Assembly (NCBI GenBank): GCA_963678705.1
Contig: CAVMBN010000150.1
Coordinates: 45,613 to 109,612, forward strand
Origin: Panorpa germanica
Lineage: Eukaryota > Arthropoda > Insecta > Mecoptera > Panorpidae
Direction of reading: 5' to 3'
DNA: 64,000 nucleotides
A program made the translations under genes and the position numbers. A model generated the notes under the pieces. That model did no database searches, was not told the DNA's origin, and worked only from the letters and a program-made list of their open reading frames with translations. This document shows positions 1 to 64,000 of the stretch, piece by piece; position 1 is the stretch's first letter; each line of letters opens with the position of its first letter.

Positions 1-650
1 ACATATAAATTGACTAAAAAAATTAATTTTCTTTATCAAAATAAAAAATATTTTCAATTTATGCGTTATTTGACCAAATTTTTTTCAAAATTTGGGATTT
101 TTTTTTTAGTTTCGTAAATAAGTTACCAAGGTTAGCGTATATACACATTTTCAACTTTCTAGCACAATTTTTACTCTCGGCAAATACTGCAATTGTGCCC
201 CCACATAAAATTTTGAAATTTTGAATTTTTTTTTATTAATCATATATTTAATTATTCTAGAATCCAGAATATGAACTTTCTCCAAAGTTCCCTACCGGGC
301 CCCCGAATTTCTTTAACCTCCCCTTTTTCACTTTTTGAATTTATAATTTTTTAAAAATGTCAGCATTGAATACCTTAATACACATGCAAAATTTCAACTT
401 TCTATCTTTTACGAATTAAATGTAATACAGCAAAAAAGGGTTTACTTTTTTTCCAGTTTCTCCAAAATTACGGGTTTCCAGGAAATTCAGGGAAAAATCC
501 GAGGACGCCAAAATCTTAGAATTTTTTTCTCTACGAAATAGGAAATTTTTAAAAACTTCCCTGGAGCCGTTTTTGAGATGCCATACAAAATTTAAACCAA
601 ACATATAAGAATATAAGAAAACAAATATACACCTGGGACATTATATTATA
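1..650 (+). repeat. AT-rich dispersed repeat, copy 1
   Basis: This stretch is closely similar, in the same orientation, to 43517-44283, including the end motif at 636-650 (acacctgggacattata region). It is noncoding; the short reverse ORF within it is broken in both copies. The left end is cut by the window edge. The second copy interrupts a Polinton protease gene and has an 8-bp duplication, so this is a mobile repeat. Its family is not recognised and I could not define terminal inverted repeats. Confidence 0.6.
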
Positions 651-1978
651 TAAAATCGTTTACGTAACAAGTAACTTATGTTATGTCAGATAATTATTAT
701 AATTATTAATTATTATAGTCAGAATGATCGCACTGCGTTTCGTTTTGCTTTTGAAGGATCTTCGGAAAAGCCGATTTTATTCCCGAAATGTATTTGGTGA
801 ACATTCCATTGTAACTCTTGCATTCCCTCCTTAAGCGCTGCTAGTGTATAACCAGTACAAATATCAGAGTTACGCTATAATAAAACATACAAGAAAAAGT
901 AATTACCAAAAGACACACAAAAAAATATTGTTTTTAAAAGATGTAAAAATGGAGTCCTCTATAACTTTGATAACCACTATTTTTTTTATAGAACGCAATC
1001 AGAAATAGAAAATGTTACGAGTACGAGATATTACCTATAAACCTTTCTTGGCCGCCACTTTTCCAAGATGGCGTCGCGCGCCAATATTGCTCGTGTTGTT
1101 TAACAGAGGGTTTTTAATAACAGCCTTTAAAACTATAAACAAAGTAAACAAACATTAAACAAAACATTAATTACCAACCTATTCAAAATATCCAAAATAT
1201 CCAAATATCATAACATATCCAAAAATTAGAACTATCGGCCCTTATGTCATGTAAAAGGGTAAAGTTCCCCGGCATTTAAGAAATTGTTTCAAAATAACAT
1301 GTTTGTCTAAAAATAAAGGAAAAGAATGTTCTTTTGTTTAGTTAAAAATATATAAGTGTATATTGTTTGCGAATTTGTCTTTCTCGGCGACTTAACACAA
1401 AAAGTAAATAACGGTGGAACGGGGTACACTTTAAAAGACCGTTTGCGTTAGATAGATGTGTGTAAAGTAATATTTTTAAAATAAACTTTCAAACATTGAA
1501 ATGTTATTTTATTCAGATTAAAGACAAACTGTTAACATATTGCGGCAAAAGCAGTGTGCAATAAGTACAAAACTAATGATTATATTAATTAAAAGAAAGG
1601 GAAAATTAAATTCTATTTAAAAATAGTTCAGGGAATTGTATAGCATATTCTTATATGCTATACAATTATGTAATGTAAAACAAATATTGTTATAACTCAC
1701 ATTCCATACGACACAAACTAACAATGTCTCTTCAGTATCTTTGCTGACCATGCACTTTAGAGATAATAAAATAGTATATAAGTAATATGTTAATCTTAAT
1801 CTAGTTAGTTCAAGTTCATGTTTAATCTGCATCGCGCAGATAGTAGTTGGCTGGGTCACCATTTGAGACTAGGCATAAGCTGTATCGCACAGTGATTATT
1901 AGTCCAAATAAATATTATTTAAGTAAAACTAAAATAAATTGTTTTTTTTATTAAAGTCTAAATTACTCAAACTTTAAT
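651..1978 (+). other. Non-coding stretch; right part probably LTR of an errantivirus-like element
   Basis: No convincing gene is present. The right end abuts a primer-binding site at 1979-1996, so the sequence just upstream should be a 5' LTR. A TATA-like stretch lies near 1347-1356 and an aataaa near 1481. The LTR start cannot be fixed because no second LTR copy lies in the window. I see nothing identifiable in 651-1220. Confidence 0.4.
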
Positions 1979-1996
1979 TGGCGCAGTCGGTAGGAT
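1979..1996 (+). other. Retrotransposon primer-binding site (tRNA-Ser type)
   Basis: The 18 bases TGGCGCAGTCGGTAGGAT match the primer site used by 17.6/297-type errantiviruses, which are primed by tRNA-Ser in Drosophila (established knowledge). Position just upstream of a gag-like frame supports the call. Confidence 0.7.
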
Positions 1997-2289
1997 ATTA
2001 AGGAATTACAATCGCTGTAAATTTTTCCATTTTCATGGTTAACTTAATATTTCGAAACCTACAAAAATAAAGTTAAAGAATAAAGTAAACTTAATAAATA
2101 GTGAAGTCAAATAGAAACAGAAGTTGAAGTGCTCCGAGACTCATCGACCCACTAGCAGCAGCATATGGACATGAAGATCACGCAAGGCATCGCGGTGATA
2201 ATCGTAATGTGAGTACTCATTCATATTTTCTTTCTATATTCACACTTCCCAAAAACAAAAATTATTATTATTTGTACAATAATATTTCC

Positions 2290-2486
2290 TGTTTAAAAAG
2301 GAGTATAAATCGCTTATACAGGCCTAAAACAGAAATTAAATTTAAAAAGGAGTATAAATCGCTTAAACAGGCCTAAAACAAATATTAAAAATAATATTAA
2401 AATAAAATATATATTAAGCAAAGTAATACAATAATTAAATAATAATTATCAAAAAAGGAATATAAATCGCTTATATAGGCCTAATG
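2290..2486 (+). repeat. Three-copy leader minisatellite
   Basis: A motif of about 35 bp, with core gtataaatcgcttatacagg, occurs at about 2293, 2341 and 2453 in the untranslated leader between the primer site and gag. Copies 1 and 2 are nearly identical; copy 3 has changes. Confidence 0.75.
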
Positions 2487-2674
2487 AAAATTAAAAATAT
2501 TAAAAGTAATATTAAAAATAATATTAAAATAAAATATTAATTACATTACGTAATAAATACTATAATGTAAAAAAATAAAATACTTGCAAATTAACTAAAT
2601 AATAATAATAATTTTTTAAAATAAAATGTTTACAAAATAACTTTTCTTAAATAAAAGTTACACTATAAATCAAA

Positions 2675-4240
2675 ATGGAGACATTCCATACTTATCTAAA
2701 TTATGTAAAGGAATATAATGGAAACAATTCGCTGACGAATTTTATATAAGATTGCGAAGTGATCATAGATAATTTTGCCATATTCCCCGGTAAAAATGAA
2801 GGTAAAAAAAAAGCTATTAGGAATAACGGTCTATTGCTCTCAGCTATAAAAAGCAAGATTATTGGAGATGCAGCAAGTTTAATAAAGAATAAACATATTA
2901 ATACATGAGAGAAATTAAAAATTATTTTAATAAATAGTTATACTAAAAACCGCAGCCATATCCCGCATACAACAACACTTAAACGAAAGCCTAATGAGAA
3001 AATTATTACTTATTACTTTAGATGTTTGGAATCAGTTAACAACTTAAATGTTTTGAACACACTTCACAATAAAACAACTTTAAATATGAGATCACTGGCA
3101 AAACATCGCGATTCCCGGATGGTGAGAAATTTCATAGAGGAGCTAAACGATCCCCTTGGATGTAAATTAAAACGCCAAAATCCTAACACAATGGATGAAC
3201 TTCTAGAATTAATAATAGAAGATATGACGAACCGCGAAATCCATACTAACGAGGAATATAACAACCCTCACCAACAACAACAAGTAAAGAACACAAAAGA
3301 TTTTCAAACAGAGCCGTCAACACAAAAACCGTGTGAAACAATAATCGAACAAACCATTGAGAATAAAGAAATAGACAATGTACGGACGGAACTACAAGAA
3401 GTAATCATAAACGACGAGAGTACAAAAATCAAAGTACAAAATCAAAATTCAGAAGAAAAACGGGACACAGAAACAAATGAAAATAAAAACGATATCAAAT
3501 TACATAAAGAAATGGCGATCAATGTGCCCACAAATATTAAAATACAAAGCCAGAATAATTCAGAAGAAGTTCTGAATACAGATGAAAAGGAAAAAGAACT
3601 TGAAGAGTTTACCAAAACAGAAGTAAAGAAAAAGACAATTGTTGAAGTAAAAATTAAGCAAGGGAAAATAAGCGTCAAACAAAACACAGAAGATCAAAAC
3701 ATGCAAGATTTCAAAGTAGAAAATCAGCAAAATATGAAACAAGAATCAGAGAATCAAAATTCACAACATTTCGAAATGAAAAATCAACAAAATGTTAAGC
3801 AACAATCAAAAAATCCAAACTTTCTAGATTTCAAAGTACAAAATCCACAAAAAATCGGACAAGTAGCAGAAAAGCAAACTATACAAGAACTTGAAATAGT
3901 GAAGCAACTAAACATTAACCAAGAAAAACCTGAAAAACAAAATATGCAATATTCTGAAGTAAAAAAATTACACAATATAAAGCAAGAAAAAGCAGGAAAT
4001 AATAGAAATCAAAATTTTAAAATAAAAGAAAAAATTGAAAAGAAAAAAAGAAACAAAGCTAAATGCATACCAGAAAAACAAGAAGATTCAGAAAACGAGG
4101 CACACACTTCGTGGATAAATGATCACAGAAAAGAAATAATTCGTGGACAGAAGATTAGAAATTCGGCACAACTAAAGCAACTATATGGGATTAAACGAAA
4201 TAAAAATTATATCTGGATTATTATAATAATATCTGGATAA
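2675..4240 (+). pseudogene. gag: Errantivirus-like gag, two in-frame stops
   Basis: The frame opens at ATG 2675 (METFHTYL) and stays in one frame to 4240, but is cut by TAA at 2747-2749 and TGA at 2906-2908. The N-terminal third resembles the capsid part of errantivirus Gag, with a pattern of short helices and a conserved arginine-rich stretch before 3026. The C-terminal half is Gln/Asn/Lys-rich and made of degenerate repeats of about 20 residues (3690-4040). No protease or RT follows; satellite DNA begins directly after, so pol is lost. The frame downstream of the stops is long and intact, suggesting recent inactivation. Gag identity rests on context (PBS, leader) as much as sequence. Confidence 0.6.
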
Positions 4241-4249
4241 TGCGAAATT

Positions 4250-7061
4250 AACAGAGAAATATATTATATATAGAGGTAAAGTTTACTGAAACACTAAAAG
4301 TATTAATAACCTATAAAAAAAATATTTTTCTAAAAAAATACTTTACAGTTAGGGGTTCACTATAATATGATATAAAAAAAGCAAGCTTATACATAGAAAC
4401 ATATATCCTTACAAGTTAATAAATACCCATGCACATGTGGGGGTTATGGATTCATTTGATTGACTGTCATCATAACTAATGACAAACCACAAAGAGACTG
4501 TATATAAAAAAACATTAGAAATGATAGCGGGTAAAATTAGGAAAATGCATAACTTTTTATATTATACGCGATATTGTGCTGTCTTCTATACTGCAAAATT
4601 TATCTTTACCTACAATATAAATAAAGGTAAAGTTTGCTAAAACATTAACATTATTAATAACCTAAGAAAAAATCTAATTTTTTTATAAAATACATTATAT
4701 TTAGGGGTTCCCTATAAAATAAAATGAAAACTGAAAATATATTTATAGAAAACAATATCTCTACAAGTTAGTAAATAAACATGCACATGCGGCGGTTGTG
4801 GATTAACTGTATTTATAATCATTGACAAAGCACATTGATACTGTAATAAAAATAAAACATTGGATTTGATAGAGACTAAAATTAAAAAAAATCATACCTT
4901 ACCTATATTATACGCTAGGTGGTCCTGTCATCTATAATGCAAAATTGAACGTGAAATATATTATATATAAAGATTGCTGAAACAATAAAATTATTAAAAT
5001 CCTGAAAAAAAAATATTCCTTAAAAAAAATGCTTTATAGTTAGAGGTACACTATACAATTTTATAAAAAAAAGCAAGCTTATACATAGAAACATATACCA
5101 TTACAAGTTAGAAAATATTCATGCACATGTGGGGGTTTTGGAATCATTTGATTGACTGTCATCATAACTATTGACAAGCCACAAGGAGGCTGTATTAAAA
5201 AAAAAAATTACAATCGATAGAAAGTAATATTTAGAAAATGAATAACTTACTTATAACATACGCGAGATTGTGCTGTTTTCTATACTGCAAAATTTAACTT
5301 TACCTACAATATATATAGAGGTAAACTTTGCTGAAAAACTAACATTATTAAAAGCCTGAAAAAAAAAATATACTTTTTATAAAATACCTTATATTTATAG
5401 GTTCACTAATAAACTGTATATAAAAAAAAATTTATTCATAGAAAACAATATCCCTACAAGTTAGTAAATAAACATGCACATGCGGCGGTTGTGGATTGAC
5501 TGTCTTCATAACCATTGACAAGGCACATTTAGACTGTAATAAAAATAAAACATAAGATTTAATAGAGGGTAAAATTAAAAAAAATCTTAACTTACCTATA
5601 TTATACGCGAGGTGGTCCTGTCATCTATAATGGGATATTGAACGAGATATATATTATATATAGAGGTAAAGTTTACTGAAACACTAAAATTATTATTAAC
5701 CTAAGAAAAAAATATTTTTTACAAAAAATACTTTATAGTTAGTGGCACACTATAATATTTTATGATAAAAGCAAGCTTATACATAGAAACACATATTCTT
5801 ACTAGTTAATAAATAATTATGCACATGCGGGGGTTATGGATTTATTGGATTGACTGTCAACATAACTAATGACAAACCACAATGAGACTGTATAAAAAAA
5901 ACGTTAGAATTGATACAGTGTAAAGTTGGGAAAATGCATAACTTAACTACTATATACGCGAGATGGTGTTGTCTTCAATAAACTTAAACTTAACTTTACC
6001 TAAAAATTATATAGTGGTTAAGTTTGCTGAAACACTAACATTATTAAAAACCTGAAAAAAAAATCTATTCTCTTTATAAAATACCTTATATTTATAAGTT
6101 GACTTAAAAATTGTATAAAATTGAATATTTATTCATAGAAATCAATATCCCTACAAGTTAGTAAATAAACATGCACATGCGGCGGTTGTGAATTGACTGT
6201 CTTCATAACCATTGACAATTTACATTAAGACTGTAATATAAATAAAACAGTAGATTTGATAGAGAGTTAAATTAAAAAAATTCATAACTTACCTATATTA
6301 AACGCGAGGTGGTCCTGTCATCTATAATGCAAAATTGAACGAGAAATGTATTATATATATAGAGGTAAAGTTTGCTGAAACACTAAAATTATTAAAAACC
6401 TGATAAAGAAAATATTCCTAAGAAAAAATAATTTATAGTTAAGGGTACACTTTAAAATTTTATGAAAAAAACAAGCTTATACATAGAAACATATATCCTT
6501 ACAAGTTAGTAAATAATCAAGTTAATAAATAAATAAATATGGATTCATTGGATTGACTGTCATCATAACTATTGACAAACCACAATGAGACTGTATCAAA
6601 AAGTAAACATTAGAATTGATAGAGGGCAAAATTAAGAAAATGCATAACTTACCTATTTTATACGCAAAATTTTGTTGTCTTCTAAATTGCAAAATTTAAC
6701 TTTACCTACATTATATATAAAGGTAAAATTTGCTGAAACACTAACATTATTAAAACCTTTAAAAAAAATAAATTATTTTTAACTATTGACAAGCCACAAT
6801 GAGACTGTAATAAAAAAAACATTAGAATTGATACAAGATATAATTTACAAAATGCATAACTTACCTATATTATACGCGAGGTGGACCTGTCATCTATAAT
6901 GCGAAATTGAAAGAGAAATATATTATATATAGAGGTAAAGTTTACTGAATTACTAAAAATATTAATTACATAAAAAAAAATATTCTTTTAAAAAAATACT
7001 TTACAGTTAGGGGTACACTATGATATGATATGATAAAAGCAAGGTTATACATAGAAACATA
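4250..7061. repeat. AB-dimer satellite array
   Basis: Two related monomers of about 345 bp alternate. Type A carries catgcacatgtgggggtt (near 4428, 5120, 5820) and type B carries catgcacatgcggcggtt (near 4780, 5473, 6172). Equivalent sites recur every 690-700 bp; for example ggtggtcctgtcatctataa near 4915, 5612 and 6304. The last units (6500-6780) are shortened by deletions. The array is AT-rich and noncoding. It is interrupted at 7062 by the Gypsy-1 LTR. Confidence 0.85.
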
Positions 7062-7657
7062 TGTGGGTTGACAATAAACCTATCCTTGTTGACGTTTCCA
7101 TTTGTGGGTCCACCTTACACCTTAGTGAGTGTTAGCTAGATTACCAGCTGTGGTTTAGCTGTTTTGATGTTATTTCAATCCTTAGTTGAGCCCCCATTTA
7201 CAATTTGGCTTATTAAAAATAAAGTTCAATTAATTATTTCTCAAAGAAATTATATTACAAAAATAACTCACATATATAAAAATAGTTCAAAACAATATTA
7301 TCAAACAACAAATATTACAACTAGTAATATTGTTAATCGTAATCTAATTCTTAATGTTATTAACAACTAGTTAATACTTCATTTCTCGAATTTACTAATG
7401 ACTGCCATACAAACTGTGTATGTTACTACTATAGCAATTTTTAACAACCTTCTCTGTGCTAACCATGCATCTTCATGTCGTAGCAAGCGAAGGTGTCTCG
7501 TCACCTGTTAGAGGGGTCCACAAATCGTTTACAACAGCGCTAGTATAATTTAAATATAACTTAATATTAGCAATGTACCTTACCTATTTTATAGAGTTCT
7601 TTATAATTATTATTTCTTACAAACTAATTATATCTAATCCTAAATTATATCCCACAT
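7062..7657 (-). repeat. Gypsy-1 LTR (3' LTR)
   Basis: Begins TGTGGG and ends CCCACA on the + strand. It is near-identical over most of its length to 27884-28145 plus 29080-29413. It contains no long gene; the 68-residue ORF in it is fortuitous. Confidence 0.8.
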
Positions 7658-7705
7658 TCGGCCAATCCTGACTAGTAACTGTCCTTAGTTGCTACAATCA
7701 TCCTG

Positions 7706-8163
7706 GCTATGGTTTCATCATATCTGCTGATGTAGAAGTCCTTATTGGTCCTTCACACTCTCCTGCTTTCTCTACATCATAACGATCATTGCCTTTAATT
7801 TTCGTTATTTTGTATGGTCCTAAAAATTTAGCTTTAACTTTAGCTTCTGTTGTAAATTGTGTACGTTGTATAGTTACTAAATTGTTCAGTGTATACTTTC
7901 TTGGTGCTTTACATTTCCTATTGTAGCTAGTTCTATTTTCTTGTTTAATTTTTAGAATATTTTCTTTAGCCTCTTCTCTCAGCTTCTCACGTTTATCTAC
8001 AAACTCATTTTATATTTCTTCTGTAATCAAATCTATTATTTTTATATTTTGTTTGGTTTTTATTTTAACCCCTATCATCAATTCAAATAATGTCATTTTA
8101 ATACTTCTTTAATAAGTACTGTTTAGCATTAACTGTAGTTTACTTACATGCAAATACCACATA
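7706..8163 (-). pseudogene. Gypsy-1 integrase C-terminal part
   Basis: Reverse-strand frame that continues the integrase of 25228-26106 across the Polinton-1 insertion. It carries the C-terminal integrase region, including FELMIGVK and a basic stretch ending in a LGPYKITKIKG motif typical of Gypsy integrase C-termini. In-frame stops are present (one about 17 codons into this part, another later). The frame ends near 7706, some 50 bp from the LTR. It is not functional. Confidence 0.8.
8158..8163. other. Target-site duplication of Polinton-1, left copy
   Basis: CACATA occurs here and at 25222-25227, directly outside the terminal repeats. A 6-bp duplication is the known length for Polinton/Maverick integration. 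Counting the duplication once, the Gypsy integrase reading frame is in phase across the site. Confidence 0.93.
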
Positions 8164-8539
8164 AGTAGATAAGTTATTGGGATCCTGGGCCAACCGGAAG
8201 GATGACACCTTGTTATCTTGTCATTATCTTGTCATTATCTTGTCATTGTTATCAGTTGTGGTTATCTTGTCATGTAGGTCAAGGTCACAGGGTTAAAGGT
8301 CACCCAGGGGTGGGGTTAAGGGTTGTTGTTGAAGGGTGGTTGTTGTCAGGGGTGGTCAAGGGTGGGTGGTGTTGTCAGGGTGGTGGTTAAGGGGGTTGTT
8401 CAGGTGTGTGGGGTAGGTCAGTTATCAGCAGCAGCAGCAGGTGTGTGTGTGTCAGGTGTATGGGTGGGGTAGGTGTCTGTCTGTGTGTGGTAGGTGTCGG
8501 TGTGGGGTTGGTCAGAGGGTTGTGTCGTGGGGGGGTCAG

Positions 8540-8571
<32 letters not shown>

Positions 8572-8660
8572 GTCTGTATTACGAATTGTTTACTAACATT
8601 TTGACAACTACTGGTTGTTTGGTTGAAATGAAAGAATTTTTTATTAACATTTAAATATTG

Positions 8661-8755
8661 TGCCACCTAGGATGGCTTAGTTGGTTAAGTTGTGTTAAAA
8701 AAAAAATATTCTATAACACCCTATTCGCGCTTCGAGTTCGATTCTCGTGAGAACA
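8661..8755 (+). promoter_or_regulatory. tRNA-like segment with A and B box inside the TIR
   Basis: TGGCTTAGTTGG fits an RNA polymerase III A box, and GTTCGATTC fits a B box within a small T-arm-like hairpin (CGAG-loop-CTCG). A possible anticodon-stem pair GTGTTA/TAACAC encloses an A-rich loop too large for a normal tRNA. It is therefore a tRNA-derived or tRNA-like promoter element rather than a clean tRNA gene. A copy in the right TIR has a changed B box. Confidence 0.4.
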
Positions 8756-9113
8756 ACATCAAAGGTAAAATTTCTCGCGAACAACATAGAACGGTATAAA
8801 TCACACAGGTACAAAAAAAATAAAAACAATGCAGAATTGAACAACATAGAACGGAATAAATCATAGGTAAAAATAAAAACATATAATTTGAAATAAAACA
8901 CTTTTTTGTTGTTAAAAAAAACTAGGATAATTTTTATTTTATTGTAAATATTAAAAAAAAAAAAATACATTATATATATATATATATATATATATGATTA
9001 GAAAAAAGGACTATAAAAAATCTGATAAGAAAACCACCACACACATACACACACACACACACACACCCCAACCCTTCATTTTTAGTGGTGTGATTAAAGT
9101 TTATATTAAGTAT

Positions 9114-9451
9114 ATTACAGTATTTATATTTACATTTTTTTCTAGTCCCAACGATCAATTACTTTTAGCGGTAAACAATGTACTAATTAATAGATCATTG
9201 TTAACATGAACTTATATATACATTTTTCAACCCCCTCCACTTCTTTATAATTTTTTTCCTTGGTAACAAAAAAAAATTGTACAAGCCCCCCACCCCCCTC
9301 CCCATCCTGTGACAATTATATACCGGAAACATAGATTATTTTTGTGGTTTACGTCAATTAAAAACTATTTTTTGTGTGTGGGCGTGTGGTTTAAAGTTGT
9401 TTTTTTTTGTTAAACAATGGAAATTTCCACTGGAAACATATATTTTTTTGC
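9114..9451 (+). repeat. Direct repeat copy 1 flanking the TIR gene cassette
   Basis: The segment attacagtatttatattta...ctagtcccaacgatc...tttttttgc is repeated as 9453-9481 plus 9837-10151. The second copy is split by about 355 bp that hold a small ORF. The right TIR has the corresponding sequence once, without the ORF. Confidence 0.85.
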
Positions 9452-9529
9452 ATTACAGTATTTATATTTACATTTTTTTTTGTTGTGTATATATTTTTAT
9501 ATCAATGAAAAAAATATTATTATATTAAC

Positions 9530-9829
9530 TTAACGTACAATGGAAAAATGGGTATTAGTTCCCGTTTGTCTGATGATGTGTAGTTTTAGATTTCCTTCAT
9601 GTGCTTCTTCGTTTAATCTAGGTAGGTCTTTGTCCCCCATTAATTTCTTAAAGCGTTGATTCAGGAAAATATAGAAATCTTCAAGTTCCATCATTACTCC
9701 TTTTTTTCCATAACGACCATCGTTTGGTTGGAAATTTAGAATTTTGTAATAGGATCCGGCTTCCAGGCTTGATAGAACCCTTACTTCCTTTTGTACAGCG
9801 AGATTATTTAATTTTTCCAAAAGATCCAT
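9530..9829 (-). CDS. Small conserved-looking protein within the left TIR
   Basis: A 99-residue protein starting at an ATG (MDLLEKLNN). It has a pattern of alternating hydrophobic strands, with a central ELEDFYIFLNQRFKKL segment. Small proteins with a similar 'ledf..fLp.Rf' centre accompany several arthropod mobile elements; I infer an OB-fold-like or other small beta protein, but function is unknown. It lies between two direct repeats in the left terminal repeat and is absent from the right one, so it looks like a late insertion. The frame is intact. It reads toward the left element end, opposite to the fibre-like gene. Confidence 0.6.
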   Translation of the reverse strand: MDLLEKLNNLAVQKEVRVLSSLEAGSYYKILNFQPNDGRYGKKGVMMELEDFYIFLNQRFKKLMGDKDLPRLNEEAHEGNLKLHIIRQTGTNTHFSIVR

Positions 9830-9836
9830 ATTTTTT

Positions 9837-10230
9837 TTCTTCTAGTCCCAACGATCAATTACTTTTAGCGGTAAACAATGTACTAATTAATAGATCATTG
9901 TTAACATGAACTTATATATACATTTTTCAACCCCCTCCACTTCTTTATAATTTTTTTCCTTGGTAACAAAAAAAAATTGTACAAGCCCCCCACCCCCCTC
10001 CCCTTCCTGTGACAATTATATACCGGAAACATAGACTATTTTTGTGGTTTACGTCAATTAAAAACTATTTTTTGTGTGTGGGCGTGTGGTTTAAAGTTGT
10101 TTTTTTTTGTTAAACAATGGAAATTTCCACTGGAAACATATATTTTTTTGCGGTTTATACCAATTAAAAATTAAATAAAAATGGTATCTTATCAACACAT
10201 TTCTTTGTGTGGTTTAAAGTTGTTTTTTTT
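9837..10230 (+). repeat. Direct repeat copy 2 and inner end of left TIR
   Basis: Repeats 9140-9451 almost exactly, then continues as inverted match to 23860-23947 of the right TIR (segment with caattaaaaattaaataaa). The right TIR has this inner part twice (23705-23860 and 23860-23947 regions), so both ends have been reshaped by tandem duplication. Confidence 0.8.
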
Positions 10231-10298
10231 TAATAATAATTTTGTTGTTTTTTTTTATATATATACTCATAATTATTAAATTGAAAATCAAAGATACA

Positions 10299-10862
10299 AT
10301 GTCAGTCGATAAGTTTGGTCGATATTATTATGAATCTAATTAATATGGTGAAGGGAAAAAATGTCATGGTCTGCCTGGCATTGGATTTGTTTTAACGGAT
10401 GATAATAATTATGATATGGAATCGAGGCGATTAGTGAATTTAAGTGAACCGAGTGATGAAAATGATGCAACTACAAAAAAATATGTTGATGGAATAATAG
10501 AGAACAAAGTAATGGTTAAAGTAGAGGGTTTAATACAGAATTTTTCAAGTGCACATCTGACAAAAGTTGAGGGTTTTATAAATAGTAATTTAAATGAACA
10601 AAATACAAGAAATGCTAAATATAATAATGATATTGTCATATTAAATAGCAAATTAAATAATAGTACAGCGGCTTTAGATAATAAAATTAAACAGATAGTT
10701 GATGTTATACCGGTAATTATAGATTCAAAAATATCTGGAGCTATAAATAACAAACTTAAAACGGACCTTGATAAAATAATAGAGAAAGCTGTAACAAAAT
10801 ATGTTTCAGACCAAGTTAGTGCAATTGATAATAAAATTTTAAAGGACCGACAAATGAATTGA
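10299..10862 (+). pseudogene. Fibre-like coiled-coil protein, premature stop
   Basis: ATG at 10299 starts MSVDKFGRYYYESN, then TAA at 10341-10343 interrupts. The same frame runs on to 10862, with ATG 10416 as a possible downstream start (148 residues). It carries DENDATTKKYVDG, which resembles the 'DAATKkYVD' motif of phage tail-fibre and other trimeric fibre shafts, followed by heptad-like hydrophobic spacing and many Asn/Lys residues (coiled coil). This fits a receptor-binding fibre at the penton vertex, by analogy with adenovirus; that role is inference. It sits just inside the left TIR on the + strand. The stop removes the conserved N-terminal tail if no readthrough or internal start is used. 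Confidence 0.6.
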
Positions 10863-11088
10863 CATATTTGAGAAAGCTGAAACAAAATTAATTTTTGGAT
10901 AAAATTGAAAAATAAAAACACATAAGTTCGATAATGTTAATTTTTTTTTTATTAATTAATTATACATAAGTTAGATAATATTAATTAATTTTTTACTTGA
11001 ATTAGATGTAAATGTGAATCTGAAAAAAATAAACATATCAGTACTTGATATTATTTATATATAATAATTTTTTTAATTCAACACATAC

Positions 11089-11394
11089 CTAAATATCTAT
11101 GTCCGTTTCATATCCATCATCGTCATACATTAGGGGTGGTACAATTTCTGCTGCAACATTCGTATGTTCAAGATATACACTATTGGCATAACAATGTCCA
11201 TTTCGCACATGAAATTTATAATACCCATAAGCATTACCATTCTCCTCATAATATATGCGCACAGTAAAATATGATAAAATAGGGTCAATATTTAGTACAT
11301 TTAGTAGGACGACACCACTAGCTAGATTATTTAACTTAATAAGACACCCCATACGTCCATTATGATATCTTAAACCATATATATATGGTTTCAT
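11089..11394 (-). CDS. Hypothetical protein of Polinton-1
   Basis: About 101 residues from ATG 11394 (MKPYIYGLRYHNGRMG); an in-frame GTG five codons upstream is less likely. Composition is rich in Tyr, Asn and Val with an acidic end (DDDGYETDIDI). The alternating hydrophobic pattern suggests a beta fold. No family is recognised. It lies between the fibre-like gene and PolB, on the opposite strand to both, and has no visible counterpart in Polinton-2. Confidence 0.5.
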   Translation of the reverse strand: MKPYIYGLRYHNGRMGCLIKLNNLASGVVLLNVLNIDPILSYFTVRIYYEENGNAYGYYKFHVRNGHCYANSVYLEHTNVAAEIVPPLMYDDDGYETDIDI

Positions 11395-11718
11395 TAATTG
11401 TTGTTGCACTAATATTAATTAATGGTTTTAACTCAACACTTATAAAACGTATGCGTCCACTGCGTCCAGACATTGTTCTTTTTTTAATGTGTGTTTCAAC
11501 GAAATATGTACACAGTAAAATTATCAGTTCCTGTTGTACCCCACTAGTCCCTCGCCATCACTCCCCCCTCCTCAACATAAGATGTTTAAGTTTTTTTGTT
11601 TTTTTACACCAGTTGTCTATATATACATATACATATATTCATATATATTGGGCAGAAAATCTAAAACATAAATTAGTAATAGTACTACTATCACACAAAT
11701 CGTTTGAAAAAATTAAAA

Positions 11719-14700
11719 ATGCCACCACAATGGGAAGATATTTGTACAGCATTCAAAATGCGTGTATTTTGTAGAAAATTAGTAAATGTGAACCATATAG
11801 TTAATCCACTAATATTTATGGAACAGTGCAAAGTTCCACTAATGAATAAAATTGTTGGTTTCTTGTCATCTAATAATCATGTGTTTAAAATTCAGTGTCA
11901 AGTAGTGTGTGAATATTTTGTTCATAAGAATAGCGAAGAGATTATTAGTACAATAGCGCATAATACTAAGATGATTTCTTTAACACTAAGTGATAATCCA
12001 AATGTATGGTTTAGTGAAAATATTATTTCAAGTATAAAGGTGCGATTAGATGAATTTCAAGAGCGTGATAGCGGGAAGTCATTAAATAGTGTACTATACC
12101 TGCAGGTGAACATTAATAAACATAATCCGTTGCATGGAAGTTCCTATCTTCCATTACCACCATCTATAAGTTTTAAAAAAGCTGTGATAAATGTTCAAAA
12201 TATGGACGACAGGTGTTTTTTGTGGGCTATTATTTCGGCGTTGTATCCATCTAAGAATCATCCTGAAAGAGTTTCAAATTATAAAAAAATCAATCAAAAT
12301 GAAGTATTCAACCTAAATAATGTAGTATTTCCAATGCAATTCAATAATATATCTAAAATCGAATTACAAAATAATATTTCAGTTAATGTCTATGGTCTAG
12401 AATTAAATAATAAGCATGTTTGGAATGTAATTGGGCCATTGCATTACACAAAATATAAAAATGCATATAATAAACATGTTAATTTATTATATATAAAGAG
12501 TGGTAATAAGGGGCACTATTGTTGGATAACGGACTTAGGTAAACTTATAGGAGGTCAACTTTCTAAGGCAAATGTTAAGAAACATATTTGCGATCGCTGT
12601 TTACAATATTTCTATAATGCAAATAAGTTTCAGTGCCATATAGAAGATTGTAATAAAGTTGATAATGCGGTTAAAATTGAAATGCCTGTGGGAGATGAAA
12701 AGTGGTTAAAATTTAAAAACTATATGAGAAAGGAGAAACACCCTTTTGTTATTTATGCAGACTTTGAATGTTTAACCCTACCCATTGATACTTGTGCACA
12801 AGATTCTAGTAGATCATACAGTAATAACTACCAAAAACACATTCCGTGTGCCGCTGGCATTCAATTGGTGCGCTCATATGATAATACAATATCATTTTTC
12901 CAGTCATATTGCGGTAAAGATGTTATAAATTGGTTTTTACAACAACTCAAAATAATTATAAAAGATATTGAGGTACTTTATGCAAATATCAAACCTATAC
13001 AAATGACGGATGCCGATTGGTTGGATTTTAATAATTCCATTACCTGTCACATATGTGAAAAACATTTTAACTTAGCAGATGACAATTTTAAAAAAGTGCG
13101 CGATCATTGTCACTTATATGGTCAATACCGTGGCAGTGCACATTATACATGTAATTTAAATTATCAACAACCAAATTATATTCCTGTTTTTTTGCATTGC
13201 TTAAGCGGCTATGATAGTCATCTTTTTATACGTGATTTGGGAATAGATGATGGGCAAATTGATATTATACCATCAAATGAGCAAAAATATATATCATTTA
13301 GTAAGACAATTGGTAAATTTAAATTGCGATTTTTAGACTCGTTTAAGTTCATGAACGGGAGCCTAGAAAAACTAGCTAGTTATATGGATGTATCAAATTT
13401 TACATTATTGAGAAAATGTTTTCCCTCACCAAACGATGATGATAAATTTAATTTAATGATTAAAAAAGGTATTTTTCCTTATGACTACTTTAATTCATGG
13501 GATTCCTTTGACGAAATTAATTTACCATTAAAAGAAAATTTCTATTCCAAGTTAAAAGATGAACATATTTCCAGTGCTGATTATAACCATGCCAAAGATG
13601 TATGGCAAAAGTTTAAAATACAAAATCTTGGTGAATACATGATGCTTTATTTGAAATCGGATGTACTGTTGTTAAGCGACATTTTTGAGAATTTCAGAAA
13701 TGTTTGCTTAAAATCATATTCATTGGATCCCGTACATTATTTTACAGTGTCAGGATACACCTGGGATTGTATGCTAAATATAACCAATATAAGGCTAGAG
13801 CTGTTAACTAATATTGATATGCTGTTATTTTTTGAGCGTGGCATTAGAGGTGGTATTACCCAGGCTATAAAACGTTATTCATGTGCGAATAACCCATATC
13901 TGTCTAATTTTGATGCGAATAAGCCAGAAAAATATATAATGTACTATGATGCATGTAATTTGTATGGCTGGGCTATGACGCAATGTTTACCATATGGTAA
14001 TTTCCGGTGGTTAACAAGTTCTGAAATAAAACAGCTTGATATATTAGCTATTTTAGATAATGATTCCAATGGGTATGTGTTTGAAGTAGATTTGGAATAC
14101 CCTAGGGAGTTACATGATATGCACAAAGATTTTTCATTATGCACAGAGAAAATGAACCCACCCGGAACTAATAAAAGCAATATAAAACTTATGACTACCT
14201 TAACTAATAAATATAAGTATATAATTCATTCAATGAACCTAAAACAATGTGTTACTTTGGGATTAAGAATTATTAAAATTCATAGGGCTATAGTATTTTC
14301 ACAATCATTTTGGCTAAAAAAATATATCGATTTAAATACGGATTTTAGGAAATTATCCAAAAATGATTTTGATAAAAATTTTTATAAGTTAATGAATTGC
14401 GCCATTTTTGGCAAATCGATGGAAAATATTAGAAAATATAGAAATATCAAATTGTGCACTAGGTGGGAGGGTCGATGTGGAGCACAGAATTTGATTTGTA
14501 GACTCAATTTTAAGAAACTAAGTATTTTTGCGGAAAATCTTATATCTGTTGAATTGAATAAATCATCAATTAAATTTAATAAACCCATATATATTGGAAT
14601 GTGTATTTTAGACATTTCCAAACACTTAATGTATGACTTTTACTACAATTATATACAGAAGACATATAAAGAGGTTACACTGATGTATATGGATACGGAT

Positions 14701-15183
14701 TCTATGATTTTGGAAATAATCAATCAAAATCCATATGAACAAATGAAACGGGATATTGCAAAATTTGATACATCTGATTATGCACTAGATAACATATTCA
14801 ATATACCGCAAGCAAATAAAAAGGTTGTTGGCCTAATGAAGGATGAGGCGAATGGTAAAATCATAAAGGAATTTATTGCTTTGCGTGCTAAAATGTATAG
14901 CATCAAAATTGAGGGTGTAAATAAACTTATTGCCAAGGCAAAGGGTGTATCAAATGTTGTTGTAGGTCGCCTTTCTTTTGATGATTACAAGGACTCACTA
15001 TTCAATAATAATTTAAATTATAAATGCCAAAATGCAATTAGGTCTAAGGACCATAACTTATACACAATAGAGCAAAACAAACTAGTCTTAAGTGCTAATG
15101 ATGACAAAAGGTTTATATTAGTTAATAAGACAAATACATTGCCATATGGCCATTATAGAATAAATGATCTGATAAATGAGTGA
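11719..15183 (+). CDS. polB: Protein-primed family B DNA polymerase
   Basis: About 1154 residues, starting at ATG 11719 (MPPQWEDI); the longer frame starts at a TTG and is not used. It replicates the element from its TIR ends with a protein primer (family knowledge). Visible motifs: Zn-finger CDRC..H (about 290), exonuclease ADFE (350), a CHIC..HCH..C zinc motif like endonuclease VII (443-482), exonuclease YDSHLF (498) and YLKSD (644), polymerase motif A YYDACNLYG (741), motif B NCAIFGKSMEN (892), motif C YMDTDS (about 991) and a KMY motif (about 1060). All catalytic residues appear present and the frame is open. Convergent with the integrase gene, 38 bp away; an aataaa follows at about 15204. 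Confidence 0.95.
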   Translation: MPPQWEDICTAFKMRVFCRKLVNVNHIVNPLIFMEQCKVPLMNKIVGFLSSNNHVFKIQCQVVCEYFVHKNSEEIISTIAHNTKMISLTLSDNPNVWFSENIISSIKVRLDEFQERDSGKSLNSVLYLQVNINKHNPLHGSSYLPLPPSISFKKAVINVQNMDDRCFLWAIISALYPSKNHPERVSNYKKINQNEVFNLNNVVFPMQFNNISKIELQNNISVNVYGLELNNKHVWNVIGPLHYTKYKNAYNKHVNLLYIKSGNKGHYCWITDLGKLIGGQLSKANVKKHICDRCLQYFYNANKFQCHIEDCNKVDNAVKIEMPVGDEKWLKFKNYMRKEKHPFVIYADFECLTLPIDTCAQDSSRSYSNNYQKHIPCAAGIQLVRSYDNTISFFQSYCGKDVINWFLQQLKIIIKDIEVLYANIKPIQMTDADWLDFNNSITCHICEKHFNLADDNFKKVRDHCHLYGQYRGSAHYTCNLNYQQPNYIPVFLHCLSGYDSHLFIRDLGIDDGQIDIIPSNEQKYISFSKTIGKFKLRFLDSFKFMNGSLEKLASYMDVSNFTLLRKCFPSPNDDDKFNLMIKKGIFPYDYFNSWDSFDEINLPLKENFYSKLKDEHISSADYNHAKDVWQKFKIQNLGEYMMLYLKSDVLLLSDIFENFRNVCLKSYSLDPVHYFTVSGYTWDCMLNITNIRLELLTNIDMLLFFERGIRGGITQAIKRYSCANNPYLSNFDANKPEKYIMYYDACNLYGWAMTQCLPYGNFRWLTSSEIKQLDILAILDNDSNGYVFEVDLEYPRELHDMHKDFSLCTEKMNPPGTNKSNIKLMTTLTNKYKYIIHSMNLKQCVTLGLRIIKIHRAIVFSQSFWLKKYIDLNTDFRKLSKNDFDKNFYKLMNCAIFGKSMENIRKYRNIKLCTRWEGRCGAQNLICRLNFKKLSIFAENLISVELNKSSIKFNKPIYIGMCILDISKHLMYDFYYNYIQKTYKEVTLMYMDTDSMILEIINQNPYEQMKRDIAKFDTSDYALDNIFNIPQANKKVVGLMKDEANGKIIKEFIALRAKMYSIKIEGVNKLIAKAKGVSNVVVGRLSFDDYKDSLFNNNLNYKCQNAIRSKDHNLYTIEQNKLVLSANDDKRFILVNKTNTLPYGHYRINDLINE

Positions 15184-15221
15184 TATATATATATATATAT
15201 GTGAAATAAAAAGAAATATAT

Positions 15222-16166
15222 TTAATTTAAATCTGTTTTATTTATACATGAATTATGTTTATTTTTAAAACCCAACCATTTTACAAATACTTTATTTTTA
15301 TTTGTTTTTAAAATCTTCTCCACCAAATATACATCAGTATATTTTGCTTTTTGCAATTCCTTTTCATAAAAGCCCCCCTCAATATTTTGGCCGGTTGTGT
15401 CCTCCAATTTATAGGTTACCGGATTTGTTCTACACACCTTTTTAATAATAAATATTTCTGTTGACCAATTTGGTTCATAGCCTTTGCTAAAGAGACTCTT
15501 CACTTTGCTAATGCGTACAGAATCACCAATACGATATTTTGATATTCCTGCAATTTTAATGTGATTATAAATAGTGTTAAGTAATTTTTTTTCGACTTTT
15601 TTCGATGTCACATCAATTGGTTTCATTTTTATTGTAGAATGTTTTGTATTATTATAAGTTTGTAATAAGTCCTCTAATATATTTATCCATTTATGTGATC
15701 CTTGATAGCTAAATTTTTTCCACATATTAGTTTTCAGGGTCCTGTTAAATCTTTCGCATACACTGGCCTTCATTATTGAATATGTAGAATAATGTTTTAT
15801 ATTATATTTTTTCATAATTTTATTAAAAGTTGCATTATAAAATTCCTTTCCATTGTCTGTTTGCAAAAATTTCGGTATACGGCCTCCATCCAAGATATTA
15901 ATAAAAGCATTTGTAACATCATTACCAGTTTTTGTTTTTATGGCTTTAGCCCATGCATATTTTGAGAAAACATCTATTACGGTAAGCATATATTTATAAC
16001 CTTTATTTTCAGATGCATAAGGTATCATTTCAACCAAATCACATTGCCATAGGTCATCAATACCTTTTGTTATTACTCGTCTACGTGCATATTTTTTATA
16101 CGCTGGTTTATGGATTTCTTCAACTATTTGTAATTTTATATCTTTTTTTTTATTATTATTGGTCAT
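15222..16166 (-). CDS. int: Polinton integrase, DDE type with chromodomain
   Basis: 314 residues from ATG 16166. The retroviral-type core has Asp in QCDLVEM, Asp in QTDNGKEF and Glu in VCERFNRT, with 33 residues between the last two. A WxRxxG-like SH3 region follows, and a C-terminal chromodomain (YLVEKILK...VKWLGF) ends the protein. It inserts the element and makes 6-bp duplications, as seen at both ends here. All three catalytic acids are present. It is separated by 13 bp from the next upstream reverse gene, suggesting one leftward unit of ATPase, unknown protein and integrase. The N-terminal HHCC zinc finger of retroviral enzymes is not evident. Confidence 0.93.
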   Translation of the reverse strand: MTNNNKKKDIKLQIVEEIHKPAYKKYARRRVITKGIDDLWQCDLVEMIPYASENKGYKYMLTVIDVFSKYAWAKAIKTKTGNDVTNAFINILDGGRIPKFLQTDNGKEFYNATFNKIMKKYNIKHYSTYSIMKASVCERFNRTLKTNMWKKFSYQGSHKWINILEDLLQTYNNTKHSTIKMKPIDVTSKKVEKKLLNTIYNHIKIAGISKYRIGDSVRISKVKSLFSKGYEPNWSTEIFIIKKVCRTNPVTYKLEDTTGQNIEGGFYEKELQKAKYTDVYLVEKILKTNKNKVFVKWLGFKNKHNSCINKTDLN

Positions 16167-16179
16167 TATTGATATTTAT

Positions 16180-17007
16180 TTATTCAATTATATGTGATTC
16201 TCTTAACTCTTCAATGATAGATATAATTTCATTATCATGACCTGTATGACCAGCCTGTTTTGAGCCTAATAATAATCTTAAACGTTCAACTAATTCATTA
16301 GCATCATTCCAATAAATATACTCATTATTTTTATTCGATACTATTTTATGTGATGGTGATATTAATCCTTCACCTTTTGTTTTTAAATTAAGGGCTGGTT
16401 TAATTATCTGTACGTATTTCCATCCCGCATTACCACTTATTTGACCATTAGGATCATAATTACGTCTATATGCGTTTGTATCTTTAATGATATTGATAAA
16501 ATTTTCCTTATCTTCTTCCGTATAACCTAGTGGTTTTTTCAATTGTAATAGTTGATATAGGCCTTCTGTTCCAGCATACAATTTACTATTAATGACTATA
16601 TTATTATTTTCGATTGTTATTGGCGTTTTACCAATAAAGAATTTATTGTCACCACCTATAGTAATTCCATATATTTTATCTTCAATAGGTTGATTTATTA
16701 AATATCTAAATGCGATATCACCAATGGACTTAACACTATTGGCATCAACTAAATGTGGTTCATTATTTTTATATGATGACAACTTCTTATCATCATATTC
16801 ATCATCATCATCAATATTTTCTTTTTTTTTTTTTAATGCATTATGTTGTGATTTTATCTCTACAAGTGGTTCTGTTATAGGCTTAAATATTTTTTCCAAA
16901 TATTTTTGCTCTTCATAATCACTATATTTTAGAGCTTTATATTTTGAACGAATTATTTTACTCTTTGCAATAATATCTTTTAATATGTCATTATTATTAT
17001 TAAACAT
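16180..17007 (-). CDS. Conserved Polinton protein of unknown function
   Basis: Best start is ATG 17007 (MFNNNNDILKDII), giving 275 residues; the longer frame only adds translated TA microsatellite. It has a charged N-terminal half with a Lys run and an Asp-rich patch, then a compact domain with IYGITIGGDNKFFIGKTPI, a GTEGLYQLL segment and YRRNYDPNG. The C-terminus carries GSKQAGHTGHDNE. A homologue sits at the same place in Polinton-2 (50861-52114), with the C-terminal motif kept. Proteins of this type accompany Polintons in many invertebrates, but I know no function. It lies between ATPase and integrase on the same strand. Confidence 0.8.
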   Translation of the reverse strand: MFNNNNDILKDIIAKSKIIRSKYKALKYSDYEEQKYLEKIFKPITEPLVEIKSQHNALKKKKENIDDDDEYDDKKLSSYKNNEPHLVDANSVKSIGDIAFRYLINQPIEDKIYGITIGGDNKFFIGKTPITIENNNIVINSKLYAGTEGLYQLLQLKKPLGYTEEDKENFINIIKDTNAYRRNYDPNGQISGNAGWKYVQIIKPALNLKTKGEGLISPSHKIVSNKNNEYIYWNDANELVERLRLLLGSKQAGHTGHDNEIISIIEELRESHIIE

Positions 17008-17028
17008 ATTTTCGAGTTGTTTTCTTTT

Positions 17029-17029
<1 letters not shown>

Positions 17030-17068
<39 letters not shown>
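17030..17068. repeat. TA microsatellite
   Basis: A run of about 19 TA units lies between the start of the unknown protein gene and the end of the ATPase gene. It artificially lengthens the open frame of the former. Confidence 0.9.
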
Positions 17069-17138
17069 AGCAGATAGCTAGACAAAAGTTATCATTCAAC
17101 TAAACGATTTACTACTAAATATTCTATTATATATATAA

Positions 17139-17834
17139 TTACAGTTTCAAGAAATTATCAAATACATTTCTATATCGTCCGTTAGCGATATCGCTATCCT
17201 TATCAATGACCACATATCCATATTTATTTTTCCAACATTCTGAACAGAACTCTTTAAAGGTTAAAAATGACATATCTGTATTTACATGATCATTATAAAT
17301 ATGCTTAAGATTCATTTCGTCCATTTTAAATAATATTATAAAATTTGCATTATCTCTGATTAAATGTTTTGGTATATGGGCATAGGTTTGACAAAGATAA
17401 AAGGAATCAACTAGGAAATGACGTCCCATTGAGAAATAATTACGCATACAATCTTGTTTATCAGTAATTACATCATCAAAGATAAATACAGAATTTGGTT
17501 TTGCATCATTGGGCTTAATAATATCAATGTTACTGTCATAACAAAAATAGCCTATTTCTTTCACATGTGATAACACTTTTTTTAAAAAAATATATTTTGG
17601 TTGATATAATGATTTGGAATAGAGATATATATTTCTAAATTTTAAGCCATTTTTTTCAAATAAAAGAGCCAACATAATATTAGTTTTTCCAGAATTCGAT
17701 GGCCCACATATAATACATCTTATAATATTTGGTAGTAAATCACCATGTTTTTTCACTTTCTTTTTTTTATCATTTTCATCTAAATTATCTAGATTTGCAA
17801 TATGTAAATGTTTTTTTTGCTTTATAAATTTCAT
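17139..17834 (-). CDS. Genome-packaging ATPase (FtsK/HerA, A32-like)
   Basis: 231 residues from ATG 17834. Walker A GPSNSGKTN is at residues 44-52 and the Walker B-like SVFIFDDV at 115-122. The protein is of typical length for Polinton/adintovirus packaging ATPases, which drive DNA into the capsid. The frame is intact with the Walker lysine present, unlike the Polinton-2 copy, where it is Arg. Its start codon lies 57 bp from the start of the divergent PLA2/pX gene, so the two likely share a promoter region. Confidence 0.92.
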   Translation of the reverse strand: MKFIKQKKHLHIANLDNLDENDKKKKVKKHGDLLPNIIRCIICGPSNSGKTNIMLALLFEKNGLKFRNIYLYSKSLYQPKYIFLKKVLSHVKEIGYFCYDSNIDIIKPNDAKPNSVFIFDDVITDKQDCMRNYFSMGRHFLVDSFYLCQTYAHIPKHLIRDNANFIILFKMDEMNLKHIYNDHVNTDMSFLTFKEFCSECWKNKYGYVVIDKDSDIANGRYRNVFDNFLKL

Positions 17835-17891
17835 TGTATATATATATGCACGTGTTACTTATATATTACATCATTTAATGCTTAGACACCA
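17835..17891. promoter_or_regulatory. Probable bidirectional promoter between ATPase and PLA2/pX genes
   Basis: Only 57 bp separate two divergent start codons. The spacer contains TATA-like runs (tatatatatat near 17837 and tatatatta near 17861) and little else. Polinton-2 keeps the same divergent pair with an 89-bp AT-rich spacer (49872-49960). Function is inferred from position. Confidence 0.4.
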
Positions 17892-18707
17892 ATGATCATA
17901 TACCATGGTGAGGGCTTATTAAATAGGGCCATAAATTCATTGCCTATAGAATTACATATGCCCGGTTATAATTTTTGTGGTCCAGGAACAAAGTTAAAAA
18001 AACGTCTGTTACGCGGTGACAATGGAATTAATGATTTAGATAATGCATGTAAAGAGCATGATATTTCTTATTCTAAATCGAAAAGTGATTTAAAGTTAAG
18101 ACATCACGCGGACAAGATATTGCAGGAAAAAGCTTGGTCAAGAGTTGTATCCAAAGACGCCTCTATTAAGGAAAAAGCGGCTGCTTGGGCAGTTACTAAT
18201 GCAATGAAAATCAAACAGAAGTTAGGTATGGGCATCAAGAGAAAAAACAAGAAAAAAATTAACATGAAATTGGAAACAAATCATAATACGTTTAGGAAGG
18301 CTATAAGAAGCGCTAGTGCGGCAATAAAAAAATCGAAAATAAAAAATACAAGTACTGCAATAAAAGTTGCATTGAAAGCTGCAAAAAAAATCATTAAAGG
18401 AAAAAAACCGAATATTAAGTCACGAATTATACCAATTCCTAAAACAGGTGGAATTCTTCCCTATCTAATACCATTATTTGCGGGATTATCAGCCGCGGGG
18501 GCCCTAGCGGGTGGTGCTGCTGGCATAACAAAGGCTGTTACAAGCGCTAATGCGGCAAAGAAAAAATTACATGAATCAGAGAGACATAATAAGATGATGG
18601 AGGCCATCGCATTGGGTAAAAAGGATGGTAAAGGTCTTTACTTAAAACCTTATAGAAAAGGTTTGGGCCTTTACTTATCACCACCACCGACAACAAAAAA
18701 CTATTAA
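17892..18707 (+). CDS. Phospholipase A2 / pX-like membrane-active virion protein
   Basis: 271 residues. The N-terminal domain (17-75) is a parvovirus VP1-type phospholipase A2: calcium-loop motif YNFCGPGT (26-33) and catalytic CKEHDISY with His56-Asp57. A lysine-rich middle follows. Residues 186-212 form a hydrophobic Gly/Ala segment (GGILPYLIPLFAGLSA) like the membrane-active segment of adenovirus pX, and the end repeats a GLYL-kP motif twice. Such a protein would breach endosomal membranes and bind DNA in the virion (inference from families). The homologue in Polinton-2 keeps all these parts. The last codons contain a slippery A AAA AAC, and the stop TAA follows at 18705-18707. Confidence 0.85.
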   Translation: MIIYHGEGLLNRAINSLPIELHMPGYNFCGPGTKLKKRLLRGDNGINDLDNACKEHDISYSKSKSDLKLRHHADKILQEKAWSRVVSKDASIKEKAAAWAVTNAMKIKQKLGMGIKRKNKKKINMKLETNHNTFRKAIRSASAAIKKSKIKNTSTAIKVALKAAKKIIKGKKPNIKSRIIPIPKTGGILPYLIPLFAGLSAAGALAGGAAGITKAVTSANAAKKKLHESERHNKMMEAIALGKKDGKGLYLKPYRKGLGLYLSPPPTTKNY

Positions 18708-18751
18708 AAATATCAGTTAAAGATTTACCTAAGAGGGCTTTAACTGATATT
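18695..18751 (+). promoter_or_regulatory. Probable programmed -1 ribosomal frameshift signal
   Basis: The heptamer A AAA AAC (18695-18701) is in the correct phase (codons aca aaa aac). A 7-nt spacer containing the zero-frame stop follows. Then comes a perfect stem, atatcagttaaag (18710-18722) with ctttaactgatat (18738-18750), extended by one A-T pair to 14 bp, with a 15-nt loop. Slippage of -1 enters the protease frame at 18701. Polinton-2 has the same in-phase heptamer (reverse strand, 44584-44590) just before the stop of its PLA2/pX gene, with only a weak 6-bp hairpin after it. Confidence 0.75.
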
Positions 18752-19090
18752 GACTTAAATAAATATGCAAAAAAAATCCCCTATTTTAGAGGTATTTTCA
18801 TGCGTAATTCATTACCAAAGCATCCATATGAAAATGAATGTGCCATAATAAATTTAGATAATAAAACGGGTCCTGGAACGCATTGGGTTGCATACAGAAA
18901 ATTCAAATCGAATATTGAATATTTCGATAGTTTTGGTAACCTGGGGCCACCTAAGGAATTGCTCGAATATTTTCTACAAAGAAATTTAAATAAAAACAAA
19001 ATAATTTATAATTATAAAAAATTTCAAAATTATAATACATATAATTGTGGACATTTATGCCTAAAGTTTTTAATAAATACTATGAAATAA
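18701..19090 (+). CDS. Adenain-type maturation protease, likely made by -1 frameshift
   Basis: The frame runs from the slip site to 19090 (129 codons); the first ATG is only at 18800 (96 residues). Catalytic residues counted from that ATG are His28 in GTHWVAY, Asp43 in YFDSFG, Gln76 and Cys83 in NCGHLCL; the Gln-Cys spacing of 7 equals that of adenovirus protease. It cleaves capsid precursors during maturation (family role). The 33 codons before ATG 18800 include ALTDIDLNKYAKK and YFRGIF. They align to the Polinton-2 copy, so they are conserved protein although no ATG lies there. This supports translation as a fusion with the PLA2/pX protein. Internal initiation at 18800 or splicing remain alternatives. 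Confidence 0.85.
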   Translation, partial: LLKISVKDLPKRALTDIDLNKYAKKIPYFRGIFMRNSLPKHPYENECAIINLDNKTGPGTHWVAYRKFKSNIEYFDSFGNLGPPKELLEYFLQRNLNKNKIIYNYKKFQNYNTYNCGHLCLKFLINTMK

Positions 19091-19114
19091 GATTCTTTTT
19101 ATTCATTATCAATT

Positions 19115-19813
19115 ATGACCTTTACACTTAGTGGTAATACATCCATATTAAGCACAAATTATTTTCCACCCATTGAATTGGATAGGAAATTTGAATATGT
19201 ACTCGGATTAGTTGATTTACAAACATATAATTCAATACCGAATGTCCATGAGAAAAATAATCGATTTTATTACAATGATGAAGTTCTAATAATACCTGAA
19301 GGCTCCTATGAAATTGATGACATATATAAGTATATAAATAACACAATAAGTAAGAACAAGTCACTTAAATATTTTCTTACTATAAATGCCAATAATAATA
19401 CGCTTAAATGTGAAATAATAAGTTCGTTGGTGATAAATTTTGAAAAGGAAAATAATATTGGTTCACTATTGGGTTTCAAAAAGAAAATATTGCAACCATA
19501 TACAAATCATATATCCGATTTGCCCATAGATATTTTGGGTGTAAGTTCAATACAAATTGATTGTAATATTATAAGAAATTCTTATAGAAATAACCAACTA
19601 ATACATATAATACATCAATTCTTTCCTGTTGTGCCGCCTGGTTATAAAATAGTGGAAATACCCTCCAATGTAATATATTTACCCGTAAATGTTCATACAA
19701 TCAATAACATAACATTGAAACTGATTGATCAAAACGATAAGTTAATTAATTTTAGAGGTGAAAATATTACAATAAGACTGGAATTAAAGAAAATATCAAA
19801 AAATGGGTATTGA
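19115..19813 (+). CDS. Penton-like minor capsid protein
   Basis: 232 residues from ATG 19115. It matches the conserved Polinton minor capsid protein: early FPPIELDRKFEY, YNSIPNV, GSYEIDDI, a GSLLGFK segment, then PPGYKIVEIPSNVIYLPV and NFRGENITIRLELK at the end. In Polintons this single jelly-roll protein is thought to form the capsid vertices. The frame is intact, and it lies 24 bp after the protease. Its last 11 bases overlap the start of the next small ORF. The Polinton-2 homologue is frameshifted. Confidence 0.88.
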   Translation: MTFTLSGNTSILSTNYFPPIELDRKFEYVLGLVDLQTYNSIPNVHEKNNRFYYNDEVLIIPEGSYEIDDIYKYINNTISKNKSLKYFLTINANNNTLKCEIISSLVINFEKENNIGSLLGFKKKILQPYTNHISDLPIDILGVSSIQIDCNIIRNSYRNNQLIHIIHQFFPVVPPGYKIVEIPSNVIYLPVNVHTINNITLKLIDQNDKLINFRGENITIRLELKKISKNGY

Positions 19814-19982
19814 TTTCAATATAAATACTACAACAAACATAAACAGAATTAGTACGCTGCCTGTGGAGGATCAAGCCACATGTAAAAAAAAAAGAAGAAT
19901 AATTAAAAAAAATAATAATAAACTATCGGTTATTAATAAGCAATTTTTAATTGCACAAGGATTTAAATTGAAGAAAAAATAG
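19803..19982 (+). CDS. Small basic protein between penton and major capsid genes
   Basis: 59 residues from ATG 19803, overlapping the penton stop by 11 bp and ending 9 bp before the capsid ATG. It has a short neutral N-terminus, a basic patch (KKKRRIIKKNNNK) and a conserved tail LSVINKQFLIAQGFKL. A decayed copy lies at the same place in Polinton-2 (42454-42599), with the tail kept after a frameshift (KNKQFFKSLGFKL). Conservation of tail and position argues that it is real. By position it resembles the small basic core proteins that adenoviruses encode between penton and hexon; a DNA-condensing role is inference. Confidence 0.75.
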   Translation: MGIDFNINTTTNINRISTLPVEDQATCKKKRRIIKKNNNKLSVINKQFLIAQGFKLKKK

Positions 19983-19991
19983 AAAAAAATC

Positions 19992-21203
19992 ATGAGTAAT
20001 ATTTTAAATATTAATCAAAAAGCCACATTTGATAATACAATTAAACGTGTGGAATGGCATAATTATATCCCATATGCGGCCACAAGCTATGATAACAATG
20101 ATGAGATAAGAATTCCAATTCATTTTCAAGATATTTATACGTCACCATGGGATAGTTATATAACCATTGAGGGTAATTTGTTAACAAAAGACGGTGCTGC
20201 ACTTCAATCGCATAACGCCAAATTATGCAACAATGGATTCGCATTTTTGTTTGATGAAATAAGATATGAATTGTTTGGAATTGAAGTTGATAAAGTTAAA
20301 AATGTAGGCATTACAACCACAATGAAGGGCTATGCTTCTTTAAATAGCACTGATAAGATTGGATATGCAATCGCTGGATGGGATAATAGTGCTTCAATTA
20401 TAGATAAAAAAGGTTATTTCAGTGCATCTATACCATTGAAATTGCTCTTAGGCTTTGCAGAGGATTATAAATTTATGATAGTAAATGCTAAACAAGAACT
20501 AGTATTGATAAGATCTAGAAGTGATGCTAATGTTTACATATCTGAAACAGAATACAAAATTAATATAGCTAAAATTCAATGGCGTATAAAACATATACTT
20601 CCAAGTGATGAGGAAAGATTAGTATTATTAAATAAATTAAATAAAATGGATCCGATTGAAATATCGTTTAGAAGCTGGGACCTTTATGAATATCCTATGC
20701 TGCCAAATACTGATAACCAATTGTGGACAATTAAAACAACAACCCAATTGGAGAAACCACGTTATATTATTTTAGCATTTCAAACAAAAAGACATAATTT
20801 GCATAATGCAAATACAAGTGCATTTGATCATTGTAATATAAGAAATGTAAAATTACATTTGAATTCAGAATATTATCCATATGAAAGTTTAAATATTAAT
20901 TTTAGCAAAAATCAATACAATATTTTATATGAAATGTATCTACAATTTTCAACTTCATATTATCATAATAATAAATATAATCCATTTTTAACGTGGTCAG
21001 ACTTTAAAAATTCGGCACCATTAATAGTAATTGATTGTTCTAAACAAGATGATGCATTAAAACATGGAACTGTTGATATCAAATTAGAATTTGAATCTTC
21101 GGAAAACTTTCCACCGGATACTACTGCATTATGTCTTTGTCTTCACGATAAAGTATTAGAATATATTCCCTTGTCTGGAATAGTTAGACCCACTTATAAA
21201 TAG
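19992..21203 (+). CDS. Major capsid protein (double jelly-roll, hexon-like)
   Basis: 403 residues from ATG 19992. Motifs seen in Polinton/adintovirus major capsid proteins are present: WHNYIPYAA and NNDEIRIPIHFQDIY at the N-terminus, FLFDEIRYELFGIEVD near residue 90, and a C-terminal LIVIDCSKQDD with VDIKLEFES. It builds the icosahedral shell (family role). The frame is intact. It is followed 44 bp later by the metalloproteinase gene on the same strand. The Polinton-2 counterpart at 41261-42457 is broken but aligns at both ends. Confidence 0.88.
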   Translation: MSNILNINQKATFDNTIKRVEWHNYIPYAATSYDNNDEIRIPIHFQDIYTSPWDSYITIEGNLLTKDGAALQSHNAKLCNNGFAFLFDEIRYELFGIEVDKVKNVGITTTMKGYASLNSTDKIGYAIAGWDNSASIIDKKGYFSASIPLKLLLGFAEDYKFMIVNAKQELVLIRSRSDANVYISETEYKINIAKIQWRIKHILPSDEERLVLLNKLNKMDPIEISFRSWDLYEYPMLPNTDNQLWTIKTTTQLEKPRYIILAFQTKRHNLHNANTSAFDHCNIRNVKLHLNSEYYPYESLNINFSKNQYNILYEMYLQFSTSYYHNNKYNPFLTWSDFKNSAPLIVIDCSKQDDALKHGTVDIKLEFESSENFPPDTTALCLCLHDKVLEYIPLSGIVRPTYK

Positions 21204-21247
21204 CATTGTTTTTTAATATAGATTAGTATAACTTTGCTATTGCAAGA

Positions 21248-22816
21248 ATGATGTTCTCCCGTTATATTATTATTATTTTATTTTTAAATGTATTCTTATA
21301 TAGTCAGGAGTTAGATATTAAGCAATATTTATATGAATATGGCTATTTAGAATTTAATAATGAGAGTGAATTGCAATTAATTGGACCGGATAATATTAAA
21401 TATTTGCAGGCATTAGCTTTATTTCAAGAAAATTTTAACATAAATAAAGATGATAATGCATTGAATGAAACTATAGCACTAATGAAGGCTCCAAGGTGTG
21501 GTGTATCAGATAGTGCAATGTTAAATCATGCTAATAAACTAAAATGGGATAATCATAATATCACATGGCATTTCCATCGAGCACCACCGAAACTATTACA
21601 ACTCGCTCAATTAGCCTTTGATGTATGGTCTGAACATGCAAATATTAAATTTATACATAATTTTACTAATGTCAATATTCTATTAAGTTTTGGCACTAGG
21701 CGACATAATAATTTTCAACATTACAAACAAAGAAGTAAATGTAGTGCAATTTTCGATGGTCCTGGAGGCATTATAGCGCATGCTGATTTCCCTGAAAAAA
21801 ATAACCTGTACAAAGAAATACATATAGATAATGATGAGACATGGAATATAGAAATAAAGCCAAATGAAGAGAAATTAAATTTATTACATGTATTGATTCA
21901 TGAAATTGGTCATTCTATTGGTTTTCATCATACACAGAATACCAATTCAATTATGTATCCAATATATTCATATAGAAATGTTAGTTCAGAATTAGTATTA
22001 GATGAGGAAGATATAAACTCAATTAGTTCACTATATGGTAAAAAAAAAATTAAACGGATATCAAATAATAGACCGCAAGAAACGACCACAGAAGAAGTGA
22101 GTACAGAATCTATTGCGGTTACAACAATATCAACCACAACACACTCTAAAGATAAACCAAATATATATCCAGATTTATGCAAAGTGAATAACTTAAATAC
22201 ATTTTTAATCATTAATGATATGCTCTATGTATTTTATAAAAGATATGTTTGGATCAAAGAACTTAATAATGAAAAATATAGTTCCGAACCTTTTCTGATC
22301 ACCGATTGGAAATTTTTACCTGAAAACTTTACAGAGATAACAGCCATTTATAGACGACCCAATGGAAATATTGTAATAATTATAGAAGCAGAAACATATA
22401 ATATAAAATTTCCATCTTTACAATTAGATAACATTGTAAAACCATATTCAAATAATATAAAAAATATACAGGGTATTGTTCACACAAATACCGGAAACAC
22501 TTATCTGTTTTATGATAACACATACTATTTAACAATATCTGAATGTGAATATAGAACAATTGAATACGGTAGAATTGATAAAAAATTTATAGGTATACCA
22601 TCTAATATTGATGGCGTATTCAAATATACAAATGGTAGAATATATTTTTTTAAAAATAATAATATCTATTATGAATATAATGAGTTTACAAATGCTATTG
22701 AAAAAGCCGGTGAATTTAGTCGTTTAATCTTTAATATAAATTGTCCAAACATATCAATTTTGCAACAATTACAAAATTTATTATCAAAATTAGCCGACTA
22801 TAATTTTATTAATTAG
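21248..22816 (+). CDS. Secreted matrix metalloproteinase with hemopexin-like domain
   Basis: 522 residues. Signal peptide at 1-20 (MMFSRYIIIILFLNVFLYSQ); propeptide with cysteine switch PRCGVSD at 82-88; catalytic domain with zinc motif HEIGHSIGFHH (218-228) and Met-turn SIMYP (Met236); Thr/Ser/Glu-rich linker (about 270-300); C-terminal four-bladed hemopexin-like domain (about 305-500) with Cys at both ends. Everything needed for a latent secreted protease is present. Such enzymes cut basement-membrane proteins. The gene is intronless, AT-rich like its neighbours and lies in the capsid gene block, so it was probably taken from an arthropod host long ago. The frame is intact. aataaa follows at about 22823. 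Confidence 0.93.
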   Translation: MMFSRYIIIILFLNVFLYSQELDIKQYLYEYGYLEFNNESELQLIGPDNIKYLQALALFQENFNINKDDNALNETIALMKAPRCGVSDSAMLNHANKLKWDNHNITWHFHRAPPKLLQLAQLAFDVWSEHANIKFIHNFTNVNILLSFGTRRHNNFQHYKQRSKCSAIFDGPGGIIAHADFPEKNNLYKEIHIDNDETWNIEIKPNEEKLNLLHVLIHEIGHSIGFHHTQNTNSIMYPIYSYRNVSSELVLDEEDINSISSLYGKKKIKRISNNRPQETTTEEVSTESIAVTTISTTTHSKDKPNIYPDLCKVNNLNTFLIINDMLYVFYKRYVWIKELNNEKYSSEPFLITDWKFLPENFTEITAIYRRPNGNIVIIIEAETYNIKFPSLQLDNIVKPYSNNIKNIQGIVHTNTGNTYLFYDNTYYLTISECEYRTIEYGRIDKKFIGIPSNIDGVFKYTNGRIYFFKNNNIYYEYNEFTNAIEKAGEFSRLIFNINCPNISILQQLQNLLSKLADYNFIN

Positions 22817-22895
22817 GAGAAATAAAACAAAATTGTATTTTATTATACATATATATATATATATATATTAATAAAAAAAAAGATAATACATGAAA

Positions 22896-23225
22896 TTATT
22901 GTGTTTTATTTACATCATAAAATAATAAAGCATATAAATCTTGTTGTACAAAATTTGAATAATAAAAAAGCATTTCCATATAAGCTAAATTTAGCAGTGT
23001 ATTTGCTTTATCATTACTTTCATCATCTTCATTTATAGATTTATTTATAAAATCAAATGATTTTTCATTTGATAATACTGCTAGTCTCATTATTTTTAAA
23101 TAATATTCATTAAAATTTAAACTACTTAAATGATTTATATGTCTGTTTAACATAGTGTTTATTTTTAAAATACATATAAAAATTTTCTTATTAAAACAAA
23201 ATTCATTATTCATCCATAATATCAT
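22896..23225 (-). CDS. Hypothetical helical protein
   Basis: 109 residues from ATG 23225; a start at the Met in INTMLNRHINHL is also possible. It is mostly predicted helical, with hydrophobic spacing and an acidic patch (INEDDESNDKAN). I recognise no family. It sits between the metalloproteinase and IAP genes, reads against both, and has no counterpart in Polinton-2. A Bcl-2-like or other small helical accessory fold cannot be judged by eye. Confidence 0.45.
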   Translation of the reverse strand: MILWMNNEFCFNKKIFICILKINTMLNRHINHLSSLNFNEYYLKIMRLAVLSNEKSFDFINKSINEDDESNDKANTLLNLAYMEMLFYYSNFVQQDLYALLFYDVNKTQ

Positions 23226-23245
23226 AAAATTCCTTTTATCTTTAA

Positions 23246-23707
23246 TTAGACACGAATGAAATTCATGCTGGAGAAAAAGACACTACAATTTGCTTTTATT
23301 GTAATGGGGGATTAAAACTTTGGAAAGAAACCGATGTTCCATGGGAAGAACATGCATTACATTTTTATAATTGTGCATATGTTATATTGTTAAAAGGTAA
23401 ATCATTTATAAAATACATAGCATCAGTGAAAAATAGAATACTTACACCTGAAGAAATTATTCGTATTAAGAAAAGTGTGCTTCCATCTCATCCTCGACCT
23501 GTATTTCAATCACATAACACCAATATAAATGAAAAATGTCATTTATGAGATATTAAATTGTGTAATATTTGTTATTTTCAACAAAAAGAAATTGCCTTTA
23601 TTGCATGTGGACACATTATTGCATGCATTAAATGTTCCGTATCCTTAAAAAAATGCCCAAAGTGTTATATGCCATACAATGGCTTAATAAAAATTTCCAT
23701 TGTTTAA
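23246..23707 (+). pseudogene. iap: Inhibitor of apoptosis (BIR + RING) remnant
   Basis: The frame 23246-23707 encodes the C-terminal part of a BIR domain with its zinc ligands CFYC, His (16 residues later) and Cys (6 later), including GGLKLW and PWEEHA. An ordinary linker and a C3HC4 RING finger (CNIC...CGH...CIKC...CPKC) follow. An in-frame TGA at 23546-23548 separates BIR and RING, and no ATG precedes the BIR: the N-terminal part is missing or frameshifted. Insect viruses use such proteins to block host cell death. Here the gene is broken but both zinc domains keep all visible ligands. The stop TAA lies directly at the right terminal repeat. Confidence 0.88.
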
Positions 23708-23946
23708 CAAAAAAAAAAACCAAAAAAACCAATAAAAACAACTTTAAACCACACAAAGGAATGTGTTGATAAGATACCGTTTTTATTTAATTTTTAATTG
23801 GCATAAACCGCAAAAAAATATATATGTTTCCGTGGAAATTTCCATTGTTTAACAAAAAAAAAACCAAAAAAAAAACAACTTTAAACCACACAAAGAAATG
23901 TGTTGATAAGATACCGTTTTTATTTAATTTTTAATTGGTATAAACC
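23708..23946 (-). repeat. Inner tandem duplication next to the right TIR
   Basis: The segment caactttaaaccacacaaag to tttccattgtttaacaaaa occurs twice in tandem (about 23745-23855 and 23877-23985). One copy matches the inner end of the left TIR (to 10230). Confidence 0.7.
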
Positions 23947-24822
23947 GCAAAAAAATAAATGTTTCCAGTGGAAATTTCCATTGTTTAACAAAAAAAAACA
24001 ACTTTAAACCACACGCCCACACACAAAAAATAGTTTTTAATTGACGTAAACCACAAAAATAATCTATGTTTCCGGTATATAATTGTCACAGGAAGGGGAG
24101 GGGGGTGGGGGGCTTGTACAATTTTTTTTTGTTACCAAGGAAAAAAATTATAAAGAAGTGGAGGGGGTTGAAAAATGTATATATAAGTTCATGTTAACAA
24201 TGATCTATTAATTAGTACATTGTTTACCGCTAAAAGTAATTGATCGTTGGGACTAGAAAAAAATGTAAATATAAATACTGTAATATACTTAATATAAACT
24301 TTAATCACACCACTAAAAATGAAGGGTTGGGGTGTGTGTGTGTGTGTGTATGTGTGTGGTGGTTTTCTTATCAGATTTTTTATAGTCCTTTTTTCTAATC
24401 ATATATATATATATATATATATAATGTATTTTTTTTTTTTTAATATTTACAATAAAACAAAAATTATCCTAGTTTTTTTTAACAACAAAAAAGTGTTTTA
24501 TTTCAAATTATATGTTTTTATTTTTACCTATGATTTATTCCGTTCTATGTTGTTCAATTCTGCATTGTTTTTATTTTTTTTTTACCTGTGTGATTTATAC
24601 CGTTCTATGTTGTTCGCGAGAAATTTTACCTTTGATGTTGTTCTCACGAGAAACGAACTCGAAGCGCGAATAGGGTGTTATAGAATATTTTTTTTTTAAC
24701 ACAACTTAACCAACTAAGCCATCCTAGGTGGCACAATATTTACATGTTAATAAAAAATTCTTTCATTTCAACCAAACAACCAGTAGTTGTCAAAATGTTG
24801 GTAAACAATTCGTAATACAGAC

Positions 24823-24864
<42 letters not shown>

Positions 24865-25221
24865 GACCCCCCCACGACACAACCCTCTGACCAACCCCAC
24901 ACCGACACCTACCACACACAGACAGACAGACACCTACCCCACCCATACACCTGACACACACACACCTGCTGCCCCACACACCTGAACAACCCCCTTTACC
25001 ACCACCCTGACAACACCACCCACCCTTGACCACCCCTGACAACAACCACCCTTCAACAACAACCCTTAACCCCACCCCTGGGTGACCTTTAACCCTGTGA
25101 CCTTGACCTACATGACAAGATAACCACAACTGATAACAATGACAAGATAATGACAAGATAATGACAAGATAACAAGGTGTCATCCTTCCGGTTGGCCCAG
25201 GATCCCTATAACTTATCTACT
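23947..25221. repeat. Polinton-1 right terminal inverted repeat
   Basis: Inverted match of 8164-9451, with CA/GT microsatellite, TA microsatellite and tRNA-like segment in the same order. It ends ATAACTTATCTACT at 25221 and is followed by the CACATA duplication. It lacks the ORF cassette found in the left repeat. Confidence 0.92.
24638..24733 (-). promoter_or_regulatory. tRNA-like segment, right TIR copy
   Basis: Reverse-strand counterpart of 8661-8755. The A-box-like sequence is unchanged; the B-box-like core has one change (GTTCGTTTC), so this copy may be less active. Confidence 0.35.
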
Positions 25222-25227
25222 CACATA
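25222..25227. other. Target-site duplication of Polinton-1, right copy
   Basis: CACATA, identical to 8158-8163. Confidence 0.93.
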
Positions 25228-26106
25228 GTAGGATCTGTTATGGCTAACTTTGTTAACACAGGTACAATAATTCCATTTATTCGTTTAACCTGGCCATTAC
25301 CCCTTGGTACTCCTGTAGTTATTAACACATGTTCAATGTTTTCTGCAGTACAATAATCTTTGTAATCTGTTGAAGTAAAAGGTGTACCCCTGTCAGAAAT
25401 TACCCTTCTTGGGTTTCCGAATACTTCTGCTATCACTTTCACTTTCTGTAATACTTCATTAGTGCCTGTTGATTTAGTAGAGAACAACCAAACAAATTTT
25501 GTAAAAGCATAAACTATAACGAAAATATGTTTATACTTTTTGCTTGTTGTTTGTAAAGGTCCTAAATGGTCTATATGCCAAGTGTTTAAAGGTAAACCTA
25601 CCTTAGGTAAATAGTTTAAGCATCCTTTTACTTTACCTACTTTTCTGGTTGCCAGTATACATTCTAAGCAATTATCTATACAGTTGTTAATCTTTTCAGC
25701 TAATTCATTGATCTTAAATTCCCTGTTAATTATTTCTTGACATTTATTCAAGCCACAATGTCCTTTTTCCTGTGCCTTATGTATTATTTCTGCTTGCATG
25801 TTACTTGGTACTACTAACAGCTTTTGATCGTCTTTTAACCTGTATAATAATTCATTTTCTATTATATACTTTCCTGCATAGTTCTTTGCTTGTATCGTCA
25901 TCTTCGGCTTCGGAAAATGCTTGACGGCTTTGACCTTATCCTTAGAGGGACGAACAGTGCCTTGTTTAATTACATAACCTAGGTCGTTCATTTTCTGGGC
26001 TTCCTGTATTACATCCTTTTCTAACCCTTCATCCAGCTGCTCTTGAACATTTAGTCGATCTGCAGGTGGTAGTTTAAGTGGCCTAGAAAATATGGGAGTA
26101 TCATTT
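25228..26106 (-). pseudogene. pol: Gypsy-1 pol: RT remnant fused to integrase
   Basis: From the right, the frame holds the start of RT (FSRPLKLPP, LDEGLEKDVIQ). It jumps in frame to a post-catalytic RT segment (LGYVIKQGTVRPSKDKVKAV), then jumps again to the integrase zinc domain (KGHCGLNK, CLEC). The polymerase catalytic site and RNase H are gone. The integrase core has Asp in WHIDHLGP and SDRGTPF, but the third acid is replaced by Lys (GNGQVKRING). The frame is cut by Polinton-1 at 25227 and continues at 8163. The deletions preserve frame, so this was a non-autonomous but transcribed copy before. Confidence 0.85.
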
Positions 26107-26107
26107 T

Positions 26108-26389
26108 TTAATTAATTACCTTTTCACTTTCAGTGTTTAGTAACTCTTTTCGTTTGTCATTGTCCACTAACTCGTGTATTTTATTAACATCATTTTTATC
26201 ATTTATATGAGATAAGTCTAGATCACTTTCTTTTTTACCATTGTCTATTTTTAATGTCATTAATTGTTTAACTTCACTTTCATTTTCATCTTTATCGTTA
26301 TAAAGTTTATGAAATTTTACACCCGTGTTATCAATAATCACTCTAGCTTTAGCTATAATGTCCAAACCTATCACCATGTTTATATGCAT
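26108..26389 (-). pseudogene. Gypsy-1 protease C-terminal part
   Basis: 93 residues with VIGLDIIAKARVIID, the second conserved element of retroviral aspartic proteases, then a charged linker to the RT frame (one stop between). The N-terminal half of the protease lies in 26449-26961. Confidence 0.6.
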
Positions 26390-26448
26390 CGCCTGTGATG
26401 GAACACTTCAAAATAACTAGCGTAATGTTCTGAATCAATTTCAATGTC

Positions 26449-27550
26449 TTATTTTATTCTACCTAAAGAATTTACTAGAGAGTTTGACAAACCACGTATT
26501 GTTATAAAAGAGTCATATAATTTAACATTCTTTATTGTTTTAAAATAGTCTTCGCGCACTGCGGATAAATCACTACTTGTATTTATTAAAGCGTTTACAT
26601 TACTGCTTTTATTAACACAAATTGATTTTATCATTTCCACTTTCATAATATTATGCTCTAATTTAACAGTATTTATTTTATTTTTACAGTTTCGAATAAC
26701 ATGTCCATAATTACTACAAGTAAAACATTTATAGCCCTTGTCTTTATCTGGACACAATTTAGATGAGTGTGATAACGAACCACAATTAAAACATTTAATC
26801 TTCTCACTTGTTGTCTCAGTTTTTGTTTTGGTTCCTGACCTTGATCTCCTATCATAGTCCTGACTATCCATTTTCATTTTTTTCATATTGTTTAAGCTTA
26901 CGTCTAAGTTGTGCAATATTCTCAGCTCCATACAGTAATACTTTATTAGCTGTACTTTCACGAATACCTGCTATAATAAGCAATTTACGATACCTGCTGA
27001 TATAATCCATAATAGCTGCTTCTTCGACATCAGCTTTTCGAGCTATGTCTAAAATATCATAAACCTATTGACGAAAACTTTTACCTGGTTTCTTATACCT
27101 TTGCTGAAGTATTTTGTGCACCTGTGCACTATTTAAACTCGTATCGAACTCATCGATCAAATACGATTTAAATGTATCCCAGTTTATTATCCTGGTTTCA
27201 AAATTTACAAATTGTTTTGCGGTATCAGTTAACAATCTCCTGGCATACAAATATCTGTAATTTGTATCTATTTCCGCTTGGTCACAGAAATCATTAAATT
27301 GTTTGAACCATAATTTGACATTTTTAAGTCCATCATATTTAGGTAAAGCCAATTCTAAATCTAAAAACGTATAATTAGTTTAATTAACTGCTTTATTGTT
27401 TACAGACCTGCTATTCTGTTCTTCAACTTTGCTATTATACGAGTTCATTCTCGTTAATAATTCAGCACGATTTCCACGTTGACTTAACTCAACGAAGCTA
27501 AGTTGTTGACGTAATTCTGCTACTGATAAGTTGTTTAATTTCTCCATCAT
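26449..27550 (-). pseudogene. gag: Gypsy-1 gag-protease with SAP-like N-terminus
   Basis: From the right: a SAP-like motif (LSVAELRQQL and GNRAELLTRM), a capsid region (KYDGLKNVKLWFKQFNDFC), a linker, then two CCHC knuckles (CFNCGSLSHSSKLC and CFTCSNYGHVIRNC). A protease start follows in which the active-site Asp is Asn (INTSSDLSAV). It is broken by in-frame stops at about 27380 and 27065, and a frame change near 26900. SAP domains bind DNA; in a Gag this could favour nuclear or chromatin contact (inference). Confidence 0.75.
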
Positions 27551-27614
27551 TGTTTTAACTATCACTGCTAACAGATTGAAGTGCAATTGCTTTAACGAGT
27601 AAATTGTACGCACT

Positions 27615-27865
27615 TGGAAGTTAAGAGTATTCTTATCTGAATAAACTAGGTTTCCTTATCCGTTGGTCAATAGTTCTGGTTTAGAAGTTAAGAGTATTCT
27701 TGAGTGAATAAACTAGGTTTTTCCTCTATCTGTTGGTCAATAGTTCTGGTTGAAAGTTCAATAATATTCTTGACTGAATAAGCCTGTTTCCTTATCTGTT
27801 AGTCAATAGTTCTGGTTTAAAGGTTAAGAATATTTTTGACGGAATAAACTTGGTTTTTCCTTTAT
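27615..27865 (-). repeat. Four-copy tandem repeat in Gypsy-1 leader
   Basis: Units of 66-70 bp containing agttaagagtattctt and gttggtcaatagttctgg recur at about 27617, 27687, 27755 and 27819, between LTR and gag. Confidence 0.85.
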
Positions 27866-27883
27866 CCCGGTTGAGCCCCCAAG

Positions 27884-29413
27884 TGTGGGGTAACAATAAA
27901 CCTATCCTTGTTGACGTTTCCAATTGTGGGTCTACCTTACACCTTAGTGGGTGTTAGCTAGATTACCAGCTGTGGTTTAGCTGTTTTGATGTTATTTCAA
28001 TCCTTAGTTGAGCCCTAATTTACAATTTAGCTTATTAAAAATAAAGTTTAATTAATTAATTCTCAAAGAAATTATATTACAAAAATAACTCACATATATA
28101 AAAATAGTTCACAACAATATTATCAAACAACAAATATTACAACTACCAGCACACCGGCTAGGGAGGTATATAGACAGGAAAGGACTAGAGTTAAACGTGG
28201 AAAAGACAAGAATTATGGTATTTAAAAAAGGGGGTGGAAAAAGGAGACATAAAAGGTAGAAATACAAGAAAGAGGACATTGAGGAAGTAAAAGAATTTAA
28301 ATATCTGGGCTACACTTTTAAAAAGAATAATAGAGAAGAATCGCAGATAAAGGAGGTGGCAAAGAAGGCAGAGCAAGCAATGCGACGGGTATGGGGACTA
28401 GGGGAAAAGGTATTTGGGAGGGACATACAAAAGAGAATATGGATATTTGATAGACTGATAGCCAGTATGATGTTGTATGGAGCAGAGGTTTGAGGGTGAA
28501 AGGAACAAGAAAAGTTGGAAAGAATACAGGTGAGATATATGAAATGCGTACTAGGGCAGGACAGGTGCACGCCAGGATACATGGTGATGGAGGAGCTAAA
28601 AAGGGATAAGATACCAATTAAAACAGGGGAAAGAGCAGTAAAATACGAGGAGAAATTAAACAGAGCGGAAAGCAAAATTTTAAAGAAAATAAGAGAGGAT
28701 AACATAAAGAATGGGTAGGGAGGAGGTCCAAAAAAGAGAAAGGAGTACTTTAAAAGGAATGGAATGGCGATCGAGGAGGCAGAGAGGAGAAGAGAAGGTG
28801 GCGCAAGTGTGAAAGAGGAGCTAAGGAGAAGGGATAAGGAGACACAAATAGTAAGAAGGAAAGGAAATATAGGAGAATAAATAAGCTGGTGGAGAATAAT
28901 AGAGAGGGTCAAAAGAAGAAGAAGCAGAAAGCACTTTTGGAAGTAGTAAAAGTCTAAAATATTTTAAGTTTAGTTTTAAGTTTGAATGTATATAGGAATG
29001 AAATGTATTAGAAATATAATACTGTAGATTGTAAAGCCGAAAGGCACACACAATTAATATATATAATAATATTACAACTAGTATTATTGTTAATCGTATT
29101 CTAATTCTTAATGTTAATAACAACTAGTTAATACTACATTTCCCGAATTTACTAATGACTGCCATACAAACTATGTATGTTACTACTATCGCCATTTTTA
29201 ACAACCTTCTCTGTGCTAACCATGCATTTTCATGTCGTAGCAAGCGAACGTGTGTCGTGACCTGTTAGAGGGGTCCACAAATCGTTTACAACAGCGCTAT
29301 TACCATTTAAATATAACTTATTATTAGCAATGTTCCTAACCTATTTTATAGAGTTCTTTATAGTTATTATTTCTTACAAACTAATTATATCTAATCCTAA
29401 ATTATATACCACA
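27884..29413 (-). repeat. Gypsy-1 LTR (5' LTR) interrupted by a LINE
   Basis: Matches 7062-7657; the extra length is a 921-bp LINE insertion at 28146-29066. It starts TGTGGGG and ends ACCACA. Confidence 0.8.
28146..29066 (+). mobile_element. 5'-truncated LINE (non-LTR retrotransposon) fragment
   Basis: The + strand encodes, with stops and frame breaks, the end of a LINE reverse transcriptase: GLELNVEKTRIMVF, EVKEFKYLGYTF, then IQVRYMKCVLGQDRCTPGYM (28515-28718). A 13-bp duplication aatattacaacta flanks it (28133-28145 and 29067-29079). This is the typical 5'-truncated product of target-primed reverse transcription. The 3' tail is AT-rich (aattaatatatat). Confidence 0.85.
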
Positions 29414-29545
29414 TTCTTATTGGTCCTTCACACTCTTCTGCTTTCTCCACGTTATAACGATCATTGCATGTTATTTTGTATGGTTCTAAAAATTTAGCTT
29501 TAACTTTAGCTCCTGTTGCAAATTGTGTACGTTGTATAGCCACTG
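29414..29545 (-). pseudogene. Second Gypsy-1 integrase C-terminal stub
   Basis: Sequence directly beyond the LTR repeats 7733-7880, the integrase C-terminal region, with about 70 bp deleted between LTR and stub. It shows that a second Gypsy-1 copy once shared this LTR. Confidence 0.7.
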
Positions 29546-29972
29546 TTTTGTTGTAGATGTTTTAATTCGTTGGAAAAAATACCTTCGCTGAACTTTCTTG
29601 ATTATTATTTAGTAAAATACTGGGTTTTTATTTTTTAACACTTATATTAACACACAATTTAAAATAAGAGAATACATATAACAATACAAAATATGATGGT
29701 TCTTGATTTAATTAAATTTGCTCTTGTTGCTGGCTTGAGAGCTCTTGATAAAGTGGCCTGAAATTGCAACGGACCGCTTCAAACTCGAATATGAAAAAGC
29801 AAAAGAGCAATTTCAAACTATATTTAATAACAGAAAGCATAATTATATAAAAGAAATGAACAAATAAACAAAACAATACAATATTTTCAAATTAATCCAA
29901 AAAGTACAAAAAATATCATATCAAATCAAAATTTTACTTTAACATAACTCCCGGGTTGGAATTACTTAGGAA
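29546..29972 (-). other. Non-coding tail, probably 3' LTR/UTR of a BEL fragment
   Basis: AT-rich sequence without a gene, between the Gypsy-1 stub and the reverse-strand BEL integrase end. By position it would be the BEL 3' untranslated region or LTR. No matching LTR was found to prove it. Confidence 0.3.
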
Positions 29973-30487
29973 TTACGAATCTTCCTGATTTGGGAGTATC
30001 GCTAAGTTGCGAACTGCTCTCTTGATGGGGCCTGTAGAAGTCTGCACTATAGCGACGCGTTGTTGTTGATCTGGACCAGATATCAATTCAGTAATTCGAC
30101 CGAGGATCCAATTAAATGGAGAAGAATTATCGTCTTCTATTAGTGCCAGCGAACCGATTGCCATTTCAGGTCCTAAAGTTACCTTCCACTTAGTTCGCTG
30201 TTGAAGGTGATGAATGTAATCCGATGTCCATCTGCGCCAGTAGTGTTGGATGCACTGTTGAACATAATTAAACTGAGGCAGCTTGCTCATATTAGTAATA
30301 TTTGAGGGATTTGGAATTGTAGTCAACGGGCGACCAATAAGATAGTGACCTGGGGTTACGGGTAGGAAAACGGAAGGATCGTTGGGCATTGCATATAAAG
30401 GTCGAGAATGTAACATTGCTTCTATTTGGACCAATATAGTATAAGTGTCCTCGTAAGTTAAGTTGGAATTTCCCAAAAATCTTTTTT
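29973..30487 (-). pseudogene. BEL/Pao integrase C-terminal fragment
   Basis: About 170 residues of the C-terminal region of BEL/Pao polyproteins: LVQIEAMLHSRPL, VTPGHYLIGRPLTTIP, YWRRWTSDYI, then a WILGRITELI segment. It is truncated at its 5' end at about 30487, where a forward BEL element starts. The fragment frame is open. Confidence 0.85.
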
Positions 30488-30488
30488 A

Positions 30489-31476
30489 ATTGTGATTTTC
30501 AACCACGACTAAAATATAGTTGAATCGGACCAAAGATACATTTGAAATTTAAATAGATAATGTGTTTGTCACTTTGGATGTCATTCTATTTAATATAACA
30601 GCTAAACATAGTTCAAGTCGAAATATTGTTATAGTTTTTAATGGTGACTTTAGATTTTGAACATAGAAGTGTTATGGACGAAATCCAACAGTAGCATCTT
30701 ATATGTTCAAAATCATTGTAAATTGTTTAATGTAAATAGTTGTACTTGTCAGTTATATCCCCTCTATTCCCTCACCTTAAGACATCGCACAAACCAAATC
30801 CTTTCATTTCAATCCAATTCAAATACGCATTTCTTTATCTAGTCGAATGACCTTCAAATATTTTCATTCCTTTATTCTTTACAAACCCGTTCCATTTCTG
30901 TTATAAACAAAATACATTGTTTTAGATTTAACAAGTAAAATAAAATACTGAATTGTATTCTGTATCAAAAATATAACCAGAGCTGTAACACATAAAACTG
31001 GTAGTTGTAATTATAATTTGTAGAAATATTATAAAGATATTAATTTAAACGAAGTGTGCTGTTTCCTTTAAATAATCGGTCCAAATTGGCTTACACCCAA
31101 TTGAAAAGAACGTTGCACCAAGATCATTAACGAATCGACTCTTGACACCGTTACATGGACCTTTAGAGCCGGATAATTGTGAAAACAGGTCCTTCGAAAT
31201 TATATATCACGATACCGCTGAACTATCGAAGAAGAAGAAACATTGCACTGAAGATTAGCTAGCTGCCATATAAGTCTGCAATCTAGACAATCAGGTACGT
31301 GTCCAGCTTATCTTATTCAACATCCATCCATTTAATTTAATATCGATATACTATCATACATTTTGGATTTTTCATTACGTTTCTCTCAAAATAAAACTCA
31401 CCTTACCTTTAAATAAAATTCTAAAAACTGCCATTTTAAACTCCACTTATCGCATTTTCTAATAACCGATTACAAC
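30489..31476 (+). other. Probable LTR and leader of forward BEL element
   Basis: The sequence starting tgtgattttcaacc at 30489 directly abuts the truncated reverse BEL fragment. It has no gene up to ATG 31477. An LTR end/primer site may lie near 31080-31100, but no second LTR exists in the window to confirm it. Confidence 0.4.
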
Positions 31477-34400
31477 ATGTCAGTACTTAAAAGATTAAAA
31501 ATTAAGAGCGCTGCAATAAAGAAAGACTTATTATCACATGATAGGTATTGCGAAACCATTGACATACATAGCAATACCTACGATTACTGTGAGATTAAGA
31601 TAAGAAAGACTTCTTTTGCACCGCTTTTAGAGCAATTTAAGGATATTTCAATAGATGTAAAATTGAACAGTACTAATGAGGATAAAAGCGACGAAATGCA
31701 AAGTGAAATGTTAGAATTTCAAGACAAATATTTTAAAATAATGGCCAAATATGACAAAATAACTGCTTTTGAAGAATCATCTTCACTTGTTAAGGTTAAC
31801 AGCCAATCAATTGTCTCCTTGCCAAATATAGAAATACCTTCCTTCCACGGGGATATAGGGCAATGGGAATCCTTTAAAGAAACCTTCACGAGTCCGGTGC
31901 ATAACGAAGCCAGTTTTGATATAATGAAAAAATTCCACCACTTGAAGAATTCTTTAAAGGGCGATGCAGCAACGGTGCTCTATTCCTTGCAACTTATTCC
32001 GTCAAATTACGAAATTGCTTGGCAAATGTTAGTCAGGCGATTTGAAAATAAGAAATTAATAAGAATACACCACCTCAAGTCCTTTATGGAAACGCCAGCT
32101 ATCAGTTATCAATCAAGATCAAAGCTAAGAAACCTAACAGACAGTCTCACAAAGCACATTAGAGCTTTACAAACCCTAATTCCCCAAGAAATGCTTTTTG
32201 ATACCTTAATAAATTATATTGCACTAAACAAATTAGACAAAATTACTCAGACTGAATGGCACAAGTCACCCGAAGCCGCAATAGACAATCCGACCTTCAC
32301 CTCACTACTAAACTTCTTATCTGACAGAGCTACATTGCTTGAAACCATGTCAGGTAATATCAAAGGACTGTCAAGTGTAAATACAAGGCAAACTTTTGTA
32401 GCTAGTCAAGCGCGGAAATGTTCTATCTGTAAAAACAACCACCAAACTTTTAAATGCCCTGATCTATTAAAGTTATCTATCTCAAATCGATACGCAGAAA
32501 TAAGTGAAAGGCAATTATGTTTCAATTGCTTAAGGACTGGGCACACAAAGAATGAATGCTCCTCTATTTTTCGCTGTCGCCTTTGTGATAAAAAACATCA
32601 CACTATTTTGCATCAACAACAGGATGCTGATTTAGATACAACAACTGACCCCAACATTACATTATCAAGCACCGGCCGGCTAAGTAACCATAACCCTATT
32701 TTGTTATCAGCAGCTGTTGTGCAAGTAGTTGACGCCAATAATAAGCTGTGCACTGCTAGAGCTTTACTTGATAGTGGTAGTCAGAGTAGTTTTATATCGG
32801 AATCGCTCGCAAGGAAATTAAAAATACCACCTAACAAAAGTAACATATCAGTTCTGGGTATAAGTAGTGCAAAAACTCAAATTACTCAATCAATAACAAT
32901 AAGTATAAAATCCATGCACACTCATTTTGCAACAAAATTACACTGCCTCATTTTAAAAAAAATCAACGGAAATATTCCTTCAACAAATCAAGACCTTACC
33001 GACATTCATATACCGAAAAACGTTAGTTTAGCTGATCCATTATTCCACAAATCTAAAAAAGTTGATTTATTACTAGGCGCGGATATATTTTGGGATGTGC
33101 TGCGTGTCGGGCGCATGAGCTTGGGAAAGCACAAACCCACGATTCAAAAGACCACCCTTGGCTGGATTGTCACAGGTTCTTACTGTAACAAAAGCAGCAG
33201 GCAACGACACTGTTACTTTTCTCAACAGCAAGAAATTCAAAATCAATTAAAATTATTTTGGGAGTTAGAATCAGTTAATAACGTATCATCACAATCAGAG
33301 GAGGAGATTGCATGTAAAACTCACTTTAAAAAGACTACCTGTCGAAATCAAGATGGCCGTTTTGTTTGCAAAATACCATTTAAAGAGCCCATTCATTTAC
33401 TTGGTGAATCAAAGAAAATGGCTATCAAACGATTTTATTCACTGGAGAAAAAACTTCAGACTAACCCACAATTAAATGAGTTATATTCCACTTTTATAAA
33501 GGAGTATTTAAGCAATAAACATATGTCCTTAAACAATAACCAAAACACCACTTCACAATCCTATTTTTTACCCCATCACGGGGTGTTAAAACCTACTAGC
33601 ACTACCACCAAATTGCGGGTGGTATTTGATGGTTCTATGAAAACCACTTCCGGATATTCCCTCAATAAATTGCAAGCAGTCGGACCTACGATACAAAATG
33701 ATTTGGTATCCATCTTATTAAGATTTAGACAATTCACATACGTTGTAGGCGCCGATATCGCAATGATGTACCGGCAAGTGTTAGTTCACGACTCCCAAAG
33801 AGACCTTCAACAAATACTTTGGAGATTCAGCCCCAAAGACCCTTTATTATCGTATAGGTTAAACACTGTCACCTACGGCACTGCTTCAGCTTCCTTTCTG
33901 GCTATTAGAAGTTTGTGTCAACTTGGGTACGATAATAAAATATCAAATCCTAGCGCTTCCAAAGCCATTTTAGAGGATTTTTATGTGGACGATCTCTTGA
34001 CGGGATCCGATACTATTAACAACTTGTTAAAAACGTGTGCTCAAATCGATTCCATTTTAAAGAGTGGAGGTTTCATTTTACGAAAATGGGTTTCAAATGC
34101 GCCACAATTACACAAAGAATTGAATAAAAACAACGAGCCATGCTCCAACGTTGAATTGGGTGATTCTGATTACCTTAGAACACTAGGTGTTGAGTGGAAT
34201 CCCAATCTTGACTATGTAAAGTACACAATAAACAATACCAGTATTCCTAATATCAATACAAAGCGTAGTATTCTTTCATTTACCAGCAAAATATTTGATC
34301 CACTCGGGTTATTGTCGCCATGTATAATTGTTTTCAAAATTTTATTGCAAACGTTGTGGACTGAAAACCTGGGTTGGGATGACCCTGTTCCAACTGAAAT

Positions 34401-35580
34401 CAATAATGATTGGAAATCAACCATGGATAGCCTAATCCTAATAAACAACTTAAACATACCTCGTCACTCATTAATTATAAACCACGTAAACGTGCAATTA
34501 CATGGATTTTGTGATGCCTCCGAAAAAGCATACGGAGCTTGCATATATTTAAGAAGCACTGATGTTCTCGGCAACGTTAAAATTTCACTATTGTGTGCAA
34601 AGTCAAAGGTCGCTCCTTTAAAAACTATAACCATTCCAAGACTTGAGCTGTGCGCTGCCGTCATCTTGACTAAACTGTCAACAAAAATTATCAACAAAAA
34701 TTATCAACACGCTATCCATCAATCTATCAGACATATATCTGTGGTCTGACTCCACCATAGTACTATCATGGTTAAAACTAACTCCGAACACTTTAAAGAC
34801 CTTTGTGTCAAACCGTACATCAGAAATTCTATACAACATGACTTCCAATCATCATTGGCGTCATGTGAATTCTAACTCAAATCCTGCAGATTTAGTATCA
34901 CGAGGTGTAGAACCTTAAAACTTAATAGAGAATTCGCTTTGGTGGTCAGGACCTTCTTGGCTACACAATGTAGAAGAAGCTTGGCCTACCAGCGAATTCA
35001 CAATCAGCCATATACCAGACATGCGTAAATGTACTATTATCAGCACTCATACCAAATTAGAAACCGATATATTCTCTCTGTATTCATCATTAAGAACACT
35101 GAAACGGGTTGTTGCATATTGTTTAAGATTTAAATCAAATTGTAAAACCCCTAAAGACAAAGTTATAGGTCCGCTGACTGTACTTGAGCTCGAAATAGCA
35201 TTGAATAAACTTATCTGTATATCCCAATCTGAGTCTTTTCCGTCAGAGTTACATTCCCTAAAAAAAGGTGAAAATCTCAACAAAAGCAGCAAGCTATTAC
35301 AATTAAATCCATTTTTGGATGAATCAGGAATAATACGAGTTGGGGGGAGTCTGCAACACTCAGATTTTGATTACAATAAAAGGCATCCCATAGTTTTGTC
35401 TCCTAATCATAATTTAACCAAACTTATAATGACACACGAACATAACAAATTATTTCACGTAGGGCCTCAAGCTCTGCTATTCGCAATTCGAGAAAGATAT
35501 TGGCCAATAGCAGGTCTCTCTCTGGCAAAAAGAATTGTTCATGCATGTCTTATCTGCTTTAAATGTAACCCAAAAACCGT
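31477..35580 (+). pseudogene. BEL/Pao Gag-Pol, frameshifted and 3' truncated
   Basis: ATG 31477 opens 1090 residues. Gag has a DUF1759-like domain (IPSFHGDIGQWESFKETF), then Zn knuckles (CSICKNNHQTFKC, CFNCLRTGHTKNEC). Protease ALLDSGSQSSFISE follows, then RT with ADIAMMYRQV and FYVDDLLTG, and an RNase H start (GFCDASEKAYGACIY). A frame break near 34700-34745 ends this frame. RNase H continues in another frame (YLWSDSTIVLSWLK) to a stop near 34917. The integrase zinc domain follows at 35021-35570 (HNKLFHVG, CLICFKC). The element stops at about 35580, joined to an unrelated repeat, so the integrase core and 3' LTR are missing. RT catalytic residues are intact. Confidence 0.9.
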
Positions 35581-35583
35581 GTT

Positions 35584-37844
35584 AATAAAGTTAATAAAGG
35601 TTGCAATAGATCCAGAAACACTACCACAATCAGTGCATGTGAAACTTGCTGCTACACGAAAACAAATATAATATGCAGACATCCAGGTGTAGTCGATAAA
35701 CTCTTAAAGTAATTAAGATGAGTAACCTACGATTATCGTTTATATAAACTACTATATATTCTAAGTAAACTTTGTTCTAAGTTATATGCATCTGTTTTTG
35801 TGTAAATGTGATAAAATTTGGAATCAGTGTTGTTGAATTTTATTATAGCATCCGTTTAAAATTTTTCCGTTTAAAATATCAGAGTAACATACACGTGTAT
35901 GTTCAAACGAAGATTTACAACGATAGCCGCAGCAGCCTGTTGTCATTTGCACTAAAGTTGTTTCAACAATACGATATATTATTATTGTAATCTATCAGGG
36001 TAACTTACAAGGGTATAATAATTTATTAAAAAAGTCAAGGGTAATTTTTTATGAACCATAAAAAATAGAATATTGTGTGTTGCATACCTACTAGGTATTC
36101 AAGCTGTATTTCCCTCAAACTGTAAATGGTATTTAACTCACCATCAAACACTAGGGAGTGATTGAACTTTATTCTTAGTTATCTGCATCTTTTTTTGTGT
36201 ATTTTTTGTGCCGGTAGTCCAAAATATAAATGGAATAGACAAAATTAGATATCAGCATTGTTGAATTTTAGTAGAGAATCCTTATAAATTTTTTATATAG
36301 AATATAATAATTTATTCTGAAAATTAATAACAATGAAAATTAAAAAGATTTTACTTAAAATGTCACAAAAGTATTAAGGTAACATGCACAAGATGTTCAA
36401 ACAAAGATTTACAACGACTGCATGCGCCTTATGTCATTTGCACTAAATAGAGCACAACAAACAATACTACTGTATAATATCATGGTAATGTATCAGGGTA
36501 ACATACACGGGTATGTTTAGGCGAAGATTTATAACAACCGCTGCAGCAGCCTGTTGTCATTTTCACTAAAGTTGTTACAACAATACGGTATAATATCATG
36601 TTAATGTTTTAGGTTAACATACACGGGTATAATAATTTATTAAAAAAGGTAATAGTGTTTTCTCATGAACCATAAGAGATAGAACATTAAAATTTAAAAT
36701 GTAGGTGATAAAGTATATCCTCTATATAATTCAATAATTCTATTTTGTTCAAAATCATTGTGCGCGAAGTAGCGTCGTTAAACTAAATGAATACAAAAAT
36801 CTCTCCTTTAAAAAGAAACGGTTTTTTTATTTGACGTTGACAGGTAGGAGGCTTAAGGTTGAAAATTTCAAAGCATATAATAGAGAATGTCCTTTATATA
36901 ATTCAGTGATTGGTTTTTGTTTAAAGGTCATTGGGTAAGTGAATAGTGCAATTCAATGTAACCTTTAGGTAATAGAGGTTACAACAAATATTATAAACAT
37001 TTTATTGCAACTTCTAAATAATATTATATATATAATATTATATTATAATAATTCTAATAATAGAAGTACTCTTAGTAGAGGTAAAAAATAAAGTGTATAC
37101 ATTTTATTAAAACCTCTATAAAATAAAGGTTTTATTGTATAATTTATACTTTTACTTAGAAGCTCTAAATAGAGGTACTAAATAAATGTAATAACTAAAT
37201 TGTTGGAACCTCTAAATAATAAAGAATAACAATAAATAATGTTTGTATATATATATTATTACAACCTGTAAATATTAGAGGTAGTACCAAGAATTATTTA
37301 TTATGAAAACTCTTAATTTGTTTTCAAAAAAATTTTTATGACCAACTGCAAACGTTTTATTTAATGCTGTTAACACATTAATTGTCAACAATATTTTTTT
37401 AAAGTTTTAATAAAATAAATACTTATTGTAAAGAATAAGACTGCGTAGGTTTTGCTAGCAGTATAAAAAACCTAATCAAGTAGGGTGAATGATATTGTAC
37501 TATAGAAATTGGTCAATAGAAAAGGATTTTATTTATTCTAGTTTAAATATTAAAGAGTCTGCCAATGAAATGAATCTAATATGCTAATATTAACGAGCAT
37601 ATTTAGTGGACGAAAATGTCTTCGTGTTGTTGGAAAATGTTGCCAATGCTTTAACAATTTTTCGTAAAAATTGACCAGGTAAAATACACAAACTTATTGT
37701 AGAAAGATAAATAAATAAGCTTCAAAATTTGCTATATTTTAATAATACAAGGTATTATAATTGAAATGCTACCAAAATCATCACCAGTTTGCAGATATTT
37801 TTGATGCAGTCAATAAATATGTTGATTTTTCGATTTGTGTATGT
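35584..37844 (+). repeat. Long tandem-repeat block, left part
   Basis: Repeat units of 2.0-2.3 kb; the segment starting aagttaataaaggttgc at about 35584 recurs at 57250 and 59250. Each contains several shorter repeated motifs (acatacacgggtatg, gcagcagcctgttgtcattt) and a stretch ending gtatgtagagtt. Weak, broken coding potential is seen in the last 400 bp of each unit. The family is not recognised. It was one block with 57232-59735 before Polinton-2 inserted. Confidence 0.7.
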
Positions 37845-37850
37845 AGAGTT
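37845..37850. other. Target-site duplication of Polinton-2, left copy
   Basis: AGAGTT, also at 57226-57231. The related repeat copy at 59226-59231 has the same motif uninterrupted (gtatgtagagtttatagc), acting as an empty site. Confidence 0.9.
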
Positions 37851-38345
37851 AGTAGTGTTACAAAGCTGTTTCTGGATACAATTTAAAGTTTAGATATAAA
37901 GTATTAGGGTGGGGATGCATATAGGTTGCGATATGAAGAAGAGGCGTGGCTAGACTTGGATGAATGTAAAAGGGGTTAAGAATGGGGATTCATTTAGGTC
38001 CTATGATCAAATGTCATGTATAGGATGTATTGCTATTGGTTTAGAAGACGATGACGTCATTACAGCTTTTATATGTAGGTACGTCATTACAGCAATTACT
38101 GTTGGTACAGTCCCTATAATACTTAAGAATATGAGTGAGAAAGCAGTAATGGTAAAGAGTGAGATAGCGATATTAGTTATTATGTGTGTGTTGGTATTAG
38201 CGTAGAAGATATGGCCGTAATTATTGCATTCTTTGTCAATTTCCAAAACCCAATCGTTTATGTTTGTATCCTCGATGTAGCGGTGGATGCAGTCAGTATA
38301 AGATTTAAGCATATTTCTCATTATTTGTTATAAGATAATGACGTT
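37851..38345. repeat. Polinton-2 left terminal inverted repeat
   Basis: Inverted match of about 56745-57225, with moderate divergence. The ORFs seen in it (37960-38205 and reverse) are not convincing, as they are not preserved in the other copy. Confidence 0.85.
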
Positions 38346-39175
38346 ATAGTTGCAAAAGTGTTAGTTATATGTTTTAATGACGGTATATTACACATGGTGA
38401 GGTATAATATGAAAGGTTATAGTATAGTTTGCGTTATATATTTTTAAGAATTGTTAAACATAGATTATAACAATAACAATTACAACAACAGTGTTTAATT
38501 ATTTATAACAGTGTATTTATACGATACAATGTATCTTAGTGATCTGACTTAAATGCATAACGTTCAATGTCATTAAAGTAAAGATGCACAAAGAAATTGC
38601 CATAAATAATTTCATCTACTTATTAAAAATTGTTATTCTAATCTAATCTATATAATCAATTCCTAATAGTTGCATATCCTTATTAGGAATTTTATTAAAT
38701 GTCATGGAAAAATGCAATAACAGCATAATAATCAAAATGCATAATAAATTAAAAAATTAATTTGCAAAATATTTTGAGAATACTGGGCTGGATTTAATAT
38801 TATTTTGTTTAAGCGTTTTTTAATATTTATATATTGTTATATCCGGAACATTGAAATATAACAAATTTTTTGAAATGAGTTTGTAAGTTATATTTTAATA
38901 GTAGGGGCGGAGCGGTTAAAATTTTTTTTTTTTTTTTAATGGCTGATTCTAGTAAAAAGTCGCTATCTAGTAAAAAGTCGAACCGTAAGAGATAATCAAT
39001 TTTTGACTAAAATCCTAACCGTAAGGCAACAATAGTGTAAAATAAATTTAGGCAAGAAAAAAAAAAAAAAAAAAAAAAGAAATTAAAGGATTAGAGTATA
39101 TAAGCTGTATATATTTTATATTTTCTTCAGTTTTAAATAAATATTTTAGCAAGTTTATCTAAACATTTTATAATA
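38346..39175. other. AT-rich non-coding stretch
   Basis: No gene seen. It contains a T run at 38922-38937 and an A run of about 20 near 39058-39078. It may hold the promoter for the rightward genes at 39176-40726. Confidence 0.5.
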
Positions 39176-40000
39176 ATGGCTTATCGTTGCAAACCCTATC
39201 CAAAATTAAATCACGATAAAAAGTTAAGTGTTGGCAGTAATGAATCAGATTCTAAACCAATATATAATGATTCTGTATATTTATTAAAATCATTATAATA
39301 TTTAAATAACAGTAAATCAAAACAAGTGATAATTGGAATTAAAGTAACTAATTTATGTGAATCAATTTTAAAAATAGAAAAGGTTAATAAAAATGGTGTT
39401 ATTATATCCGAGCAAGATTGGAATATCCTGTTAAATAACAAAAATATTATTTCCAATTATTTTGAAGAAAGTGAATATTTAGAACAGCCTCACATAACCT
39501 TATCAAATTACACAATATATTTTCAAACCTTTTATGATAAGCCAACTATGGTTCTTGAAGGAAATATACAATGTCAACAGCAAGATTTAAATGAACAAAA
39601 ACTTAAATCATCTTCTGTTTATTTGCAGAAAGACTCGTGGGACAATTTGTTTAATATTTTTAATTGTATAACAGTGACATTAAAAAATTATAATTTGTGT
39701 TCAAAGTTAGTGGATAAATCTTTATATCAAGATCAAAATAATTTGTTTAATAATTTTAAAAATACTCAAAGTATAAATTATAAAAATCACAATATGAATT
39801 TTTATCTCTGTTTTATTAAAAATAATATAAATAACAATATTGATTTAATTAATAATTTAAGTCATAAATCATCAAAAATAAATTTAGAACTGTTGGAACA
39901 AGAAATAAAAACTTTGTGCATAGACTTTTTCAAAATTAAATTATACAATAAGGCTCAAGAATATATATATAACTTATCAAAAAATGGAAACGATTTTTAA
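39176..40000 (+). pseudogene. Unknown Polinton-2 accessory protein, one in-frame stop
   Basis: ATG 39176 (MAYRCKPYPKLNHDKKL) with TAA at 39296-39298; the same frame is open from there to 40000 (225 codons). The part after the stop begins QVIIGIKVTNLCESIL and contains NGVIISEQDWNILL, faintly like PC4/p15-type single-strand DNA-binding folds; this is only a guess. The rest is Asn-rich and helical. It is transcribed away from the left end and overlaps the next ORF by 17 bp. No counterpart in Polinton-1. Confidence 0.5.
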
Positions 40001-40253
40001 TTTGGAAGATGATACAGAGCTATTAAATTTAGATATTGATCCTTTGCTTTTTGATGAAGATTTTTCATTACCTAAATCATTGAATTCAGATATTGATATA
40101 CAGAATAAGTCTAAAATTACAGCTTTTTTAAACAATGAGGGTAATAATATAAATTTGACTCCTTCTAAATTGACTGCAGTTTCATTTTTATTTAATGAAA
40201 CACCTATATTATTAAAAAAAGATATGTATTTAATCAAAATAGGTTTAAACTGA
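39984..40253 (+). CDS. Small acidic hypothetical protein
   Basis: 89 residues from ATG 39984, overlapping the previous frame. The N-terminal half is acidic with clusters of D, E and L (DDTELLNLDIDPLLFDEDF), suggestive of a transactivation-like acidic region; the second half is neutral. No family recognised. Intact despite decay of the element. Confidence 0.45.
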   Translation: METIFNLEDDTELLNLDIDPLLFDEDFSLPKSLNSDIDIQNKSKITAFLNNEGNNINLTPSKLTAVSFLFNETPILLKKDMYLIKIGLN

Positions 40254-40330
40254 ACTAATCAGTTTGAACCATAAATTTATATTTATGTGATTATTTTGAG
40301 CTAATAGAGCATATAAAGCAATTGATTAAT

Positions 40331-40726
40331 ATGTTTAATGGTCAATTGTTAATACCATCGAATATATTATTGGAAACAAAGTATAAAATAAATATATTTA
40401 ATTCAAATAGTATTGCAATTATTTCAAATTGTAAAACTCATATATCAGTATTTTTAAATATTTTTGATTTAATACATTTCTTATCCTTAAATGATCATAT
40501 TAATGCTATTGGTATAAATTTTTCTAAAATGCAAATTGACTTATCTAATACATATAATATTTTTTTAAATAATATTGTATTGTATTTAAAAAATAAAAAT
40601 ATTGATATTTCTAAAGAGAATTTATTTTACGAATGTGAAGAGTTAAATTTTAATGATATATTATTAAGATTGATAATAATTTCAAACATGTCGTATATAT
40701 TAGAAGAAATATCAAAACTATTGTAA
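40331..40726 (+). CDS. Hypothetical protein of Polinton-2
   Basis: 131 residues from ATG 40331 (MFNGQLLIPSN); the longer frame starts at TTG. Rich in Ile and Asn, with alternating beta-like and helical segments. No family recognised. Third of three co-directional genes in the accessory region between the left TIR and the capsid gene. Confidence 0.45.
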   Translation: MFNGQLLIPSNILLETKYKINIFNSNSIAIISNCKTHISVFLNIFDLIHFLSLNDHINAIGINFSKMQIDLSNTYNIFLNNIVLYLKNKNIDISKENLFYECEELNFNDILLRLIIISNMSYILEEISKLL

Positions 40727-40796
40727 TTACCTAATTTATAATATACATTATTTATTAATATATTATATAAATTTAAAATGTATATATTTCTTTTAT

Positions 40797-41171
40797 TTAT
40801 TTATTTATTAGGTTATAACTACATCCATAAGAATCATAATATAAATTATAATTACTATAACAACAGTTTTTTATTTGGCATGGAGGTACATCTCTTTGTA
40901 TGTTACCTTTGTTATAATGTTTGTAACATAATCGACGTCCTTGTATATTGTGATTTTCTTTTAAATACATTGAGAGCCGGTTCCAGTTTTGTTCAATATC
41001 GGTAGAAAACATTATATAATGCAAAAAAAACTCTGTTAATAAATAATGTAATTCCTCATCAGTAAGATTTTCTAGTAAACACTCATTTTCTTTACATTTT
41101 TTTAAATTAGCTTTAACTTTTGAAATCGTTTTCGAAACTTGTTCATGATCATTTAAAAATTTAAAATCCAT
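40797..41171 (-). CDS. Hypothetical Cys-rich protein in the Polinton-1 metalloproteinase slot
   Basis: 124 residues from ATG 41171. Helical N-terminal half with LTDEELHYLLTEFFLHY, then a C-terminal Cys-containing region (CYKHYNKGNIQRDVPPCQ, KNCC). It lies directly downstream of the capsid gene, where Polinton-1 carries the metalloproteinase, but is not related to it. Function unknown. Confidence 0.45.
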   Translation of the reverse strand: MDFKFLNDHEQVSKTISKVKANLKKCKENECLLENLTDEELHYLLTEFFLHYIMFSTDIEQNWNRLSMYLKENHNIQGRRLCYKHYNKGNIQRDVPPCQIKNCCYSNYNLYYDSYGCSYNLINK

Positions 41172-41260
41172 TATTTGATTATGAGATGGTTACTCTTTAA
41201 TGATTTTAATAATATAAATCGGTATTTAAAACAATTATGTAATTTTATTAACAATTCCAT

Positions 41261-42457
41261 TTAATGGTTTATCAATAATTCTAAATCAATAATTTTATCA
41301 TGAATAATTAGAGCAAAGGCGCGAACAAAACCAACAATCATTTCTGATGTTTCTAATTCAAGCCTAATATCCACTGGGGAAGATTTTAAAAATTCATTTT
41401 GTTTGGAACAATCTATTATTATTAAGGGCGCTTTTTCTTTAAAATCTTTTAAATTCAAAACAGGGTATGGATTCTTATTATAGTATGATTTTTGAAATTT
41501 TGCATACATTTCATAGGCTAATGATTATTTATTATTATTATAATCTAAGTTTAGATTATCATATGGATACATTTCAGAATTTAGGTATAATTTTACGTTT
41601 CTCAAATTACATGTATAAAATTTACTTATGTCCTTCGTCATATAATTTTTTGATTCCCTTTGTAGTCCTAATATAACCTAAAGTGGTTTTTCAAGTGAAG
41701 TTGTTGTTTTTATTGACCAAACTTGATTAGTTGAACTTCATAAAGCAGGATATTCGTATAATTCCCAAGCTCGAAAACCAATGTATAATGATCTATCACG
41801 TTCTATTGTTTGCAATAATTTTAATTTTTCTTTGTCTGATACATTAATATGAGGCATTTGCCATTGAATTTTGTCAATGACTACTTTTGGTAATACATCT
41901 TTAACTGCTGCTATACATAGTGCGTTATTATCGTTTTTTGATCGAATTAATATTAATTCATGCTTTACTGGTGAAATATTTTTTTCAAAATCTTCACAAA
42001 AACCAAATATCGTTTTAAGAGGAATACATACACTGAAGTTTCTATTTTTATCTATTATATTGGTATCCTTATCGCACCACCCTAAATTTTAAATATAAAT
42101 ATCATTACTATTATGTGAGACATAGCCTTGCAAGATAGTAGTAAATGATACACCAGGGCTTTTATTTAAATCAATTTCAACTGAATTTATTTCATATCTT
42201 ATACTGTCAAATAGGTGTAAAACACCATTTAATATTAATACTGGGGTTGCTTCTAAAGTGTCCTGTATTTTTCTTTCAATGTATAAATATGATTGTGACG
42301 GTAATGTAAAAACATTATGTTGATTTATTGGGATTCGTATTTTATCGTTATTTCCAAAAGTAGTAGTAGAATATGGGTTATATGAATGTATTTCATATTG
42401 GCTTACTGATTCGTCAAAAACAAATTTATTTTCAACATTAAGCATAAGAGCGGTCAT
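41261..42457 (-). pseudogene. Polinton-2 major capsid protein, broken
   Basis: N-terminal 122 residues (42089-42457) align with Polinton-1 capsid: NNDKIRIPINQHNVF and LFDSIRYEINSVEID. The C-terminal part (41261-41509) has LIIIDCSKQNE and VDIRLELETSE. The middle is scrambled by stops and frameshifts. The ATG overlaps the stop of the upstream small gene (ATGA). Confidence 0.85.
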
Positions 42458-42599
42458 TGTAGAGTATTTAATTTAAACCCTAATGACTTGAAAAACTGTT
42501 TATTTTTTAATGTTAACCTCTTAAAAGGCTTTGTTGTACTACGCTGAGTTTCATTAAGCGTAAATTATATATTGTTTTTAAATTATGACATATACCCAT
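42454..42599 (-). pseudogene. Polinton-2 small basic protein remnant
   Basis: Starts MGICHNLK (ATG 42599) and is frameshifted about 28 codons in; the other frame keeps KNKQFFKSLGFKL, matching the tail of the Polinton-1 protein at 19803-19982. Its stop overlaps the capsid ATG. Confidence 0.65.
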
Positions 42600-43335
42600 T
42601 ATTGAACTTTTCTTATGTGTAATCTTCAGGAAATTTTTTCTTTTCTAAAATTAATGAGTTTACCTTCTTCATTAACAATTTTTAAAGAAATATTATCTAT
42701 TTTCTGTACAACGATTGCAAGGTAAATGATTTGTTTTGGAATTTCTATTATCTTATAACCTGAGAGACCGTTGAAAAGAATTCGTGTATTATGTGTACCA
42801 AGTTTCCATTTAAATATGCGCCCGCTGTTATATTGCATTCAATACGTATATCATTTACTTTAATAATGTTTACCGGTAAGTTAGATACATGTAATATATT
42901 AGGTTCTAATACTTGCTTATTAAATCCTAGTAATGAACCAATACAATTTTCTTTTGAAAAATATATTTTTTCAGTACATATTATTTTACTTTCAAGAGCA
43001 TTTGTATTTGCTCTTAAATTTAAAAATACTTTTTTTATTTGTTTATCAGATATTTCTTTAAATTCGCTGTTGTGTTTTATCGCTCTAGAATCACCCATGT
43101 TTAACCTTAAATATTCTTGAATATCCTCCAATTCATATGAACCCACTGGTATTGTAACAACTTTACCATCTCCATAATAAAATTTATTGTTGGTATCATC
43201 AATGTTTGGTATTGAAATAAATGTTTGAAAGTCTACTATTCCCAATTCATAAGATTCATTATATAAATCTATTGGTGGGAAAATATTAGCATTTAAAATG
43301 GATTTATTTCCAATAATTGTAAATGTCATAGACAT
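42600..43335 (-). pseudogene. Polinton-2 penton-like protein, frameshifted
   Basis: N-terminal part 42748-43335 has IFPPIDLYNESYELG, a GSYELEDI segment and GSLLGFNKQVLEP. The C-terminal part 42626-42838 is in another frame (GYKIIEIPKQIIYLAI), ending with an early stop in the last strand. Same order and position as in Polinton-1. Confidence 0.85.
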
Positions 43336-43439
43336 TATTTTTTAATTAAAAATCCTTTCAGGATAAGCTTAGTAATAGTAATAACAAATTAAAAATAAAA
43401 CTCATGTATTTATAGCAATATGTTATTTATTATAAATAT

Positions 43440-44573
43440 AAGAATTTGAAATCAAAAAATGTAATCATAAATGTCCACAATTTACAGTATTAAATTTTTA
43501 AAATCTATTATAGTTACTAGCTTTTACCCCTGTTGCAAGCGACGTCTGTTTTTTGTGTGTGGCTTAAATTTCATGTCAAAATTTAGATCCATTTTTTAAT
43601 TAAATAAATAAATAAACTCGTCCTATATTAATTTTACATATAATAACAATAAATTTTTCATTCAAACTGAATAAGAAAATATATTTTTTATATCAAAATA
43701 AAAAATATTTTTAATTTATGCGTAATTTGACCAACTTTTTTCAAAATTTGGGATTTTTTTTTTTGATTCGTAAAGAAGTTACCAAGGTTAGCCTATATAC
43801 TATATTTCAACTTTCTAGCACAATTTTTAATCTCGGCAAATACTGCCCCCGTGCCCCCAAATAAAATTTTGAAATTCTGAATTTTTTTTTATTAATAATA
43901 TATTTAATTATTCTAGAATCCATAATATGAACTTTCTCCAAAATTCCCTACCGGGCCCCTGAAATTCATCATCCTCACCTTTTTTAATTTTTGAATTTCT
44001 AATTTTTAAGAAATGTCAGCAATACACATGCAAAATTTCAACTTTCTAATTAAAAGTAATACAGCAAAAGAAGGATTACTTTTTTTTTAGTTTTTTCCAA
44101 AATTACGAGTTTCCAGGAAATTAAGGGAAAAATCCGAGTACGCCAAAAGTCTTAGAACTTTTTTCTCTACGAAATAGAAAATTTTTAAAAACTTCCCTGG
44201 AGCCGTTTTCAAGATGCCATACAAAATTTGAACCAAACATATAAACATATAAGAAAACAAATATACACCTGGGACATTATAACTATAGTTATATTGAATA
44301 GTATTATTGGTCAAGTATTGAATTGCTTCTATTGGTAATTGAAGGTTACCAAAACTATTAAAATATAAAATATTTTTAATTCTTTTTATGTAAGCTATCC
44401 AATGTGTTACTGCTGATGTTTTATCATCTAAATTTATTATACCACTCTTATTTATATACATTTTTGTCGGCAAATCATTTCTCATGAAAACCTCTCTAAA
44501 GTGAGGGATATTAAATTTCTTGGTATATTTTTTTAAATCAACATTAGTAAGGGCTCGTTCCGTTAAGGTAGCT
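43440..44573 (-). pseudogene. Polinton-2 adenain-type protease, split by a repeat
   Basis: The N-terminal part (44292-44573) keeps the His motif THWIAY and the YFNSFG segment, where the Asp of Polinton-1 is Asn. The C-terminal part (43440-43508) keeps NCGHL but runs into a stop. Between them lies the 767-bp repeat with 8-bp duplication. Upstream of ATG 44485, codons for ALTNVDLKKYTKK are conserved with Polinton-1. Confidence 0.8.
43517..44283 (+). mobile_element. AT-rich dispersed repeat, copy 2, inserted in the protease
   Basis: Flanked by the 8-bp duplication tatagtta (43509-43516 and 44284-44291). Same family and orientation as 1-650. It is noncoding, contains no clear terminal inverted repeats by eye, and 8 bp would fit hAT-like or some other DNA transposon families. 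Confidence 0.7.
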
Positions 44574-45150
44574 TTAACGAAAGTTTTTTGGATATGGATT
44601 AATATATAATCCTAACCTTTTTTTATATGGTTTTAAATAAATTCCTCTGCCAGATTTTTCAATAGCAATTGCCTCAAGTGTGGTTATGTTTTTGAGTTTC
44701 TTCTAACATTTTCTTTGCATCCTTTGCCTCATTTATTGCTTTTGCAACACCTGCAACACCACCGGCCAATCCACCAATGGCTGCTAATCCCGCAAATAAT
44801 GGAATTAGAAAAAGTAGAAAACCACCTACTTTTGGTATAGGAATTACTCGTAGTTTGTTAACTTTAAATTTAGATTTTTTATTAATTGAAGATTTCGCTG
44901 CTTTTGAAGCAATCTTGATAGCTTTTGATACACTTTTAGAATTATAAAGGTTTATTAAATTATTTTTTAGTGCACTACGGGCATTTAGGACGGCTTTTTG
45001 AAATGCTGCCATACTATGCTTTGCATCTGCTCTACCCTTTACTTTCCTTTTTTTTATTTTTTTTAATTCGTTTTATCCCCATACCAAGTTTGGTTTTTAT
45101 ATTTATGATATAAGCAACAAGTAATGATGCTAAACGTTCACTTAACTATG

Positions 45151-45304
45151 TAATGAAACTCGTGAAGCGGTTTAACAGAGACTGTTTTATTATTTCTAAC
45201 TTAGGTTGACATATACAATGACAGATGGCGCTAGTGTTACAAATTATTTTTATACTACCATAGACTGTAATCCAAATTGGAACAATGTTTAATTAAAAAT
45301 AACA
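45151..45304 (-). repeat. Copia 3' LTR
   Basis: 154 bp, direct copy of 49421-49574 with a handful of differences, indicating a modest age. Confidence 0.9.
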
Positions 45305-45401
45305 CCCCCACTTATAAAAATAATATCTACATTAAAGTTACACAGTTTTAGAACAATACATAAAATTATATTTTACTATTTTCATAAACATATATTTATA
45401 C

Positions 45402-48400
45402 TTATTTTATTTGTGTCAACCCTATACCATTTATGAATTTATAATGTTTTATATGACAAAGACTTTTGGTTAACACATCAGCTGGTATATCGTTAGTAGG
45501 CAAATAAGATATTTGTACTAAATTTTTATTGACACATTCTTTAATGAAATGATGCCGAACATCAATGTGTTTTGTCCTTCTATGGTATAAAGGATTAGAT
45601 GCTAACTTTTGTGAACTTTGGTTATCACTTAATAAAGTAACTGGTACATTTTCAATTTTAGTTTTCATTATTTCACAAACAAGATTTTTTAAGTAAATTG
45701 CTTCCTTACATGCTTCTGACAGGGCCATGTACTCAGCCTCGGTGCTGGACAAGGCAACTGTTTTTGTTTCCTACACTCGTATGATATTGCACATCCAGAC
45801 ATCTTAAAAACAAAACCCGTATATGACCTTCTGTCAATTGAGCATGATGCCCAATCAGCATCAACATACCCTATTAAATTACAATTACTTTTGACATATT
45901 TTAATCCATAATGTTTAGTTTTATTTAAATATTTCAATACCCGTTTTAGATGTTTCCAATGAATCTCACTGTAACAATTATTATATTGACTTAGAAAACT
46001 AACTGCAAAAGCAATATCTGGTCTTGTGAGTACAAATAAGTACATTAAAGCACCTAACAATTGTTGGTAGGGATATTGCTGAGAAATAGTTGCAGCCTTT
46101 TCTAACTTTAAATTATTTTCCATCGGAGTGTTTAAACTCTTACTGTTATACATATTAAATCTTTTCAAAATTGTATCAACAAAGTCCTTCTGATCAATGG
46201 AAATAGAGTCATTATTTACTGTTACATTCATACCAAGACTATTTTTTATTTGGCCTACATCTCTTATGTTAAATTTTGCTTTTAATTCACTTTTTAAGTT
46301 CTCACAAGTTTCCTTACTGTTATAAAAGACAAGAAAATCGTCAACAAACAGAGCAATATAAACTTTGATATTTCCATCACATTTCATAAATAAACACGGC
46401 TCATACTGAGACTTGATATACCCTAATTCCAGTAATAATTCCTCAACTCTTTGATACCAAGCTCTGGCAGACTGTTTTAGTCCATATATTGCCCTTTTGA
46501 GTTTTAAGACTTTATTCTCACAATTAGCAAAGTTTGAACAAGCTGGTATTTCCATGAAAATAGTCTCATTTAACAGACCATTCAGAAATGCAGTAGGGAC
46601 ATCAAGGTGAACAATATCTAAGTTTTTGTCGACACTTAGTGCAAATAATAACCTCAAAGTGGAATATCTGAGAAGTGGTGAGAAGGTTTTCTTAAAGTCT
46701 GTACCTATCTTCTGACTGAATCCCTTCGCAACTAGCCTCGCTCTGTACCGCACTTCACTATCACTATTGAGCTTTCTTTTAAATACCCACTTGCACTTCA
46801 CAACTGTCTTATTTACTAGTCTGTCCACTAACTTCCACGCATCTTGGTCACTGAATGATTGCAATTCTTCTCTGATTGCTTTCTGCCACTGCTTCTTTTC
46901 TGGTCCATTCACGGCGTCATTCAGGGTTATTTCTTTTTCAGAGAAGTCCTCCATAACACACAAGTTTACATAGCTATAATAATCTGGTTTCTTTCGAGTA
47001 CGTTTCTGTGACATTTCAGTGTTTTGTTGCTGAGAACTAACCTCTCTGTCTTCTGACGTCAATGTCATTGACTCATGGTAGCTGTCCTCCAAGTCACTCA
47101 ACTCTTCTACTGGAACATAGGTTTCGTCATGTTCATCAATCTGCTCATCACTTTCAGCTTCTTGACTTGATAAATCCTGAACATTTTCTGACTGTTTTTT
47201 TTCCACTGAATCCTGTATGTCACTCTTGTCTTGTATAGTAATCTGAGATGTCATACTGTCACACTCTTTTTCCATTATTATGACGTCCCTTGCAACTGTC
47301 ACTGTTTTTGTTATGGGATCATATAGCCTACAGCCTTTAGTGTTGTCAGCATAACCAACAAGAAAAAGTCTCTTTGCTTTCTTATCCCATTTAAGACGTC
47401 TTTCCTTCGGGATGTGTGTCATGGCTATGCTGCCGAAGACTCGGATATGGCTCACAGTGAACTGGCTTATATCCCATCCATAATTCAAATGGAGTTTTCT
47501 GATGAATTCCTGCTGCAGGAGATCTGTTTTTAAAGTATACTGCAGTATGAACTGCCTCTGCCCATAACTTTTTTTTAAATTTGGCTTCTGATAGCAGGCA
47601 TCTGGCTTTTTTTACTACAGATCTATTGTACCTTTCACAAAGCCCATTTTATTGAGGGATATATGGGTTTGTTTTCTGATGTACTATGCCACATTGCTTC
47701 ATATAATTCTCCATAACTGCTGAACAAAATTTACTTCCGTTATCAGTTCTTAAAATCTTTATTTTTGTTGATTTCTGATTTTCCACTAAGTTTTTGTACT
47801 GTTTGAAGTAGGTGAATGTCTCATCTTTAGATTTGAGAAAGTACACGTGTGCCATTCGACTGTAATCATCCACGAATAGTAAAAAGTATTTGGCCATACC
47901 GAGCGACTTAGTTTCATAGGCCCACACAGGTCTGCATGTACCAGATTTAACACCTCCTTGCTTCTTGACAAGCTGGTGGGAAAGGGGAGTCTAGTTTGCT
48001 TTCCCTCGCAGCAAACTGTGCAATTACTTTTGTCAAATTCTGCCTTATCTTGTAAATTTAAGCCCTCCACAGCACAATTTCTTATGACGTTCAGGTCACT
48101 TTTGTTAATGTGGCCAAGACGCCAATGCCAAATCTTGCTGGAAGTTACTGCCATTGCTGCTAGAAGCTCTTCCGACTTTACAATGTTTAACTTGTACACA
48201 CCATTCACTTGGTTTGCTTCTCCAATACAATCGTTTTGCTGGTTGTAAATGTGACACATATTTTTGTTGAAAATGACTCTGTTGCCACTGGCTATGATCT
48301 TGCTCACGGATAGCAGGTTTGTAGTTAGGTTATGTATGCACAAAACATTGTTTTTTTTATGTTAAACTCTGAATCTTCAACACATGTTGTTATCTGCAGA

Positions 48401-49336
48401 TCTCCAGAACATAAAACCGGCACTCTTTCTTTATTTGCCACTACAATGTCTCGAGTTTCTGTATTGTACGAAATATTTGTCAACAAACTTTTGTTTGATT
48501 CGGATATCAAATGAGTGCTTGCGCCCGAGTTTACATACCAGTCTTTGTCACTAAATTCACCAGTCAAAAACATTGCACTGAATGCGTTCATTTGTTTTTC
48601 GTTATGTGTACTCGCATTCGTATTATAAGATCGGGACTTATTTTTATAGTGACCAGTTCTTTTGCACTTATAACACTTGACATTTTTTCCCGGCTTGTTA
48701 GTTTCACTGACGTAACCTTGACCGCCGCCATTTGCTTTTCCTTTGCTTTTATGGCACGCGTTTTGATGATATGCACTTTTGGCAATAAAAGCACCCTCGG
48801 ACTTTGTTATTTCAGAATCTGCACTCATATCCAATAGTTTCGTCTTTATAGCGTCTGCACTAATGTTCATCCCAGAGTGCTCAATGGCCATAATCATAAG
48901 CGTACTTTTCTGGCAATCCGGCCAACAGGAGGGACCCTATCAACTCATCGTTGATTTCAAAGCCTGTGCCCTTTAGCTTTTGTGCCGTATCCACTAACTG
49001 TGTTACGTACGCGGTCACTGAGTCGCAACTTTCAAGACGAATGGAGATCAAGCTTCTGAGTAGGCTGATGCGGCGGGTGAATCCAGTATCGTCGAATAAC
49101 GACTTCAACTTATTCCATAAGCTATGGACCGTTGTTTCATTTTTGATGTGTTCATATAGTGATGGATCAATGGTCATCACTATCTTAGCTTTAGCCTTTT
49201 TGTTATCTTGCGCGCTTAATCCTTCGCTGTTGCTGATGTCAATGCCTTCGAGGATGAGGAAACTTTCCACTGCAAACGCCCAATCATCGTAATTGTCCCT
49301 TCCCTTGAGCTTTAGGATATTCATAGAACAATTTTC
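45402..49336 (-). pseudogene. Copia polyprotein, disrupted
   Basis: From the right: Gag (MNILKLKGRDNYDDWAFAVE), one knuckle with the last Cys changed (CYKCKRTGHYKNKS) and a protease with Asp to Asn (WYVNSGASTHL). A GAG-pre-integrase region (IWHWRLGHINKSDL), integrase (HADLCGP, LRTDNGSKF), RT (LDVPTAFLNG, LFVDDFLVF) and RNase H (STEAEYMALSEA, KHIDVRHHFIKE) follow. Frame changes near 48330-48350, 47490-47650, 47790-47930 and 45690-45750 split it. The RT core is open for 599 codons. Confidence 0.9.
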
Positions 49337-49420
49337 TGCTATTATCACTGTGCTGTACAAAGATAACTAACTTTTTTTTTTTTTTTTTTTATTACTTTAC
49401 GCGGGTCTGGGCCCATAACC

Positions 49421-49574
49421 TAATGAAACTCGTGAAGCGGTTTAACAGAGACTGTTTTATTATTTCAAACTTTGGTTGACATATACAATGACAGATGGCG
49501 CTATTGTTACAAATTATTTTTATACTACCATAGACTGTAGTTCAAATTGGAACAATGTTTAATTCAAAATAACA
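49421..49574 (-). repeat. Copia 5' LTR
   Basis: 154 bp; borders the PBS on its inner side. Confidence 0.9.
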
Positions 49575-49960
49575 CTATGTATCTTTAGAAAAATATTGTT
49601 TCCAAGCTTTCTCAATCAGTATTTTATCGGCTGCGAGTCTTTTCCTTAAATCTTTATAGCGGTGATATGCAATGTCATGTTCTTTGCAAGCTGAATCCAA
49701 TGCATTAATTCCTTGATCTCCTCGGTTTAAACATTCTATCAAATGTGTTCCAGGACCGCAATAGTTGTAACCAGGCAAGTGCAACGCAAAAGGTAATTTA
49801 TTGAATAATTTATCAATAAGTTCATCATCTTTTTTTACTTTTATCATACTGACCAAAATATGTGATATCATCTAATTTTATACTTTATAATATTTTTATA
49901 TATAAAGAATAAATATTCGAAACGTATTTTATTAGTTTATAATACATGCCTGGTTAAACA

Positions 49961-50692
49961 ATGAAGTTTATAAAGCAAAAACAAACTCTTTCTGTAAAAA
50001 ATATTGATAATCAAAGTATTAATTACACTAATAATTCAAAACATGGATCACTATTACCAAATGACATTATATGCATTATTTGTGGACCTTCAAACTGTGG
50101 AAGAACTAATGTTATGTTTAATCTAGTTGAACATCCAAATGGTTTGCAATTTAAAAATATATTCATTTATTCAAAATCTTTATATCAACCATAATATAAA
50201 ATATTACAACAAATTATAAAGAATAATAATGGTATGGGATACTATACATACACTGACAGTGAAGAGATTATTAGACCTAAAGATGCTAGTCCAAATTCTA
50301 TACTCATATTTGATGATGTTGCTTGCCATAAACAAAATAATATTCGAAATTTTTTTAAAATATGCCGTCATAATTTGTTAGACTCTTTCTATTTATATCA
50401 GACTTACAGCAAAATTCCAAAGCCATTAATACGGGATAATACTAATTTTATTATATTATTCAAGCCGTATTCATATTATACAACTTAAGATGAATTAAAT
50501 TTAAAGCACTTATATGATGATTATGTTACCTTTGACTTTCCGAGTTTTCTAGAGTTTAAACAAAATTTAAATTTATGTTGGGATTCAAATAAATATTCCT
50601 TAATGGTAATAGATAAAAATATTGACTTAAATAAAGGGCGATACAGAAAAGAATTTGATATGTTTTACCTTTACAATAATAATCAGTGTTGA
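49961..50692 (+). pseudogene. Polinton-2 packaging ATPase, broken, Walker lysine lost
   Basis: Starts MKFIKQKQTLSVKN like Polinton-1. The Walker A is GPSNCGRTN (Lys to Arg); the Walker B-like SILIFDDV is kept. In-frame stops occur near 50192 and 50486; the remaining frame continues to 50692 (DKNIDLNKGRYRKEF). Divergent from the PLA2/pX gene. Confidence 0.88.
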
Positions 50693-50860
50693 GGTAACCA
50701 TCTTAATAATAACAAACGCATCCACGTATTTATATCAACGTAATTCTAATAAACGTTCAGGTAACGTTCAAATTACGTTTAAATTACGTTTAAGTTACGA
50801 TCAAATTAAGTTAAATTACGTTAGGTTTACGTTTAAGTTGTATAAAGTTTGCATGTAACC
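50693..50860 (+). repeat. Short degenerate tandem repeat
   Basis: Units of 10-13 bp around gtttaaattac recur about eight times at 50755-50845, upstream of the unknown protein remnant. Nothing else seen. Confidence 0.5.
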
Positions 50861-52114
50861 ATGTTTAAATCAAAGAAGCGTGCAAAAATTACTGTGGTTA
50901 AAATAAAAATTCCTCCTACTAGATTTAAAAAAAGGAATAGTAAACGTAAAATAATAAGCAATACGACTAATGATGAAAATAAAAAATTGACACGCTATTT
51001 TATTAAATCAAGCGATTCTATAAGACAAAAGTATCTTGCATTATACTAGGAGAATCTGAGGCACAAAGGTATCTTGACAAACAGCTTAAACCAATAACTA
51101 CTCCACTAAACATACTAGCTAATAAAAGTGCTTTTAACATTAAATAAGTGCAACCAACCAAACAAGATATTGATACAAAACCGTATGATTTCAAGGTATA
51201 AACAATTAAATCTAAACTAAATAACATGTTAAAAGAACCACTAGACACTACATTTATACCAGAACAGCAAAATGATTTAACATTAGCTAATGAACCACAT
51301 AAAAAACAAGAACCAACAATGGAACTTAGTCAGTCAGATGATGAGGTTTTTGAATCAAATGAACCCTTAGAATATAGTAGAGTACATGATCCAAACTTAT
51401 TTAAGACATCTAAAGAACTGTCTCTTATTGAAGAAAATCTTAAAAAGCAAGTTGTTAAATACGCCTTTCAATATTTAATTGATTTAAATAGGCGTGAAGG
51501 TGATCCTAGTATTTTTGATAACATATTTGGTATAAATTTAGAAGACGGTAATTTAATACTGGGAAAAACACTGGTTACGTTTTATAAAGAGGGTATAATA
51601 ATAAGAGAAAAAAAATATAAATCATCTCCTGGATTATATAAATTGCTTTTTAAAACAGATCCGAGCGCAAATATTTATAGTAAAGAAGATTTAAAAGACT
51701 ACAAAACAATTTTACCTAATACTTCTGCACATAGAACATTATATTTGCCTAATCGTAAAATTAAATCTAGCAAAGGTATAAAATACAAAAAAATTATATC
51801 GCTATTATTTCCTCCTCAAACAAAATTAAGTGCCCCAGCGTCTTCAACACCATATTCTTCAGAAAAATTGCAAAACATTCGATCAAGACTTTTGCAGCGT
51901 ATGTCCTCAGTTGGTTTACAAAATAATAAACGTTTTAATAAAGGTTTCAAGAACCAATAAAAATCCAAAAGATTACATTTATTGAGATAATCCAAACGAT
52001 TAGTTGATACACTAAGATTACTAATTAGTTCAAAAGCGGCTGGCAATACATCACATGACAATGAAATTATTTCAATAGGTAAAAAATTAAAAGAAGCTAA
52101 CATTTTTAAATAAA
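50861..52114 (+). pseudogene. Polinton-2 copy of the conserved unknown protein, broken
   Basis: ATG 50861 starts MFKSKKRAKITVVK. The frame is broken in the N-terminal third, then open from 51226 to 51960 with IFGINLEDGNLILGKTLV and SPGLYKLLF, matching Polinton-1 16180-17007. After a stop, the C-terminal SKAAGNTSHDNEIIS is kept to 52114. Confidence 0.8.
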
Positions 52115-52174
52115 TACTTAAACACATTCCCTTTCATTCTCTTTCATTAATTTATAACTACTCATGTAAGTAAC

Positions 52175-52402
52175 ATGACTATTAACGAATTTGGAGTACA
52201 CAATAATAAGAAAAAAATTACGCTGCACGAAACAGTATCAAAAAATTATTTAATTATTATAGATAGACGTTTAAATGCTGCAGAGAAAGATATTCACGAT
52301 GCTTATATTAATAACTTTCGAAACTGTATTGAAGTAAATAAAAAAATTGCAATATTAATTACAGAAATAAAAACAAAACATAGTTTAGATATTAGTTCTT
52401 GA
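52175..52402 (+). CDS. Small hypothetical protein between unknown protein and integrase
   Basis: 75 residues from ATG 52175. Basic N-terminus, then a helical stretch (RRLNAAEKDIHDAYINNF). No counterpart in Polinton-1, where only 13 bp separate these neighbours. Function unknown. Confidence 0.4.
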   Translation: MTINEFGVHNNKKKITLHETVSKNYLIIIDRRLNAAEKDIHDAYINNFRNCIEVNKKIAILITEIKTKHSLDISS

Positions 52403-52427
52403 TAAATTTTGTGTAATAATAATAAGT

Positions 52428-53368
52428 ATGAGCAAAATAAAAATAGCTATAATTGATGAGTTACATAAACCTGCGCGTAAAAACTATAAGCGTAGACATG
52501 TAATCAAAAAAGGTCTAAATGGTAGCTGGCAAGCCGACTTAGTAGAAATGATTCCGTATGCAAAAGAAAACAAATGTTACAAGTATTTACTCATAGTAAT
52601 TGATATATTTTCTAAATATGCATGGGCAGTTCCAGTAAAATGAAAATCTGCAAAAGACGTTACTGTTGCATTTGAAAATATTTTAATAAAAATAAAAATA
52701 AGGTTCCGAAAAACTTACAAATAGATAACGGAAAGAAATTCTTTAACACTGAATTTAAAAAAATAACAAATTATTATGGCATAAACCATTATAGTACATT
52801 TAGTAATATGGAAGCATCTATTGTTCAAAGATATAACAAAACTCTAAAAAATGCCATGTGGAAAGATTTTAGTATAAAAGGCAACTATAATTGAATTAAA
52901 AACATTGATGCACTTGTTAAAAAATATAATAATTCTCATCATTCAACAATTAATATGAAGCCATCTCAAGTATCAATAAAAAATTAAAAGAAATTATTAG
53001 GAAATGTATACAATAGAATAAAAAGGGTCGATTTAGGTCGCAAAACAGTTGGAGATTATGTTCGGTTTAGCAAAACAAAATCATTATTTGCAAAAGGGTA
53101 TACTTTTAACTGGGGTACCCAAATATTTACTATACCAAAAGTGCAACTAACTAATCCAGTCACATATTTACTTAATGATTCTCTTGACCAATCAATTGCA
53201 GGCGCGTTTTACAAACAAGAACTACAAAAAACAAAATATATAGGTATATATCTAGTTGAGAAAGATTTACAGAAAAAAGGAAAAAAAGCTTTTGTAAAGT
53301 GGTTAGGTTTAGATAAATCTCAAAACAGTTGGATAGATGCTAAAAATATTGTATACCATTTTAAATAA
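52428..53368 (+). pseudogene. int: Polinton-2 integrase, broken, catalytic Glu lost
   Basis: Starts MSKIKIAIIDELHKPARKNY with first Asp in WQADLVEM, and is open to 52643, where TGA interrupts. Frames then shift; QIDNGKKF keeps the second Asp. The third acid is Gln (SIVQRYNKTLK). Chromodomain at the end (YLVEKDLQKKGKKAFVKWLG). Several stops. Confidence 0.88.
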
Positions 53369-53459
53369 ATAAAACTGTTGGTTATTATAAACATTTATTT
53401 ATTTTACATTAAAAATATACTTATAACAATAAATCGCTATCACTAAAATTAATAAAACC

Positions 53460-56116
53460 TTAAGGCAAAGTATCATTATGCAATTTTGAAACTATTCCTC
53501 TCTGAGTACAATTTTTTTTATTTAAAGTTCTCAAACAATTTTCATAATCTTCTAAAGAAATATGGTTTTTCAGTACACTTGTCTTTATTTCTTTTATTTT
53601 TTTTATAATGTCATTATTATAAACTTTTATTGTATACATTTTCGGTCTTAGTCCTAAAAAATGAGTCATAATTTTACCGATATTTTCATCCTTCATTAAA
53701 CCCAATACTTTTTTATTTACACGGGGAATATTATATTCATTACTTTCTTTATAATCATTTGTATCAAACTTACTTATATCCTGTTTTATAGTTTCATAAA
53801 TATCTGATGTAATAATTTCATATATTAACGAGTCAGTATCAATATATAATAACTTTAAATTATTATTAAAAAATTCTTTTTGCATATAATTGTAATAAAA
53901 ATCATGCATTACTGTTTTAGATAAATCTAATATTAAAAAGCTAACATATATAGGTTTATTAAATGTAATATTAGGTTTTAACAGTCCATTAGCCACAACA
54001 TTTTTAATAAAAATTGTTCGGCTATGAAAATTAGGTCGTGCTTTTAAACTTTTTACTCCATATGGACCACTCCATTTTGTATTTAATTTAATATCACGAT
54101 GTTTTCTAACATTTTCCATTGTCTTACCAAATACACTGTTATTGAATAATTTATACAAATTTTTCTAAAAATCATTGGTAGCCAATTTTTTTTTTCTGTA
54201 TTTAAATCGATATAGTTTTTTAGCAACGGTGATTGACTAAATTTTAAAACTCGATGTATTTTTATTACTTGCATTCCTAAATGTATACATTGCTTTAAAT
54301 TACTATAAATAATTATATACTTCTCCTTATCATATAAAGTAGTTAAAAGTATTTTATGTTTACTTCCCTGTGCAATACAATCCTCAGGACAATAATATAT
54401 TAAATCCATACACATATTAAGTAAATAAAATATATTTTTCTTTATTAATTGATATCAAAGAAGTTCTTCCACTTATTCCAGTAGCTAAATCAATTATTAT
54501 AAAATGTAAATCATAAGATGATAAATTGTAAAAAATTATTGGAATTACATAACTTTTAATATAATTTAAATAACATTCATTATGAGCTGGTCCTCTATAA
54601 TTTCTTGTGAAATTACAATGATCTCGAACACGGTTTTTGTGCAACGGTTTTTTACATATATGACAATTTATTACAAACATATATGAATATTTTACCTAAT
54701 ATCCAACGCTATGTGCAATATGTGTTTGATATACTCCCTTAGTTTCAATATTTGTCACATTACTATTAAATATACTTTCTAAGTCTGCATAAATAACATA
54801 TGCATTTCTAATTTTTTTCTTAAAGTTTTTAATTTCAAGTATATTAGAATTTTCAACTAGCATTATTGGTTGAACTGGTCTTAGACCTAATCCAACGCAG
54901 TCTTGTTAATGTTCCTTAAACTTGCACTCATCTCTAAAAAAATGTAAACATCGATCACATATAAATTTTTTATGATTTGTTTTTGAAAGTTGATTACTAA
55001 TAAGTCTTGATAAATTCTTTATATAACAAAAATGAAATTTTATTTTGTTGTCGCATTCCTCATTATTACTTTCAACATCATTTTTTTCATCCTCTTCTGC
55101 TTCTTCTTTTTCAAATTCATAATCACTTTGAATCATTAATAAATGAATATGTTTACTTTCATACACAGGACTAACATATACAGGAATGCAAACAAATGTT
55201 TTTTTGCTCTTTTTTAAAATATACACATTGATTGATATAATATTAAGTTTTTCAAATTTTGATACTTGGGATAATGTCATTGGAAATTTTACACCATTTC
55301 AATTAAGACAATTTACATATCCCTTATAAAACGATACTTTTTTAGCATTATATTTTGCTCGATTAGGCGCTGATAATACTGTCCATATAAAACATTTATC
55401 ATCTTCATTCTAAACATTTATTTAAGCCTTTCTTTATTTTATTTCAACTGGTACGTCAATAAATGATGAACCATAAAATGGTACAAATTGATTTATATTT
55501 ACTATCATATTACTAAATCTTTTAATACAACATCAATAACATTTTCCTTATACCAATGTTTTAATTCTGTTGATACAAAAATTTCATAATTTTTAGTATT
55601 AAAATATTTGTATTCAAATTTATGTTCTTCTGCTTTAGCTGATGGTAAAGCAAATTCATTACAAAATATTTCGTTAACTTTTAAAGCACTATATTTTTAA
55701 AGCATTTTTAATTCTATATGCAAACATATAAAATGCATCGTTAAAAAATTGTAATGGATCAATATGACTTAAATTATTTAACACTCCTGTTCTAACACGT
55801 CCTTTAAATGATGAATTTATTTCCTGCCATTTAATTCGATCACTACGTTTTAAACTATTTATAGTTCCTCCTCAACTTTTTGATTATTTTCTAACAATGT
55901 TTGAAAATATTTTAAGACACTTATATTGCTTTCAATGCTTCGCTTATATCCAATTGAATGGGTATTTTTATTATTTTTTAATAACTTATTTACCAACCTT
56001 ATACTTATTTTATTATAATCAGACCACTTTTTCCACTGATTACTTGAATAATTTGAACTATTTAAATGATCAATAATTGTTTTCATATGCATAATAATCT
56101 TACAACCGTTATCCAT
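53460..56116 (-). pseudogene. polB: Polinton-2 DNA polymerase B, fragmented
   Basis: C-terminal block 53460-54158 has NNSVFGKTMENVRKHRDI (motif B), YIDTDS (motif C) and RPKMYTIK. 54083-54415 precedes it in another frame. 54417-54680 has the CHIC..DHC zinc motif and SYDLHFI exonuclease region. 54906-55280 has CDRCLHFF. 55290-56116 holds the N-terminal region in pieces, beginning MDNGCKIIMHMK. At least five frame breaks; motif A and exonuclease I regions are partly missing. Confidence 0.85.
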
Positions 56117-56222
56117 TTTAAATTAGATAGTTTAGTTCCAAAATCAAAATATAAATCAGAATTGTTTTTAAAAGTTCATTTATTTATATAATTTTACATA
56201 AAAAAATGCAATAATCACTATG

Positions 56223-56580
56223 TTATATTTTTACAATTTCGTCATCAGAGTCTAACACTTCTACAATTCCATCGTCAGAGTCTAATATTTCAATAACTTC
56301 ATTATCATTCTCTAATAATTCTATGATTTCCACATCAGAATCTTCTTCCTGTATTTCAATTTCTTCGTGACCTATTATTATTTCATCAGCATAATTCTAA
56401 TAATTTTTTCGTATTCCTTCTTTTCTTCATCTGTCATATCCTCTTTATCACAGTCATCTATAACAAAATCGTAAGTTATATCCTGCACATAACATCTATC
56501 AACACTATCAATGCCGACGCGTATATCCCCCGAATATAATAACTTTATTAGGCCTGGAATATTTTTAAATCCTTCATACT
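56223..56580 (-). pseudogene. Accessory protein with tandem SUMO-interaction-like motifs
   Basis: Reverse-strand frame from 56580 (no ATG seen) starts YEGFKNIPGLIKLLYSGDI and runs through an acidic stretch (DDCDKEDMTDEEKKEYEKI); a one-base frame change near 56395 follows. The end has repeated hydrophobic-acidic motifs: VEIIELLEND, EVIEILDSDD, IVEVLDSDDEIV. These fit the SUMO-interaction consensus (V/I-x-V/I-V/I/L next to Asp/Ser/Glu). It lies between right TIR and PolB. A role in binding SUMOylated host proteins is inference. Confidence 0.5.
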
Positions 56581-56744
56581 ATTAAACTTTATTTTGAACT
56601 AAGAAAACATTACTTTGTAATTACATCTCAACATTATCTCTATTCATCTCCATCTCTACCATTTCATATTAAATCCCACCTCCAACAACAGAATCTCCCT
56701 ACATATGCATACATGCATAAAAATGCATAAGTAGGAATAAATAT

Positions 56745-57225
56745 GAGTAATAATAAGGTCATCATAATTACAATTAATAATAAGAAATACGCTATGATCT
56801 TATACGGACTGCATCCACAGCTACATTGAGGATAACGAACATAAACGATTGCCTTCCGGAAATTGACAAAAAATGCAATAATTACGACCATATCTTCTAC
56901 ACCAATACCAACACACACATAATAACTAATATCGCTATCTCACTCTTTACCATTACTGCTTTCTCACTCATATCATTGGGTATTGTAGAGAATGTACCTA
57001 CAGATAAATGCTGTAATGACGTCATCATCTTTTAAACCAATAGCAATACATCCTATACATAACATTTGATCATATGACCTAAATGCATCCCCACCCTTAT
57101 CCCCTTTTACATTCATCCAAGTCTAGCCACGCCTTCTCTTCATATCGTGACCTTTATGCATCCCCACCACAATACTTTACATCTCAACTTCAAATTTAAG
57201 CCAGAAACATTTTTGTAACACTACT
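56745..57225. repeat. Polinton-2 right terminal inverted repeat
   Basis: Inverted match of 37851-38345. Ends GTAACACTACT at 57225. Confidence 0.85.
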
Positions 57226-57231
57226 AGAGTT
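57226..57231. other. Target-site duplication of Polinton-2, right copy
   Basis: AGAGTT, identical to 37845-37850. Confidence 0.9.
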
Positions 57232-59735
57232 CATTGCTGTGATTTAAAAGAAAAGTTAATAAACGTTGCCATAAACCTAAAAACACTTCCACAATCAGTG
57301 CAGGTAAAATTTGCTGCTAAACGAAAACAAAAATAATATGCAGACATCCAGGTGTCGTCGATAAACTCTTAAGTTAAATAAGATGCGTAACCTACGATTA
57401 TCGTTTATATATACTACTATATATTCGAAGTGAAATTTGTTCTAATTTATATGCATCTGCTTTTGTGTAATTGTGACAAAATTTGGAATCAGTGTTGTTG
57501 AATTTTATTATAGGATCCGTTTAAATTTTTTAAATAGAATATCAAAAAAATTTGTTAAATTAGTGATTTATTCTTTTAAAATATCACGAAAATATCAGGG
57601 TAACATACTAGGGTATGTTCTAAATTTGTTCTAAGTTGTATGCATCTTTTTTTGTGTAATTTGTGCCGGTAGTCTAAAATATAAACGGAATAGACAAAAT
57701 TTTCAATCAGCGTTGTTGAATTTTATTATAGGATCTGTTTAAATTTTTCAAATACATTACCATAAATTTTTCTGCAAATTAATAAGAATGCAAATTAGGA
57801 AGATTTAATTTAAAATATCACGAAAGTATCAGGGTACTAATTAAAACTATTCTTTATCTTTTAATATGTAAACAGTGCTTAGTGTCTTGCATACCTACTA
57901 GGTATGTGCAAACTGTAATTTCCTGCAACTCTAAATGGAATTCCACTCACCAACAAAATACTAGGTAGTAAGTGAACTTTGTTTCAAGTTATATGCACTA
58001 AATCAAGCACAACACACAATACTACTGTATATTATCATAGTAATGTATCAGGGTAACATACACAGGTATGTTTAAGCAAAGATTTACAACGACCGCAGCA
58101 GCAGCCTGTTGTCATTTTCACTAAAGTTGTTACAACAATACGGTATAATACCATGTTAATGTTTTAGGTTAACATAAACGGGTATAATAATTTATTAAAA
58201 AAGTTAATAGTGTTTTTTCATGAACCATTAGAAATAGATCAATAAAATTTCAAATGTAGGTAATAAAGTAAATCCTTCATATAATCCAATTATTGTTTTT
58301 TGTTTAAACTTATTGGGCAAAGCGTAGCGACGTTTAATTAACTGAATACAAAAATCTCTTCGTTTAAAAGAAACGTTTTTGTTTATTTGACGTTGACAGG
58401 TAGGAGAATCAAGGATAAAAATTTTAAAGCATATAATAGAGAATGTTTTTTATATATTTCAGTGATAAGTTTTTGTTTTAATGTCATTAGGGTAGAGAAG
58501 TAGTGTAATTTAATAGAACCTTTAAATAATAGAGGTTTCAGCAAATAGTATATACATTTTAATAAAACCTTTAAATAATAAAGGTACATTAAGTATAGGT
58601 AACAACATATAGTGTATACATTTTTTTTAAACCTCTATATAATATCTCTATAAAATCGTAGTACCAGCAATTAGTTATTATGGAAACTAAAATATTTTCT
58701 CAAAAAAATTTTATGTCCAATATCAAACGATTTCGCTAATGCTTTTACCACCTTAATTGTCAACAATATTTCTTTAAAGTAGTTATAGAATAAATACTAA
58801 TTGTAAAGAATAAGACTGCGTAGGTTTTGTTAGCAGTATGAAAAACCTAATTAAGTAGGGCAAATGATATTTGACTATAGAAATTGGTCAATGCCATTTA
58901 GAAAAGGATTTTATTGATTCTAACGAAAATATTAAGGATTATGCCAATAATCTAAATTTAGTATGCCAATATCAAAGAGCATATATTGTGGACACAATGG
59001 TCTTTGTGTTGTTAAAAATTGTTGCCAATGCTTTAACACTTTTTCGTAGAAATTGTTTAGTTAAAATACACAAACTTATTGTAGAAAGATAATTAAAAAA
59101 TCTACAAAATTTGCAATATTCCAATAATACAAGGTATTATTATTGAAATGCAACCAAAATCATCACCAGTTAGCAGATATTTTAGATGCAGTCAAACAAT
59201 ATGTTGATTTTTTTATTTGTGTATGTAGAGTTTATAGCAGTGGTTTAAATGTAAAGTTAATAAATGTTGCCATAGATTTAGAAACACTACTACAATCAGT
59301 GCAGGAAATCAATGCATATGAAACTTGCTGCTAAACGAAAAAAAAATAATATGCAGACATCCATGTGTCGTCCATAAACTCTTAAGTTAAATAAGATGAG
59401 TAACCTACGATTATCGTTTATATTATCTTCTATATATTCTAAGTGAACATTTTACATTTACTGCAACCTCTAAATAATAGAAGTACTCTTAGTAGAGGTA
59501 AAAACATATAGTATATTCATTTTACAATAAGACTGCGTAAGTTTTGCTAGCAGTATAAAAAACCTAATCAAGTAGGGCGAATAATATTTGACTCCAGAAA
59601 TTGGTCAATGCTATTAAGAAAAAGATTTTGTTTATTCTAATTTAAATATTAAGGAGTCTGCCAATAAAATGAATCTAATATGCTAATATCAAAGAGCATA
59701 TTTTGTGGACAAAAATGGCTTTGTGTTGTTGTGAG
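57232..59735 (+). repeat. Long tandem-repeat block, right part
   Basis: Continues the block of 35584-37844. Second unit about 57250-59250, third partial unit 59250-59735 with internal deletion; it is cut at about 59735 by the Gypsy-2 LTR. Short frames (58871-59092, 59143-59334) are partly shared between copies but interrupted, and no product is recognised. Confidence 0.7.
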
Positions 59736-61309
59736 TACGTACAATATCGTACTTATCTTTTTATTTTTAATATAAATGTTATAAATATTCAAGAATTGTA
59801 TTATGTTAGCTTCAATTTTAGTATTGAGAGCGTAACAAATTATTATTTAAATTAAGCGTTTTAAATCTTGGCGCTGATCTGTGACACTTATTGTATTGTT
59901 TTAAGTCATGGGCAACACTAAATTGGTGTACATGATTTGTAATCAGAGCCAGAACGCCAGTTTCACAAGACACTTAGCAGTAGTCGGAAGTTACTCGGCA
60001 GACTCAGAGTTAGAGTCAGTGTTTTTCGTTTTTCATATTTGTTGAACACGCTTTTCTATTAATTAAATATTGTACAAAAATTGATATATTAAGTTAAATA
60101 TTTACCATCCTTTTTAATTAAGTGAAATACTATTGTAGCTAAGTAACTAGATGTCTAAAATAAACTAATCAATTAGTTATTTTTAATAAAAAGTGTTTAA
60201 TTAATAGTATAAAAGATATTAATTCTTCAACGTGGTATGTTGAAAGAAAGGCTCACTTTTGCCGCTCAAAAAAGTCTCTAATTCAACATTACTATTCGGA
60301 CAAGAAATCTATTACACTAAGATAAAAGATAAATTTATTATCTGGTGGATATCGTCTACTGAGGAATCTACATTCAGAAGCTAGCAACCCTGCGGGATGT
60401 AATTGGCTGAAGAAATCTCCCTATCAAATGATCATCTGCCGCTTTTTATAACATTGGTGTCAGGTGTAACGTTCCGGCGATAAATTTCACAACAAATGGT
60501 GACAGGTGGGGTCTTAATAAGATATTTTTACACATAATATCCATAAGCTACGCCCAAAATTTTTTCTGAGTATCTTTTATCTTGATGCGAGCCAAGTAAA
60601 TTGAGTCCACTACACCGATGAATTATATTCAAGAAAATTGCTGAAAAGTACGAGCTAGATCAACACATCATCATTATTTTTCATTATTTTCTACAAGTAT
60701 CAATGGATTGCAAATCTACAGTCTGTTGAACCTGGAAAAGTAATCTTTTGTTTCTGCAATTGGATGGATGTTTCTAGAAGCCTTGAATAGTTCGAAGTCG
60801 ATGCTAGTCGTTTGCAAGGTTATGCACACAGCTGTGAATAGATGCTTAACAGTGATAAGAAATTCTTTTATGTATAATAGAACAATATCATTTTTTTTGT
60901 AACATAATTATTATTGTGAATTGATAATTATTTTTTATATAGCAGCATTGTTAATAAAGCTTTTTAATTTATTGTTATAGTATTATATTCAATAATTTCG
61001 AATATTTACTATAATTTAAATATTATTTTATATCTACTTTAATTGTTTTTACAATTATACTAATCTAATTGTTTAATATTTTTAAATCGATATTTTTGAA
61101 CGAGATGGAATTTTAAAAAGAAAAGCAAGAAGATGATCCAGTATTAGATAGCGGTCTGTTTAATCAGAGGAACTCTTTCCGTGTTACAACTGCAACATCT
61201 GAGGCTCATCGGAAATTTACAGTGAGTTGTCTGTTTTTGCTAACAATTTTCTTTGTCAGAATCCTATATTCGGAGAGTCATTTATTGGTACAAATAATCT
61301 TTAGTCTGT
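59736..61309 (+). other. Gypsy-2 LTR and leader
   Basis: The tandem repeat stops at tttgtgttg and new sequence starts tgtgagtacgtac. Possible primer sites resembling TGGTGTCAGGTGTAACG (60453) and TGGTGACAGGTGGGGTC (60496) follow a probable LTR of about 0.7 kb. The 800-bp leader to the gag start has no gene. The LTR is not confirmed by a second copy. Confidence 0.4.
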
Positions 61310-62610
61310 ATGTCATATCAGCTTCAATTAAGTACAATGGCACTGAACGTTTATTCGCTCAATTTAGTTGAAAACACAATCAATCTAATTAATGAATTTT
61401 CCAAAAATCTAAAAGTACAATCAACGTCCTTGACTATTGTTGAATTAAAAATTAAAAATTTAGACAAGGCTTGGACTAAGTATAACGGAATCGTAGAAAC
61501 ATTGCTTTTTACCCTAAAAAATGAGGAAGCTTCTGCTATAGTTAATAAATCTATAAACGTGGAAAGTATGTACGATGATACCTTAATTTCTTTGTTGAAT
61601 TATAAACAAACCTTTGAGGATAATATACCTATTGTCGATGATTTAAAAAGTATTGATTCAATTAGAAACTTGAATTTGAGTCCAATGCAATTAACAGTTT
61701 TTGATGAAGAATATATATTAATTAGCAAAGTTTTATGGAACTATTTACAAATCTAATTCGTAACAATTGCAAGTTATCAAATATTGAAAAAATGCATTAT
61801 TTAAAACTAAACTTGACGGGAGAGCCGCTCAAGCTTATTAAAAATTATCCGGTAACCAACGATAATTATGAAATTGTTTGAAACATTCTTTGTAAGCGAA
61901 ATGACAATAAAGTAGCACTTATCGAAACTTGTTTAGACAGTCTCATAAACTATAGTGTTATACGTTCAGAATCAGAGAATAATATTAAAAAATTTCTTGA
62001 TGAAATAAATAAATCGGTTAGAGCCTTAACTGAATTAGGAATCTACTCTAATCATTCAGATTTTATTTTAATACATATTTTAAAAACTAAGTTAGACTTT
62101 AACTCACTTAAGAAATGGGAAAACAGAAATTCATCTGAATTACCAACCCTTAATGAATTTACTGATTTTCTTGAAAGACGTTGGCGCACTCTAGAAAGAA
62201 GAAGACATGTTAGAATTAAAACACATCTAAGTCATTTTTCTAGTAGTAAACCAGTCTCAAGTAAACAATTTTCTAACAAAGTTGAAACTAAAACTAAAAA
62301 CTTATTTTGTAATCATTGTAAGAAAAATGGACATATTGAAAAATATTGTTTCATAAAGAAGGAAAATGTGGATACGGTAAATCCTGTCGCGCAGAATTAT
62401 ACTTGTTGGAAAGCTACAGTATTATCAAAAACTTCTATTTATAGTAAAAGATCAGGACATCTTAAATCAGATTGTTCCCAAGTATCTCTTATTAAAAAAA
62501 CAAAACAAAATTCAAAAAGTGAATTATGTTTTTTTATAATCGCCATTTACAAAAATTTAATAATAGAAATAAAAATATTGAGGTTAATCAAACAGCAGAT
62601 ACTATCTAAT
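61310..62610 (+). pseudogene. gag: Gypsy-2 gag, broken
   Basis: ATG 61310 (MSYQLQLSTMALNVY) opens 148 codons; a frame break follows near 61750, and the next frame has a TGA near 61880 (NYEIV then stop). Further on it contains LCHIL-type helices (FILIHILKTKLDF, FTDFLERRWRTLERRR) and a CCHC knuckle CNHCKKNGHIEKYC. The helical pattern resembles the DUF1759-type Gag also seen in BEL, although the pol below is Gypsy-like. Confidence 0.7.
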
Positions 62611-64000
62611 TAAAAATAGTAGCAGCTAAAGCTAAAACTGTATCGTTTTTATTGGATACAGGATCACAAATTTCTTTGATTAAGCAAAACATTTAGGCAA
62701 TAATATTAAAATAGACAATACATATAAAATTTTGTTAAAGGGAATTTCTGAAGGTACATCTTACACCTTGGGTTCACTTGAAACTTCCATAATTTTGGAT
62801 AGATATAAGTCGAAACAAATTTTCCAGGTTGTGACGGAGGACTTTCCCATTGAGCATGACGGAATTATTGGTTTAGATATTTTATGTAAATTAAAAGCAG
62901 AAATTAACTTGGAAACGAACAGCGTACAATTTTTAGAATGTGGCAACATATTTGAATTTCCACTAATAAATATAAACAGTATTGTTTTACCAGCACGTAC
63001 AAGAAAAGTAATTCCTATGTCGGGTTCTAAAGTAGAAGTTTGTGTAGTCAAATAATTGTTACATGAATTTTTTATAGCCAATGCGTTAATTAAACCTGTT
63101 AATAATATTTTTTATATATCAATAATTAATTCCTCAAAGAAAGACGTAATACTTAATAATTTTAAACCGGAAATCAATTTAACATTTACTATTTCACGAA
63201 ATCAAATCCTAACAATTGTAAGGAACTTTTATTAAATCATATAAATTTCTCGCATATTAATTCAGAATACGTCACAGATTTAATAGAAATCTGTAACAAT
63301 TTTAATGATATATTTTTTTTACCGGGAGATTAATTATCGTGTACGAGTGCACTGAGTCATAAAATAAAAATTAACTCACCTAAGCCTGTAAACCTTAAGC
63401 CGTATAGATTACCTCATGCGCAAAAAGAAATTGTTGAGAAGCATATTTAAGAAATGTTGGTTAACAACATTATTGAAGAAAGCGACTCACTGTATAACGC
63501 ACCTCTGTTAGTGGTACCCAAAAAAGCAGATGCGTCGGGAAACAAACAATTTCGCGTTGTAGTCGATTATCGAAAACCTAATGAGCAGACGACGAGTGAT
63601 GCTTACCCTTTGCCCCTCATACATGATATATTAGACCAACTTAGTGGTGCAAAATTTTCTTCTACGCTTGATTTAGCAAGTGTTTTTCACCAGGTCCCTA
63701 TGCTTCCCGACAACAAAAAAAAAACAGCATTAAGTGCAAACTTTAGACATATTTATAATGACACTATAATTAAGATTATTGATCCAGAATCAATAAATAA
63801 TGTAATTTCTGAATTTCACATTAATCCTACAGAAGGACATTTAGGAGTCTCTAAAACGATTAAAAGACTAAAATTACATTTTAATTTCCCAGTATGATTA
63901 GGAAAGTTAAAAATGTTATTAAACACTTCGAGTCGTGTCAAAACTATTAAATAAATATAGCAGAAGAGTTAGCTATAAATAAATTTACTAAAAATAAACC
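62611..64000 (+). pseudogene. pol: Gypsy-2 protease-RT-integrase remnant
   Basis: Protease FLLDTGSQISL (about 62645), then GIIGLDIL (about 62860). RT N-terminal region YNAPLLVVPKKADASG, FRVVVDYRKPN and TLDLASVFHQVP. At about 63735 the frame jumps to the integrase zinc domain (PTEGHLGVSKTIKRLK, then FESCQNY) with stops. The RT YxDD box is absent. Confidence 0.8.

Follow-up and report, generated by a model that had tools for sequence, protein, structure and literature searches.

How Polintons and adintoviruses make their maturation protease and load it into particles has, to our knowledge, not been worked out. The question arises at a locus of Panorpa germanica, where an adenain-like protease gene follows a PLA2/pX gene in the -1 frame and lacks an ATG over its first codons. 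The window, i.e., the whole stretch of 64,000 nucleotides that was analyzed, is part of a 464-Mb assembly.

The Polinton element and its gene content

The features of the element and of the PLA2/pX-protease junction are listed in Table 1. The terminal inverted repeats are 262–454 nt long and 97%–99% complementary (8155–10231 versus 23867–25230). Together with these repeats, the rve integrase, A32-like ATPase, double jelly-roll capsid protein, and adenain-like protease assign the element to Polintons/adintoviruses. An open reading frame (ORF) at 11704–15183 (1,159 aa) has the size of a protein-primed PolB; its Pfam search gave nothing at 0.001 and a weak endonuclease VII match (0.0053). A Matrixin ORF (Peptidase_M10, E 7.4e-33), located directly 3' of the capsid gene at 21248–22816 (+), is an unusual Polinton cargo. 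An rve/H2C2 integrase (25224–25991, -) adjoins the Polinton end, and a Pao/BEL-type ORF pair (31477–35668, +) and a Copia-type reverse transcriptase (45692–47488, -) are present elsewhere in the window.

Table 1. Features of the Polinton and of the PLA2/pX-protease junction in the window
Feature	Position	Strand	Evidence
Polinton element (approximate ends)	8155..25230		Long terminal inverted repeats
Integrase	15222..16166	-	Pfam PF00665 (rve), E 3.3e-13
Packaging ATPase, A32-like	17139..17834	-	Pfam PF04665, E 4.3e-12
PLA2/pX ORF, zero frame, 271 aa	17892..18707	+	PF08398 Phospholip_A2_4, E 4.9e-13
Overlap with the -1 frame already open	18656..18704	+	Frame reading
Slippery heptamer A AAA AAC, in phase	18695..18701	+	Sequence; kept in copies
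Adenain-like protease, -1 frame, 129 aa + stop	18701..19090	+	Peptidase_C48, E 0.00029; adenain chains, E 4.3e-5 with profile A2
Zero-frame stop TAA	18705..18707	+	Sequence
14-bp stem-loop, family A only	18709..18751	+	Perfect arms, folding versus shuffles
First ATG of the -1 frame, within the conserved PYFRGxFM stretch	18800..18802	+	Frame reading, adenain alignment
Double jelly-roll major capsid protein	19992..21203	+	PF21738, E 1.7e-113

Slippery site and reading frames at the junction

The last zero-frame codons of the PLA2/pX ORF are ACA AAA AAC TAT TAA, and the heptamer thus precedes the stop by one codon. The earlier note had described this junction as a retrovirus-like -1 frameshift signal, and its reading of the site was borne out: the heptamer is in the correct phase (18695–18701), the stop TAA begins on the fourth base 3' of it, the spacer is 7 nt long (18702–18708), and the protease is in the exact -1 frame, open from the slip site and without an ATG until 18800. 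The -1 frame is open even earlier, from 18656, and continues to a stop at 19088, with no Met before 18800.

For a codon-shuffled ORF, the probability of an in-phase A AAA AAC among the final five codons is 0.002. Among the final 20 codons, it is about 0.01, and that of any X XXY YYZ is about 0.27. The PLA2/pX ORF is A-rich, and X XXY YYZ occurs in phase at eight places in it. One of the others, at 18242, also reads A AAA AAC; the only one inside the open -1 overlap is that at 18695. Of the 350 Asn codons of the element, 44 are AAC, but the heptamer retains AAC.

Copies of the junction in the same genome

Copies were searched for in the same assembly, and 150 of 345 candidates were scored. Family A was sampled through every listed row above the 70% group (22 rows, one being the copy in the window, L006) plus L091. 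In-phase A6C and the -1 position of the protease are kept in 19 of these 23 copies. Among the exceptions, L016 (A7) and L019 have longer A runs and are in-frame, and L022 and L091 have A8 and are in +1. Family B is about 70% identical to family A and includes family C as a subgroup; 62 classed records, which cover some of the B/C copies in the genome, represent 57 distinct loci. At 55 of these 57, the heptamer, its phase, and the -1 relation are all retained, the exceptions being L043 (AAAAAAT in -1) and L080 (+1). The stop codon and the adjacent bases vary among families A, B, and C, and the heptamer is constant. Copies in one family are recent and therefore represent few independent events.

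An alternative explanation would be that decay or an assembly error split one fusion ORF; Polinton copies do decay, homopolymers mislead assemblers, and six classed loci deviate. Against it, 16 loci, counting that of the window, encode an identical stretch of 129 protease residues, in -1 at 15 of these, and the split recurs in families B/C, in the viral contig L050, and in the protein pair P0001/P0121, whose database contigs are equal in length and taken as one (see below). This explanation is hardly credible and was rejected on account of such repetition.

Families A and B were also compared over the protease. Upstream of the first ATG, the 29 codons that were aligned show 12 synonymous and 6 non-synonymous changes, and the differences at the three codon positions before 18800 number 8/1/16; in the rest of the protease, 19 codons differ synonymously and 32 non-synonymously. 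Judging by these substitutions, selection acts on the protein encoded in the -1 frame before 18800. The earlier note had rested the claim that these codons are translated on a likeness to Polinton-2; between families A and B, they are conserved as protein. The motif PYFRG of this stretch aligns to the N-terminal part of adenain, from residue 19, and would be lost with a start at 18800.

Distant virus contigs

The arrangement is present in one of the two IMG/VR contigs with a related protease. In the 19.4-kb contig L050, which encodes a protease with 37% identity and an adjoining A32-like ATPase, the upstream ORF ends with AAA AAA AAA AAC CCA GAG TTT TAA, and the protease is in -1, without an ATG until MRND, the counterpart of 18800. 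In the other contig, L117, the protease is encoded by a separate ORF that has an ATG of its own. L049 encodes a PLA2-like ORF with no protease adjoining it within the stretch examined. In the protein database, the ORF upstream of the L050 protease matched one protein, identical to itself, and searches of viral contigs with the L050 protease and upstream ORF recovered only their own contig. A search of the L050 record for the capsid family PF21738 gave no match, and its control had no match anywhere either; the capsid protein of the window gave no result against viral contigs.

The downstream stem-loop

The perfect stem proposed earlier is present, with 14-nt arms (18709–18722 and 18738–18751) and 15 nt between them. 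The 59 nt located 3' of the heptamer have a folding energy of -16.2 kcal/mol (z -5.36), equaled by 0 of 200 shuffles, and a 96-nt stretch has a z of -3.44, equaled by 2 of 200. Of 5,000 alternative codon choices for the same -1 protein, 0.96% fold equally well. Stable hairpins are not unique within the element, since 72 of the 4,866 segments of 59 nt in 17892–22816 are equally stable; they form four clusters, three of them in other places. Nine nucleotides of the hairpin loop (18724–18732) could pair with 18612–18620, about 100 nt upstream (89% complementary), probably by chance.

In families B and C, folding as a hairpin or a simple pseudoknot was no better than in shuffles, and no comparable stem was found. 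The fold at the L050 junction is weak (z -2.3 and -2.0 in short windows, -0.5 in a longer one). The stem was therefore rejected as a conserved, essential part of the signal, being absent from families B/C, which retain the heptamer. The earlier note had proposed to check whether heptamer and stem recur in other elements: the former does so in families A and B/C and in L050, and the latter is seen in family A, is absent from B/C, and is weak in L050. The conserved part of the predicted signal is the heptamer.

Relatives in protein databases

Among PLA2 homologues, the best-scoring 120 of 2,054 were compared as proteins related by common descent. In 116 of these 120, the protein ends with Lys-Asn followed by 0, 1, 2, or 5 residues (31, 72, 5, and 8 proteins, respectively); the background of Lys-Asn elsewhere in these listed proteins is 0.007 per residue. 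The residue before Lys-Asn is always (116 of 116) one of S, P, T, Q, L, A, K, and R, all of which have an A-ending codon, against a background of 81%. All eight five-residue tails are readable as LPx[RK][APSE]L in the -1 frame and none of the eight in +1, and the pattern occurred in 11 of 3,000 random and 100 of 2,400 shuffled tails. In these eight relatives, the protease motif comes straight after the slip codons.

The Lys-Asn tail could alternatively be kept for PLA2/pX itself, e.g., as a protease cofactor, the -1 relation being incidental. The tail of adenovirus pVI is a protease cofactor, and Lys-Asn is located at the extreme C-terminus, adjoining the conserved GxGLYL stretch. A role of this kind is very improbable: between GxGLYL and Lys-Asn there are 86 different sequences of 0–10 residues among 115 matched proteins, the preceding residue always permits an A-ending codon, and the tails match the protease in -1 only.

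Among protease homologues, 109 of the 120 best-listed (of 1,063) are called from a Met 1–22 residues ahead of the motif, a listing biased to ORFs with such a Met start because others are called short, e.g., P0121. The listing nevertheless shows that a start codon near the protease motif is common among relatives. Four PLA2/protease protein pairs, from a subset of the rows, were matched by the length of their contigs. P0001/P0121 has the same split as the window and fits the rule, P0029/P0240 and P0057/P0139 combine a Lys-Asn tail with a Met-start protease, and P0099/P0135 has no Lys-Asn and a protease with a Met start. In P0189, P0196, and P0216, the pX tail and the protease are in one frame; these are natural fusions or homopolymer variants. 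Profile searches of genome contigs for PLA2 and protease gave no result, and tblastn was likewise without a result, both for the protease against phages and for PLA2 against plasmids.

Synthesis of the protease from its own start, whether by splicing of the mRNA, by use of a non-AUG codon, or by reinitiation downstream of the PLA2/pX stop, would agree with the many relatives called from a Met just ahead of the motif, with P0099/P0135, and with the ATG of L117. On the contrary, the open -1 frame of the window has no ATG before 18800, the motif of eight relatives directly follows Lys-Asn, and the retained phase of the heptamer would be left unexplained. Splicing is further disfavored by the intronless ORFs of vertebrate Mavericks, as described in the relevant passages of PMC8097293. 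An independent start is therefore quite unlikely.

Poly-A junctions in family D

A fourth group, family D, includes 74 rows with at least 67% identity to L093, copies L093–L116 among them. Its junction was read in 21 rows, picked partly for variety. A pX-like ORF meets the protease at a run of A9–A14, followed by linkers of variable length, and the protease frame is open, without Met, from the A run to the QPLS motif in 21 of 21 rows. Relative to the upstream frame, the protease is in -1 in 9, in +1 in 7, and in-frame in 5 of the 21 rows read. Such a junction points to poly-A slippage, most likely by RNA polymerase, with homopolymer errors as a possible source of noise. In L114, a PLA2-like stretch recognized by eye is a separate ORF (L114:2–484), and pX and protease, with GSHW and CGHLC, are encoded in one 294-aa ORF (L114:514–1398).

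RNA polymerase could likewise add an A within the A6 run of the window, making part of the mRNA in-frame without any ribosome shift. The A7 copy L016 is already such a fusion in DNA, and family D, with its A9–A14 runs and floating frame, fits this explanation well. However, the pertinent part of PMC5009743 gives a run of 9 A/T for bacterial slippage, which exceeds A6 in length, and the C following the A run is kept. Moreover, polymerase slippage is indifferent to phase, yet the Lys-Asn phase is found in the 116 of 120 best-listed homologues. We consider polymerase slippage at A6C unlikely.

Proposed mechanism and its significance

Ribosomal -1 frameshifting similar to that of gag-pro is the favored route to a PLA2/pX-protease fusion, because of the heptamer, its phase, the -1 frame, the absence of an ATG before 18800, selection in the -1 frame, and conservation; we assign this prediction a probability of roughly 0.85. 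A_AAA_AAC is listed among the shiftiest -1 sites on mammalian ribosomes in the corresponding section of PMC5009743. Most ribosomes would finish PLA2/pX, stopping one codon past the heptamer, and a minority would move back by one base on A AAA AAC, continue in -1, and yield the fusion. The hairpin of family A may help slippage. This route would keep the protease scarce, and PLA2/pX could take the fused protease into the particle, where the protease would then cut itself free. The delivery into particles at a set ratio, put forward in the earlier note, is a prediction. The frameshift proposed in the earlier note is well supported by the conservation of heptamer and phase in related families and one distant virus; as a signal for all relatives it does not hold, given family D, L117, and the many listed proteases with a Met near the motif.

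A slippage-made fusion of the protease with membrane-acting pX/PLA2 may be a general and ancient strategy, shared by arthropod-type Polintons and by some Polinton-like viruses, and would then be the equivalent of gag-pro among DNA viruses. In this view, sites of ribosomal slippage (A AAA AAC) and poly-A sites took each other's place, and certain lineages changed to an in-frame fusion or to a protease start of its own. This broader reading is tentative, at slightly below even odds, having been given less weight because of the Met starts counted among protease homologues. A conserved recoding signal offers a directly testable answer to how the Polinton protease is produced and loaded, and recoding would explain proteases annotated as N-terminally truncated, like P0121, called from an internal Met. 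It would also mean that a DNA virus group and retroviruses came to use the same fusion trick for a capsid protease. Four Polinton groups with two kinds of slippage sites in one genome represent a natural experiment on site change.

Comparison with known systems

In the open-access literature on frameshifting in Polintons/adintoviruses, no PLA2/pX-protease case was found. A 2024 preprint (PMC11071296) suggests, for adintoviruses, that a slippery sequence could produce Hexon-Adenain (Hexain) fusions, and also names potential Penton slippage. The earlier statement that there was no report in these elements thus has to be narrowed to the PLA2/pX-protease pair. Both cases concern adintovirus-type elements, adenain, and a predicted slippery sequence with a -1 fusion. 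In the preprint, however, the partner is the major capsid protein, presented in one sentence without data in the passage concerned, whereas here it is PLA2/pX, and conservation was tested. In vertebrate Mavericks, the protease is placed after the capsid protein in the gene order given in PMC8097293. The Spodoptera Maverick has the same two genes, CAP (PLA2) and PRO, called virus-like in PMC5803895; unlike in the window, they are separate ORFs, and the passage describing them does not mention recoding. Poly(A)-run transcriptional slippage, as outlined in PMC5009743, resembles family D in that long A runs restore the frame, and differs from the window site, which is A6C with a fixed phase.

The window protease is adenain/C48-like and not a retroviral aspartic protease. 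The heptamer A AAA AAC is used at some gag-pro sites. As in the gag-pro of beta- and deltaretroviruses, according to the relevant parts of PMC3835772 and PMC5009743, a particle protein and a maturation protease would be joined by a -1 frameshift near the end of the upstream ORF. The window differs in having a DNA element, a cysteine adenain-like protease, no homology to gag-pro, and a non-conserved stimulator. By this comparison, gag-pro is a working analogy for the Polinton junction, not a relative.
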